From assembly GCF_026151205.1 (NCBI RefSeq), contig NC_087075.1:15203628-15267627 (forward strand): DNA of 64,000 bases, given 5' to 3'. Positions 1-64,000 of the stretch are shown here, piece after piece (position 1 is the stretch's first letter; the number at the start of each line of letters is the position of its first letter). The translations under genes and the position numbers were made by a program. Under the pieces are notes generated by a model that made no database searches, was not told the origin of the DNA, and saw only the letters and a list, made by a program, of their open reading frames with translations. Source of the stretch: Bolinopsis microptera. Taxonomy: Eukaryota; Ctenophora; Tentaculata; Lobata; Bolinopsidae.

Positions 1-32
1 TAATGTTTATAAACTGATATACAAACTTAATC

Positions 33-335
33 TGTTTCCATGGTAACTGTTTCCATGGTAACTGTTTCCATGGTAACTGTTTCCATGGTAACTGTTTCCA
101 TGGTAACTGTTTCCATGGTAACCAGGTAAGTGTTTCCATGGTTACTGTTTTCATGGTAACCAGGTAAGTGTTTCCATGGTAACTGTTTCCATGGTGACTG
201 TTTCCATGGTAACTGTTTCCATGGTAACTGTTTCCATGGTAACTGTTTCCATGGTAACTGTTTTCATGGTAACCAGGTAAGTGTTTCCATGGTTACTGTT
301 TTCATGGTAACCAGGTAAGTGTTTCCATGGTTATT
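33..335. repeat. 15-bp minisatellite (ACTGTTTCCATGGTA)n
   Basis: About 20 tandem units of a 15-bp motif containing the palindrome CCATGG. Variant units with an inserted CCAGGTAAGTG appear three times, at about 121, 271 and 310, which suggests a higher-order unit. It lies just 3' of the reductase stop codon (minus strand), so it may fall in the 3' UTR or downstream DNA. Confidence 0.95.
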
Positions 336-342
336 GTTTCCC

Positions 343-3300
343 CTAAAACACCATCAAATTATCCTCAGTATACCCAAGCTTCTCAAGGTTGGGAAGACAA
401 GCGAACTTTATCATAGGAGGGGGTCCACACATCATTACAGCAGAGTCAGGACCAGGCGCAGGGAGGTGATTAGCTATCATGTCAGCTGTTACAAAGCCTG
501 TATCATACTTCCAACCTGGAGGTAATAATTGTGAAATTAATTGTGTCAAAGTTAGAATCTGGTCGATTAAATGCACAGTTTCGGGGTGTTTTTATAATTG
601 CGTTTAAGTGAGAGCCTTGTTATTATATTCCATAATATTGTCATTTATTCTAATAAATGTGACCAGCTGTAACAACATGGCCGGATAAATGACAATACAC
701 TGTTTGTGTAACCCGTAACACCCAATTATATACTGACTGTTTGAAGCGTACATTTACTCAACTGGTTTTCAAGTCTCTTATAAACACCGTAAATAACGTG
801 ACTCATTAAGATTTCAAGTTGAATGATCTAACTACTGTTTATGTAGCCGCACAGTATATGTTGAATATTATTTATTCCTTCTAGCAGAGTGACAAATTGA
901 TATGATGATTGATATAATGTGGAAAGCCCGAAGAGGTGATATTTAATCGATTTCTCTGTTACTCCAGCTTCATTATAGGAGGACATATTTGATATTATTA
1001 TCAAACCAAATACCCGTTTCAAAAACTGAGGGAAGGAGGAATATTTCACATACCAGTTGCGGGAGCTTTGTCCACGGTGTACCAAACATTGAACCTCTCA
1101 TCAGACTGCATGCTCTCAATAATATCCTGACACAGAATATCCTCAGGTGTCTGATTAGCAAACAAGAGGAAGATCTCTGAATCATCACCAGGGTTCTTTA
1201 GAATCTCTGTTGCTACCTGTAGCATCGGCGTGATACCTGGTAATTATTGTTTCATTAATTAGGTAATTAAGTAATTAGGGCAAGAAATTGCATATCAAAA
1301 TAATAAGATAACACTAAAAGTTTTAAATTGTTATCTATTTATAGTTTGAGTTACGTCATTAGTAATAGAGTAATATGTGTTTTGGTGATTATACGTAGAA
1401 TTGAGATTGATAGTTCCCAAACGAATCATTTTGTTGAATAATCTAATTATTAAAATATTTAGGTAATTTAATTATTTGAATAATTAATCACCTGAACCGC
1501 CAGCTATCATTCCTATCTTCCTTCCTAACACACGATTAACAGCTCCTTTCTTCTTCACTTCATACTTACCGTTTCCAAGATAGTTGATCTTTCCCTGTAT
1601 ATATTAGAAATATTACAAAATATATTACAAAATATATTACAAATATTACAAATATCACAAATATTACATACATACATACATACATGTTACATGGTAAGGT
1701 CTCCTCCTAGTCGTTGGAGTGGCCTGCATCACACACATCGCGTTGGCGGCGTAACATATGTCTCCACTGTACTCGGTTGGTAGCCAAAGCTTCTGTTGTG
1801 TTATTGTCGATGTTTTCAACACCTGTAAACTTAGCAGCATCTTCGAGTACGCAGGACTTCCAGTTCTTACGGGGTCTGCCCCTTGACCTCTTTCCATAAT
1901 TTGGCTTCCAGTTCAACAGAAACCTCGGTAGTCTAGAGTCTGGCATTCTAACTACATGTCCATACCAACGTAGCCTGGCAGCACTGATGAAAGTCTCAAC
2001 AGACTTGATGCCAGCCCTCCTAAGAACTTCGTCGTTGGTCACATGAAAGAACCATTCAATCCTAAGGATCCTTCTCAAGGAGGTTTGATGGAAAACCTCG
2101 AAGCGTTTCATCTGCTTTTTGGTGGTGTTCCAGACTTCAGCTCCATACAACAAGATGGTGAGGACAGCAGCCCTATAGATCCTGATCTTGGTTGGGGGGG
2201 GGGGGGGGGGGGGGGATGCAACGTCAATTAATGTCAATTAATGTCAATTAATGTCAATTAATGTCAATTAATGTCAATTAATGTCAATGTCAGTTTTGCA
2301 AAATTTAGGAATACTGACATTAATTGACACGATATTTTTCGACCAGAGATTATGTAGTTCTACCATATTTTAAGCACTTTAGAACGTTTATATCATCAAT
2401 TTATTCACTACTATCACATATGGAAATGTGAAATGTGAAAAATTCAGATCATTAAACAATAAAACTAAAATAATACGGTTTTCCGAAATTTAATTTTCTT
2501 AAATGGGCGTGGCCATCCAAGGGCGTGGTTCTCAACATCATCAGAACTTAAAACCCACATTAAACGAAATGCCTTCATGACATTTATATTTGAATAACGA
2601 ATCTTAAACAGCTAAAATTTCTCCTTCATACTAAAAAAGCCGATTCTAGATAATTTACCTGTATAAGAAACCAATAAAATATGGGCGTGGCCGGTGGGGA
2701 CCGAAGATGGAAGAGTTCAAAGCTGAAATTTTTTTTGGTGGTCTTTGAACCTAAGGATCAACAGATAAGAACATACTCATAATTATTCAAGGACATTTTG
2801 TTTTTTTGAACCGGTCTAACTTACATAGACGTGAATATCTTGAATATTTATCGAATAATGATAATCTCAAATTTCAAGACAAATTTATGTCAATTAATGT
2901 CAATTAATGTCAATTAATGTCAATTAATGTCAATTAATGTCAATTAATGTCAATTAATGTCAATTAATGTCAATTAATGTCAATTAATGTCAATTAATGT
3001 CAATTAATGTCAATTAATGTCAATGTCAGTTTGGGGTTTTTATGGAATACTGACATTAATTGACGTTGCATCCCCCCCCTTGGTTGGAGTCTTTATAGTT
3101 CTGCTATTCCAAATGTTCCAGAGCTGATGAAAGGCGCCATTAGCCTTCTGGATACGGACATCCAGGTCTTTGTTGATTGTCCCATCCCCACTGATAGTTG
3201 CACCCAGGTAGACAAAGTTGCTAACCTGCTCGACGGGTTCACCCTCAACCGACAGCTCAATACAATCATCCTTGATGAAAGGTCGCTGGGAGGCGCACTT

Positions 3301-3884
3301 GCTTACAGCCATGCATTGGGTCTTCTTTGCATTTATTCTGAGCCCAGCGTAGGAGCTGTAATGAACTAATAGATCAGTTGACTCCTGTAGGCCTTCCCCT
3401 GAGTTGTCCATAATAGCCATGTCATCAGCATAATCGGTGTCCAGAATGACCTTTTCCTCGACCGTCTTCATCTCTTTCTGCAGCACTGCGCCTTGACTGA
3501 TGATCTTGTTGGTCTCAGCCAGAAATGCAGAAAAGTTTAGGCAGAAATTAAAGACAGGAGGTGCTTGAATGTCACCCTGACCTGTGCCTGAGTTAACATC
3601 AAACCAGTCTGTCAGCTTCCCCATCACAAATATTACAAATATTAAAAATATCACAAATATTGCAAATATTACAAACATTACAAATATTACAAATATCACA
3701 AATATCACAAATATTAAAAATATCACAAATATTACAAATATTACAAATATTTAAAATATTGCAAATATTTGAAACATACCTTAGGACCCCGAACGTCTAT
3801 ACAGTCCCCAATCTTCATATTCTCCAGGTACTGGGTCAGCTTACCACCGGCAGGGAACTTGGGGTGAACGTCTTTAAAATAAAC
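343..3884 (-). CDS. CYB5R: NADH-cytochrome b5 reductase (CYB5R3-type), C-terminal exons
   Basis: FAD-dependent reductase that passes electrons from NADH to cytochrome b5, in lipid desaturation and methemoglobin-type reduction. Four minus-strand exons are visible: 3780-3884 (contains [19 protein letters not shown]), 1492-1594 (contains GMIAGGSG), 1054-1236 (contains GITPMLQ and [12 protein letters not shown]) and 343-515 (contains [20 protein letters not shown], ending MVF and stop). Each has consensus AG/GT borders and all phases close (0, 1, 1). The NADH-binding motifs GGxGITPML and CGPPPM and the final hydrophobic residue followed by F are family hallmarks. The FAD-binding N-terminal exons (RPYTP motif) were not found; they should lie above 3.9 kb, beyond the satellites, or outside the window. 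The intron between 1594 and 3780 holds a LINE with a nested transposon. Product assignment is secure; the paralogue is not. Confidence 0.93.
1669..3622 (-). mobile_element. Non-LTR retrotransposon (LINE) fragment, split by a nested element
   Basis: The minus strand encodes the 3' part of a LINE reverse transcriptase. At 3620-3088 it has the TGQGD palm region and the catalytic DYADD box, then the YLGATIS stretch. The frame resumes at 2187 with [15 protein letters not shown] and runs to the C-terminal RWYGHVVRM and GRPRKNW region near 1690. The copy is 5'-truncated inside the palm. Its 3' tail is a TGTA microsatellite (1669-1684 on the plus strand reads ATAC repeats). The element is flanked by a perfect 15-bp duplication ATCACAAATATTACA at 1654-1668 and 3623-3637, placed in an ACAAATATT-type repeat of the reductase intron. 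It is dead by truncation and by the insertion at 2196-3078. The clade looks RTE-like from the C-terminal region, but I am not certain. Confidence 0.9.
2196..3078. mobile_element. Non-autonomous DNA transposon with G-tract termini (G-run MITE 1)
   Basis: This 883-bp insert sits in the LINE reading frame. It begins with about 20 G followed by ATGCAACGTCAATTAATG and ends with the reverse complement, ATTGACGTTGCATCCCCCCC. Both sides carry CTTGGTTGG (2187-2195 and 3079-3087), a 9-bp duplication of LINE sequence; removing the insert and one copy restores the reverse-transcriptase frame. Inside are two blocks of tandem 10-bp GTCAATTAAT units (about 2222-2287 and 2888-3023), both subterminal. No coding capacity was seen. 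A 9-bp duplication with a G-rich start resembles Mutator-like elements, but that is inference. Confidence 0.88.
3625..3765. repeat. ACAAATATT-type simple repeat
   Basis: Irregular 9-bp ACAAATATT units that continue on the other side of the LINE at 1612-1668, showing that the LINE landed inside this intronic repeat. The open frames across it are low-complexity artefacts. Confidence 0.85.
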
Positions 3885-3892
3885 CTGCAAGG

Positions 3893-4016
3893 TAATTAGT
3901 TGATAATTAGTTTGTAATTAGTTGGTTATAAGTTGGTAATTAGTTGGTAATTAGTTGGTAATTAGTTGGTAATTAGTTGGTAATTAGTTGGTGATTAGAT
4001 GGTAATTAGATGGATA
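3893..4016. repeat. 11-bp tandem repeat (TTGGTAATTAG)n
   Basis: About ten 11-bp units, directly outside the 5'-most visible reductase exon on its intron side. Confidence 0.9.
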
Positions 4017-4164
4017 ATAAATGGTTTTAATCAATTGATTAAATTGTTTAATTTTGTCGGCAGTTACAGTCAGAATTATGACTTATGTTATGAGATGTAA
4101 CAGTGAGGCCGTTTTCCATTGTCCACATTAAATATCACAGAGGTTCCCGAACACTAACGTTTAA

Positions 4165-4852
4165 AACCTGGTCACGTGGTTTAAATCGTACCTGGTCACA
4201 TAAAGCCTAGTCACGTGCTTTAAATAGTACCTGGTCACATAAAGCCTAGTCACGTGGTTTAAAATAGTACCTGGTCACATAAGACCTAGTCACGTGGTTT
4301 AAAATAGTACCTGGTCACATAAAACCTGGTCACGTGGGTTAAAATAGTACCTGGTCACATAATGCCTAGTCACGTGGTTTAAAATAGTACCTGGTCACAT
4401 AAGACCTAGTCACGTGGTTTAAAATAGTACCTGGTCACATAAGACCTAGTCACGTGGTTTAAAATAGTACCTGGTCACATAAAGCCTGGTCACGTGGTTT
4501 AAATCGTACCTGGTCACATAAAGCCTAGTCACGTGGTTTAAAATAGTACCTGGTCACATAAGACCTAGTCACGTGGTTTAAAATCGTACCTGGTCACATA
4601 AGACCTAGTCACGTGGTTTAAAATAGTACCTGGTCACATAATGCCTAGTCACGTGCTTTAAATAGTACCTGGTCACATAAAGCCTGGTCACGTGGTTTAA
4701 ATCGTTCCTGGTCACATAAAGCCTAGTCACGTGGTTTAAAATAGTACCTGGTCACATAAGACCTAGTCACGTGGTTTAAAATAGTACCTGGTCACATAAG
4801 ACCTAGTCACGTGCTTTAAATAGTACCTGGTCACATAAAGCCTAGTCACGGG
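4165..4852. repeat. 40-bp satellite carrying a CACGTG E-box in each unit
   Basis: About 17 tandem units of roughly 40 bp. Key parts of each unit are CACGTGGTTTAAAATAGTAC, then CTGGTCACATAA and GACCTAGT. Variants (GACCTAGT or GCCTAGT or GCCTGGT; GGTTT or GCTTT) recur in order, so homogenisation is incomplete. No coding potential. Confidence 0.93.
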
Positions 4853-5549
4853 ACGCAGGGACTTTTAAAGCCTGGTCAGTGTGGTCACATGAAGCCTCTA
4901 ATTTGAGACAGTGTAATAATATGATGATAATAAAATTATTATCCGAACTGCATGGGTAACACCAATATTGGGAAGACTCATACAGCTTACTCCGACATGT
5001 TAACCTCAGAGGAGACGTTGTTATTCGGCCATTTGTTCACAAAATATTAAATTACCCTTTCTGAATTATGTGACCTACAGTTAAACAGTTATAGTATATT
5101 AAATAAACGGTTGTGTTCATCTTATAATGTTCTTAACAGACAATAGAAACTTAACACTACGAAGCGATAAGTTCTCTTTATTAGTTACTCTAATCAACTC
5201 TTTGTTATCGCCTTCTTAGTTTCGCTCTTATTACATTACGTTTATTTTCAGAGCAGTTTCTGTAATGTGCCTAATTAAAACTAGTTCGGTAGTAATAACA
5301 TACAAAACTTGATGAGGCGGCCGGGTCACTCTACTCCTCTACTCCACTCCTCCTCTCTTTATCTTTACATTCTTTATCACACTTCTGTTGCAGTTAACGT
5401 GGGTATTGTATAATGACCTTTAGTTGCCGGGCACTTTTTCAGAGCTCTTATTCAATCTAAGAGTCTATGACTGCCACAAGATTATGATGTTATTTTTTGA
5501 AACTTGTTCGATAACTTTTTTCGGCTATCACGTGGCTGAATGATCTGTA
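4853..5549. other. Unassigned intergenic or intronic DNA
   Basis: AT-rich sequence with no convincing exon, repeat or RNA gene. If the reductase gene is intact its N-terminal exons should lie somewhere from here on, but no RPYTP-type exon was recognised. Confidence 0.5.
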
Positions 5550-6566
5550 CCACAGCATCTAATTTGTAAAGTTAACTTCAAGTGAGGGAGTACCACAGCA
5601 TCTAATTTGTAAACTTCAAGTGAGGGAGTACCACAGCATCTAATTTGTAAAGTAAACTTCAAGTGAGGGAGTACCACAGCATCTAATTTGTAAAGTAAAC
5701 TTCAAGTGAGGGAGTACCACAGCATCTAATTTGTAAAGTATACTTCAAGTGAGGGAGTACCACAGCATCTAATTTGTAAAGTAAACTTCAAGTGAGGGAG
5801 TACCACAGCATCTAATTTGTAAAGTAAACGTCAAGTGAGGGAGTACCACAGCATCTAATTTGTAAAGTAAACTTCAAGTGAGGGAGTACCACAGCATCTA
5901 ATTTGTAAAGTAAACTTCAAGTGAGGGAGTACCACAGCATCTAATTTGTAAAGTTAACTTCAAGTGAGGGAGTACCACAGCATCTAATTTGTAAAGTAAA
6001 CTTCAAGTGAGGGAGTACCACAGCATCTAATTTGTAAAGTAAACTTCAAGTGAGGGAGTACCACAGCATCTAATTTGTAAAGTAAACTTCAAGTGAGAGA
6101 GTACCACAGCATCTAATTTGTAAAGTATACTTCAAGTAAGGGAGTACCACAGCATCTAATTTGTAAAGTAAACTTCAAGTGAGAGAGTACCACAGCATCT
6201 AATTTGTAAAGTATACTTCAAGTAAGGGAGTACCACAGCATCTAATTTGTAAAGTAAACTTCAAGTGAGGGAGTACCACAGCATCTAATTTGTAAAGTAA
6301 ACTTCAAGTGAGGGAGTACCACAGCATCTAATTTGTAAAGTAAACTTCAAGTGAGGGAGTACCACAGCATCTAATTTGTAAAGTAAACTTCAAGTGAGGG
6401 AGTACCACAGCATCTAATTTGTAAAGTAAACTTCAAGTGAGGGAGTACCACAGCATCTAATTTGTAAAGTATACTTCAAGTAAGGGAGTACCACAGCATC
6501 TAATTTGTAAAGTAAACTTCAAGTGAGGGAGTACCACAGCATCTAATTTGTAAAGTAAACTTCGCG
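5550..6566. repeat. 43-bp satellite array
   Basis: About 23 near-identical tandem units of 43 bp. Each contains TACCACAGCATCTAATTTGT, AAAGTAAACTTCAAG and TGAGGGAG. A few units carry AAAGTATAC or GAGAGAG or TAAGGGAG variants, which occur as alternating pairs near 6100-6240 and 6460, a sign of local block duplication. There are no unique spacers between units. Confidence 0.95.
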
Positions 6567-7088
6567 TGAGGGAGGCTTTTATAAATCACTTAGTGGTTGC
6601 ATTTTAGAGCATCCTGTGGCCTATTATAATGCCCTATAGTATACTATTAAACTTTTACATGTTTTATGGATGAATCCACCCCTTATATGGGGATATTTTT
6701 TGGACCTAAAGGCTTTTGTATGGCAACTTTTAAATTGGTTCTTTTTATCATTTATTAAATCATCAGTTTTTAAAAATATTATATAAATTCTTGGAATCTG
6801 TTCACACTGTGAACCAGTCCTATAAATAAAATTTCAAAAACTCTTAAATTAAATACAAAACTTTTATTTATATGATGAGGCTTAGGGCTTAACTTTGAAA
6901 ATAATCAAAATTACACAGGTTCAGTTTTGACGACTGCAACAGACCTGACTGTATGCAGATAGCAAGATCACAGTCTGCTGGATCTCGACATAATTTTGTC
7001 AATATGATCCAGGTTAACTCCACTTGAACAGACAGAGGTAATTATTTATCAATTTACAATTATTGTAACATTTTTGTCTTCAAATTTG

Positions 7089-7125
<37 letters not shown>

Positions 7126-9543
7126 ACTTTGCAAGCTCAATTTCAATTGAGGCTAAGAATTGATCCTATTCTAGAGTATAATGCTAAACCTAATCCGGAT
7201 TAATTTGCAGATATTGTCGTCTGAAGAGATTTTGAGTTAATGATGATGCTTTACCCAAGGAGATCTATCTTCTCAATGAGTTGGAGGGTCCTGACAAGGT
7301 AATAAAAATTCAATAACCATTAAATTACATTCATTGAACTGCTAATGATATAAGTGTTCTGTCCCTCTTCCCAATGTTGGATGAGGCCATAGTTGAACTG
7401 TTTTCCACACATGTCATCGGTTGAGCTGTCCAGGACATTGATCTTCCTATTGCTTCCCACCATAAACTCAATGTGTTCAAACCTTGTTTCTGTTTTAAAG
7501 TCCGGTCATGAGCCTCTTGATTAACCTCTGCGGAGGTTATATAATTTGTAACAAGGTTCACAAACCAGACATAGGTTTCCAAAAAAATCTTGTAGTTTAA
7601 GTTTAATTTGCTTTTATGAAACCCCTCAAAATCATTGTATGCTAAATGCTAAATGATCTTACTTTCCTCGGTCAAAATTATATAATCAATATGATCATTG
7701 TAATTTCAAATATGACAACATAATCTGTCTTTTTAAAATTCTTGCAAAATTCCCATTAATTGTACTATTGTAAGTTTTGTTAGTTTTAAAAACTGTGATG
7801 ATTGATCCTGACCCTCCAGCTGTCCCAGGTCCAGATCAGTACACCAGACTGGGTTAGTTATTGGACGTGACGAGGAGGTGGCTAAAGTAGCTCCTGAGAA
7901 TTAAGCGACCGTAACAGTGATGATGAGGATGGAGTCATGTCTCTAACCACAGCGAAGGAAAATGCTTCGTACAGGTCTAGGTTTGCACTCTATACACTTC
8001 TCTTTGAAATTGGCAAAAACTGTTTCGGGTATGTCATTGTCTACAATTATTTGTGTATGGTCAGGACATGGTACTTGAACTTCTGATGCGCTTCTTTCTA
8101 GTGTGGCTTAACTTTATGTTTTCACCAGGGTCCTATAACAGTCAGATCAGGCGAAGCCAAAGTCAATCATCTGAGAAATAATATGTGCATCACTCCAAAA
8201 GAAAAAGAATAAGCTAAATTGATCTGATTGATAAGACTTTTGGCCGTTGCTGAATATTACTGTGTCAGTGTGTGTTGCTGTGCCTAGCCACTTATTAAAA
8301 CATTTATTGCATGGGTAATAATAATAAGAATAAAGATGTAATGAGTGAAGAGAGAGGAAGGACGAAGAAGAGAGAGATAGATGCGAGAGAGAGGGAGAAG
8401 AGAGAGAGAGGGAGAGTGTGTAGAGAACGCTTAATTTGATCAGTACTCAGTAGATTATTTAACTGTACAAACTTCGTTTCGTTTATGATAAATTTTATTT
8501 GAAGCTTATGCACAGGGAACGGCTACCTCTGACATAATGCTGAAATCACACAAATTTTACTAGTTTCTGATTCTTCGTGAGAATTTGATATCACATGATA
8601 CTCGTTTCCGGGTAATTTTTAGTTTGAGCAAGTTTCTGGTATCACACAATACTGATAAGAGATGTTTGTTCACAACTATGTTCTTTCTAACATGCGATAA
8701 CTATACTGTGTTGTAATACCTTGAAAGGGGGACAAGAAATTATATTGGGCGTTGTTTACATGATTTTTTTAGTATCAGCAAGGGATTTTTATCAATTTAA
8801 ATTAAAAATTGACCGATTCTTTCTCTTTTTAGTCATAATTTATAATGGTGACATTTTTTTCTGCCTGATAATTTTTTACTACAATTAAAAGTTTAAACAG
8901 ACCATTTCGAAGAATGACCGAATTTGACTCTTTTCGGTTTTAAATTACTGTTTTTTAGGGCATTCTTCATGTTTTGTTTCATGTTTGTAATTTTTAACGA
9001 TTTCAATATAAGTTCAGATTTCTAAATTGTTCTTTATTTTTTTCAACAGCAAAGAATGAAATCATGCATTCATAATTCGGCGCAATAAACACAATTTGCC
9101 TGTTTGAATACCGCCATTATTAGGATACAATAGTTAAACACAATTCAAGTTGATATTTGAAAATCTTGGACTAAAACTAACCAAAACTATTTATGATTCA
9201 TGACGTATGCCAATCATTTACAAAATCTGTGTGTCATCCACAATCGTTCCCTCGGAGATAGCTTCTTTCCTGTGATAACATTTCATAACCTGTAGATTGA
9301 TAATTAGTTTTAGTCACTGTAATCTACTGACAATAATTCATGATCCTAGAAGTGTCAAATTATATTAATAGTATTTTAACAAGATTTTCAAAGTTTACTG
9401 TGCTTGTGCATGCAGACTTATAGTTCTTAACGCAAATATATGGAAAACAATTCAAAGTTCTTAGGTTACTGATATGCGTGGCCGTATCTTATTTTCTTAT
9501 TAAAACCTTTTAGATTATCATGAGACATAAATATAATATATTT
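6567..9543. other. Gene-poor AT-rich DNA
   Basis: No complete gene was recognised. Features seen: an oligo-A tract at 7090-7123; a plus-strand exon-like stretch ending with a GT donor near 7297 whose one readable frame spells LPKEIYLLNELEGPDK but is broken upstream; a GA-rich microsatellite at 8340-8415. None supports a gene call. Confidence 0.5.
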
Positions 9544-10209
9544 GGGGGGGGGGGGGGGGGGGTGGGGCCAACCATATTAAAGTATATTGAAGTATATCCC
9601 GGGCAAAAAAATCGGAAAAAAATCCTTCATTTTCAATATACTTTAATATACCTACAATTAGGACAGATCTTTTTATTCTTCGTTAAGATTTACATGATGT
9701 ACTATATTTTTCACTTCAGATTCGCAAGATAAGCTGATTTAGGACCTATAGTTACAGAATTTCCGTCCAGATTGGTCAAAATTGGATGAGCTATGGCTTA
9801 AAAAAAAATATGGCCCATATTCTGGGCATACGCTTTGCCAAATACGCTTTTGCCCAAATTCGATAAAATTTCAATATTTTTTAATGAGACTTACTCTATG
9901 GAAAGATATAACTCAGTATTTGTTGAATTTAGTGGCTACTAAGTGAAAAAGACCATCATGAACAATTGGGAAATTGCACTATATATCTCGGTTCGGAATA
10001 CTAGCCAAAATGATTCATTAAAATTGAATAAATCCATCGTTTTTCAATATTTTTTTCAAGAACTTTTTGGAATCGATTAAAGGAGAGGGCCTAAATCAAA
10101 GTATATTGTAGGTATATTAATGTATATTAAAGTATATCCCCGGGTTTCAAATCGGAAAAATAAAATAATTCCTACATTTTAAATATATTTAATATGGTTG
10201 GCCCCCCCC
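9544..10209. mobile_element. Non-autonomous DNA transposon with G-tract termini (G-run MITE 2)
   Basis: A roughly 666-bp element that starts with about 18 G, then GGGGCCAACCATATTAAAG, and ends CTTTAATATGGTTGGCCCC-like followed by 8 C. Subterminal AGTATATTGAAGTATATCCC-type repeats occur inverted at both ends. The flanks AATATATTT and AAAATATTT match at 8 of 9 positions and could be a decayed 9-bp target duplication. No ORF. Similar end sequence recurs at 60103-60221. Confidence 0.78.
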
Positions 10210-11326
10210 AAAATATTTGCACGAGGGCAGATTATTAGCAAGCAGATTACACGATGCTATTGCTCGTTTTCTTATTTCTATGTAAACAAATTCACTTTTA
10301 AATAAATGAAATTAGGACCATGTTAATCAAAATTGAAAATTATGTTTCAAGTTCTTAGCAGTGAGGGAAAAATAGAGAAAGAGGGAGCCGGATCACCGTA
10401 TAGACTTTGGTTAATAGAGATATCCATCATGGTACACGGTGATTGAAAACATGGCTAACACAACCTACTCACTCAGTGGTTTCAGTAGTGAGTATTTTAA
10501 AGAAAAAACCCACTCCTCTCAAGGAGCCCAATGCTCTCCCAAGCTTACAACGAGTTAGATCGCTTCCAGCTCCAGATGTGATAGAGAGTATTACTGGTCT
10601 GATGACATGGTGTGGGTGAGGGAGTGGTGCGCAGAGCGCGCGTTAACCTCAATTACAAAGAGTAGCAGGCAACACAATGCTGATGTTATGTTATGACTGT
10701 TTACATGATGTAGGTGGTTGTTGATGAAGCACATGACCTAGCTTTCAAATTGTTACACAAATACATCATTTTATTTCAAAGAAAGTTTGCCGAATGACCT
10801 TACGATCCCTACGATGCTGGTGGATAATATGAATAAAAATGCTCCGATAATATTTCAAAATCACACTTAACGACAATAAGTTTGGTAATGAAAACTAGCA
10901 TTATATATAACTACCTCCTTCTAAAGCCTCTGTTAGAGTTTCAAAGTCACAGTATGTTCTGGAAGTGGGTTTGTGAGAAGGCTGCACTAAAAGAATTGTG
11001 TGGCTGTTTGAAGAAGACATACTAATCGGGGTGTTGGTGTTAGTAATTTCAAACAACAGGGAGTATCAACGGGTGCAGGTGTAATGTGGTTCTGAATAAG
11101 GTTTTTAAACAGTGATATATTGGTAGCTGAAAATAAAACTTTTTCTTGAATAATGCAACAAAACCGATGTGAGAATAGCACATTTAAATGTCAATTGATG
11201 AATAATACACATTCAAGAATCAACATAAAAACTGCAACTGGTTTATTCATATTCTATAAAATATTTGTTTATCCTGTCATCACAGCTCTTGTAATGGATA
11301 TTATGTGTTTATTAAAATCAATTTAT
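10210..11326. other. Unassigned DNA
   Basis: No supported gene. A short plus-strand frame starting ATGGCTAACACAACC at 10453 is only about 35 codons and lacks context, so it is not called. Confidence 0.4.
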
Positions 11327-11410
11327 TATATAACTAGAAAGCCCGTGGTAACAGGGACGAAGCTAGAAGTATTCTTTGAAAGAAAGTTTTAATCGCATCA
11401 AAAAATATCC
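11327..11410. repeat. Dispersed repeat, family shared with 34071-34190
   Basis: The segment CTAGAAAGCCCGTGGTAACA and following bases, ending in CATCAAAAA, recurs at 34076 as CTAGAAAACCCGTGGTCACA with the same order. At 34 kb it continues directly into AATTCTCTGAATTATAAGC; here the matching AATTCTCTGAATTGTAAG is found at 13089, consistent with the 1.5-kb TTAA element having inserted into this repeat. Confidence 0.65.
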
Positions 11411-11479
11411 ATCCCAACCGAAGATACAGCCGATTTTAATGTAAAACACTTACCACAAAACCGATCAAAATGACATTAA

Positions 11480-12956
11480 GGCCAGAGGGGGGGGGGTAAA
11501 TGGCACTTTTGTAGTTTTCGCATATTTGATAATAGCTACTGGAGACGAACAAAAAGAAAAAAACCGGATCAAAATCTGACCTTGCGCTTCTGAGATATCG
11601 CGCGCTCAATTTTGAGGTTTACCTGTAATTACATGTTAAACTGGAACTTTAAACGGCTGTAACTTTTTTGACCTTTCGATTCCTTAGTTGAGAAAACCGG
11701 CCAATCCCTGATCTTGAGGTTTGGTACAGTGGTTCCTTGGACAATTATCCTCACATCTGGTGCAGCGATTTTTTTTATTTGACTCGGTTCTCAAATTATG
11801 AGGTTAACCAGGTCAAAAATTCGAAAAATTTAATTGGTTAACCTCATAATTCGAGAAACGAGTCGAATAAACAAAATCGCTGCACCAGATATCTAGATAG
11901 TTGTCCAAGGAACCACTGTACCAAATATCAATATCAGGGGTTGGCTGGTTTTCTCAACTAAGGAATCGAAAGATCAAAAAATGTGTTTTGAGATAGATGC
12001 AATTTAGTGTTTTCAAAATTTTGAATATTCACTGGAATGTATCACAGTTCGTTAGTTAGGACTTTTTATACACTTAATAACGTTTGCTTGATCAGACCTG
12101 GCCGTCCCTTAAATGATTTTAGCCACTTTCAGTAGTTAATGTCCTTGTATTGTAAAAAATGAGGTTAACCAAGACTTCCTGTAAACACTAACTGCTTAAA
12201 ATTTGGTTGTTAACCTCGCTTTAGACCATATAACACTGGGATTGGTTTATCAATATGTTATTATATATGTAGTAAAACATTTGCACAGTATAATGATTAA
12301 GTTTTTGAGGTTAACATGTAATTGACTGGTCAGATATTCAAAAAATGAGAGGTTAACCTCATTTTTTAGCCATTTACGGGTAAAATCTTCTACTAAAATA
12401 TGGTCAGTTCAAATCACCTTTGTCACGTGATTATAGTTGTAGGTATTGTGATACCAATAGATACCTCACTTCGATATTGTGGTACATTTCATAAGTAAGA
12501 ATCGTATGTATATTCCCTACGGTACCAAAATGTGATGGTTAACCTCATTTTTTTCATTTTCTCAAGATAAAAGAAAGTCAATCAACACGTCATCTATTTA
12601 GAAATGTGTATATCGTAAACTTACGATGAAAATAGTAACTCTATCATTTGATCTATTCTCGCTATATCTAAAAGAAGAGGTTAACCTCATTTAATCACGT
12701 TTGGATATTACTTTTTCTGATAATTATGAACCTAAAATTTAGAGTTTACATTTGCTGACTGAAATAAAACCTCAATTTTATTAACCTCAATGTTGTATAT
12801 TCAATTTTGTGAAAATCGGTTAACCTCAATTATAAAATAAAGTTAATCAGCTACAAATATGTGAATAGCAGCAATGTTTTTGTCATCAAAAATTAAATCG
12901 ATTTAGAAAATAATATTTTGGTAGAAATTTTTGACCCCTTACCCCCCCCTCTGGCC
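11480..12956. mobile_element. TTAA-flanked non-autonomous transposon with GGCCAGAGGGGG termini
   Basis: A 1477-bp element bounded by TTAA at 11476-11479 and 12957-12960. Terminal inverted repeats read GGCCAGAGGGGGGGG followed by TAA on both ends. Its interior holds a long inverted repeat (arms about 11665-11820 and 11830-11985, centred near 11825) and at least eight occurrences of GAGGTTAACC or its complement, some complete as the palindrome GAGGTTAACCTC. No ORF of note. TTAA duplication with a purine-starting TIR suggests a Kolobok-like element; piggyBac is the other TTAA group. Classification is inferred. Confidence 0.8.
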
Positions 12957-13132
12957 TTAAAACAATCTTTGCATGTGCATGTGTGCATTAAAACACCATT
13001 GCTATGGAAAGTTTTGGTCGTTACCTAAATTCTTATTTCTCATCTGATTTGCACGTGGGCGGTTGTACAGTGTACGTACAAACAAAAAGAATTCTCTGAA
13101 TTGTAAGTAAGATAGTAATTCAAAATGGAATA

Positions 13133-14672
13133 TTATCTTAACTTATCGGACACATCGTCCTCATCAGACTTATCGTCCACTTCATCATCATTTACGTCGT
13201 CAATTAAATAATCTGGTAAGTTTGGCAACATTACAATAAATTGGTAATACTTTCCAACCTCATAACCACAAACTGGCAAAAAGCTCAAATCTACAAGTAC
13301 ACCATTTCGTTTTATAGGTCTTTCACACAAAAATACATATATCTTTTGCTTTGAATTTGCTGTGATAGTGGATAGAATATGGCGGGCAATAAGTGGAGTC
13401 AGTACAGAGGACCATTATAATACCATCATTACCAGCAATAGTTTTTTAAATAAATCCACAATTACCTTCCTTAGAAAAAGTTTTCATTTTAGGGTATTTG
13501 AAGGATGTGATTGTTGATCCAGGAGTGAAAATATGATGAATATCATCTCTAGCCACACCATCTGAACCATCCATCACAACTTCAAACCATCGGCACCCTG
13601 GAACACAGTCATCTGATGAGCAAAGATTTGTACATTCCTTGACTTCTTCAAAGAAAGCCTTTGAATACACTGATATGGGTTCAAAATCAAGGATATGTTT
13701 GTCATTTTGATGGATTGCATGCCAGTTTCTCTTAATTCTGGTCTCATTTACTGCATTTAGGAATTTTGGGGTACATTTATTCATCATGGTATCTTTATTG
13801 GCCCACATCCAGGTCCATATACCTAGGTCCATATACCTAGGGGATGGCGGCTTCTCTAGGATCTAACACGTCCTGAAGCAGACCAACACTATGTCCCAAC
13901 GCACTGGTGTTGGGATGTCTGCCCCCGGTGCCTGTCCGGGTCAATAAAGCAGTCAAGCGACATGTATGTTATGTTGAGCATTCTCAACCAACAAATGTGG
14001 GAACTCCCACGAAAGACCAAAACAGATCTAAAGAGACACTTAACAACATTGGAAAAATAGACTTTAATTTGTTTATATAATTTATAAAGCGTATATTATT
14101 GCCCACGTTAAGGGGCCTGTTAATAATTTATTAAATTATTAGCTATTTTAGATTTAATAATAATAATATACCTTCAAAGAACATCAATCGTTTTAAAAGA
14201 ATGTCAAACACATTTTCGAAAATATCGATACTCTGTCCTTGACAAAAAGACAAATTAATATTCTCAAGGCGGTACTTGCAGTTGGCTGGAACAATTGTTT
14301 CTCCTCTAGAAAGCTGTGCTGCCAATTATTCTGTTAATGGGTGAACAATGTAATTCACCTTAGGTCCAGCTAGATCTGTAATTAAATCTAGGCGTTGACA
14401 TGACAGAGAAGTCATGTCCTCAGGATGCCTTTTAGTGAAATTCTGTTCCCCATTTAGTGATCTTATTTTATTTAGAGCTATTGATACTAGATGATGCGAA
14501 TTCAGAGTGGAGAGGGCAAATGCTGCCTCTTCAAACAAGAAAATCAAATCTTCATACAAAGGCTATGTAATAACATCTGCAATCTTTGAAAATTGTTCAC
14601 CACATCTTATGACCAGCCATGACATTTTAAACACGTTGACCATTTTGTTGATATCTCGGAAGAGGACTCTAG
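13133..14672 (-). pseudogene. Decayed gene of unknown family
   Basis: Minus-strand coding-like blocks in consistent order: 14672-14560 (contains RDINKMVNVFKMSWLVIRCG), 14559-14172 (contains EEAAFALSTLNSHHLVSIAL and FCQGQSIDIFENVF, ending at a GT donor), 13832-13466 (contains RIKRNWHAIHQNDKHILDFE and a cysteine cluster CTNLCSSDDCVPGC) and 13400-13133 (contains VLVDLSFLPVCGYEVGKYY and an acidic tail rich in D and E). Reading through requires ignoring a TAG near 14562, a TAA near 14326, a TAA near 13446 and a frameshift near 13420. One stop could be spliced out by a 45-bp intron (GTGAATT to GCACAG), but the others cannot be explained so simply. A second copy of the first block lies at 20587-20805. 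I do not recognise the family. Confidence 0.5.
13833..14171. other. Intron-like spacer of the decayed gene
   Basis: It begins (minus strand) at a GT donor after FFEG and contains no frame. The plus strand has a short inverted repeat around TCCCAACGCACTGGTGTTGGGA at about 13890-13912. Confidence 0.4.
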
Positions 14673-14719
14673 AAATTGATGGAGTTTTTTCCCAATATAT
14701 ACAAAGGCTCTGTAATACT

Positions 14720-14826
14720 TGTTGAATCGTTGAGACAAAGGATACACTCTAGTGATGAAACATTAAAGGCTAAAACAGTAGCAATTGGTTAGTAATATAT
14801 ATATAACATAAATCAACAATATAACA
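14720..14826 (-). repeat. 3' LTR of the Ty3 element
   Basis: 107 bp, minus-strand orientation TGTTATATTG to GATTCAACA. It matches the copy at 20039-20145. Contains a TATATATATATTA stretch that could serve as promoter or processing signal. Confidence 0.95.
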
Positions 14827-15342
14827 GTCCTCTTCCGCGGGCATTAGGTTGGTCAGACCCAGACACGAGGTAAACTCGCGCGGCTCAGCGCGCGCGCCAA
14901 ATTTTATACAGGTTTGCTGCAAACTTTTTGCGCTGACCAACCAAATGTCGTCACGCGTTCCATACACGTATAAAATACTTTGCGGCCAAATATTGGCACT
15001 AAACTTTCACTGTCTCGAACACCGAGACACACAACTTCTCTCTCCCCACAAATAAGATTTAAATCAACCCAAAATATTGATCTCATTTGTTTCCATTCTC
15101 AAACGTGTTAAAAAGTAAAATATGTATCAATAAAATGTCAATAATCACTCGCTTTGACAGTTCTTGTCTCTAATGAAATTGTTAAAAATGGTATAAAACA
15201 GATTTAGAAATTCTTAAAAAAATTGTTCTATTCCCGAAAATGATAACTCAATAAATGGTAAAAATAGTGACTCTGCATGATTACAATTAAAATGACAATG
15301 TTGGTGTGACACAATTACAAGTTATTGATTAAAATTACACAA

Positions 15343-18300
15343 TTAAGTCATGCCCTTCATTCTAATAAGAGCGGCACTTTTAGCACTACGGGTGGGTCTA
15401 ACACTCGGTTCAGCTAATAACGTACTGACTGTGGGTCTAACCGACTCCGACACACAAACTTGCTTACCGTCGGTCTTGACCGGGGAAGCACGAACTTGCT
15501 TACCTTGAGACTTTACCGGGGACGCAGTTTTTACCGGAGAAGATGGTTTTTCCGCGGATTGCTGTTCCTGACCGTCACTAACTCCCAGATTTCTCAGTCT
15601 CCGTCTTTCCAAGGTTTCCTCCAGCCTCTGGAACTTTACGTTAGAGCGAGCTAGATCTCTGGTTAACAATGATCTCTGTGCAGCTGGAATTGTACTCCTT
15701 TCCATCTGGATTACCGGGGTGTGACAAGCTTTAATAACGTCAGCATGTTTCTTTACTATCCTGTTTCCGCACTGGATGTCGTAATTGTTAGAATTTTCTC
15801 CGTATTTCTTTATCACTCGAGCTTGTATCCAGGGACTCTTGTCGTCCAATTTAACGAAAACGAGCTGATTTTCACGGAATTCTCGAGTTCTAGGGTGCTC
15901 ATTAATCACGTCTTGCAGTTTCTCAGACTGCAACTCTTGTTCTCTCATACGATCAGAAGGTTTGATCTGATGTAGCTTCGACCGTAGAGTTCTGTTAAAC
16001 GCCAACACAGCCGGAGTTTGTTTAGTAGAGGAATGAGGCGTGTTGCGATAAGTCAACAGAAAGTCATTAAGATTTTTGCAAACGTCCTTGCACGTTTCTG
16101 CCATCTTAGTCATAGCATACTTCCAGCTCTGCACCAGACGTTCACAAATACCATTGGATTTTGGTGAGTAGGTGGGAACAGTTACATGTTTTATTCCACA
16201 AGATTTCAAGTACACTTCCGTTTCCTCCGATACGAACTGAGGTCCATTGTCAGTTACAAGGCAAATAGGGATGCCTGTGCGTGCAAATATCGACCTGAAA
16301 GCACGTATAGTTGCGCTAGATGTGGTATTCGTATTCATCTGAATAACTTCAGGCCATTTGCTGTACGAATCAACTAACAATAACCACATACTACCTAAAA
16401 ACGGACCAGCAAAGTCAGCGTGTACTCTCTGGAATGGGGCACTGGTTTTTGCCCAGGGATGGTCAACAATTTTGGTCAGAATCTTGCCATGCTTAGCGCA
16501 CGCCTCACACGTCCGAGCAGTATCCTCGATTTGTGTGTCAAGCCGTGGCCAGTAAACATACGACCTAGCCAATGACTTCATTCCCGTTACACCGATGTGT
16601 GTGGCATGAAGGATGTTCATTACGGTGCCCCGAAGCTTCACGGGAATCACTACACGAGCACCCCAAGTCAAACATCCAAGTTCATGACTCAACTCGTCTC
16701 TTCTTGACCAGAACGCTTTAAGATCCCCCTCACATTTTAGGTTTTTGGGCCAACCATTCAACGTGTAGTCCATGACTTTACTCAGAATCGGGTCCTTGCG
16801 TGTTTCGTTCGCCACTAATTCAGCGTTTAACAATGTTTCGCTTAGAGTTAGTGTGAACATGTCTGCAAATTCATTCTTTGCAACTACAGGGTGAGCTACC
16901 TGTCTAGGAAGCCTAGACAACATATCAGCATTCAGATGCTCTTTGGTGTTCCTATACTGGATATCATACTGGTAGTTCATTAGGAAAATAGCCCACCTGG
17001 TTATCCTACCAGCCGTCATCTCTGGCAGAGGTTTGTTTCCGAAGATTCGAACCAACGCTCGATGGTCAGTCACGAGCGTGAACTTACGCATATACAGATA
17101 GATATGCAGCCGCTTTATAGACCAAACTATTGCCAGCGCCTCTTTGTCGATTTGAGCGTATCTTCTTTCAGTGGGAGACAAAGTACGTGAGATGAATTCA
17201 ATGGGACGCTCTTCACCGTTGGGCATGATGTGCGACAAAACCGCACCAATTCCCCCACTGGCTGCGTCTGTATCTAGCTTGAGAGCCAACTTGGGATCAT
17301 AAAAGGTCAATACACGGTCAGAAGAAAGCAGTTTCTTCAGCACTCGAAACGCTTTTCCTTCTTCTGCTGACCACACCCAAGGGACATTTTTTGCTCTTAA
17401 TCTTTCTAAAGGAGCAATGACAGCCGACAAGTTGGGTAAATACCGTCTATAATAATTAACGGCCCCCAGAAAAGAGATTAGCTGGTCAACATTCTGAGGT
17501 TCTGGGGTTTTCAACAAGCTGTCCACTTTGCTCTGTACCGGTCTAATTCCACTAGCCGATACCACGTGACCTAGATAGACCACGTGATCCTCCATAAATG
17601 ACGATTTCTCAACTTTACACTTAAAGCCTCGAAGTTCTAATCGAGTTATGACATTGTTCAGATTTATCAGATGCTCCTCGTCATTCCTGCCGGAAATAAG
17701 GATGTCATCAATCCGACAACAAGTCATGGGTACTCCTGCTAATGTATCATCCATCACTGACTGGAATATAGCACTTGAACTACTGATACCGTATGGCAAC
17801 CGATTCCATTGAAACAGTCCTTTATGCGTGTTCAGAGTGGTCAGAACTCTGTCCTCTTCTCTAATCAGCAGATTATTATACGCCTTCTTGATATCGACTT
17901 TAGAGAATTTCTGGCCTCCACGGACCGAGTTGAAACACTCCTCTATAGTAGGTAGAGGGTACTCTTTAGTGGATAAGCACTTGTTTAAGGTGGATTTATA
18001 GTCCCCACAAATTCTCACTGATTCTCCTCCGTCCTTCATTACAGGCACCAGAGGAGTTCCCCATGGACTATCAGCGACCTTAGTCAGAGTTTCACTCTCT
18101 ACCATGGAATCGATTTCTTGCTCTACCTTGCTACGTAAAGCATATGGTATGGTTCTAGCTTTACACATCACAGGTTTTGCCTCATCCTTCAAAACAAAAC
18201 TCGCTTGGACACCTTTCACAAGACCTAACCCTGGTTTGAACACTTCGCTCTGTTTCAATCGAGCGACACTACGACACTGTTCAATCCGGATACAAGTGTT

Positions 18301-20037
18301 TTTAAACTTCCAACCGTTCTCAACGGTCATACCATCAGTTTGCATCTCAACACCTTTTTGGACACCACTCCCAGAGCAGCTTTTACAGCTCACTGACACC
18401 TGCTGGGATTTGTCCGGGGCTACACTATTCACTAACCGGGTACTGAGCAGCTTTTCAAGCCAGTTTTGCCCACAAAACTTTGCAATCCAGGGTCTCCCAA
18501 ACAGACTGGGAAAATCCTCTGCTACATAAAGCTGCAAGTCACGAGCTTTCTCTCCATTCAACTCTACTTCAACTACTGCGCAGCCATCTACTGCTTTGAT
18601 TTGTCCGTTTGCAACGCGCAACGTTTTCCTGCTGGGGGTTAGTGTTAAGTCGGATAAACCACAGACCCTCAACGCACGTTTACTTACAACTGAAACCGCA
18701 GACCCAGAATCAAACTCCATACACAGAAGTTTCCCATTGATTCTAACTTCAACATACGGTTTACTCAAATCAGTAACATTTATGTCAGAACACAATTTAT
18801 CAGATATCAGACTTAACTCAGACTTCAACTTATCAGTGGTAATATCATAATCAGAATCTTTCCTATTTAACACATCAAAAATAGGATTAGTTAAACTTAA
18901 ATTGTCGGCAACACAATCAAAATTATTCGATATTTCAACAGAAGAATTCGGTGCTTCATTTAAATCGACAGAATTCAACACATCACAAGCAACAGGCATA
19001 GATTTCATCTCGGTTACATGCACACAATTTGGAATATCAGCACATGGAAAAGAACAATTAGTATTAGATTCCCCATTTTCCAAAACGGTCTCCACTAAAT
19101 TACAATTATCGTAATACTCAGAGTAGAGCTCATCATCTAATACTCTCTCGCAACTCTCATCCATGTCGTACTCTCCCTCAGCTCTCGAATCCTCGGCTCT
19201 CGAACTCTCTACATTGTGCACTCCCTTCTGCCTACATTTCTTTGCTATGTGACCTATCTTGTCACATTTGTGACACCGAACGTTACACTTCTCTGATTCA
19301 TGTCCACGCAGACCGCACCGACCACATTTAGTTCCTTTCTGCTTCTGTTTACCAGAGTCTTTGTTTGATGAATCCTCTTTATTATAAGGATTTTTGGACA
19401 TCGTCCTTCTGAAAACGGTTTGATTTTTGACATAGTTCACAGTTCCGCCATAGTTCCCAGTTCCGCCAGACATAATTTGAGCCTCTTTGTTGGCCTGCTC
19501 TTTGCTCAAAGCTTCTTTCACTGCAATAACCAAAGTCAGGTTTTCTCTCGCCAGTAAATCTGACACAACTCTTTGGTCCTTCAAGCCAGCCAACAGCTGA
19601 TCCAGCAACGATTCATTGTAGTTTGCGAAATCACATTCGTTCGCAATAGTCCTCAACCGGGAGATGTATGTAGCTGTACCTTCATTTTCTTCCTGTGTAC
19701 AACTTCTAAGTTTGAATCGCTGCGCAAACTTCGTTGGAGCGGGACAGAGGTGATTTATTATTACAGTCTTGCACTCTTCATAGGTGCACAAGGTGAGATC
19801 TCTTGGGCTAACTAGTGATTTCAATAGCTTGTACATGTGTTCGTCTAACTTTGAAATAAACAAAGATAAGTTCTTGTAAATTGCTGCATTTCTGACTTCC
19901 GCATTGCTATTATTCTCCGCTAACACTGGAATCACTGTTGCATGATCTCCTGCTGCTAGGAAAAACTCGTACCGTTCGAACCATGAACGAATACACGAGT
20001 TTGCGGTTAAAGGTTCGCACTTACTGCTCGTCGCCAT
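15343..20037 (-). CDS. Gag-Pol polyprotein of the Ty3 element
   Basis: A single 1564-codon frame with no gag/pol shift. Order: Gag-like region (1-230); two CCHC-type knuckles near 236-270 (CGRCGLRGHESEKC, CHKCDKIGHIAKKC); aspartic protease with FDSGSAVSVVS near 440; reverse transcriptase (about 640-850) with FSKVDIKKAY and LPYG; RNase H with DTDAASGGIGAVLSH and TDHRAL; an integrase H2C2 zinc region (HATHIG...CEAC), and a D,D,E core seen at HADFAG, VTDNGPQF and SNGICER. The basic, proline-rich C-terminus ends the ORF. The RT catalytic box reads CRIDD where the family normally has an aromatic residue before xDD, which is unusual for an otherwise intact copy. The short acidic, serine-rich stretch between the knuckles and protease is a linker. 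Confidence 0.95.
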   Translation of the reverse strand: MATSSKCEPLTANSCIRSWFERYEFFLAAGDHATVIPVLAENNSNAEVRNAAIYKNLSLFISKLDEHMYKLLKSLVSPRDLTLCTYEECKTVIINHLCPAPTKFAQRFKLRSCTQEENEGTATYISRLRTIANECDFANYNESLLDQLLAGLKDQRVVSDLLARENLTLVIAVKEALSKEQANKEAQIMSGGTGNYGGTVNYVKNQTVFRRTMSKNPYNKEDSSNKDSGKQKQKGTKCGRCGLRGHESEKCNVRCHKCDKIGHIAKKCRQKGVHNVESSRAEDSRAEGEYDMDESCERVLDDELYSEYYDNCNLVETVLENGESNTNCSFPCADIPNCVHVTEMKSMPVACDVLNSVDLNEAPNSSVEISNNFDCVADNLSLTNPIFDVLNRKDSDYDITTDKLKSELSLISDKLCSDINVTDLSKPYVEVRINGKLLCMEFDSGSAVSVVSKRALRVCGLSDLTLTPSRKTLRVANGQIKAVDGCAVVEVELNGEKARDLQLYVAEDFPSLFGRPWIAKFCGQNWLEKLLSTRLVNSVAPDKSQQVSVSCKSCSGSGVQKGVEMQTDGMTVENGWKFKNTCIRIEQCRSVARLKQSEVFKPGLGLVKGVQASFVLKDEAKPVMCKARTIPYALRSKVEQEIDSMVESETLTKVADSPWGTPLVPVMKDGGESVRICGDYKSTLNKCLSTKEYPLPTIEECFNSVRGGQKFSKVDIKKAYNNLLIREEDRVLTTLNTHKGLFQWNRLPYGISSSSAIFQSVMDDTLAGVPMTCCRIDDILISGRNDEEHLINLNNVITRLELRGFKCKVEKSSFMEDHVVYLGHVVSASGIRPVQSKVDSLLKTPEPQNVDQLISFLGAVNYYRRYLPNLSAVIAPLERLRAKNVPWVWSAEEGKAFRVLKKLLSSDRVLTFYDPKLALKLDTDAASGGIGAVLSHIMPNGEERPIEFISRTLSPTERRYAQIDKEALAIVWSIKRLHIYLYMRKFTLVTDHRALVRIFGNKPLPEMTAGRITRWAIFLMNYQYDIQYRNTKEHLNADMLSRLPRQVAHPVVAKNEFADMFTLTLSETLLNAELVANETRKDPILSKVMDYTLNGWPKNLKCEGDLKAFWSRRDELSHELGCLTWGARVVIPVKLRGTVMNILHATHIGVTGMKSLARSYVYWPRLDTQIEDTARTCEACAKHGKILTKIVDHPWAKTSAPFQRVHADFAGPFLGSMWLLLVDSYSKWPEVIQMNTNTTSSATIRAFRSIFARTGIPICLVTDNGPQFVSEETEVYLKSCGIKHVTVPTYSPKSNGICERLVQSWKYAMTKMAETCKDVCKNLNDFLLTYRNTPHSSTKQTPAVLAFNRTLRSKLHQIKPSDRMREQELQSEKLQDVINEHPRTREFRENQLVFVKLDDKSPWIQARVIKKYGENSNNYDIQCGNRIVKKHADVIKACHTPVIQMERSTIPAAQRSLLTRDLARSNVKFQRLEETLERRRLRNLGVSDGQEQQSAEKPSSPVKTASPVKSQGKQVRASPVKTDGKQVCVSESVRPTVSTLLAEPSVRPTRSAKSAALIRMKGMT

Positions 20038-20038
20038 T

Positions 20039-20145
20039 TGTTGAATCGTTGAGACAAAGGATACACTCTAGTGATGAAACATTAAAGGCTAAAACAGTAG
20101 CAATTGGTTAGTAATATATATATAACATAAATCAACAATATAACA
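20039..20145 (-). repeat. 5' LTR of the Ty3 element
   Basis: 107 bp, indistinguishable from 14720-14826 by eye. The gag ATG lies directly downstream on the minus strand. Confidence 0.95.
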
Positions 20146-20265
20146 ATACTCATATTAACATGATTATTGATTTAATTTAGGAATTGTATATAAATATCTT
20201 TGACCAAGTTTAATTGTCAATGAGAATGCACCCCAGCACCTGGCGCGCGCGGCGGCTTTGATGAT

Positions 20266-20420
20266 AGCGGTTGACGGATGTTACTCGTCTAAATTTCTTC
20301 GAAGTAGCGCGTGCCGCTTTCTTCTCGATGGCAAGTGCTACGAAGTAGCGCGCGCCGGGCCAGAACATTAACAATGGTCAATGATAGCGGCTACAAGTTA
20401 GGCAGCTGCAGAAAAGATGC
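20266..20420. repeat. GC-rich dispersed repeat, same family as 38303-38420
   Basis: Both copies begin TTGACGGATGTTA, share CGTCTAAATTTCTT and GAAGTAGCGCGC twice, and end CATTAACAATGGTCAA. The orientation is the same in both. The CG-rich core stands out from the AT-rich surroundings. No ORF of interest. Confidence 0.75.
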
Positions 20421-20586
20421 TAGATGCCGCGCGCGTTCAGCGTGCGGCTTTTCGTTTTTGATTTTACAAATGACAAAGCAATTTTTAATGATTATTAATG
20501 GAATTATTGGATATTTATAATTCAATATGTATTGATTCTTCTGTGGAAAATATAAATTGTATTATATTTAAAAAAATTGTATTTTA

Positions 20587-20805
20587 CTTAATAACATCTG
20601 CAATCTTAGAAAATTGTTCATTACATTTTATGTTGTCATACGTTATATGACCCGCCGCACACGGGTGCGCGGCTCCCCTGTATCGTTGAAACTCTACACT
20701 ATGGTGAAACGGCCGTGGGATCACGATGTGATACCAATCTTATGACCAGACATGACATTTTAAACACGTTGATCATCTTGTTGATACCTCGGAAGAGGTA
20801 CAAAG
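20587..20805 (-). pseudogene. Second copy of the 14.6-kb gene block, disrupted
   Basis: The minus strand repeats the block encoding the INKM...VFKMS segment and the EQFSKIADVI segment found at 14560-14672, but it is interrupted by a 107-bp insert at 20633-20739. Outside the insert the two copies differ by scattered substitutions. Confidence 0.6.
20633..20739. mobile_element. Short hairpin element, decayed copy
   Basis: A 107-bp insert flanked by TTATG (20628-20632 and 20740-20744), a possible 5-bp duplication; comparison with 14567-14672 defines its edges. It contains GTCATACGTTATATGAC, a GCCGCACA/TGCGCGGC imperfect stem and ATCACGATGTGAT. Its inverse is homologous to the better-preserved hairpin cluster at 37878-37958. 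Confidence 0.6.
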
Positions 20806-21249
20806 TAGTTTCTCCCCCAAAAACGGAAAAAATTTAAATTAGTATCATTGATCATATATCTGTCAAATTGCAAATATTTATAATAACTGCACACGATTCG
20901 CAGGAAAAGTTACCGGCTGGTGGTGGTACTAAAGTTGGTTTAATTCATAATTTAAACAGACGGCTAGACCTTACGCGCGACAACAAGCATGATTTGCACG
21001 CGTGGCGCATTCCAATGTTCAAGCAGCTACCACGTGACACAATTCAGCCAACCAGAGTACAGTGTACAGGAATCTGCAAAGTTAAAGTTGCAAACTTTTG
21101 ATCGGCCCGAAATGGGACTTTTCTGGAGATTTTTAACTCAACAATTACGTTGTCTTAAATTTTCCTCCTGGGAAGGTAAATAACGTTACTTTTAAAAAAG
21201 GAACATGTTACAAAAACCTTGTATCACGTGGTGACCCCCACGGTCGCTT

Positions 21250-21400
21250 CACTATATAGTCAGTGTAATAAGCGCCAAGCGCGAGCACAGAATTTTTTTG
21301 TCCAAATATCGTTTATATGTTTTTTAAAGTGTGCGGGGGATACGGAATCATCGAAAACCACCGTGTAGCAATTTTCACTAGCTTAATTTGACACTGGTAT
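21250..21400. repeat. Dispersed repeat, inverted relative to 37740-37880
   Basis: CAGTGTAATAAGCGCCAAGC, GCGAGCACAGA and a later CCACCGTGTAGCAAT occur in inverse orientation and order at 37.74-37.88 kb. No coding capacity. Confidence 0.7.
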
Positions 21401-23641
21401 TATTTTTTTTGTTTTTGACTGTCAATGTGTAAAAACGTTTTCTTACCATCATCCGATGAGTTTTTTGGTAAAATTTTGATACCAATATTTATCTCATCAA
21501 TGTGTTATGAGTCCTACATCTTCATATTATAAATTCCTGCATTGGTATGCGAGTTATTTCAAAATGAAAATTCCAGTGATCCGCGCTACGAAGAGTTCAC
21601 GTTCAGATGTAAGTGTTAACGCATCAACTTTTTACATACAACTGATAAATTTGGCGCGCGCGCCAGCGCTAATTCGTCCAAAAAGCATATGGTTCTTATT
21701 CTCAGTAAACAACAAAATGGCGAACCTTTTCTTGTTGCAGTACGACCACGTACGTAACGGTCCTTTGGGACAAATTTCCTTGTAACATATTCGAAAAGCT
21801 CTCTTGTTTTTTTCGCAACTCTCATGAGAGCCGATACTATTTGCACCATAATTTGGTGAGTGACGACTTCCCTTTATTTTTTATTCTGACAGAGCGGTAT
21901 CTTTCGGAACGTTGTGGTATGAGCGCGTTTATTTACGGTTATATGCCTAAATACATGAGCTGGTGCTCGGTTATTTTCATAAGTGGGCACTGGGTGCAAA
22001 AATAAGTTTATATCCAAGTCCGGTATTTCACCATAATTTTATTATCAGACTTTAAGGAATTTAAGCTGCAGGTTTCATGCTTATTTTTTCAGCTACCAGC
22101 TCTATTATCTACTCACACCATGCTAAACTATAGTGAGGCCGGTGAGTACAAGTTCAGAGTCATAAGTTAAGGTCCAATATATTATCCTGTATGTTTATAC
22201 TACATCCGTAAAATAAGCTATTATTCAGAGCTTGTATGTAAAACAAAAGGAGTAACAGTAGGAGTAACAGCAGTACAGAGGTCAAACTGAAGTTTAAATT
22301 CATGTCTAATGGAAGAGGGCATTTCTCTGCCATTTTTGTGCTTTCAAAACAAAAATAAACGGCGCATTTGATTGAAATTAATTTCAATTTAACATATGTA
22401 CAGTCATTAACAGTCATAAATGAAGCACAAATATAATATGAAGCTATAAAGTCAGACTCTAAATCGAATCGAGAGAAATTTAAAAGTTAAAATGTCTATT
22501 TTACTAGCAGTCAATATAATATTTGTTTCGTACAACAAGACTTGCTGAATAGCAAAGTTGCGGCTGCTTTTAAAATCAATCCATAGATTTAAGTTTTATT
22601 GTACGGTGAAAAATGTGCAGTCTTTAAGTCTTCTTTATTTGTACGCCTCAAAACTGGTTAGCAATTATGTAACATTTCTTTCTCATAAACAAGTTTATCA
22701 CATCATCAGATAAAAACATTTGAAAAACCATTACTAATAATGTATACTATGATTCGAATAAATTTATAACAAAAATACAGTCGATTTCTTTCTCAGTTAT
22801 CAGCAATAAAGTTTAAATCAAAATATGTTCTCTAACGCTTTCACAAGACCTTGCGAGTTGTGATAAAGAATAATTCAAGTTAATGCCGAGCGGTATTCAA
22901 ATATATTATTAATATTCAAATAACTTATTAATATTCAAGTAACTTATAATATTCAAATGAAATGGGTAGGCATTTTTTGTCCTGTGAAATGCGACCTCGG
23001 AGGACGTATTTAAGATTTTGAATCCGTTCAGTGCATTAAATAACGGTAGTTCGAGCGGTATCCGCTTCAACTACATAAATTACCTTGAGCAAGCTTTTAA
23101 AATGTTCAGGAAGAAGGGCATTTATTCCCTTCATTAACCAGTACAGTGCAGTAATCCTGGATTATCATAACTGGCAACATGACTTAAAATTATTATCCGT
23201 TATGTAATGGACCAAATCTAAAAGCCAATAACTACGTTTAAGATGTACATTGTACATATTAAGATGTACATTGTATAATCATGTAAGATGTATGATCCGT
23301 TAAAATGGAGTTGGTCCTTCCCAAATTGGCGCCATGTCGTCTGCTGTTTTATTAACTGTCGTGTGCTCCCGGAAACTCACTCTTATTATATGGCTGTGCC
23401 TTAAATAAACAAAAGTTCGGCAAGTACAGAATAGAGCGAGACCGCTTAAAACATATAATATAACAGCCCGGTGCCGATAAGTGCAGATAACTGATATATA
23501 GCAAGTGATTGCAATAAGATAAATTCGGAGTTCCGACAGATTTATTGAGTGTGGAAAAGGCTGTAACATCCAAATTTGAATAAAACCTAACCTTACACGT
23601 CCTAGATAATGAATTTGGAGATATTAATGTGTATAATTTAT
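21401..23641. other. Unassigned AT-rich DNA
   Basis: No gene, RNA or clear repeat was supported. A GC-rich palindrome GGCGCGCGCGCC lies at 21653. The minus-strand frame near 23300-23570 is hydrophobic in part but has no splice or homology support. Confidence 0.45.
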
Positions 23642-24450
23642 TTAGGGCGATGAGGCAAAAAATTTATTGTGAATAATTTCAGCATATTCTGAACTGTCTG
23701 TGCTGGCTGCACTTTTTGTTGGAGAGCTGTCTAAGAGCTCTTGCAGTTCTTTTATCGTTTCCTCCTCGTCAATAAGATCAATAAGATCTCGTTTTGGTTT
23801 TGAGTACGGTGTGGTACTTTTAATTTTCTCTCCAGTTCTAACAAGTATTGGAGTTGAACTTGTACTTCTTAATCTTCTTACCCTGATTGAATTGAAATAA
23901 TCATCGTTAGTTTATGAGATTTAAGCCAATTCTTTCCAGGAACGAAATGCTTGTTATCATACAGAGTTAAAGTGAGATTCTAAAGGTAATAAATTTAAAT
24001 TTTTTCAAAGGATGGCGTCCACTTTAATTCACTTTTTTTAGAACTTACAAACCGTTATTACACAGTATATTTCCAAAAAAATTAACTTCTAGGTAAATTT
24101 AACAAAACACTATGATCTGATATTGAATTACCTTTTCATCTTGAGCTTTGTTAACTCAATCCTATCCTGACATCTGTTCACCGAATCAGTACAATCCTGA
24201 AAATATTTCACATGAAATTTAAACTGATTGCCTTCGTTTCACGTTTGGTAAGAAGGAAATTTATGCGATTTAAATTGTTATTGCATTAATTAAAACCCCC
24301 TGTGGTTCTTCTAATAGGACAATAATATTTTATTAAAAGAACAACCAGCATCAATCAACAAAATCTTGTATAAAATATGCTTCGCACAATACTGACCTTA
24401 CATATCAGCAAATGCTCCATGTTCTTCAGGCAGTTCAGGGTAGTAGCCAT
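23642..24450 (-). CDS. Three-exon gene for an unrecognised 119-aa protein
   Basis: Exon 1 (24450-24397) begins MATTLNCLKNMEHLLICK and ends at a GTCAGT donor. Exon 2 (24196-24132) follows TATTTTCAG, encodes DCTDSVNRCQDRIELTKLKM and ends at GTAATT. Exon 3 (23882-23642) follows a CAATCAG acceptor, encodes a basic RRLRSTSSTP region, then DLIDLIDEEETIKELQELL (acidic, probably a short helix or coiled coil) and ends ...NKFFASSP and stop. Phases are 0 and 2 and close exactly. AATAAA follows the stop within a few bases. There is no signal peptide or transmembrane segment; charged and serine-rich parts suggest a small, partly disordered nuclear or cytoplasmic protein. I do not recognise the family. Confidence 0.68.
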
Positions 24451-27149
24451 TTTTCTATTCTAAGACAAACAAAGTTAGCTGCTATTAATATCATAACGCA
24501 GTATTACAGATAAGAAAAAATATATTTAGTATGATTTTTGTGTATGTAAAAATTGTCCTTGAAAAAGTTTTGGGGTGACATTTAGTAGTTCTATGATAGA
24601 GAAAATAAAACATAAACACACGGAATATTGATGTAACATAAGCATAAACAACAATGAAATCTTCATTTTTACGGTATTTGTGATTCATCACAATTGCATT
24701 CTATATATATCCTAATTATTAAAACACAGAAAATGTAAGTAAAATTAACGAAAACGAAAAATATCGTAAATATTACTGAAACTCTCACGTAAGCTGTTTA
24801 CACTTTACATTCTATGTGGATAAATACTTCTTCAAAACATTACAGTTGAGTGCCTTGGAAATTATGTAATCCCTTCAATTTACTTGTGGTAACTTAGTTT
24901 TAAGTTACGTGGTGACTTAGTGCTAACTAATAGATACATAACTCAGACATGAACTAAAATGTGCCTAAGATTCATGTTTATAAAAATACGATTTTACTAT
25001 TATTAGCAGTCTCGCGAGTAACAATAATCACACTTATTTCAAGATATCTCAGCTTCTGATACTATTGTCCCCTGGTTCCAATTTGGTTCTAAAAATCCGG
25101 ATTCATCTACTCTACATGTTGAAGGATAAGCTTACATATTACAAAACCATAATTTCAAAGTATTAATTAGTTCACTTATCCTTCAAAACAGCCATTTCCG
25201 TTTAATATTCTCCAGTACTGTTCTATTTATTACAGTATTAATATGGAAAATTCAAGAAACTTGTACCTATCATAGCCTATAATTCGAGAGTTTTTTATGT
25301 AATGTATTTTATTTATACTTTACTTTAATGGATTTACCTATTTAACGTCAGGATAACCGACAGGTATCATATAGGAGAGTAATATGACAGGCTACAACCA
25401 AAAAGCTCTTGAATTGCTGGATTATACTTGTAGGCAGCATCACACTAATATAACATAACAGTTAATAGTATGGTAGTAAAAAGCAATAATATAACTAGCA
25501 TAAGAAGATGATTAGCTTTCCCTCTAGCATTACTAAGTAGTTTAATAAGATCCTACTCAAATTCAGCTGGTAACACGCCATCTGTCCGACAGCACTATTT
25601 TCTTGTGTGATATCTCAATTCTCAAATTTGGCACATAGAAACTCGCTCAAACTTACACAGATTATCTGTCTTATAACCACCATACTTTATGGAAAGTTTC
25701 CTAGTCGGGCAGATGTCGCTGTCGGACAGATGTCGCCCAATCGCAAACAACATACAATTTACGTAACTGAAATATTAACTTGTTCGATTGATTAAAAAAC
25801 CTTTTGTCCAATTTCGATAATGTCTGTCTTATATTCACAATTAAATTCTAAACAATAAATAAATTGAAATATATACTAAAACCTGCATCATCAAAATAAC
25901 TTACATAACTGAAAAAGTAACTTGTTCGATTGAATATCAACAATCCAAATAAAAATAAAGATTGCCGAAATGCCGATGTCAAAGCGGCTGGCCTATGAAT
26001 ATACCCCAAACTATGATATTTAGTTAATGAATATGATATAATTAAAGGTTAGTATAGCAACGGTATAAAAAACAACTTAAGGATGTATATCATTAAACAT
26101 TGTTGTAAATCGTTCACTCCAATACCATGTCCGTAACAAATACAGCTTTCTGTCCAATTTAGATACCTTATAAGAACGAATTTCATGAGACTAAATTTTT
26201 CGACGACTAATTATTAAGGGAGACCAAAATTTCAGTAGAGCATATATGACATGAATTGTGTTGACCTTACATTGTTTATAATTAATATGATGACATGATC
26301 ACTGTTCCTACTGCTGAACTACTTTGTTGGGAGGAAAGACCGTTGTGAAACTACGTAGCACAGAACTGAACCAAAGTCCTATTGTACTTGAAGGCTTAGG
26401 GTTAACTATAAAGTATTATATATGACTTTATATGCAAAATCGGAAAAACAAACTAGCTAAATAATGGAAAAATCATATAAATGGAATGGAAAATAATTAT
26501 TATTAGTTACTATTATCATTACAATAAAAATTACATTAAAAAAAATTGTCATCTGTTAACTACAGTGCCCCTCTTAACAGCACCCGATGTTAACATTTTA
26601 CCAATTGCAATTTGCAGCGCATACTAAAATCACCCGACAAAGAGCATTCTAACAACTACAGTGTAACAGTGGTCAGTGCCCCCTTCTAGTACCCCAACTA
26701 TCTATTAAAGTATTAACTGCAGTGCCCATTACAAGGCACAAGCACCCGATCTTAGAACTCTATTAACTGCAGTTCCCGCTACCAGCACCCGATTTTAAGA
26801 ATAAAGTGGAAAATACTTAATAAACAATATGACTTATATCAAAATTGGTTCAGTCAAAACAGCAATAATGCCAATGGTATAAATCGTATCTATTTTAGAA
26901 ATCATTCACCCGAGGATTTCCAGAAAATAATAAGGAATATAAATAAAAGTCATACATGAGGAATCACCATCTATTGACAGTGTAAGCGTTCATGTAATAA
27001 ATGCTTTCTAGTCAAATGTGTATCAGTGGATTAATTCAACACAGATTAAATAATGTCGAACTCTACAATTGAGTTATTGTGGACTAAAAAATATAGCAAT
27101 TTGGCCGTCTCAACTGTTTCATTACTGAGTAGTCATCAAAGTGCTGGCA
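24451..27149. other. AT-rich DNA without a supported gene
   Basis: Upstream region of the 119-aa gene and beyond. Degenerate repeats around TTAACTGCAGTGCCC and AGCACCCGAT occur at 26560-26800. GTCGGACAGATGTCGC-like repeats occur at 25590 and 25708-25738. No exons recognised. Confidence 0.5.
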
Positions 27150-27458
27150 AGCATGACCGTGCCTCTTATACATTCTATACTATTATACCCCCTTTACTGT
27201 TTTTCAGACATTAAGTTGGTATATTCACGAATTTTATCAACTTTGGAGTCCCGTTGTGATTCTAGTTCTTTATGAAATCTTTTGAAACTTAGCACGCCTT
27301 ATCGACAGATATGCCTACCTAAACACAAGGAAATGTTTTCAAAGGTTAAAGTTCGAAATCGTTGAAATTACCTCCTTATTAATATAAATGAGGTTATGAG
27401 TTTACATTTTGACTTTTTAAAATACCCTGACATCATAATCAAAAAGAGATGATATTTT
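27150..27458. repeat. Diverged copy of the composite element modules (A fragment plus module B)
   Basis: It starts with AGTGCTGGCAAGCATGACCG and a TACTATTATACCCCC stretch, as in module A at 49.2 kb. It then follows the same order as inverted module B at 59.2-59.6 kb (TGTGATT...TTTGAAACTT, CCTAAACACAAGGAAATG, TCAAAAAGAGATGATAT). Identity is visibly lower than among the 49-60 kb copies, so it is older. Confidence 0.75.
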
Positions 27459-27965
27459 ACCAAAACTCATAATCATGGGTAGAGTGGACCGCTGCCAGTT
27501 TCTCTCTTTCCCAAACAAAAGTAAATGACATTCATTTGAATGACCGTCTGCAAATGAAGAATGATACCGAGAATGAAATCGGTCGCTCGCTTTTCCCATT
27601 CATTTACATTTATAATTGTAATAGATTAAAAAGAACTACCTGAAGGTATCTGTACTCGGCAATGAAGATTCAATAATGAATAAACATCAGCTTATTGGAC
27701 ACTAACTATACCGCCCTCATCCCGAAATACTAGGTATCGACCAGAACGCAACCCAAAGAGATTTTTACAGCATGTGATTGATGCGATTATTCGAAACTTA
27801 TTACAATTCGTAAGCCGTGAATGAATGGGAAAAGCGAGCGACCGATTTCATTCTCGGTATCATTTAGCATTCGCAGACGGTCATTTAAATTGATATCATT
27901 TACTTTTGTTTGGGAAAGAGAGACACTGGCAGCGGTCCACTCTACCCATGGTTATGGGTTTTGAT
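27459..27965. mobile_element. Palindromic (fold-back) MITE, diverged copy
   Basis: Terminal inverted repeats begin ACCAAAACTCATAATCATGG and include GTAGAGTGGACCGCTGCC, with inner inverted segments GATACCGAGAATGAAATCGG and AAGCGAGCGACCG. It ends 16 bp before the stop codon of the FEN1-like gene, so the 3' UTR of that gene probably runs into it. Confidence 0.88.
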
Positions 27966-27981
27966 TAAATTACACACAAGG

Positions 27982-30900
27982 TTACACACTACAGTCGCCT
28001 TTACAGCCGCATTGGGACCAGCAAACCGTACATTTACATCTGGTACAAGAACTGCCGACCCTACAAGAGCAAGAACGCATCAATTTCTTAAACTCGTCAT
28101 TTTCTTTAGTGTAGATCCTATTTGTCCATACGCTGAGCAACTTACCTTCTTTTTGTTTCCAACCCCAGTCGACGGGATCTGGTAAGACTGGATACGGTTC
28201 AGCTGCACTCATCCAAAGGAACGATGCCACGTATAAACTTCTTTTGGCATGTTGAAACAGCGCTGGCTTAGATGGTGGTAATGACCGTAAAGTAGTGATG
28301 TTCGACGACAAAAGTTCTAGACGGGCCACAGCACTTCCTTTCTCCGGATAAGCAACCCTGTAGACTCTCAGCACAAAGTTTTCTAATTTGGAGAACTCGC
28401 TCATGAGTAGGGAAGGTCTTTTAACGAGAGATGAAAACAAAGTCCCCGCCTCATTATTACTTACGTACTCTTTCAACCACGCTGACTTTCCTCTACCGTA
28501 GAAGCTTTCAGTAAAGTCGCAGCCGGACAAGGAATGTAAGAGGACTAGACCTAGAGTTCGGTCCATGCCAACATAACCCGCAATAAGATCTATGTCAATA
28601 CAGTTGGACTGATTTACTCCTGTAATGACATATATCTTACAACTAGGCCTAGCCTCTCGAAACTTTCCTAGGAAGGCGGTAACAATAACGACAACGTCAG
28701 TGTCGTTACTGATGACAGTGATCTTTTCGAACTTCTTTAACGCGTCCAAGATGTGGAGGACAATGCGGTAATCAGCTTCCAGTTGTGAACTCCCGACGAT
28801 GTCAGTTATTCCCTGTCGGTTCTGAAGGACTTCATCATGCTTCGTTAATACGAACTGTTTGGAGCAAGTGCTAGACTGATCGAACATAAAAGATATGAGC
28901 TGTTCGTACAGTTCGCACTTGTTTTCATTAACTTTCATCAGATTTTCCGCGAACTTACCGGGAAATTTGTCTTCTGGCGTGAAGTTTACCATACTCCCAC
29001 TCCCTCGACCCTGGCGAGTGAACTCTTTGAGGATATTGTCCTCTTTGTAGTTGTCCGTGACAATATCAACCCTCGAATGAGCTGCTCCCAGCAGAGAAGT
29101 TCTATCCCAGACAGCTTTATAAAACTGGGCCATCTTGAAATATTTACCGTGACAAAGGGCAGTAACGATGCAGCTCAAGTCGATAACTACCGCCTCACTG
29201 TGATGTCCATTAGTGAGGTCGACAGTAGATACCTTCTTGAGACAGTCGAGAAGCTTACTCTTTGATGACCGATAAGCTTCACCACCCCTTGTCAGGCATG
29301 CTGGTATGTTGAGGTACTCGTAATGGAGGGCTTCCAATGTCTCTGTAGGTCGTTTTTGAGAAACATCTTTCAGCTTTGAGAGAAGCTTTACTTCCTGGAC
29401 AACACTGAGATGTTCGGGTGTTATCTTAAGCTTCTCTGGATGCCCTGGGAGGAGTATGTTGGTTGTTGTCAGAGCGTCCGTGAGTGGTACTCTGCACGTT
29501 ACTAACCTATCCATAACATACTCCTCGTACCTCTTCGTACCGTCCGCAACAAGGTTCTTCATAAAAAGAGAGACCATTTTGCTCGACGGCACCTGTTGCC
29601 GATTATTCAGGCAGACCAGAGAGGAATGAGAAGAAAATGGATCGAATCTCTCCTGAATGGCACTCTTTAGCAGACGGAAGTCAGAGAGAAACGTTTTTTG
29701 ATAACCTACGCGATCACTGTGGTGCTTCAACTTCGTAGGATCGCTCTCGATCTTCTCTCCAAAAATTTCCGGATAACAATCTTCATACTCCGATAGAAGA
29801 CGGAGCACCTCAGGGCAGGCCATGTTCCACCGGTCTCCAATATCTGTACCCAAAGCTCCGTGCAGGCTTTTTATGTCTTTGTTCAGTTGTTCATAAGCCT
29901 GGTCAAGAGCCATAGAGGAAAAGGGCCGACCGGTCCTCGATACAGTAAAATTGCCGTGCTCAGAAAATTCTACGTAGATGTCAGGGTGAGAAATTTGAAT
30001 TTTTTTCAGATCCTCTAAATGAACAGAAAGCCATCTGCTATAATGCGTATGGTTCAATTGGAACATATACGGCATAATCTTCTCAAGGCAAGCGATGTAC
30101 AGCTTAAAATTTCTGGATCTTATTGAGTATTTGAAAGTCAAAAATAGCACACCGAATTTCAGCACACAGTCCCAGTATACAAACATTTCAGAATCTAACT
30201 GCTGGTCCTCTGTCAGGCTTGATTTCTCCTTCATGTCATAAAGGACTGAGGTGACCAACTGAAAACAGAGGTTGGTTATCTTACCATTCAACAATGAATA
30301 ATTATAGCTAGAACTACATCGACAAATCTATTCTGCGACAAGAAGAAAGCTATCTTTCTTGTTCAAATAGGAATGATATGGAAACTGAGTAATCGTTGGA
30401 GTAAACCTTAAACCCGGGGATTCGCAAAGAGCCCTTTTTACCTGAATCAACAAAGCCGACCGTGCGATATTATTCGAACTCAGGAGAGCATTTCCCGCAG
30501 ACTCGACTGATAAGTCTTTTGTGAGGTCCATCACTTCTTTTAGCCCAGTTCCAGCAACAAGCTGGGCGAAAATCTGTTCCAGCACCTGAATCGAACAGAA
30601 ACTTATCAGAAGCTGCCGAACAACTATGATCTATTTAACAATTCTCATCAGGTAATAATGCTATAATACATCAGCATACATTTTAATATAATATGCACAT
30701 TATATGTAATATACATTATAAATTATTCAGTATACACGTATGCATAAGAAGTTTGAACAAATTTGATAAGTCTACCTTTTCGATGTGCATAGCTCCCATT
30801 AATGGAAGGTACACTGACGGGTCGTATCCGGGAACAAACCACTGTATCTCTTTACAGTTTGTATATACAGGTTGGTCACTAACGTCAATTGTGACCTGAC

Positions 30901-33900
30901 CAGGGTTCAGATGTTGTGTTCCCTTCCTGGTCGGTAATGGTTACTTTTAAAACCCGACGAATGTAATGTCACAAACCTAGTTTATTCTAAATAAGAATTG
31001 TACAATGCGTATTATGATTTAAATGAGTAAATAACTAACATTGCTATGTTTATCGTATGTCGAGCCATTTCATGTGAGTTAATAGACTCCTTCTGTAGTG
31101 GTAAGGACCCCAGTAGAGTTTTTTCTACAGGAGAAGCGTTTCGAGAGTGGTATGTTGACCATGAAAGATTCTCCAACACACAAGTTGCTTTACTAACATA
31201 CTCCAGCCATTTCAGTTGTAATTCGTAACCGGTTTTAAACTGAAAGTTAGTATAATGAGTCGGGTTCGATTTTACCAGTCTGCGTGAATGGATTAAGTAA
31301 ATAAAGTATATATTCGTTAAGGACTGTACCTATTCAAAATATACAACTGATATATCGGCTGTAAAGTGTAACGTTCTTTAAAATTGTACATTTAACAAAT
31401 AAACAAAATATGTCTTGAAGGATAACTCAGAAAAAGTATTAACTTCTGGTAAAACTTACTTCGGTATCATCAACTGGAAGAGAATTCACGTTGTTAAGAG
31501 GAGCTGAGAACTTCTTTGGTATATACGTCCGCGTACAGGATTTCTCAAAATTAAAGTACTCAGCTAGTTCGTTCTTCTCATTAGATTCGTCATATAGGGT
31601 AAGATTTCTACGCTGACCCTGCTTTCCTGGATGATAAACCTGTTAGCTTTAACGCTTATTATACAAATTATAGAGGGGGGGGGGGGGGGGGGGTAAAAGT
31701 CAGTACCTATACGTTGGCCTTAATAGCTCAGTCACCGAGTGCCCAATCGAAATAATTCTTTCTGGTATGACTTACTAAGTTACTACTACCACTGGTACGA
31801 GGAATCTGTCAAATCGAAAAATTAGGTTAATTTTCACATTTATTTGATAGTTTGGATAGTCGGATCGAGCCAAATTTTATTGAATTGCCTTTGGCTATTT
31901 AAATTACGTTTGTCCTGAAAAAATGAGAGTTCTAGCTTCTCAGATGACCGAGATATAAAGCATAACGAGTTCGTTCATTACGTGTGATCAGGTGATTGGG
32001 TTGAGGCTAGATCAGCATTATGGGAATCGTGCAGAGAGCCCAATTACGGTGTCGTAATTGGGTAATCATTGAGTACCCAGTCAATTTTGCTAACGAGATA
32101 AACAACGGAATCCTCGAAGAAGTAGGTACAGTATGCCATCTGCAAAGCAACAACTCTCAAATATAAAACACAGCGGTGGTATAAGACCAAACGTATAGGT
32201 ACTGAATTTTGGCTCTCCTGTATATTAATCATTATATATATTTATCATGGAGGTTGGAGCCTTAATACTACAACAATCAAATTTATATCATTATTATCTT
32301 TGAGTATGTGGAACGACTCAAACTGCAAGGAAAATGTTATCGCAATTTTGCACTGCCCAGCACTAGTATTGCAATTGGTAAAGTTTCGTTTTACCTTCTC
32401 TCGGGAACTGCATTGTCGACATTACGGTTCCATGGAAATGTCCCTTTCCTTGTATGTTGGTCCTGTCTGCATCCAGGTTGTCTTTTCCCCACAGTAAAAT
32501 TACACCGTAGACACAGATGGTTGGCACCACGATTGTTTTCATAGTCTGTTTTGCTGCTTCTCCCATGTTGGTCATCAGATCAAGGCAGCGTCTATAATGT
32601 GGTAACTGAAGTAAACACTCAGATGATTATTTTGAAAGGGGTTGTTTGGAAGTATGCTACCTCAAATTTCCAGTTTAATTTTAAAGCGGTCACATCCAAA
32701 TTTGCAAATCAAATGATTTAATGAGGAGACTAAAACCTGTCCACTGGAGTGTAAAGTATCAACCGAATTAGCACTTTGTGTGGTAGCATATAGTTTCAAC
32801 GCCAGGTACTGTATAACTGGTGACTCTTTACTAGGATCTCGTCTCCTATATCCAGCATCCTGTAAATTAACCAGTTAAAAAGGATCAATAAACTGTTTCG
32901 TTACATGCATAATATGGAAAAGAGTAAGCTTGAGCTACTGCATGAATTGCGATAATCGTTTGTGATTAATTTCTTTGAAGGAATTCCATTTACTATGGAC
33001 CAATTTTGAATCATTGATAACAATTACCTGATTTCTTACTCTGTCCATCATGTTGTATTGAATTACACTCGCAATACTGTCAGCAATGTACGCAAATTCT
33101 CCTATACTAACAGGTTGACCATACAATAGTAAGTTTACGAGTTCTATCAGATCATCAGCGGGAGATTGGTTGCGGATAATTTCATCATTGAAGGTACCAA
33201 CAAATTTATTATCAATGGCAAGCGACTCATTCCTAACCTTCTTAACTGAGTCGTCCAAGGTTTCTTCACTGAAGTGAAGTTTGCCTAAACCGTCGAATAG
33301 TTTTTTGTTTAGACAAACATACCCTTTTTTACCATTAGCATTTGAAACAACCGTTAATTGCTCGCTGCAGTGGGTTTTCAGTAGTTTTAATATTTTGAAC
33401 TCTGAGCATGGCAAAAGTTCAGATTCAATATCCTTCAAACCGATGCAGAGTTGTTTTACTGATCTAGAAAACATATTTACAGCATGTTCGGAACTGAAAA
33501 CAATCCGATCACTCTCCTCAATGATACAAATCATCTTCTGTAGGGCAGTTATTGTGAGTGAAGCAGCAGAGTCTAAAGAAGGTGATTTTTGGCTCACAAC
33601 TGAGGCCGGAGAGGAACAATCCACACTTCTCATCGGGGTTGTCTGACTTGCTTCCTTATCAGCTTCTGGTGGAAGGAGCGATGGTTGTGGGGTGACCTCC
33701 AATGATTTCCTCTTTTGCCTCTTAATAGGTGTGTGTATTTTTGCTGCCTTCCTTTTAAGGGTTGTTAACGAGTGTTGCACATTGCAGCGTCTGTGATACA
33801 CAGCCGTTTTTGCAACAAGGGTCCTAATGATGCTCTCCGATTGATCAAAGTTCCCGTCCCATCCCAGGTTGAAGAGATTCGGAGTTATCCTCAGGCCTTT

Positions 33901-36900
33901 TTTTTTAAATGATAGAAGATTACCAGCGATTGTCTTGTAACCCTGGGAGCTCTGGCCAGGGCAAACAAGCTTGCCACAATCCTCCTGAGAAAGTAAAAGT
34001 TTAGGCGAGGAAAGGGGTTTTGTGGGGTGGGGAAGGGGGGGGGGGGGGGGGGGGGGGTTGTATTATCATTAAACTAGAAAACCCGTGGTCACAGGGAAGA
34101 AGGTAATAGTATTTTTATCTATCTTAAGTAATCAGTTTTTGTGGCATCAAAAATAATTCTCTGAATTATAAGCAAGAAGATAAGGTAGAACCTGATTGTT
34201 GTTCATTAGTTTACGCTCTAGTAAGTCGCGATTACAGCAAATGAAATCAAAATCGGTTTCTGAACTGTTTAGAAGCGTTAAATTCAGTGAAGTATATCAT
34301 GCTTTTAAACTCTAAATACTTCAGGTTGTAATCCTACACTATTCAGCATTCCATGTCACGGTACCCTAAAGGCCTAAACATTCCTCATATATTTTCTTAA
34401 ATGTAACAGAAACTGAGTATTTTGATTTTATCTGCTGTAATTGCTACTTGCGTAAAAATAGGTTTTGGGCTAATAATTCAACAACCTAATGCCCAATTTT
34501 AGCTCCTTACTCCAAACAGAAACCGAGTTATATCAAGTGGAGAGATGTGTGTGTAGATATCCAAAAAGAGCGTGGTCAATTGCAAAGTTCCCCCTCAGCG
34601 ACATAACAAAGGGCCCCGGCAGGGCCCTTTTTTGGAGCACACTTTGATAATTTATGTCAATACCAGCAAAGTTCAATATGAATAAGCAATATTTGGATGG
34701 AAAAAGGTATACGGTATATGAGCCAAAAATAGCCAAAATCTGTCGATTTGAGTTCGTAAAATACAGGTAAGGGGGGCAAATCTGATTTCATAGGATTTTT
34801 CTAATATTTTTCCCATATTTCATGGTTTTTATGGTTTCCTTGCTAAAATACCCTTAAACAATCACATAAGCATGATTGATGACCAATTGCATACGAAAAA
34901 ACAGAAAAATGGGACAGAAACCGCTTAAAAATCGATGAAATCTTAAAATTTCTAGTCAAAAAAGATGCTTTTTGTATGACAGAAAGTGCCAAATTTTCAA
35001 AAAAATTGATTTTTTTGTCCAGAAATGTATTGAAAGTTGTCCTATTTTACTAAAACTAATCATAATCGACGATTTAATCTAAATTCAAACCACCAAGATG
35101 TGACCAGAGGCATAAAAAGGCAAAAAACTGCAAAGTCACAATGCCCTATGAGATTGCCCCACTGTGCCTGCTTGGTTTGAAACTTCCTCGATAAGATTTT
35201 AAGTAATCGTTTCGTTTCTATAATGATCGCTTTGTAATCACTCTGTAACAGATCTGTAATCATTCTGTATAATCATTCATTTTGGAATTTGGATAACCAT
35301 TTAATTAAATTACAAATTAAAACAAATTAACTAATTGTTCAAAATTTTGGGTACACACGCGAAATATTCCTGAAATTGAGTCTTAGGCGCAAAGTACCCA
35401 AAAATTAAGGCTGTGGCGCGAGTGCCAAAAAATTAAGAATTTTGCCCCCTATGAAGAAAATCATTCCTACACCCCTGGAAAAACTTGACTAGGGTACTAG
35501 CAAAGCTGCGCTCTTTGCTATAGAAACACACTTTTTAAGAGATTTTACCAGCGTATCCTCTAAAATCATTAAATTTAAAAAGTCTGCTAAAATTGGATCG
35601 TTCCAATTTAAGACCTTCCTTATAAATGGTGTAATTGTCAACATTTTTGGCCAAATTGAGCTTCTGACTCCAATCAGAAGCAGAGATATTTTTGTTTAAA
35701 CTTATCATTTCATTTTAAACATGATTTTGAACCAGAAACATACTTAGGAGTGGTTAAGATCCCCGATGCTCGGAAAAGCTTAACAAGGTTTCGTATTAGC
35801 TGCCACAATCTTTACATTGAGAGGGGCCGTTACGAAACCCCCCTAGTACCAAGAGAACATCGATGGTGCACTTTTTGCTTTTTCAGCAAGGGGCTTAAGC
35901 CTATCGAGGACGAAATTCATGTTCTAACTGACTGTTTACTCTACTCCTCAGTTAGAGAAAAATTTAACTTCCATCCCAAAAATATTACTGACCTAGCCGG
36001 TTTGCTATCCGATAAAACACTAGACCCTACAAAATTTACTGCCACAGCAAGAGCAATCCATTCAATTCTCTCTGTGAACGAAAATTTTACAGCCTACTAT
36101 AAGAGCCCAGATTTCCACTCAAATACTGGCCAATGCATAATGCTATAGGACCTCAAAAATAGTATTATATTAAACATTTCTATTTTATCCCTACACATCT
36201 GTAAATAACTAGAATTGTGTAACCTTAAATTATTTCAGAATTATAACTATTGTGAATTCAATAAAATAATTATCACTTTTGTATCCTTGTATCCTTGTAT
36301 CCTTGTATCCTACAAATAATTTTTTGATGGGTCCCTTCATCTATTCTGAGTCCCAAACCCTGTTTTAAGACGGGAATATAGCCAGATCCATGAGTATATT
36401 GAAATTTTGGACGGTCCCAATGTTCAATCTAATGCTTAGATTTAGTTATCATAAGGAGAGTTGGTGTAACATAGCCAAAATTTTACCAAATTCCAATTTT
36501 GACAGAAGGCTACCCGATGCGGCCCACAGGCACTGGTCAGTGCCCCGAGTCCCCAACACCCTCAAAACAAGCACTGATCTGGTCTAAACGATCTCCTCAA
36601 AATGTCAGTCAGAAGCACTACCTATTTTGTTGGTAAAATGCTATTTTTACTGCAATCTATATTTATGTGAATTCTACACATTAAAACATATATGGGCCAC
36701 CAACCAACCCATTATTTTCAAGTCAGCATTGTCGGTAATATTAACCCCTGCAGTAGGAATGGGAATGGGAGCTAGAATGGGAAGGAGATCAGTGAGAACC
36801 AGAAGGGAAACCGCATTTAACCTTCAGTCAAACCACAATATGAAAATTAATGAAGTCTAGCAATTACACAGAAACAAAATATTGAAAGATAAGAAACATG

Positions 36901-37118
36901 CATCGTTATAAACTTTTAAAAGGAACCTTTTCAACTGGAGATTCTTTGAAACACTTGTCTTTAAAACTTGACTGTTGATGCAACTGATCGATTTCCTGGA
37001 AGGAAAGATCGATTAGAGCAGTTTTTGTGAACAACAAATACATTATAAATATTGTACTTACTTGACAGATAAAGCATTTCTCCCAATTCATTTGTTCATT
37101 CTGATCTGCCAAAAACAT
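27982..37118 (-). CDS. Large uncharacterised protein with a FEN1/XPG-like nuclease core (nine exons, 1415 aa)
   Basis: Exons on the minus strand: 37118-37062, 33984-33028, 32859-32737, 32605-32395, 31626-31460, 31200-31040, 30926-30776, 30585-30442, 30258-27982. All junctions are GT-AG and every phase closes (0,0,0,1,0,2,0,0). The N-terminus has a zinc-finger-like CFIC...C....C followed by YHRRC (residues 15-86). A middle region has KDNLDADRTNIQGKGHFHGT, then HLNPGQ and LPLMGAMHIEK, matching a family I recall as abundant in cnidarian, mollusc and echinoderm genomes (HLNPGQ, GGLHIE, NYARWLPVH, EEADTR, DTDVVV, GCDT). The C-terminal half has acidic residues placed as in FEN1: VVIDLS (D1017), VTDNY (D1059), LEADYR (E1151, D1153), SNDTDVVV (D1176, D1178) and SGCDFTES (D1238). 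A cysteine-rich tail CSCRVGSSCTRCKC...C (1387-1413) may bind zinc. Nuclease activity is inferred; the biological role is unknown. Intron 1 is 3 kb and holds LINE and G-tract sequence. Confidence 0.88.
30259..30441 (-). other. Intron 8 of the FEN1-like gene (removes an in-frame TAG)
   Basis: Without splicing, the frame from 30585 to 27982 is open except for one TAG at 30328-30330. A donor CAG/GTAAAA at 30442 and an acceptor CTCTGTTTTCAG at 30259 remove 183 bp in phase 0. The join gives LLIQLVTSVLYDM, which fits the RxxHQVT..LY pattern of the family, so the stop is intronic. Confidence 0.8.
31673..31694. repeat. G homopolymer in intron 4
   Basis: A run of about 20 G preceded by AGA and followed by TAAAAG. 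No matching C-tract end was found nearby, so it may be a remnant of a G-ended element or a simple repeat. Confidence 0.7.
34030..34190. repeat. G homopolymer plus dispersed repeat in intron 1
   Basis: A run of about 23 G at 34036-34058 is followed by the CTAGAAAACCCGTGGTCACA repeat (34076), whose family member at 11.33 kb is split by the TTAA element. Confidence 0.7.
35733..36315 (+). mobile_element. 5'-truncated LINE 3' end with TATCCTTG tail
   Basis: A plus-strand frame ending at 36148 encodes the C-terminal domain typical of cnidarian-type LINE polymerases: IERGRY, then a WCTFC...EDEIHVLTDC zinc-knuckle-like motif. It is followed by a short 3' UTR and four tandem TATCCTTG units at 36282-36311, probably the 3' tail used for reinsertion. 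It lies in intron 1 of the FEN1-like gene, antisense to it. Confidence 0.8.
36316..37061. other. Rest of intron 1 of the FEN1-like gene
   Basis: AT-rich. A GGTACC-poor stretch with CCCGATGCGGCCCACAGG near 36515 may be another old retroelement fragment, but no frame supports it. Confidence 0.4.
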
Positions 37119-37739
37119 TCATTATGAAAGGTAACAATAAGATTAAAGTGAGAATAAACCAAAGATCAAGTTATTATCAATACTGATAGGATAAGCTATG
37201 TGTTGTATGTACTTTAAAATGTCTATGAATAAATTCTTTGCAAAAATGATGTTTGTGCCCAGCTTTAAATTAAACTTTAAAATACAAAATAGGTCTTATG
37301 AATATGAAAACTTAAGTGATTTGTGATTGCCAGTTTACATGAGTAAGCCCTTATCGTTCAAATTCAATTTCAGCATATGATGAAGCACCAAAAATATTCC
37401 ACTCTGATATGTTTGATAAAATAAAAGGAAACTTTAAATAAATAATTGCAATCAAATAGTGGACAACTCTTGGTTTCTTAAAATTCTTGCTTAAAATACA
37501 CTTAATTAAATGTATCCACATTTGTACTGAAGTGTCGTTTTAAAAGATTTAAGAAATTCTGTCGTATATTCCTCCTTCATTTTTAAATGACGAAATCGAA
37601 ATAATCAGCAACACCAACACAATGCAACTTAAAAATAAAAGTGAAATTGCAAATAAGATGCGTATAGCGCTCGATTTCTATCGACGATTCGATTTTTTAT
37701 TGCGCAGGACGAGTGCGCGGCGTAAAAATCGCGATCTCG

Positions 37740-37877
37740 ATGAACGCTGAGCGAATATTGCTACACGTACGGTGGTTAAAAATTATTTACATCTCGACTA
37801 AAACAATAGTATAAAAATTTTAATAATCGGAGAAAAAAAATCTGTGCTCGCGCTTGGCGCTTATTACACTGACTAAT
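37740..37877. repeat. Dispersed repeat, inverted relative to 21250-21400
   Basis: It contains TTGCTACACGTACGGTGGTT and TCTGTGCTCGCGCTTGGCGC, the inverse of the segments at 21.25-21.40 kb. It directly abuts the hairpin cluster. Confidence 0.7.
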
Positions 37878-38016
37878 AGTGTCTTCGACACTGTAGCGTC
37901 TTCGACGCTACAGGGGGAGCCGCGCACTTCGTGCGCGGCGGGTCATACAACGTATGACAACAAAAACCGTAAGTCTCCAATTTTTTCGTGCGCGGCGGGT
38001 CATACAACCTATGACA
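37878..38016. repeat. Cluster of perfect hairpins with TTC (complement GAA) triloops
   Basis: Adjacent perfect stems: 37878-37892 (6 bp, AGTGTC-TTC-GACACT), 37891-37913 (10 bp around GTC-TTC-GAC), 37919-37939 (9 bp, GCCGCGCAC-TTC-GTGCGCGGC) and 37942-37958 (7 bp, GTCATAC-AAC-GTATGAC). A partial second copy of the last two follows at 37988-38016. A decayed inverse relative is inserted at 20633-20739. Confidence 0.85.
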
Positions 38017-38302
38017 AAAGTGCACTATGAGGCGCAAAATTCAAATGCTGCGCTTTTATGCTTTTTGGACGAGATATTTCGCAGTATTTTGTTAAATGTT
38101 ACTTGTTACTGGGCTGCGCTCAGCTTATCATTCCGCCGAATCTTTATTCGGTTTATAAACATGATAGCCTGAGGTCCCCGGTAAAAATTTTCGCGATAAT
38201 CGATAACGATTTTTGGGAAATTATCGCCGATAATTATCGGCCGGTAATATTGAATATCGAAGGTAATATTTATTTGTCAATTCTTCGCAGTTCGGCGAGG
38301 CC

Positions 38303-38420
38303 TTGACGGATGTTAATCGTCTAAATTTCTTTGAAGTAGCGCGCGCTGCTTTCTTCTCGAAATGCCGCAAGTGCTACGAAGTAGCGCGCGCCGGGCCAGA
38401 TCATTAACAATGGTCAAGGC
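38303..38420. repeat. GC-rich dispersed repeat, second copy of 20266-20420
   Basis: Shares TTGACGGATGTTA, CGTCTAAATTTCTT, two GAAGTAGCGCGC and ATTAACAATGGTCAAGG with the 20.3-kb copy in the same order. Confidence 0.75.
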
Positions 38421-39189
38421 GAGGCCCAGTCTAGTATAGTAGTAGCGCATTTTCCAGACTAGATGTAACTACGTGGTTAAGAGAAGCATGATTGAGTGCA
38501 CGGCGCGGTCCAGTAACGCATTACGCTACAAAGGTAATATCGAAGAAGGTCACTTCCCCTTCAAGAATGAATCAATTTAGTAGCTTCATTTTGAAAACAA
38601 AGGCATACATTATCATTTCGAGCCAATGTTTTGACGTATTAAACAACGATAGTCTGCATGCCGACTGGTAGTCATGGTAATTCGATAACTACTCTTCTTA
38701 ATAGGATGATATTGTTCGTTATATTTAAATTTTATACCGATTTAAACGGTTCCTGTGTACAATGAGAGACTATAACAATTACTTGTAATATTACAAACTA
38801 AAATTATGCTGGGTATTTACTAAGATATTTGGTCTGATGGAAGGGTTTTGACAACCTTACCGACAATATTCTGATTCAGCAAAAAAAGATAAAATAAAAT
38901 TTGGTAACGTCCAACTAACTTGAAACAATCGTTAATTCTAAGTAACTAAATTTTGTAAAGATCCTTTGGTTGTTTTAACCTGTTGTTTTGGTGTGTATTC
39001 CCTTAACCTACTGGTTCAAATAGCAGCCGAATAACATTCAATAAAACAAGAAATTTACTTTTTAAAGATTTTGCAGCACTGTTTAAAACCAATATCATTT
39101 TGTTCCTCTAAACTAGATCCTACGAAAATACTGATTAATGATACATCAAAAAGTTCATTCGCTTTGAATTGAAATTCAATCATAATAGT
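38421..39189. other. Unassigned DNA 3' of the peptide precursor gene
   Basis: AT-rich with no supported gene. The 3' UTR of the minus-strand precursor should extend into the right end of this stretch. Confidence 0.4.
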
Positions 39190-41132
39190 CTAGGCAGCGA
39201 AATATTTGCTCCTTTTCACAAACGAGTTCCCCTCATCAGCTCCGTCCAGCAACATTAAACCGTGACCAATCTCTCTTTTCTTCACGAGAGATATACCGTG
39301 TCCTACTTCCCGTTTCTTTAGACCACCGTTACCATGGCTACCAACAGTATCAATCTCTTCGCTGAGTTGAGCTTCTTTGTTATCATCTAGGAGCGGGTTT
39401 TTCATCCCTGAAATGTATGTTATTAAAAATAAAATCAATAAAATAGGGGGACTCATGTTGATGTAGTAACCATGGTAATTAGGGCTGGCATGGTATGGGA
39501 GCTGGTGGTATTGGAGTTGGTGGTATTGGAGCTGGTGGTATTGGAGCTGGTGGTATTGGAGCTGGTGGTATTGGAGCTGGTGGTATTGGAGCTGGTGGTA
39601 TTGGAGCTGGTGGTATTGGAGCTGGTGGTATTGGAGCTGGTGGTATTGGAGCTGGTGGTATTGGAGCTGGTGGTATTGGTGCTGGTGGTATTGGAGCTGG
39701 TGGTATTGGAGCTGGTGGTATTGGTGCTGGTGGTATTGGAGCTGGTGGTATTGGAGCTGGTGGTATTGGAGCTGGTGGTATTGGAGCTGGTGGTATTGGA
39801 GCTGGTGGTATTGGAGCTGGTGGTATTGGAGCTGGTGGTATTGGAGCTGGTGGTATTGGTGCTGGTGGTATTGGAGCTGGTGGTATTGGAGCTGGTGGTA
39901 TTGGTGCTGGTGGTATTGGAGCTGGTGGTATTGGAGCTGGTGGTATTGGAGCTGGTGGTATTGGAGCTGGTGGTATTGGAGCTGGTGGTATTGGAGCTGG
40001 TGGTATTGGAGCTGGTGGTATTGGAGCTGGTGGTATTGGAGCTGGTGGTATTGGTGCTGGTGGTATTGGAGCTGGTGGTATTGGAGCTGGTGGTATTGGT
40101 GCTGGTGGTATTGGAGCTGGTGGTATTGGAGCTGGTGGTATTGGAGCTGGTGGTATTGGAGCTGGTGGTATTGGAGCTGGTGGTATTGGTGCTGGTGGTA
40201 TTGGAGCTGGTGGTATTGGAGTTGGTGGTATTGGAGTTGGTGGTATTGGAGCTGGTGGTATTGGAGCTGGTGGTATTGGAGCTGGTGGTATTGGAGCTGG
40301 TGGTATTGGAGCTGGTGGTATTGGAGCTGGTGGTATTGGAGCTGGTGGTATGGGAGCTGTTGGTATGGGAGCTGTTGGTATGGGAGCTGTTGGTATTGGA
40401 ACTGGTGGTATTGGAGCTGGTGGTATTGGAGTTGGTGGTATTGGAGTTGGTGGTATTGGAGCTGGTGGTATTGGAGCTGGTGGTATTGGAGCTGGTGGTA
40501 TTGGAGCTGGTGGTATTGGAGCTGGTGGTATTGGTGCTGGTGGTATTGGAGCTGGTGGTATTGGAGTTGGTGGTATTGGAGTTGGTGGTATTGGAGCTGG
40601 TGGTATTGGAGCTGGTGGTATTGGAGCTGGTGGTATTGGTGCTGGTGGTATTGGAGCTGGTGGTATTGGAGCTGGTGGTATGGGAGCTGTTGGTATGGGA
40701 GCTGTTGGTATGGGAGCTGTTGGTATTGGAGCTGGTGGTATTGGAGCTGGTGGTATTGGAGCTGGTGGTATTGGAGCTGGTGGTATTGGAGCTGTTGGTA
40801 TGGGAGCTGGTGGTATTGGAGCTGGTGGTATTGGAACTGGTGGTGGCTAATGGTTCTATTGGTATTAGCATTGGGGCGAAACAGTATTTCTAATTCATTT
40901 CTAACGATGAATATTAACTTTTTGAGACAAGGTTTTACTTACAAATTTGATAGGAGACGGTGAACAGCTGAAATAGCAGCACAATCCTGAAAATAAAATA
41001 ATCTGTAATTTGTATATCAGTACACTGTACAGTCTGATGACAGTTCTAAACATTTAACAATATTAATCTACTTAAACTTTAAGCATTTAGGTAGCAACCC
41101 ATCACTCACCAGAAGAAGTTGGCAATCCTCAT
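39190..41132 (-). CDS. Secreted peptide precursor with dibasic cleavage sites (candidate neuropeptide)
   Basis: Three exons: 41132-41110 (MRIANFF), 40986-40943 (completing a hydrophobic [14 protein letters not shown]) and 39407-39190. Donors are GTGAGT and GTAAGT; acceptors are ATTTTCAG and ACATTTCAG. Phases 2 and 1 close to a 94-aa product. A signal peptide of about 20 residues is followed by an acidic spacer and then three basic sites. These give [27 protein letters not shown]..., followed by VKR-SKYFAA and stop. The two KKR-E[VI]GHG[IL] segments are repeats, as in multi-copy peptide precursors processed by prohormone convertases in the secretory pathway. I recognise no named peptide family. 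The second intron is almost entirely a 15-bp minisatellite. An ATG at 39456 also gives a hydrophobic start, but it lies in the polypyrimidine region of that acceptor, so I prefer the spliced form. Confidence 0.7.
39492..40846. repeat. 15-bp minisatellite inside the peptide gene intron
   Basis: About 90 units of GGTATTGGAGCTGGT. Variants GGTGCT, GGAGTTGG and GGTATGGGAGCTGTT fall in recurring patterns; a triple block of the last variant appears at about 40349 and again at about 40679. The 15-bp length and lack of stops keep several frames open on both strands (for example TSSNT, HQLQY, GAGGI and ELVVL), so the long ORFs across it are not evidence of coding. Confidence 0.95.
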
Positions 41133-41972
41133 GATTAACCCAACAATTACACAGCGATAATCTCCTCTGAAGTAAGTGAAATATTTATCTGTTCAGCGGA
41201 ACTACTGGATCATAACAACTGAAACTGAAAAGTAAAGTCCTCGGTGCTCGGCATTTAAAGGAGTTGTATACAAACCTGAAACTTGGCCAATGAAAACACC
41301 GACGTCACGTAAATCGGTTACTTTGACCAACCAAAGAGCTCGAGGAGTGCCTTCACGTTGTTATCACTCTGTTAAGTGCTCTCCGTGTCTGCTGATACGG
41401 ACTGTTAAGTGCTCACATACACATTACTACAGTTTCTACTAGTCACGTGTCCTGTAATATCCCTGATCTATCCCTCTATATATGTTACTATTTGCTCTAA
41501 TTAGCGGTCACGTACAGACTAATTTCATAATTATTAGACCACAGATCTTGTAAACTCAATAATATAATGCTATAACTGCAAAAGCAACTAGTCAGCAACT
41601 GGAAAAGGAAACCGCAACAAGCCCAAACTAGTCAAAACAAATCCACTTATTTCAGTTTAACAGGAAGCTATCTAAACGTGTATGTGAGCACTAACTATTA
41701 ATCGGTGGAAACTTGTCTGGATCGCTAGGTTGCCAGGTTACCAGATTGGTGAACACTTATCTGCTTTGTAGGCACTCGTACTCAAGTTTTATTGATTCGC
41801 AGGCTTTAAAAGTTTAAAGAGCTTGGTAAACGAATCTCACAGCAGCATTTCCACCCATATCATATTCGCCCATATCATATCCGCCCAAAAAGTCAGGGCT
41901 AAATTGGTCGTATAAACTTATAATGTGTGGTTTTGATGGAAGTTACTGATTCTCACCGTTAAAAAGTTACCG
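41133..41972. promoter_or_regulatory. Upstream region of the peptide gene
   Basis: The minus strand upstream of the ATG holds TTTAAATGCC near 41260, a TGACGTCG CRE-like site near 41303 and an inverted CCAAT (plus-strand CCAAT at 41288). These are weak by-eye motifs. The rest to 41972 shows no gene. Confidence 0.3.
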
Positions 41973-42379
41973 TTAAAGATTTTACTGGAGGAGGTGAAAC
42001 ATTTTGCTAACCACACACTGACAATTGACAGTGGCTCAGTGGCTCAGTCGGTTAATCCGCCTGTCTACTGGCCCTGACGTTGTGAGTTCGAATCCCAGTT
42101 GGGCCAAAATCTCAAAAACTGAAGGGCAGCCGTCACTCACCAAACCATGGTGTAAATGGTAGTGGCTTTCATTAGAGCTAAGAAAATAACACGAGTGTAT
42201 ATGCCTGGGGTTGCTTCCCGACTATACTGCAGGGAAATCTGTACCGAAAGGACCGTGGCCGAAATGCAATTAGACAGGGAAATCGGCTCCCCGACTGCGG
42301 TCGACCAAATTATTATTAATATTAAAGATTTTACTGGAGGAGGTGAAACATTTTGCTAACCACACACTGACAATTGACA
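41973..42379 (+). mobile_element. tRNA-derived SINE flanked by 58-bp direct repeats
   Basis: An exact 58-bp sequence (starting TTAAAGATTTTACTGGAGG, ending CTGACAATTGACA) occurs at 41973-42030 and 42322-42379. Between them, 42031-42321 starts GTGGCTCAGTGGCTCAGTCG and has an A box TGGCTCAGTCGG and a B box GTTCGAATCCC. A tRNA-unrelated body follows, with a short ATT-rich tail. The acceptor-like ends pair, but the D-stem does not, so it is a SINE head and not a working tRNA. The plus-strand copy count in this window is one. Confidence 0.85.
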
Positions 42380-42497
42380 TCATAACTACCATTATTGGAG
42401 GTCAAATAGAGCATGGATAAATGCTGCTCAAACCAGAAACCAACCTGTACGCCTGTATGTATGTACGACCGCCCACATTAAAAAAGTAAATGATATT

Positions 42498-42690
42498 TGA
42501 ATGACCATCCGCAAATGAAAAATGATACCGAGAATGAAATAATACCGAGAATGAAATGATACCGAAAATGAAATGATACCGAGAATGAAATGATACCGAG
42601 AATGAAATGATACCGAGAATGAAATGATACCGAGAATGAAATGATACCGAGAATGAAATGATACCGAGAATGAAATGATACCGAAAATAA
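42498..42690. repeat. 17-bp minisatellite grown from a MITE segment
   Basis: About nine units of GATACCGAGAATGAAAT, followed by AAATCGGTCGCTTGCG. The unit and both flanks match the inner segment of the palindromic MITE (for example 56066-56096), where it occurs once. So the array arose by expansion inside a MITE fragment. Confidence 0.9.
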
Positions 42691-43802
42691 AATCGGTCGC
42701 TTGCGTATCTCATTGTCTCATTGAATATTAAAGTCATTATTATAAAGGTATATTAGAACCAGACAGAAACAAAGCCTGAACGTAACCCCTCGGTTTCAGT
42801 TCCTTGTTTAACGCCGCCGTACAGCAAGGACACCCACCGAGTCGCCAAGGCTGGGCACATAGCTCAATCCACAAGATGCTCTATCAAATTTTGCTTGTAT
42901 ACCGAGAATCTACAGGAAATATTTCCTTGTCGAACTCCGCTACGTGTCGAACTAGAGTCTATGTAGCGTACTCTAGTTCGACAAATAGTTTCTGCTTGTG
43001 ATCCATGGGCTATTGCCGGGTCCTTATCATAGGATCAAATGGTTCAATAACAGGTGCACGAGATCAGAAATTAAGTTTAGGTAATCTTAAAAACTATTTT
43101 CTGATATCAAGCAACCAGCAGTTGCAAATTTTAGAACCAGTCAGTATAATCAATAATATTAATTGTAATTCTCCTACCTTACAAACTTAATCTACAATAT
43201 CGATCTATAAAACGGAGTACGAGTTACCTGGGGCACCGTTTAGTCTACAATTGTGCTAACTAACAATTAAGTCTGAGGTCAGCTAAGCACCAGATTGTAA
43301 AGAAGTTATCATTATCAATTGTCTCAATCAGCTCCCAATAAAATTACATAATGACAATGTGCACATTACAGTTACACACACTATTGCATATTAGTTAAAC
43401 AGCATGAGATAAGTGGAAAGCAAACCGCGGGGGTCTCCAGTCGGGGGTCCTGAAAATGTTTGAATTTTTGAGTTAGAACTCATGAGAACGTGCATGGCTC
43501 ACGGAACGTTATCAAATTTCATATGAGACTCAAAATTATATGATAAAAAACTAAATTGAAAGATATTCTGAATAAAAATAGATAGAATTAAAAATTTTAT
43601 CTTTAAGAATATCTTTCTCATCCAGTCGAAGTTCTTTTGCCGAACTTTAGTACGTGTCGAACTAAAGTCCAGGTAGCGCACTTTTAGGTTTGTCGAACTA
43701 CAGTACGTGCATCGAACTTCAACTTGAGTGCCTGTCGAATTAAAGTATGTGTACCAGTTAGCCTGTGTATACGGCACGGACACTATATTATATGAACGTG
43801 TA
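42691..43802. other. Unassigned DNA
   Basis: No supported gene. Repeats of TGTCGAACTA(A/G)AGT occur near 42920-42990 and 43640-43750 and look like fragments of one dispersed family. Confidence 0.4.
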
Positions 43803-44072
43803 ATTAATTATATCACTTCGAGATGGCAGGGCCTACTCTCATGCTGTCTAATAGGTGATGATTAATTCTGAAAAACTAGGGACAACTGGGGAATAATCCC
43901 AGATGATTTCGCTCTGAGAATCAGGGTCAGTAGCTCAATAGGTAGAGCAAGACACACGATATGTCGAGGTTCTGGGATCATTCCCCAGTTGTCCCTAGTT
44001 TTTCAGAATTAATCATCACCTATAGACAGCATGAGAGTAGGCCCTGCCATCTCGAAGTGATAATAATAATTA
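43803..44072. mobile_element. Fold-back element with a tRNA-like loop
   Basis: Arms 43803-43900 and 43974-44072 are inverted copies of about 98 bp with one small indel (CTAATAG against CTATAG). The loop of about 75 bp contains GGGTCAGTAGCTCAATAGGTAGAGCA, which resembles a tRNA D-arm with an A box. The B-box region GGTTCTGGGATC is degenerate. It could fold into a long cruciform or a hairpin RNA. Confidence 0.8.
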
Positions 44073-44230
44073 AATGTTTCGCAGATTGGCAATTGATCGG
44101 TGTAGTTGGTGTTGTACACACTGCACTGATAATGATATCACGTTGAATGTGTAATGTAAATATAGTGTGGATATATGCGAATATATATTCTAATAACTGA
44201 TAAATAATTATACACAAACATTTGTTTCAG

Positions 44231-44325
44231 GGCCACCATCCTACTTTTGGACCTGTAAACAGTGTCAAAACGAAAACAGTTCCACGACACAAACTTGCTG
44301 TAAATGCGGGGTCCTAGACGTCTGA
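44231..44325 (+). CDS. Last exon of a gene with a RanBP2-type (NZF) zinc finger
   Basis: After a TTTGTTTCAG acceptor the phase-2 exon encodes PPSYFWTCKQCQNEN, SSTTQTCCKC, GVLDV and stop. The spacing W-x-C-x2-C-x3-N-x6-C-x2-C matches the RanBP2/NZF finger exactly; such fingers bind ubiquitin or single-stranded RNA. The finger is at the extreme C-terminus. Upstream exons were not recognised, so the parent gene is unknown. Part of the exon (AAACTTGCTGTAAATGCGGG) is repeated at 44424 past a GGTTACCA array. Confidence 0.6.
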
Positions 44326-44327
44326 TA

Positions 44328-44422
44328 GTTACCAGGTTACCAGGTAACCAGGTTACCAGGTAACCAGGTTACCAGGTAACTATGTTACCAGGTTACCAGG
44401 TTACCGGGTTACCAGGACGTTA
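44328..44422. repeat. GGTTACCA/GGTAACCA short-period array
   Basis: Octamers GTTACCAG and GTAACCAG directly follow the zinc-finger stop codon and separate two near-identical 35-bp segments. Confidence 0.9.
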
Positions 44423-44892
44423 CCAGGTCAAAAAACTTGCTGTTAATGCGGGGTCCTATAGTCGTCTAATTAATACAAGTTTACCACTTTGGATTGTTAT
44501 CTACTTATCAGTGTCCTACGCGCCGCGGGATAAGTTGAAGTTGAAATACAATTTAACCGTGTGTCTGCGTTATGTTTGTTGCAATATGCAATCTTTCTGC
44601 AAAAGTCAACACGGTGTATACTTTTTCACATACATTAGATAAACAACATTTCAAACACTTATATTTCTAATATTATATTTACAAAGTATATATTTGTTAA
44701 TTGAACACTTTTATAAAATCGAACGTTTATGAAATCTTCAAAATTTTATTGTGGATAAATTCATCATTGATCTCAATTATGTAATTTTTCTTCCAAGAAA
44801 TTCCAAAGCGGCTCAAAATTATTGTTTATAAATTACGTTATCAGTAATTAACTCAACATTGCTACTACCGTTTATATTCCCAATTCGTCAAA

Positions 44893-46014
44893 TCAACAGT
44901 TTTTAAGGTTGATATTGCAAAGGATAGCTTGACAACACATTTTACCCTGTTTTGCTGCTGATAGTTTAGAGCTTTTGCAGTAGGTTTCATAGTGGATGCA
45001 CTGTTTGGAACCTAGGCGGGAGAGGTAGGATTCAATACTATGAGGTTAAAGGTTATCAGGTTACCAGGTTACCATGTTACCAGGTTACCAGGTTACCAGG
45101 TTACCAGGTTACCAGGTTACCAGGTTACCAGGTTACCGAGTTACAAGGTTACAAGTTTACCATTTTATATACAAAAAGTATATTACCTTTTTTTAAATCA
45201 TCAGGACACCCCCTCATGTTGTAGTTAGAAGCTAAACACTCGCAGGTCATGCCCCGTAGTTGATGTCCTGAGCAGGTTGTCAGATTCTGTGGAGATTACA
45301 GCTTATTTATTAATTGAAGCTTATTTAAATAATTTGCGATAATCCATGAAGAGATCATGATGTTCGTTTAACGAATACAAACTGGACTAAATTTATTTGC
45401 GGATGTTTTGATTTGAAAAGTGATGTCTTTAACATTTTGATTTCTTATGGTTCATTGAGGCAAAGTGAATAAACCAGCTAATAAATAGTACACTGTAATA
45501 TTGAAGGATTACTTATCAAGCTTAAAATTTTATACATCATATCTGTTTTTGTTTCTCCTTTTTTTGTTTTTCTTTGTTAGTCCTGAAAGGAAAACCTGCG
45601 TGTCAGTGTGAATTGTAAAATTGTTTATAGAAACGAAATAGGAAGCTGATAAACTTTTGCAGAATGAATCATCTTGAAGGAGAATATTAATTTGACACTT
45701 ATTTAATAATTAATATTCCAATTACATTATTAATGAAGCAATATCAAATTAAGGGCGGTATCCTGAGAGTACGAAATTTGCGTCAGAAATTTAAGGGGAT
45801 AGTTCACATATAATTACATAAACCAGGTTTTGGTCATTTGAGACCCCACTCCATCACTTTAGGAATATATTGTGTTGAAATTATTGATTATTCCAAACTC
45901 TCTACCCCTTAGAATTTACTTACGTAATATGTAAATTAACTAAATAAACTCACCTGGATTAACCAGCATTAATAAAATGAGGCACAGCGTGATCAGCAGT
46001 AGGCTCCGGGACAT
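44893..46014 (-). CDS. Small secreted Ly6/uPAR (three-finger-like) protein, 86 aa
   Basis: Three exons: 46014-45954 (signal peptide, MSRSLLLITLCLILLMLVNP), 45267-45187 and 45011-44893. Donors are GTGAGT and GTAATA; acceptors are CTGCTCAG and CCCGCCTAG. Both introns are phase 1, which is typical for LU-domain genes, and the frame closes at 87 codons. The mature part has nine cysteines: TCEC, RGCP, KQC, TYC, then the hallmark MCCQAILCN and a final NC. CC-x4-CN is the Ly6/uPAR signature; the usual ten cysteines are not all present. No GPI signal is visible, so it is probably released. Function could be receptor modulation or defence; this is inferred. An alternative acceptor CTCCACAG 15 bp upstream leads to a stop, so it was not used. 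Confidence 0.68.
45057..45155. repeat. CAGGTTAC 8-bp array in the second Ly6-like intron
   Basis: About ten copies of CAGGTTAC. The same octamer forms arrays at 44328 and 46686, so the motif is spread locally. Confidence 0.9.
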
Positions 46015-46684
46015 CGTAGGAAGAAAAGGAGAAATGACTGGCGGGCAGGTGGTAAATTGGTGGTAAATTAGTGAAGTATTAAAACTATCAGAACTTTATC
46101 ACCAAGCTAATTATACAAAACAAGCAGGTGGTAAACTATTAAACTATCAGATTTAGAACCAAACTATTTATAGAACTAAGCTACTTATAGATTCAAGATT
46201 TGAGACTAAACTGCGAAAAAATAGCGATACACAAGATTCATAGGAGAATAGGGTACACTTTGTTAAGAAAACTAAAGAAATGTACAAATGTTCAAGGGAA
46301 GCAGCTTTGTAACCAATCTATTGATCTATTGTGTTCCAATGCACATCATTAAGTAAGGCCATCCTATGAGGTGTGAAAATAGCTACTCCCGATTCTAATC
46401 TAGCTGCTTAACAAGACTTGATTAGACCAGAAGAAGTTTAAATAATTCTAACGACATTTCTTAGCACATGCAAAATTTATTAAGAAATAAAGGTATATTG
46501 CCCCACGAGCACATGATTCTAGAAGTGGTCATCTTAATAAGTTCGTTCTATGCATAATGCATATGAGGTGTTATGTACTTGTCATCTCATAAGTTCATTC
46601 GATGCGGTGCGTAATATGTAGTTTTACCAGGCTATAATGTTCATAAAAATAATAGAGATTCGGCGGAATGACAGGCTGAGCGCC
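46015..46684. other. Upstream region of the Ly6-like gene
   Basis: No supported gene. Short imperfect direct repeats (GTGGTAAATTGGTGGTAAATT) occur near 46048-46070. No clear TATA motif could be tied to the start. Confidence 0.4.
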
Positions 46685-46742
46685 AGGTTACCAGGTTACC
46701 AGGTTACCAGGTTACCAGGTTACCAGGTTACCAGGTTACCAG
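46685..46742. repeat. CAGGTTAC 8-bp array flanked by GGCTGAGCGCC
   Basis: About seven octamers lie between two copies of AGGCTGAGCGCC (46674 and 46741), as if the array expanded between duplicated ends. Confidence 0.9.
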
Positions 46743-47190
46743 GCTGAGCGCCGCCCAGTAATATAGTACGTAGTTGGGCATAGTTCTGATGAACTTATAA
46801 TTGTGCAATCATCATATTAATGGTATACTGTCTGAATATTAGTGAATTTCTCTGTTGCTGTGATAATAAAGTTTTTTTTTTTTCATGTGTTTTGAATCAT
46901 TTTCATGAGATTGCAGAGATTTCGTGAAATTGTTAATGAAACTATTAACTAAACGTGTTTTGAGAAAAATGACAAGATTGTTATAAAGAATCTATGTGAT
47001 GTTTGTACTATTGCTGAACCTGCCAATTTTGCATTAATAGCTCACATAAAATTGTTAAAAGTAGTTCATTAGAGCAAAAATGAAATACACACACTACACG
47101 TAACACGTTGGGTATTGCTATTACAAAGGCCACACTCAATCAACAGATTAGGTTTGCACTTTTTCTACTTTGCAGTCTCTTTAATACGAC
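46743..47190. other. Unassigned DNA
   Basis: AT-rich, with a T9-10 tract near 46872. Nothing supported. Confidence 0.4.
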
Positions 47191-47330
47191 CTCTAATACG
47201 GCCACCATACGGCCACTATACGGCCACTATACGGCCACCATACAGCCACTATACGGCCACCATACGGCCACTATACGGTCACTATACGGTAACTATACGG
47301 CCTCTATTCGGCCTCTATTCGGCTACAGTT
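47191..47330. repeat. 11-bp tandem repeat (TACGGCCACTA)n
   Basis: About 12 units of TACGGCCACTA or TACGGCCACCA. ORFs across it are artefacts. Confidence 0.9.
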
Positions 47331-47665
47331 TACTATGAATGTATAGTAAAACAAAACAATATTTCAATTCAAAAAGAAATAATATCACTGTCAATTATAC
47401 ATAAAATTATAAACAAAATTCAATTCAATAAGCTGCATGAATTATGGAAATTAATCAACAACAATTTATCAGTGTAAGGTTTTTTAGAATAACTGTTAAA
47501 AAGCAATTACAATATATTTTGTATTTTATCAATTTTATAAACAACTTCAACTAAACGTCAGGTATTCTTAAATCTAAAAATTTTTCCACATAAAATTCTG
47601 TTCACACAAAACAAGAATATTATCACGAAAAATAGCATACTAACGATGGTAATACCAAAACATAA
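47331..47665. other. AT-rich spacer
   Basis: Nothing recognised between the two short-period arrays. Confidence 0.4.
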
Positions 47666-48112
47666 TAATTAATAACCTAGTAACCTAGTAACCTAGTAGC
47701 CTATTAACCTAGTAACCTAGTAACCTAGTAACCTAGTAACCTAGTAACCTAGTAACCTAGTAACCTAGTAGCCTAGTAACTTAGTAACCTAGTAACCTAG
47801 AAGCCTGGTAACCTAGTAACCTAGTAATCTAGTAACCTAGTAGCCTAGTAACCTAGTAACCTAGTAACCTAGTAGCCTAGTAACCTAGTAACCTAGTAAC
47901 CTAGTAACCTATTAACCTAGTAGCCTAGTAACCTAGTAACCTAGTAACATAGTAGCCTAGTAACCTAGTAACCTAGTAACCTAGTAGCCTAGTAACCTAG
48001 TAACCTAGTAACCTAGTAGCCTAGTAACCTAGTAACCTAGTAACCTAGTAGCCTAGTAACCTAGTAATCTAGTAACCTAGTAACCTAGTAACCTAGTAAC
48101 CTAGTAACGTTC
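47666..48112. repeat. 8-bp satellite (AACCTAGT)n
   Basis: About 55 octamers with GCCTAGT variants at regular spacing near 47770-48060, roughly every 32 to 40 bp, which points to a four- or five-unit higher-order repeat. It carries CTAG in each unit. Confidence 0.95.
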
Positions 48113-49139
48113 CAGTTTATTGTACATGATTGGACCATTCACCCATTACCGAACATTGAATGGTTGAAGCAGCGTTATTGTCGGTCAAGTTCAATAAATA
48201 TTAAATATAATTCAATGGATAATCCATCACCTCATATGTCTCCCATATCACAAATATTATTTTGCAAATATTACAACTATAAGCCATGGAATACCTTATA
48301 GTGTTTCCATCGTGTCAATTGAGCATTACCGACAAAAACATGGATTCAGTAAATATACATCCGGCGAATAGACCGAGTGTAAAATAAAATGGACTGACTA
48401 GACAAGTCATTCGATTTAATGATAATAAAATGATACAGTGCTAACCCTTCTCATTATAAGATATAATTGACGTTAATTATATTTACTGAACGAACTACAG
48501 TGGGTGACACTTATCATGATGGTTTCATTCAACATTAGTTTTTACAAAGTACCTATATATACTAGACGTGTTGGTAATATTCAAATCTTGATAACAAATA
48601 ATTAATATTAATATAATGTAAGTTCTGATGAAGCTGTGTTTACATAAAAATCAATAAATAATTATTCCTTTCCAATAAAGATTAAAGTATCCGTATGTAT
48701 TTATTGATTATTCAACATCCAAGCTGTTAGGAGAAAAAATGAGAATATTCTATGCGGCTAATAACTTAATAGAAAACGCCCAACCCGTCAACTTGGTGTT
48801 ACCAAGGGAAGCAATCATATAACATGTAATTTAGGAAATAGTAAATACTAATAAGAATTATATAATAGGCTATATAATTACATAATGATACAATTAATTA
48901 ATTAATAACATAACTAATGAAATATTACCATAATTTAAGAAGTAATAACATAATTAATGAAATGATAACATAATCATTGTAGTCTATCAGTTCGGCAGTC
49001 TATTAGAGATGTTTAACTAAATCAGATTGAAGATAACTGTTTTGCAGTTTTGCTGTCCGAGCGGAGCCGTAAGAAACATCATTGTGCTGGAACCTTTCTG
49101 GTGAAATAAACAACTGCAAACCTGCCAAAGAATAAAAAG
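48113..49139. other. AT-rich DNA without a supported gene
   Basis: No gene or RNA was seen. Imperfect ATTAATGAAATRATAACATAAT repeats occur at 48900-48980. Confidence 0.45.
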
Positions 49140-49141
<2 letters not shown>

Positions 49142-49176
<35 letters not shown>

Positions 49177-49187
49177 TGACCATATCA
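49142..49187. mobile_element. Left end of a G-run element (poly-G then ATGACCATAT)
   Basis: A run of about 34 G followed by ATGACCATAT. The right-hand counterpart may be 60103-60221, which ends AATATTGTCATCTTCCCCCC and has the AGTATATTAAAATATAC subterminal repeats seen in the element at 9544-10209. If so, everything between is nested inside. Only AAGTT is shared at the outer flanks, so the pairing is tentative. Confidence 0.5.
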
Positions 49188-49527
49188 CAGTGCTGGCAAG
49201 CACGACCGGTGCATTTATTGTGGGTATACTATGTACCCCCTTTACTATTATACCCCCTTTACTATTATACCCCCTTTACTATTATACCCCCTTTGGTACA
49301 CGTTACAAGCCTCTTTCGTGCACGCGAAGCGTGCACTCCGGCCGGAGGCGGCGGCCGAAGGCCGCCGCCTCCGGCAGGAGTTTTTCAGGCATTAAGACTC
49401 ATCGGAAGTCGTTCAGCAGATTTATTTTTAGTTCAAAACATTCTAATTTGATGTCAAAGATGACAGGAATAAAAAATAGTTATGTTGAGATTTTTAAGAA
49501 ATTTGCATAAAATACTCGCCAGCACTG
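49188..49527. mobile_element. Module A: short TIR element with GC hairpins, copy 1
   Basis: Starts CAGTGCTGGCAAG and ends CTCGCCAGCACTG, near-perfect 13-bp inverted ends with the CAGTG start seen in hAT elements. It holds tandem TTTACTATTATACCCCC units and two perfect GC hairpins: 49318-49336 (8-bp stem, GAA loop) and 49341-49375 (16-bp stem, GAA loop). No ORF has support. The downstream tail to 49735 (TTCGGTAAAAAACCC onward) accompanies all three copies. Confidence 0.85.
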
Positions 49528-49752
49528 TTATACGAGATTCGGTAAAAAACCCAAAATCGCCATATTCAGGTGCCTTAAAAACCATGTTAAAATCGAGTTA
49601 GAGATCTGAAATTTTTCAAGGTGTCTAGACGTTGACCAAATCGACTGCAAAAAAAGTTTCAGGTTTCAGGAACATCGGGAAGTGGGTTTTCTAGAACCCC
49701 TGTTTTACGACAGATTGTCGTGATATATACATATATATATATCAGGGATTTG

Positions 49753-50199
49753 ACCAAAACCCATAATCATGGGTAGAGTGGACCGCTGCCAGTGTCTCTC
49801 TTTCCCAAACAAAAGGAAATCGGTCGCTCGCTTTTCCCATTCATTCACGGCTTACGAATTGTAATATGTTTCGATTGATTAGGTACATCAATCAGATGCT
49901 GTAAGAATCTCTTTGGGTTGCGTTCGGGTCGATACCTAGTATTTCGGGGTAAGGGTGGTAGTTATTACTTATTGAATTAGCTGAAGTTTATTGAATCTTT
50001 ATTGCCGAGTACAGCTGCCTTTGGGTAGTTCTTCTTAATCTATTACAATTGTAAATGAATGGGAAAAGCGAGCGACCGATTTCATTCTCGGTATCATTTT
50101 GCATTTGAGAACGGTCAATCAAATTAATATCATTTCCTTTTGTTTGGGAAAGAGAGACACTGGCAGCGGTCCACTCTACACATGATTATGGGTTTTGGT
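49753..50199. mobile_element. Palindromic (fold-back) MITE, copy 2
   Basis: Inverted ends ACCAAAACCCATAATC...GATTATGGGTTTTGGT. Left arm partly deleted after CAAAAGGAAATCGGTCGC compared with the copy at 55964. It ends directly at module B. Confidence 0.9.
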
Positions 50200-51059
50200 C
50201 AAATATCATCTCTTTTTGATTATAATGTCAGGGTATTTTATAAAGTCGAAATATAAACTGATATCTTCATTAATAAGGAGGAAGTTTCAACAATTTCGAA
50301 ATTTTTCCTTTAAAAACATTTCCTTGTGTTTAGGGAAGCATATCGGTCGATCACTGACTGAATATGCCACTTAATACTCATTCAAGTTGGCATTAAATTC
50401 ATTTATAATGACATTAAACTGTCGTGGCAAAGCAGAATTTGTTGGAAATCACGAATGAGCAAAATTCTCACCTTTCGCACGTGCAAACTTTGAGCGGACG
50501 TTGCGTGCGCATCCAATATTGAATCGCCGTAAATTTTTGCATGATGGTGTTTTATATATAGCTTGATAAGCATGCAAAGTTTCAAAGTATTTCAAAAAGA
50601 ACTGTAATCACAACGGCACTCTAAAGTTGACAGAAAATGACGAAAACAGCAATTTTCAGTGATTTTAGCAATTTTCTATCAATTTGGGCGTGTCCCCACG
50701 TGTGCAACTTTTCGATTTTTAACTTTAAAACTAGCCTAATGCACAATTTATACCTATAGGAAGCAGAACTGAGCTCCACAACCCAAGGCATGGCCCAACA
50801 CCAGAGAATACTAAATCGCAAAATTGACGTTTTTATAAAATAATTCTTCAAAAAAGCACAAACTTCAATGACGAATATCTTTATGAAGGAGCAAGCTAGA
50901 AAAACTTTCCGGTAGATTTTCAGAATGCTTGAACAATTATCTAAGATAAAAATTTCCTCAGATTTTGAATACAATTACTTTTTAATGGTGTAAAATCATT
51001 TTTAAAAGTTATTACTTTGTCAAAAATCAAGTTTTAAAAACGGTTAACTTGATGACGTC
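50200..51059. repeat. Module B, copy 1 (left flank of the Copia insertion)
   Basis: About 860 bp, from CAAATATCATCTCTTTTTG to AACTTGATGACGTC. Near-identical copies are at 56470-57330 and, inverted, 58741-59595. The 117-codon antisense frame starts at a non-ATG codon and is not called. Confidence 0.9.
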
Positions 51060-54000
51060 TGTGGCAAGAGTTCACGGGTTTAGAGAAAAAGAGACAAGGA
51101 ACTGCGTTGCTCTTAGAATTGAAACAAGGGAAGATAAAGGATACAGTACGATCATTGGGGAAAGATGTCCTAATTGCAGAGGATGCAATAGCGAAGATTT
51201 TAAGTCATCTTGACAAAATCTATTTAGAGGACTCAGCTCAAACCTGTTACCGAGTTTACGGTAAGTTTGAAAAATATGTGAGACCAGAAGGGTTGTCTCT
51301 ACAGAGTTACATATCTGAGTTTGAGAAGTTGCTAGCGGATCTCAGGAGACACAAAATCACTCTTCCTGAAGCAGTCCTGGCCTACAGATTCCTTAACAGC
51401 GCTAACCTTCCGTCAGAAAAATATGATCTCGCTTTGGCAACTGTAAAGGATCTTACTTATAAAGATATGTGTGAAACGATCGGGAAAATCTTCTCCGTCC
51501 AATCGAACCTTTCCACACCGCCTGCGTCAATATCAGTGAAGGTGGAACATGAGGAATGTAACTATACATACAACTCAACCCCAAGAGGTGGACGAGGAAA
51601 CTACAGAAGGATGTCAAGAGGACGTGGGAATCATCATCATCCGTATAATCGACAAAAGAGTGCGTATACTGGATGCTATGCTTGTGGCGATAAAAACCAT
51701 ATTGCAAGATGGTGCACAAGCAAGAACAGAGCTTCTTCAAGTTCAACAGATAATGCACAGTATTTCGCACAAGATGGTGCTGAGAATGTTACGGCCATGG
51801 AAGCAGAGGGTGCATTCTTAACATTCATGGTGGTGTCTGAATCTGAAGATGTTGTTGAGATTCCTGAAGAGTGCCTGATGAGTGATACGAACCTTGGTTC
51901 TCTTGTATATGAGTCATTAGCATGTGCAGTTATTGATTCCGGATGTACAAAGACAGTTGTTGGTAGGAACTGGGTGAATCACTACAGAGAAACTCTGGAA
52001 GAAAAACAACTGAAAATGATGGTTAGTGAACCTTGCTCGACGCCTTTTAGATTTGGGGATGGACTCGAAGTCATTTCCACAGAAAAGACTATCATCCCTG
52101 GGCGAATAGGAAAGACAGATGTTCGGATAGAAGCAAACATTGTTGAGAAAGAACTGCCGTTGCTTCTCAGTAAAGCATCTTTAAAGAGAGCTGGTGCTGT
52201 GTTGGATTTCACAAATGATACAATGAGATTCAGTGGAGATTGTGTTGATTTGTTTGAAACTAAATCAAAGCACTATTGCGTTCCTCTTTGTAATAAAAGA
52301 CGCATGACCATTGGGCCGCCAGATCGAAAGACCCCACATCTGGTGATGACAATCAGCGAAGAAGGTTTGTTTGGTACTGACGAAAAGGAGATTAGGAGGA
52401 AAGTGGAAAAAATCCACAAACAATTCTCACACCCTCCTAGTGATAAACTGAAAACATTGCTGAAAACTGCAGGATTTAAGAGACCAGAATACATGAAAGC
52501 AATTGATGAGGTATCCAGCAGTTGTAAAATATGTCTGATGTACAAGAAACCCAAGTCAAGACCAGTGGTGGGTCTCCCAAGAGGAAAGGTGTTCAACGAA
52601 TGTGTTGCAATGGACCTTAAGAATGTTCCTGGCACTCCTAATGTGTATATCTTGCATATGATTGATTCGGTGACAAGATATTCAGCAGCTAGAATAATCT
52701 ACAATAAGAAGAAAGAGACAATCATCCAAGGAATTTGCTCTGGATGGATATCCATCTTTGGAAATCCAAAGAAATTCATGGCTGATAATGGTGGAGAGTT
52801 CGCCAATGAGGAGTTTACTGAGATGTGTCAAAGATTCAATGTGGATGTGCAAAATTCAGCTGCCGAGAGCCCTTGGAGCAATGGGATTGTAGAACGTCAT
52901 CATAAGATGCTGACAGAGATGATGGTAAAAACGAAGGAAGATTCAAAATGCAACTGGGAAGTTGCATTGTGTTGGGCACTAAGTGCGAAAAACTCCATGC
53001 AGATGTTTGGTGGGTTTTCTGCAAATCAGTTGACAATGGGCCGTAACCCTTCACTTCCGAATGTCATCGATGATAGACTGCCAGCTTTAGAAGAAACAGC
53101 GGTGAGTAAAACCGTGGCTGATAATGTTAATGCAATGCACAGTGCAAGGCAAGCATTTGCAAAGTGTGAAAGTAGCAACAAGATACGTAGAGCTCTGCAA
53201 AGCCAAGTTCGGACAAGCAATGATGAGTATTATAGCAACGGTGAAAAGGTGATGTACAAGAGAAAAGGATCTGCAAAATGGAGTGGGCCAGGTGTTATAC
53301 TGGGGAGAGACATTACTCATTTATATATTTTAAAGCATGGAAATCAGTATTATAAGTGCAGTGCATGTCATCTAACCAGGGATACAACAACAGGATATCC
53401 CATTACCTCAGAGTCAGTTGTTGGGCAACCTAACCCGAGTATTGTATCAAGTTCACCAAAATCCCCATTAGAGACGCAGAGAAATTTCCTAGAGGATCAA
53501 CCATCTTGCTCTATGGAAACAGCAGTTTCTGTACCGGAAACAGAAACACTGCCTCCAAGTGAGACAACAGCAACAATCAGACCTCAGCACAAATCAGGAC
53601 TTCCTAAAGCAAGAAGTCACGTGGAGTTTCTTCCAAAGTATCCAGAGGAGGATGGTGAGATCTGGCATAAAGCTTATATCCATAGCCGTGCGGGAAAATC
53701 AACTGGCAGTTACAAAAACTGTGTAAATATTCAACTTGATGGTGAGGAGAGCATCCAATGTGTGGATTGGTATGAGCTTGCTGTGAATTGGAGAGATGAC
53801 CTGTCACCAGAAACAGAAGAAGAGGTGTTGCTGTCCAGTGTGAGTATGTACGACCAAGCAGTTGTAGATGCCAAGCTAGCAGAGCTTGAGAAGTTCAAAG
53901 TAAACAAGGTTTACGTGGAAGTTGATGCAAACGAACAGTCCAATGTTGGTGTTCGTTGGGTAATTACAAAGAAAGCAGAAGGTTCTGTTAAAGCTCGTTT

Positions 54001-55759
54001 AGTGGCACTTGGTTATCAAGAAAATAGTAGCAACATACGAAAGGACTCCCCAACATGTAACAGGGACTCTATAAGACTGCTCCTTACAATAGTTGCAACA
54101 GAAAGTTGGAAGTTACAACACATCGATGTTCAGGCTGCCTTCTTGCAAGGCAAGAAGATTTCAAGAGATGTCTTCATTATTCCTCCGAAGGAAGCTGAAA
54201 CGAGGAAAATCTGGAAACTGAACAAATGTATTTACGGGTTAGTAGACGGACCTAGAATGTGGTATGTTGAGCTTCGTGACACTCTAGTGAAGTTAAATGT
54301 TGTGGTATCGTCATATGATGAGTCATTCATGTTCTGGTATGATGAAGGAAAACTCGAGGGTATCATTGCTGTGCATGTTGACGATCTGATGTTCAGTGGA
54401 AGCAAGAAGTTTGAAAGGGAAGTTATTGGGGAACTGAAGAAGAAGTTTCGTCTAAGTACGGAGGTCGAAGTTGAATTTGCTTATACTGGTCTTGATGTAA
54501 AGCAAACACAATCTGGAATTCTGGTATCACAACTGGGGTATGCAGACCAGATTTCAAGAATAGAGATCGACCCCACCCGAGTGAATCGAAATACGCTCCC
54601 AATCAACGAGAAAGAAAAGCAACAACTGAGAACTGTGTGCGGACAGTTGTTGTGGGTATCAACACAGACACGGCCAGATGTAGCTTATGCTACATGTTTT
54701 GCTAGTAATTCTGTGACTGAAGGGACCATCGCAGATTTGAAAATGGTAAACAAAACAGTAAAGTTCTTAGAAAAGAATCCTCTAACACTCAGGTTTAAGA
54801 AACTACTGTTGCCTGAGTCAGTCTTAGTGGTTTTCTGTGATGCATCGTATGGAAACTTGAAGGATGGTAGCTCTCAGGGAGGCTTCATAATTTTCCTTGT
54901 TTCGCTTACAGGAAAATCTTGCCCCATTACATGGCAGAGTAGAAAAATCCGGAGAGTATGTAAAAGTACTTTAGCAGCGGAGAGTTGGGCAATGATCGAA
55001 GCAGTGGAAACATGTGAGTTGATCCAAGCTCAGCTGAGTGAGATCATGTTATCTGGAAAACTTGAGGTCATTGTAATGACTGATTGCAAGTCTCTACATG
55101 ATGCTATCCAAACCTCGAAAAATGTTGATGACAAGGGATTGAGGATACCAATAGCTTGCCTGAGACAGCGAGTGAACAATAGTGAAATGACAGTTCGTTG
55201 GATTTCAACAAAGAAACAGCTTGCAGATTGTTTGACTAAAGCTGGAGCTCCAACTTCACTGCTACGGGAGGTATTGTCGTCAGGAGAATTTGACAATGAA
55301 CTGTTTAGAATTGTATTCCAATAATAAACATTGTATTCAAAGTTTTTAATATTGTGTGTGAAGGATTTTAATAATCTTAATAATTTGAAACTTAAAGAAG
55401 TTAAAAGAGTGAATATATTGGTATTTGTGATTTATATAATGTGCTCGTTTAAAACGATTTTCTATTACATGTTGTGCATGTATCCACAAAGAGGGAAGTT
55501 ATATTTAGAAAGATTATAGTCTTTCTTGTGACACCTTTATTTTATATTTAATATTTTAAATCTTTCAAAGCCTTTTTAAGAAAGAACGGGAGATTGTGAA
55601 TTGCTATATATTTGGTTTATATATTTATGATAGTCGATATAATATATACTAATTGTGTTCTATTTCAGAATGTACCACAAACATGTTGTCTGTGGGGTTT
55701 GATAATTACTTGTAACAACTGGTGTGTTTCATTGCATAGTGATCCATTTAAAGTTAACA
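51060..55759 (+). mobile_element. 5'-truncated Copia-type LTR retrotransposon
   Basis: Inserted in module B/C between GATGACGTC (51059) and ATCAAGGGG (55760). The uninterrupted sequence GATGACGTCATCAAGGGG is present at 57324 and in the inverted copy near 58733. The 5' LTR and start of Gag are missing, and coding sequence begins at the junction. A purine tract AAGAAAGAACGGGAGA at 55579-55593 precedes a single 165-bp 3' LTR (55595-55759, TGTGAATTGC...AGTTAACA). There is no target-site duplication. Confidence 0.88.
51062..55324 (+). CDS. Gag-Pol polyprotein of the Copia element (N-terminus missing)
   Basis: The frame is open from the junction; the first in-frame ATG-independent start (TTG) is at 51107, but Gag-like residues WQEFTGLEKKRQG are encoded before it, so the true N-terminus is lost. 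Numbered from 51107: Gag UBN2-like region (1-130); knuckle CYACGDKNHIARWC near 190; protease AVIDSGCTKTVVG near 274; pre-integrase CKIC region near 475; integrase D,D,E at MDLKN, MADNGGEF and SNGIVERHH; reverse transcriptase with DVQAAFLQGK and the catalytic HVDDLMF; RNase H with FCDASYG, STLAAESWA and TDCKSLHDA. There are no internal stops in over 1,400 codons. It cannot transpose alone without the 5' LTR. The family resembles animal Copia elements of GalEa type (inferred). Confidence 0.93.
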   Translation, partial: WQEFTGLEKKRQGTALLLELKQGKIKDTVRSLGKDVLIAEDAIAKILSHLDKIYLEDSAQTCYRVYGKFEKYVRPEGLSLQSYISEFEKLLADLRRHKITLPEAVLAYRFLNSANLPSEKYDLALATVKDLTYKDMCETIGKIFSVQSNLSTPPASISVKVEHEECNYTYNSTPRGGRGNYRRMSRGRGNHHHPYNRQKSAYTGCYACGDKNHIARWCTSKNRASSSSTDNAQYFAQDGAENVTAMEAEGAFLTFMVVSESEDVVEIPEECLMSDTNLGSLVYESLACAVIDSGCTKTVVGRNWVNHYRETLEEKQLKMMVSEPCSTPFRFGDGLEVISTEKTIIPGRIGKTDVRIEANIVEKELPLLLSKASLKRAGAVLDFTNDTMRFSGDCVDLFETKSKHYCVPLCNKRRMTIGPPDRKTPHLVMTISEEGLFGTDEKEIRRKVEKIHKQFSHPPSDKLKTLLKTAGFKRPEYMKAIDEVSSSCKICLMYKKPKSRPVVGLPRGKVFNECVAMDLKNVPGTPNVYILHMIDSVTRYSAARIIYNKKKETIIQGICSGWISIFGNPKKFMADNGGEFANEEFTEMCQRFNVDVQNSAAESPWSNGIVERHHKMLTEMMVKTKEDSKCNWEVALCWALSAKNSMQMFGGFSANQLTMGRNPSLPNVIDDRLPALEETAVSKTVADNVNAMHSARQAFAKCESSNKIRRALQSQVRTSNDEYYSNGEKVMYKRKGSAKWSGPGVILGRDITHLYILKHGNQYYKCSACHLTRDTTTGYPITSESVVGQPNPSIVSSSPKSPLETQRNFLEDQPSCSMETAVSVPETETLPPSETTATIRPQHKSGLPKARSHVEFLPKYPEEDGEIWHKAYIHSRAGKSTGSYKNCVNIQLDGEESIQCVDWYELAVNWRDDLSPETEEEVLLSSVSMYDQAVVDAKLAELEKFKVNKVYVEVDANEQSNVGVRWVITKKAEGSVKARLVALGYQENSSNIRKDSPTCNRDSIRLLLTIVATESWKLQHIDVQAAFLQGKKISRDVFIIPPKEAETRKIWKLNKCIYGLVDGPRMWYVELRDTLVKLNVVVSSYDESFMFWYDEGKLEGIIAVHVDDLMFSGSKKFEREVIGELKKKFRLSTEVEVEFAYTGLDVKQTQSGILVSQLGYADQISRIEIDPTRVNRNTLPINEKEKQQLRTVCGQLLWVSTQTRPDVAYATCFASNSVTEGTIADLKMVNKTVKFLEKNPLTLRFKKLLLPESVLVVFCDASYGNLKDGSSQGGFIIFLVSLTGKSCPITWQSRKIRRVCKSTLAAESWAMIEAVETCELIQAQLSEIMLSGKLEVIVMTDCKSLHDAIQTSKNVDDKGLRIPIACLRQRVNNSEMTVRWISTKKQLADCLTKAGAPTSLLREVLSSGEFDNELFRIVFQ

Positions 55760-55963
55760 ATCAAGGGGTGTTTATGACGTCAAATAATTTGTTTATACAA
55801 TGTAAACTAAAGTGTAAACAATTATATTCAAGACCTGTGGTCGGAAATGGCTGTATCTTTTATACTTTTGAATCTATGGACAATTAAATACAGGCTACAA
55901 TTGACTGGCAAAGCGTCTATCCCTGAATATATATGTATATATGTATATATATAGATAGATTTT
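55760..55963. repeat. Module C, copy 1 (right flank of Copia)
   Basis: ATCAAGGGGTGTTTATGACG onward to the TATATATGTATAT microsatellite. Further copies follow module B at 57331-57520 and, inverted, at 58573-58740. Confidence 0.88.
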
Positions 55964-56469
55964 ACCAAAACCCATAATCATGGGTAGAGTGGACCGCTGC
56001 CAGTGTCTCTCTTTCCCAAACAAAAGGAAATGATATTAATTTGATTGACCGTTCTCAAATGCAAAATGATACCGAGAATGAAATCGGTCGCTCGCTTTTC
56101 CCATTCATTCACGGCTTACGAATTGTATAAATAAGTTTCGATTGATTACATCAATCAGATGCTGTAAAAATCTCTTTGGGCTGCGTTCGGGTCGATACCT
56201 AGTATTTCGGGGTAAGGGACAAGGGTGGTAGTTATAACTTATTGAATAAGCTGAAGTTTATTGAATCTTTATTGCCGAGTACAGCTGCCTTTGGGCAGTT
56301 CTTCTTAATCTATTACAATTGTAAATGAATGGGAAAAGCGAGCGACCGATTTCATTCTCGGTATCATTTTGCATTTGAGAACGGTCAATCAAATTAATAT
56401 CATTTCCTTTTGTTTGGGAAAGAGAGACACTGGCAGCGGTCCACTCTACCCATGATTATGGGTTTTGGT
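55964..56469. mobile_element. Palindromic (fold-back) MITE, copy 3
   Basis: Full-length copy of about 506 bp. Each arm of about 150 bp holds GTAGAGTGGACCGCTGCC, TCTCTCTTTCCCAAACAAAA and GATACCGAGAATGAAATCGG. The spacer has GGTCGATACCTAGTATTTCG. No ORF. Confidence 0.93.
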
Positions 56470-57520
56470 AAAATATCATCTCTTTTTGATTATAATGTCA
56501 GGGTACTTTATAAAGTCGAAATATAAACTGATATCTTCATTAATAAGGAGGAAGTTTCAACGATTTCGAAATTTTTCCTTTAAAAACATTTCCTTGTGTT
56601 TAGGGAAGCATATTGGTCGATCACTGACTGAATATGCCACTTAATACTCATTCAAGTTGGCATTAAATTCATATATAATGATATTAAACTGTCGTGGCAA
56701 AGCAGAGTTTGTTGGAAATCACGAATGAGCAAAATTCTCACCTTTCGCACGTGCAAACTTTGAGCGGACGTTGCGTGCGCATCCAATATTGAATCGCCGT
56801 AAATTTTTGCATGCAATTGTTTTATATATAGTTTGATAAGCATGCAAAGTTTCAAAGTATTTCAAGAAGAACTGTAATCACAACGGCACTCTAAAGTTGA
56901 CAGAAAATGACGAAAACAGCAATTTTCAGTGATTTTAGCAATTTTCTTTCAATTTGGGCGTGTCCCCACGTGTGCAACTTTTCGATTTTCAACTTTAAAA
57001 CTAGCCTAATGCACAATTTATACCTATAGGAAGCAGAACTGAGCTCCACAACTCAAGGCATGGCCCAACACCAGAGAATACTAAATCGCAAAATTGACGT
57101 TTTTATAAAATAATTCTTCAAAAAAGCACAAACTTCAATGACGAATATCTTTATGAAGGAGCAAGCTAGAAAAACTTTCCGGTAGATTTTCAGAATGCTT
57201 GAACAATTATCTAAGATGAAAATTTCCTCAGATTTTGAATAAAATTACTCCTTAATGGTGTAAAATTAATTTTGAAAATTATTACTTTGTCAAAAATCAA
57301 GTTTTAAAAACGGTTAACTTGATGACGTCATCAAGGGGTGTTTATGACGTCAAATAATTTTTTTATACAATGTAAACTAAAGTGTAAACAATTATTTGCA
57401 AGACCTGTGGTCGGAAATGGCTGTATCTTTTATACTTTTGAATCTATGGACACTTAAATACAGGTTACAATTGACTGGCAAAGCGTCTATCCCTGAATAT
57501 ATATATATATGTATGTATAT
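56470..57520. repeat. Modules B and C, copy 2 (uninterrupted)
   Basis: Same order as 50200-51059 plus 55760-55930, without the Copia insert, so it serves as the empty-site reference. Ends in a TATATATG microsatellite. Confidence 0.9.
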
Positions 57521-57721
57521 ATGTATCACGACAATCTATCGTAAAACAGGGGTTCTAGAAAACCCATTTCCCGATGCTCCTGAAACCTGAAACTTTTTTT
57601 GCAGTCGCTTTGGTCAACGTCTAGACGCCCTGAAAAATTTCAGATCTCTAACTCAATTTTAACATGGTTTTTAAGGCACCTGAATATGGCGATTTTGGGT
57701 TTTTTACCGAATTTCGTATAA

Positions 57722-58044
57722 CAGTGCTGGCGAGTATTTTATGCAAATTTCTTAAAAATCTCAACATAACTATTTTTTATTCCTGTCATCTTTGACATCA
57801 AATTAGAATGTTTTGAACTAAAAATAAATCTGCTGAACGACTTCCGATTAGTCTTAATGCCTGGAAAACTCCTGCCGGGGGCGGCGGCCTTCGGCCGCCG
57901 CCTCCGGCCGGAGTGCACGCTTCGCGTGCACGAAAGAGGCTTCCAACGTGTACCAAAGGGGGTATAATAGTAAAGGGGGTACAATAGTAAAGGGGGTACA
58001 TAGTATACCCCCAATAAAGACACCGCTCGTGCTTGCCAGCACTG
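57722..58044. mobile_element. Module A, inverted copy 2
   Basis: CAGTGCTGGCGAG to CTTGCCAGCACTG. The larger GC hairpin has a mismatch here (GCCGGGGGCGG instead of GCCGGAGGCGG), and the 8-bp-stem hairpin CGCTTCGCG is intact. The associated tail lies to its left from about 57525. Confidence 0.88.
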
Positions 58045-58249
58045 TGATAGATATCACGACAATCTGTCGTAAAACAGGGGTTCTAGAAAACCTACTTCCC
58101 GATGCTCCTGAAACCTGAAACTTTTTTTGCAGTCGATTTGGTCACCGTCTAGACGCCCTGAAAAATTTCAGATCACTAACTCGATTTTAACATGGTTTTT
58201 AAGGCACCTGAATATGGCGATTTTGGGTTTTTTACCGAATTTCGTATAA

Positions 58250-58572
58250 CAGTGCTGGCGAGTATTTTATGCAAATTTCTTAAAAATCTCAACATAACTA
58301 TTTTTTATTCCTGTCATCTTTGACATCAAATTAGAATGTTTTGAACTAAAAATAAATCTGCTGAACGACTTCCGATGAGTCTTAATGCCTGAAAAACTCC
58401 TGCCGGAGGCGGCGGCCTTCGGCCGCCGCCTCCGGCCGGAGTGCACGCTTCGCGTGCACGAAAGAGGCTTGTAACGTGTACCAAAGGGGGTATAATAGTA
58501 AAGGGGGTATAATAGTAAAGGGGGTACATAGTATACCCACAATAAATGCACCGGTCGTGCTTGCCAGCACTG
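58250..58572. mobile_element. Module A, inverted copy 3
   Basis: Tandem with copy 2 in the same orientation, tail at 58053-58249. Both hairpins are perfect (16-bp and 8-bp stems, TTC loops on this strand). Confidence 0.9.
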
Positions 58573-59595
58573 TGATAGACGCTTTGCCAGTCAATTGTAG
58601 CCTGTATTTAATTGTCCATAGATTCAAAAGTATAAAAGATACAGCCATTTCCGACCACAGGTCTTGAAAATAATTGTTTACACTTTAGTTTACATTGTAT
58701 AAACAAATTATTTGACGTCATGAACACCCCTTGATGACGTCATCAAGTTAACCGTTTTTAAAACTTGATTTTTGACAAAGTAATAACTTTTAAAAATGAT
58801 TTTACACCATTAAGGAGTAATTGTATTCAAAATCTGAGGAAATTTTCATCTTAGATAATTGTTCAAGCATTCTGAAAATCTACCGAAAAGTTTTTCTAGC
58901 TTGCCCCTTCATAAAGATATTCGTCATTGAAGTTTGTGCTTTTTTGAAGAATTATTTTATAAAAACGTCAATTTTGCGATTTAGTATTCTCTGGTGTTGG
59001 GCCATGCCTTGGGTTGTGGAGCTCAGTTCTGCTTCCTATAGATATAAATTGTGCATTAGGCTAGTTTTAAAGTTAAAAATCGAAAAGTTGCACACGTGGG
59101 TACACGCCCAAATTGATAGAAAATTGCTAAAATCACTGAAAATTGCTGTTTTCGTCATTTTCTGTCAACTTTAGAGTGCCGTTGTGATTACAGTTCTTCT
59201 TGAAATACTTTGAAACTTTGCATGCTTATCAAGCTATATATACAACAATTACATGCAAAATTTTACGGCGATTCAATATTGGATGCGCACGCAACGTCCG
59301 CTCAAAGTTTGCACGTGCGAAAGGTGAGAATTTTGCTCATTTGTGATTTCCAACAAATTCTGCTTTGCCACGACAGTTTAATGTCATTATAAATGAATTT
59401 AATGCCAACTTGAATGAGTATTCAGTGGGATATTCAGTCAGTGATCGACCGATATGCTTACCTAAACACAAGGAAATGTTTTTAAAGGAAAAATTTCGAA
59501 ATTGTTGAAACTTCCTCCTTATTAATGAAGATATCAGTTTATATTTCGACTTTATAATGTACCCTGACATTATAATCAAAAAGAGATGATATTTG
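58573..59595. repeat. Modules C and B, inverted copy 3
   Basis: Mirror image of 56470-57500. Together with the copy at 59596-60095 it makes the 56-60 kb stretch a large imperfect inverted repeat. Confidence 0.9.
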
Positions 59596-60095
59596 ACCAA
59601 AACCCATAATCATGGGTAGAGTGGACCGCTGCCAGTGTCTCTCTTTCCCAAACAAAAGGAAATGATATTAATTTGATTGACCGTTCTCAAATGCAAAATG
59701 ATACCGAGAATGAAATCGGTCGCTCGCTTTTCCCATTCATTTACAATTGTAATAGATTAAGAAGAACTACCCAAAGGCAGCTGTACTCAGCAATAAAGAT
59801 TCAATAAACTTCAGCTAATTCAATAAGTAATAACTACCACCCTTACCCCGAAATACTAGGTATCGACCCGAACGCAACCCAAAGAGATTTTTACAGCATC
59901 TGATTGATGTACCTAATCAATCGAAACTTATTACAATTCGTAAGCCGTGAATGAATGGGAAAAGCGAGCGACCGATTTCATTCTCGGTATCATTTTGCAT
60001 TTGAGAACGGTCAATCAAATTAATATCATTTCCTTTTGTTTGGGAAAGAGAGACACTGGCAGCGGTCCACTCTACCCATGATTATGGGTTTTGGT
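59596..60095. mobile_element. Palindromic (fold-back) MITE, copy 4
   Basis: Full-length; arms as in copy 3. Followed directly by G-run-element sequence at 60103. Confidence 0.92.
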
Positions 60096-60102
60096 CAAAT
60101 TT

Positions 60103-60221
60103 AAGTATAGTAAAGTATATTAAAATATACCGAAGCCCCAAAATCGGAAATTTGAATGTAACATCAAAATCGGAAAAAACCTACATTTTAATATACGTTA
60201 ATATTGTCATCTTCCCCCCAA
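60103..60221. mobile_element. Right end of a G-run element
   Basis: AGTATAGTAAAGTATATTAA, two AAAATCGGAAA segments and the end AATATTGTCATCTTCCCCCC. Closely similar in layout to the right end of 9544-10209. Confidence 0.6.
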
Positions 60222-60402
60222 GTTTAATACCCCCATTATTTTAGTCAGCATGATCTTATAAACTTATAAATTAACTTAACTGAGCGTTAATGATACATTC
60301 AAATTACAAATTTATACCAGTAGATTATTTTCTTGTCACTGATGTTAAGGTTGATACCTCATGACCAGGTAAAGCCGTAGTACATACACCGCCGTAACAG
60401 CC

Positions 60403-61410
60403 GTGAGAGTGTTCCGGCGCGGGTTTTTATCGCAGTTTTCATGCTATTTTGTTCAAGACGTAAATCGTCGTAGAGTACTGTATCTCACTTTAGTGAGGAG
60501 CCTATTTGAGCATTGCTCAGTTATATGGAGACCAGTCACAAAATCCCAGATAAGCAAGCTGGAGGGCCTCCAAAAGCGTGCTATTAAGTGGATTCTTCAC
60601 GAGGAGTATATGAGTTATCCACCATCCACATACATTCAAAAATGCAGACAGCTTAAGATTATGCCCATAGAAGACCGCTTCGACTTTCTTGACCTTATTT
60701 TCTTCTTTAAAATTGTGAAGCAACATATACCTGTCACTTTACCCTCATATTTGCAACCATTTCAAGGCCACTCAAGGTTAAGAAATAGCCACATGGACCA
60801 CTTATGTTTTGTAAGCTCAATCTTACCACGAGCAAGCTCTAACGCTTTTGCTAAGAACTTTTACTTTAGGACCCATTCCAAATGGAATCATATTCCTCTA
60901 GCTATACGTGAGATAGAGACTATTTCTGAGTTCAAAAGCAAATTGACCTCCTACATGTGGGATAAAATTCTGCCGGAGGACTTTGATTATGATCTAGATT
61001 ATTCCCTCGAGACAGAGATGTGAGGCAGTCTACCTAAAGCTAAAAATATGTTCATAAGAGCTTAAATCCCTGTTGTCTGTATTTCTCATTTCTCATTTTA
61101 GTGCATATCATCACATCATGGATTTCACTTTATTATATGATTTGATTGCTTTTGATATTTTTGTGTGATTCTATTTGAAATTCTATTTAAAATTCAAGAT
61201 TTTCGTGGGCCCATACTTGTGCAGGAGGTGCATTTTGCTCTCAACATCTGTGTTTTGGTGACCCTCAGGTCCTTTGATTACATACATTTTGTCCTAGAAA
61301 ATCTGATTTTATCGGAGTCTTATACTTTTGAGAAAATTTAATGTTGTTTATTCATTGTGTAAATTTGTATGTAATTGATCGATTTGAAAGATTTCAATAA
61401 AAAAATCGCA
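60403..61410 (+). mobile_element. LINE 3' fragment (reverse-transcriptase C-terminus)
   Basis: The frame 60403-61023 encodes the thumb/C-terminal part of a CR1/Jockey-type polymerase: LVRSLFEHCSVIW, LEGLQKRAIKWIL and the SKWNHIP...IREIETISEFKSKL region. A 3' UTR of about 380 bp ends with AATAAAAAAATCG near 61397-61409. It is 5'-truncated, with no palm motifs. Confidence 0.82.
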
Positions 61411-61469
61411 ACGCAGTTTCCATCGCAATGTAATATGTATGTACTACGGCTTAAGTAGTGCACTGGCAA

Positions 61470-62010
61470 CCAGGGAGAACCAAGGAGAACCAGGGAGAAC
61501 CAGGGAGAACCAGGGAGAACCAGGGAGAACCAGGGAGAACCAGGGAGAACCAGGGAGAACCAGGGAGAACCAGGGAGAACCAGGGAGAACCAGGGAGAAC
61601 CAGGGAGAACCAGGGAGAACCAGGGAGAACTAGGGAGAACCAGGGAGAACTAGGGAGAACCAGGGAGAACCAGGGAGAACTAGGGAGAACCAGGGAGAAC
61701 CAGGGAGAACCAGGGAGAACCAGGGAGAACCAGGGAGAACGAGGGGGAACCAGGGAGAACCAGGGAGAACCAAGGAGAACCAGGGAGAACCAGGGAGAAC
61801 CAGGGAGAACCAGGGAGAACCAAGGAGAACCAGGGAGAACCAGGGAGAACCAGGGAGAACCAGGGAGAACCAGGGAGAACCAGGGAGAACCAGGGAGAAC
61901 CAGGGAGAACCAGGGAGAACCAGGGAGAACCAGGGAGAACTAGGGAGAACCAGGGAGAACCAGGGAGAACCAGGGAGAACCAGGGAGAACTAGGGAGAAC
62001 CAGGGAGAAC
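61470..62010. repeat. 10-bp satellite (CAGGGAGAAC)n
   Basis: About 54 units with sparse CTAGGGAGAAC and CCAAGGAGAAC variants. The 30-bp frame period leaves two strands open, so the GEPGRTREN-like and PWFSLVLPGS-like frames are artefacts. It lies in the intron just 3' (minus strand) of the exon at 62015-62090. Confidence 0.95.
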
Positions 62011-62014
62011 TCAC

Positions 62015-62090
62015 CCGCGTCATTGTTCAGTATTTCGTAGGCTTGTTTCATCTTGCTTTCCCATTGCAGGAGTTGAGTTCTTTTGATCAT
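62015..62090 (-). CDS. Isolated exon of an unrecognised gene
   Basis: Flanked by an ATTTTCCAG acceptor and a GGTGAGT donor, phase 0 in and phase 1 out. It encodes MIKRTQLLQWESKMKQAYE followed by ILNNDAG, a charged helical stretch. The next exon downstream was not found within 2 kb (satellite, then LINE). Internal exon or first coding exon cannot be decided. Confidence 0.45.
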
Positions 62091-62530
62091 CTGGAAAATT
62101 TTTTGATCGATTAAGTAATTAGCAAATTAATTAATTCAATTATTAAAATTAATGACTTTATAATGCTTTTGGACACGAAGGGAAACACACAACATAAGGC
62201 TTGAAATCTTCGTAAAACTACATCGTTAATGACTTTGACATATAGCACGGCTAACATCAACGATATTGGAAAGTTTATTGAAAGATTGAACAAGTTTAAA
62301 AAAGTTAACCAGATATAAGTGCGCTAGCTACCCCACGAAAAACCTCACCGAACCTCCACGCGGTGCGGGGTGGGTGGCTCGAACGGGAGGTGCATGGGTG
62401 TTTCTAACCTATGCAAAGGAAGGGACTAGCCATCTCTACAACAAGGAAAGGCTCTAATAGCCTCTACTAACCTTAGAACCGCAGCATAACCGCTTTTCCC
62501 ACAGGCAAATAACACCTTCCGCAAGAAACT
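62091..62530. other. Spacer between the exon and the satellite
   Basis: AT-rich to about 62310, then GC-richer around CCACGCGGTGCGGGGTGGG (62356-62375). Nothing supported. Confidence 0.4.
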
Positions 62531-63680
62531 AACACGCTCACAGGCTCCCACATGACGTGTAACCCCAGGATTTGGTTTTGAATCGGACACTGAAAACAAC
62601 GATAGAGGAGCGGTCTACACGCTCACAGGCTACTATGTCTTTTGTAACCCCAGGATTTGACACGTTCACAGGCTACCATGTGTCGTGTAACCCCAGGATT
62701 TAGCACGCTCACAGACTACCACGTCTCGTGTATCCCTAGGACTCACTTAACAGACTCTAACACGCTCACAGGCTTCCACGTCTCGTGTACCCTAGGATTT
62801 GGTTTTGGATCGGACACTCAAAACAACGATAGAGGAGCGGTCTACACGCTCACAGGTCACCATGTATCGTGTAACCCCAGGATTTTACACGCTCACAGGC
62901 TTCCACGTCTCGTGAACCCTAGGATTTGGTTTTTGGATCGGACACTCAAAACAACGATAGAGGAGCGGTCTACACGCTCACAGACTACCACGTCTCGTGT
63001 AACCGCAGGACTCTAACACTTAACAGACTCTAACACGCTCACAGGCTTCCACGTCTCGTGTACCCTAGGATTTGGTTTTGGATCGGAAACTCAAAACAAC
63101 GATAGAGGAGCGGTCTACACGCTCACAGACTACCACGTCTCGTGTAACCCCAGGATTTAACACGCTCACAGGCTACCAAGTCTCGTGTAACCTTAGGATT
63201 TAACACGCTCACAGGCTACCACGCCTCTTGTAACCCTATAGGACTCTAAGTCTAACACTTAACAGACTCTAACACGCTCACAGGCTTCCACGTCTCGTGT
63301 ACCCTAGGATTTGGTTTTGGATCGGACACTCAAAACAACGATAGAGGAGCGGACTACACGCTCACAGGCTTCCATGTCTCATGTAACCCCAGGATTTTAC
63401 ACGTTCAAAGGCTACCACGCCTCGTGTATCCTAGGATTTGGTTTTGGATCGGACACTCAAAACAACGATAGAGGAGTGGTCTACACGCTCACAGGCTACA
63501 ATGTCTCGTGTAACCTTAGGATTTAACACGCTCACAGGCTACGACTTCTCGTGTAACCCTAGGACTCTAACACTTAACAGACTCTAACACACTCACAGGC
63601 TTCCAAGTCTCGTGTACCCTAGGATTTGGTTTTTGGATCGCACACTCAAAACAACGACAGAGGAGTGGTCTACAGTGACG
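62531..63680. repeat. Complex satellite of mixed 40-45 bp and 90-bp units
   Basis: Two interleaved modules recur: CACGCTCACAGGCTACCACG with TCTCGTGTAACCCCAGGATT (about 42 bp), and GATTTGGTTTTGGATCGGAC with ACTCAAAACAACGATAGAGG and AGCGGTCTACA. They combine in varying order about six to eight times. No ORF here is credible. Confidence 0.88.
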
Positions 63681-63895
63681 TTACAGGAACATTGCATACT
63701 CCTACGAGTTGCACGTAGCAGGCCATGACCGTCCCTGGAAGTCCCTGTCTCCTCATCGTTAACCCGTAAGGGGTTGCACCAGGGGCGGTGGTAACAGAAC
63801 TTCAAGACTCTCGGAGTCTGTTGTCGATATCTATGTATAATATAATTATGGTAAATAACTTGGGAGTCTCTCTCTCTAGCAGCAGGAGTTGGAGA

Positions 63896-64000
63896 ATGGG
63901 GACGCCGACCAATCAAAAGAGAAGTGCGCTAGCTGAAAGAAAAATGAACGTTAACAAAGCTATACAAGATAACAAAGAAGAAATAGGACAACAAAATAGA
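63896..64000 (+). CDS. Start of an ORF running off the window
   Basis: ATG at 63896 opens a frame with MGTPTNQKRSALAERKMNV and further K/Q/N-rich codons to the window end, with no stop in 35 codons. It is hydrophilic and helical. It follows a CT-rich stretch ending TCTCTCTCTCTAGCAGCAG, which could be a splice acceptor. Too short to identify; could be a host gene or a Gag-like start. Confidence 0.3.
   Translation, partial: MGTPTNQKRSALAERKMNVNKAIQDNKEEIGQQNR

Follow-up and report, generated by a model that had tools for sequence, protein, structure and literature searches.

A nine-exon gene of the ctenophore Bolinopsis microptera, very probably the transposase gene of an AcademX-type DNA transposon with a FEN1/XPG-like nuclease domain

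A stretch of 64,000 nucleotides from the genome of the ctenophore Bolinopsis microptera (NC_087075.1, positions 15,203,628 to 15,267,627; hereafter the window) contains on its minus strand, from 37118 to 27982, a gene of nine exons with GT-AG at every border. All reading phases close and the spliced model is free of in-frame stops, which bears out the intact gene proposed in the initial annotation. Exon 1 (37062-37118, residues 1-19) encodes the first half of an N-terminal CxxC finger-like motif and exon 2 (33028-33984, residues 20-338) its YHxxC half. They are followed by exon 3 (32737-32859, residues 339-379), exon 4 (32426-32605, residues 380-439) with the motif KDNLD and a candidate first catalytic aspartate, D421, exon 5 (31460-31639, residues 440-499), exon 6 (31040-31239, residues 500-566), exon 7 (30776-30926, residues 566-616) with VSDQPVY and a candidate second catalytic aspartate, D583, and exon 8 (30442-30585, residues 617-664). 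Exon 9 (27982-30279, residues 665-1429 and the stop codon) covers the end of a putative DDE-type region, a FEN1/XPG-like nuclease domain and a CXC tail. The length of the protein is set by the last acceptor, 1429 aa with position 30279 and 1445 aa with the alternative at 30327. The 1415 aa given initially was not obtained exactly. The difference of 14 residues falls before the nuclease, and the acidic residues listed at that time are all present with a constant shift of 14 (D1031, D1073, E1165/D1167, D1190/D1192 and D1252 in the 1429-aa model).

The exon borders were compared with those of the closest related family in the genome, a sequence of 40% identity in three contiguous pieces (L026, L005 and L027). 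For six of the eight junctions (residues 338, 379, ~499, 566, 616 and 664), including those of exons 3, 6, 7 and 8, the tblastn blocks of this relative end at the junction or close to it. They continue across the junctions at residues 19 and 439, which are without support from that relative. Two donor sites are weak, GTTTTA in exon 3 and GTTAGT in exon 6.

Nine full-length members of the protein family were aligned, with at most one row gapped in each conserved column. They share C15, C18, H83 and C86, which form the N-terminal finger-like motif (CxxC...YHxxC), as well as D421, D583, H613, D790 and E794, and at the C-terminus C1401, C1403, C1409 and C1414. The finger and the cysteine-rich tail noticed initially are therefore present, not as additions in this copy, but as conserved features of the family. 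From this one alignment, D421 (DN.D), D583 (DQPVY/DEGVY) and E794 (DQA.E) can be proposed as a candidate DDE triad. In Pfam, the window exon matched DUF6589 below the cut-off (7.7e-5). So did three proteins out of another six (3.3e-4, 0.0047 and a chance-level 0.11), and a literature search on DUF6589 returned no papers. Pfam helicase families were absent from window exons 1, 2, 8 and 9 and from the relatives scanned. The tail (27985-28071, minus strand) resembles the CXC domain of Tesmin/TSO1 proteins, the family profile matching LIN54 with an E-value of 0.0056. Pfam TCR was found in nine of 17 members; the window copy gave no match though its cysteines are present. The other four names from the Pfam scan of the C-terminal set were taken for chance. 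Between two cysteines, the tail of the window copy is shorter than in most relatives, and this shortening may matter. The likeness to LIN54 lies in the C-terminal cysteine pattern, whereas the motif here is a single, short copy that in the window falls below detection.

The putative nuclease core lies at 28444-29214 on the minus strand (approximately residues 1020-1276). In an alignment of 17 members (A1; the window and 16 others), D1167, D1190, D1192, G1250, D1252 and the alanine of the EAD motif are invariant. Read by eye, the column of E1165 holds E in 16 members and D in one; among the 14 members covering the two upstream positions, that of D1031 holds D throughout and that of D1073 D in ten and E in four. 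The acids follow the order D, D, ExE/D, DxD, D of the FEN1/XPG seven-acid two-metal site. Searched against PDB sequences, the A1 profile retrieved LIN54 through the CXC tail, five EXO1 entries (best E 0.016), FEN1 (1.3) and a defensin (6.1). A second profile, A4, was built from the core alone with 12 of the 17 members, leaving out the near-duplicates or fragments L016, L017, L019, L020 and L025. All 18 of its PDB matches at E ≤ 10 belong to the XPG family (four EXO1, 13 FEN1, one GEN1); individually these matches are weak (best 0.053) and amount in effect to three proteins. The region of the GCDY helix aligns with EXO1, as does, at a near-zero score, a further collinear segment surrounding the second acid. 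With hhalign, the A1 profile paired DTD with DSD and GCD with GSDY in the genome's own XPG (L055, recognised by its ERCC-5 matches; E 0.003, probability 10%). The Pfam family XPG_I (PF00867) was detected in seven stretches genome-wide, none of them in these elements, and a Pfam scan of the C-terminal part of the window protein gave no family match. AlphaFold, run on the window sequence alone, reached a pLDDT of 34.4 for 480 residues and of 32.2 for 257 residues; these models are uninformative on the fold. Profile searches and conservation within the family together give good support, at motif and profile level, to the FEN1/XPG-like active site suspected initially. The resemblance to FEN1, XPG, EXO1 and GEN1 consists of the order and context of the acidic residues, GCDY with the following helix and, in EXO1, the stretch of the second acid; the window domain differs in being too remote for PF00867 and in its position within a transposase.

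The flanks of the gene in the window were searched for ends of the TAGT type, as found in other element families of this genome. The sequence TAGTCAGTGTAATAAG occurs at 21257 and, inverted, at 37875, with 16 of 16 positions matching and ATA on either side. In the same search, 60 Markov-resampled flank pairs yielded at most 14 matches, and at most 13 where a 3-bp target-site duplication (TSD) was present. The two positions delimit a transposon of 16,619 bp (21257-37875, transposase on the minus strand). Its left terminal inverted repeat (TIR; 21257-21309, plus strand) shares the first 16 bases with the right one (37823-37875, minus strand) and is 91.7% identical to it over a 60-bp alignment. 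The TSD ATA lies at 21254-21256 and 37876-37878. The element was inserted in a genome repeat, for which two related unoccupied sites with nearly contiguous flanks were recovered; at the insertion point, L060 has a single ATA and L059 has ATG. The list of inverted repeats also contained pairs outside 21257 and 37875, part of which is the genome repeat hosting the insertion. When the window was searched with the inverted ends of three further families of this genome, nothing convincing was matched (best E 0.004).

Genome searches with both flanks (40 scored candidates in each list) revealed copies that start at 37875 or 21257 or a few bases away, with a distance of at most 3 bp for 37875. By our reading of these lists, both ends occur together at no fewer than 12 places, one pair being 31 kb apart. 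The borders were read for ten copies, whose lengths, calculated from the coordinates, are 6.8-14.6 kb. Exact 3-bp TSDs flank nine of the ten: seven were found by script (TAT, TAG, CAC, ATA, TAG, CAC and CAT) and two, with one changed base in an end, by eye (CTA and TAC). The tenth has unequal flanks (TCA/ATA). The sister copies prove the ends of the window element. Five copies were sampled. L030-L032 match each other at 99.2-99.6% identity along the longest stretches they share (L032 was seen at one end), L033 and L034 are ~94% identical to each other, and either is 91-93% identical to L030-L032. At its left end, the window element shares its outermost 43 bp unchanged with L030-L033 and at 97.7% identity with L034. 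Since three of the five copies are ~99% identical, the family moved recently. Matches to the big exon of the transposase (58 of 148 candidates scored) fell in none of the 12 two-ended places, and the sister copies look non-autonomous because no transposase match was seen among these scored candidates. Such non-coding copies with shared ends were probably mobilised in trans by the window protein or a similar one.

Counting itself, the big exon matches at least 54 stretches of the genome (58 of 148 candidates scored). TIRs, proposed initially as a check together with family size, were found in the window element, in L001-L004, in L009 and in L026+L005+L027. L001-L004 are 99.1-99.6% identical copies with inverted ends of ~390 bp and TSDs read by eye from the ends (gca, cct, tat and tac); in L003 the duplication flanks a right end that is placed 5 bp inward of the consensus. 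The four copies form a family of their own, 7.1 kb long and near-identical; two of them contain a single 1559-aa ORF, and the long frame is broken in L003 and L004. One of their eight ends being shifted 5 bp inward is a hint of imprecise end cutting. L009 has inverted ends of ~265 bp with CAG on both sides (by eye); the L008/L009 family also contains a minisatellite of ~42 bp that is open on both strands. The closest family, L026+L005+L027, measures 17.7 kb; its inverted ends are 283 bp long (96.5%), and AAC flanks the element on either side (by eye). The pair L010/L011 had neither inverted ends nor a duplication at its block ends. In all, three of the four other families checked have 3-bp TSDs and one showed no ends; among the copies of these families with both ends read, six of eight show the TSD, the exceptions being L010 and L011. 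The window big exon and a five-member alignment found no relatives in a set of viral contigs.

The left arm of the element also contains a second conserved ORF of 89 aa (23645-23911, minus strand), perhaps an exon of an accessory gene, with matches in the window family and in L026+L005+L027. Its dN/dS of 0.18 against the latter rests on 17 changes (10 synonymous, 7 nonsynonymous). Because the changes are few, the compared copy carries a stop in a gapped place and the overlapping plus-strand frame scores 0.30, coding is likely, not proven. The ORF has 30 matches in the genome. Most of them lie where the element arms match too, and two on C11 are weak. Its frame is open in the window copy, as it is in five of six copies at 91-92%; in each of the ten end-inspected sister copies, its best match carries a stop. 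Around it, ~2.3 kb of the left arm (22258-24616) are 85-90% identical to the 17.7-kb family, against 40% for the transposases. Modular exchange or recent capture are possible readings of this shared arm, and the ORF seems to belong to an accessory gene that the families have exchanged. Two repeats are nested in the element on the plus strand, a high-copy interspersed repeat (27301-27970), 11 bp past the stop codon, and in intron 1 a recent LINE 3' fragment (35715-36316; at least 39 other copies at 98-100%, its type read from ORF and tail). Neither insertion breaks an exon. In comparison to L012 and L013, decayed fragments of its own family, the transposase has a dN/dS of 0.20 (36.5 synonymous and 34.5 nonsynonymous changes over 220 codons, with one stop), so its lineage was under selection.

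Outside the element, the window contains an open 1574-aa frame (15343-20067, minus strand) whose protease, reverse transcriptase and integrase-like motifs are those of a Ty3/gypsy-like retroelement, and an open 1422-aa frame (51056-55324, plus strand) resembling a Copia-type polyprotein, both read by eye. A long tandem repeat of ~15-bp units (39190-40963), open in several frames on both strands, is a trap for gene finding. Just outside the element, 38616-39539 is 93% identical to a segment ~200 kb away on the same contig (G000:C4:15042125-15043042).

The nine-exon gene very probably encodes the transposase of an AcademX-type cut-and-paste DNA transposon 16.6 kb in length. This placement is based on the combination of a DDE-type transposase, a FEN1/XPG-like nuclease and a 3-bp TSD, with no helicase found in the scanned parts. 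The element is filed as a new member of a described lineage on these features rather than on an alignment with a reference Academ protein. Academ transposases have a cysteine-rich C-terminus with a Cys-rich zinc finger, and the family of the window element shares the cysteine-rich C-terminus. AcademX elements, a lineage of the Academ superfamily, are TIR DNA transposons; PMC10045372, which cites Kojima 2020 for them, gives a nuclease and TSDs of 3 or 4 bp as their features. AcademH, of the same superfamily by name, differs from the window element in its helicase and its TSDs of 9 or 10 bp; the difference in TSD length seems related to the enzymes (PMC10045372). The initial view of the family as uncharacterised consequently does not hold for nuclease-bearing Academ elements. 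A search by title or abstract found no paper on the Academ nuclease. Possible differences from other AcademX elements are the spliced gene and the second conserved ORF. With 16.6 and 17.7 kb, the elements found here are also large against the mean of 5,565 bp reported for curated bivalve Academ elements in PMC10294476.

A mechanism can be proposed from the arrangement of the domains. The terminal repeats would be bound by a zinc finger at the N-terminus and by the CXC domain at the C-terminus. A DDE-type centre of RNase H fold, with D421, D583 and E794 as candidates, would generate 3'-OH ends and join them to target positions 3 bp from each other. Cleavage of the other, 5' strand, or trimming of flaps where the element is excised or inserted, may fall to the FEN1/XPG-like centre (the seven acids from D1031 to D1252), in a role comparable to that of TnsA in Tn7. 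In its fullest form, this reading describes an intact and probably autonomous AcademX element that unites a DDE transposase and its own TnsA-like, FEN1-type 5'-strand nuclease on one chain, that acts as the recent source driving a non-coding family through the shared ends, and in whose movement the second conserved protein takes part. With all these parts taken together, we put it forward tentatively, as possible rather than probable.

A transposon with inverted ends and a nuclease might instead belong to a superfamily other than Academ, given that the assignment was built on TSD length, the nuclease and the domain layout of Academ rather than on alignment with a reference protein, and that Pfam sees the middle of the protein only as DUF6589 below the cut-off. 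We regard this as unlikely. To our knowledge, no DDE superfamily besides Academ has an XPG-like nuclease. The combination of nuclease and 3-bp TSD is stated for AcademX in PMC10045372, and 20 DDE superfamilies are listed in PMC9587614.

A domesticated Academ transposase, whose gene now serves the host while the transposon ends are relics, is a shade less probable still. Such a history would fit the conserved intactness of a single coding copy, and the window gene is indeed the sole coding copy of its own family at high identity among the scored matches, the nearest others being the decayed fragments L012 and L013, against which dN/dS is low and one stop was met in the compared parts. A transposase that stayed active during its moves would, however, show a low dN/dS just as well. 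The element also retains its two ends and its target duplication intact, shares its outermost 43 bp without a change with four of the five sampled sister copies, and has kept the second ORF. A host structure-specific nuclease or defence gene, as the EXO1/FEN1-like motifs might suggest, is hardly credible for a gene lying wholly inside a bounded mobile element, with at least 53 further matching stretches in the genome, and was rejected on element ends and copy number. Of the origins left open in the initial annotation, that from a transposon was confirmed by ends, TSDs and sister copies; nuclease work for the host and genome defence were not.

For the AcademX transposon favoured here, an intact copy is available together with matching passenger copies that moved recently, and cutting of the second strand could be tested by a transposition assay with changes in the active site. 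The same route may help to explain why nuclease-bearing Academ elements give duplications of 3-4 bp and helicase-bearing ones duplications of 9-10 bp. Proteins of this kind tend to be listed as uncharacterised in gene catalogues, and the present analysis provides them with an identity at the level of domains.
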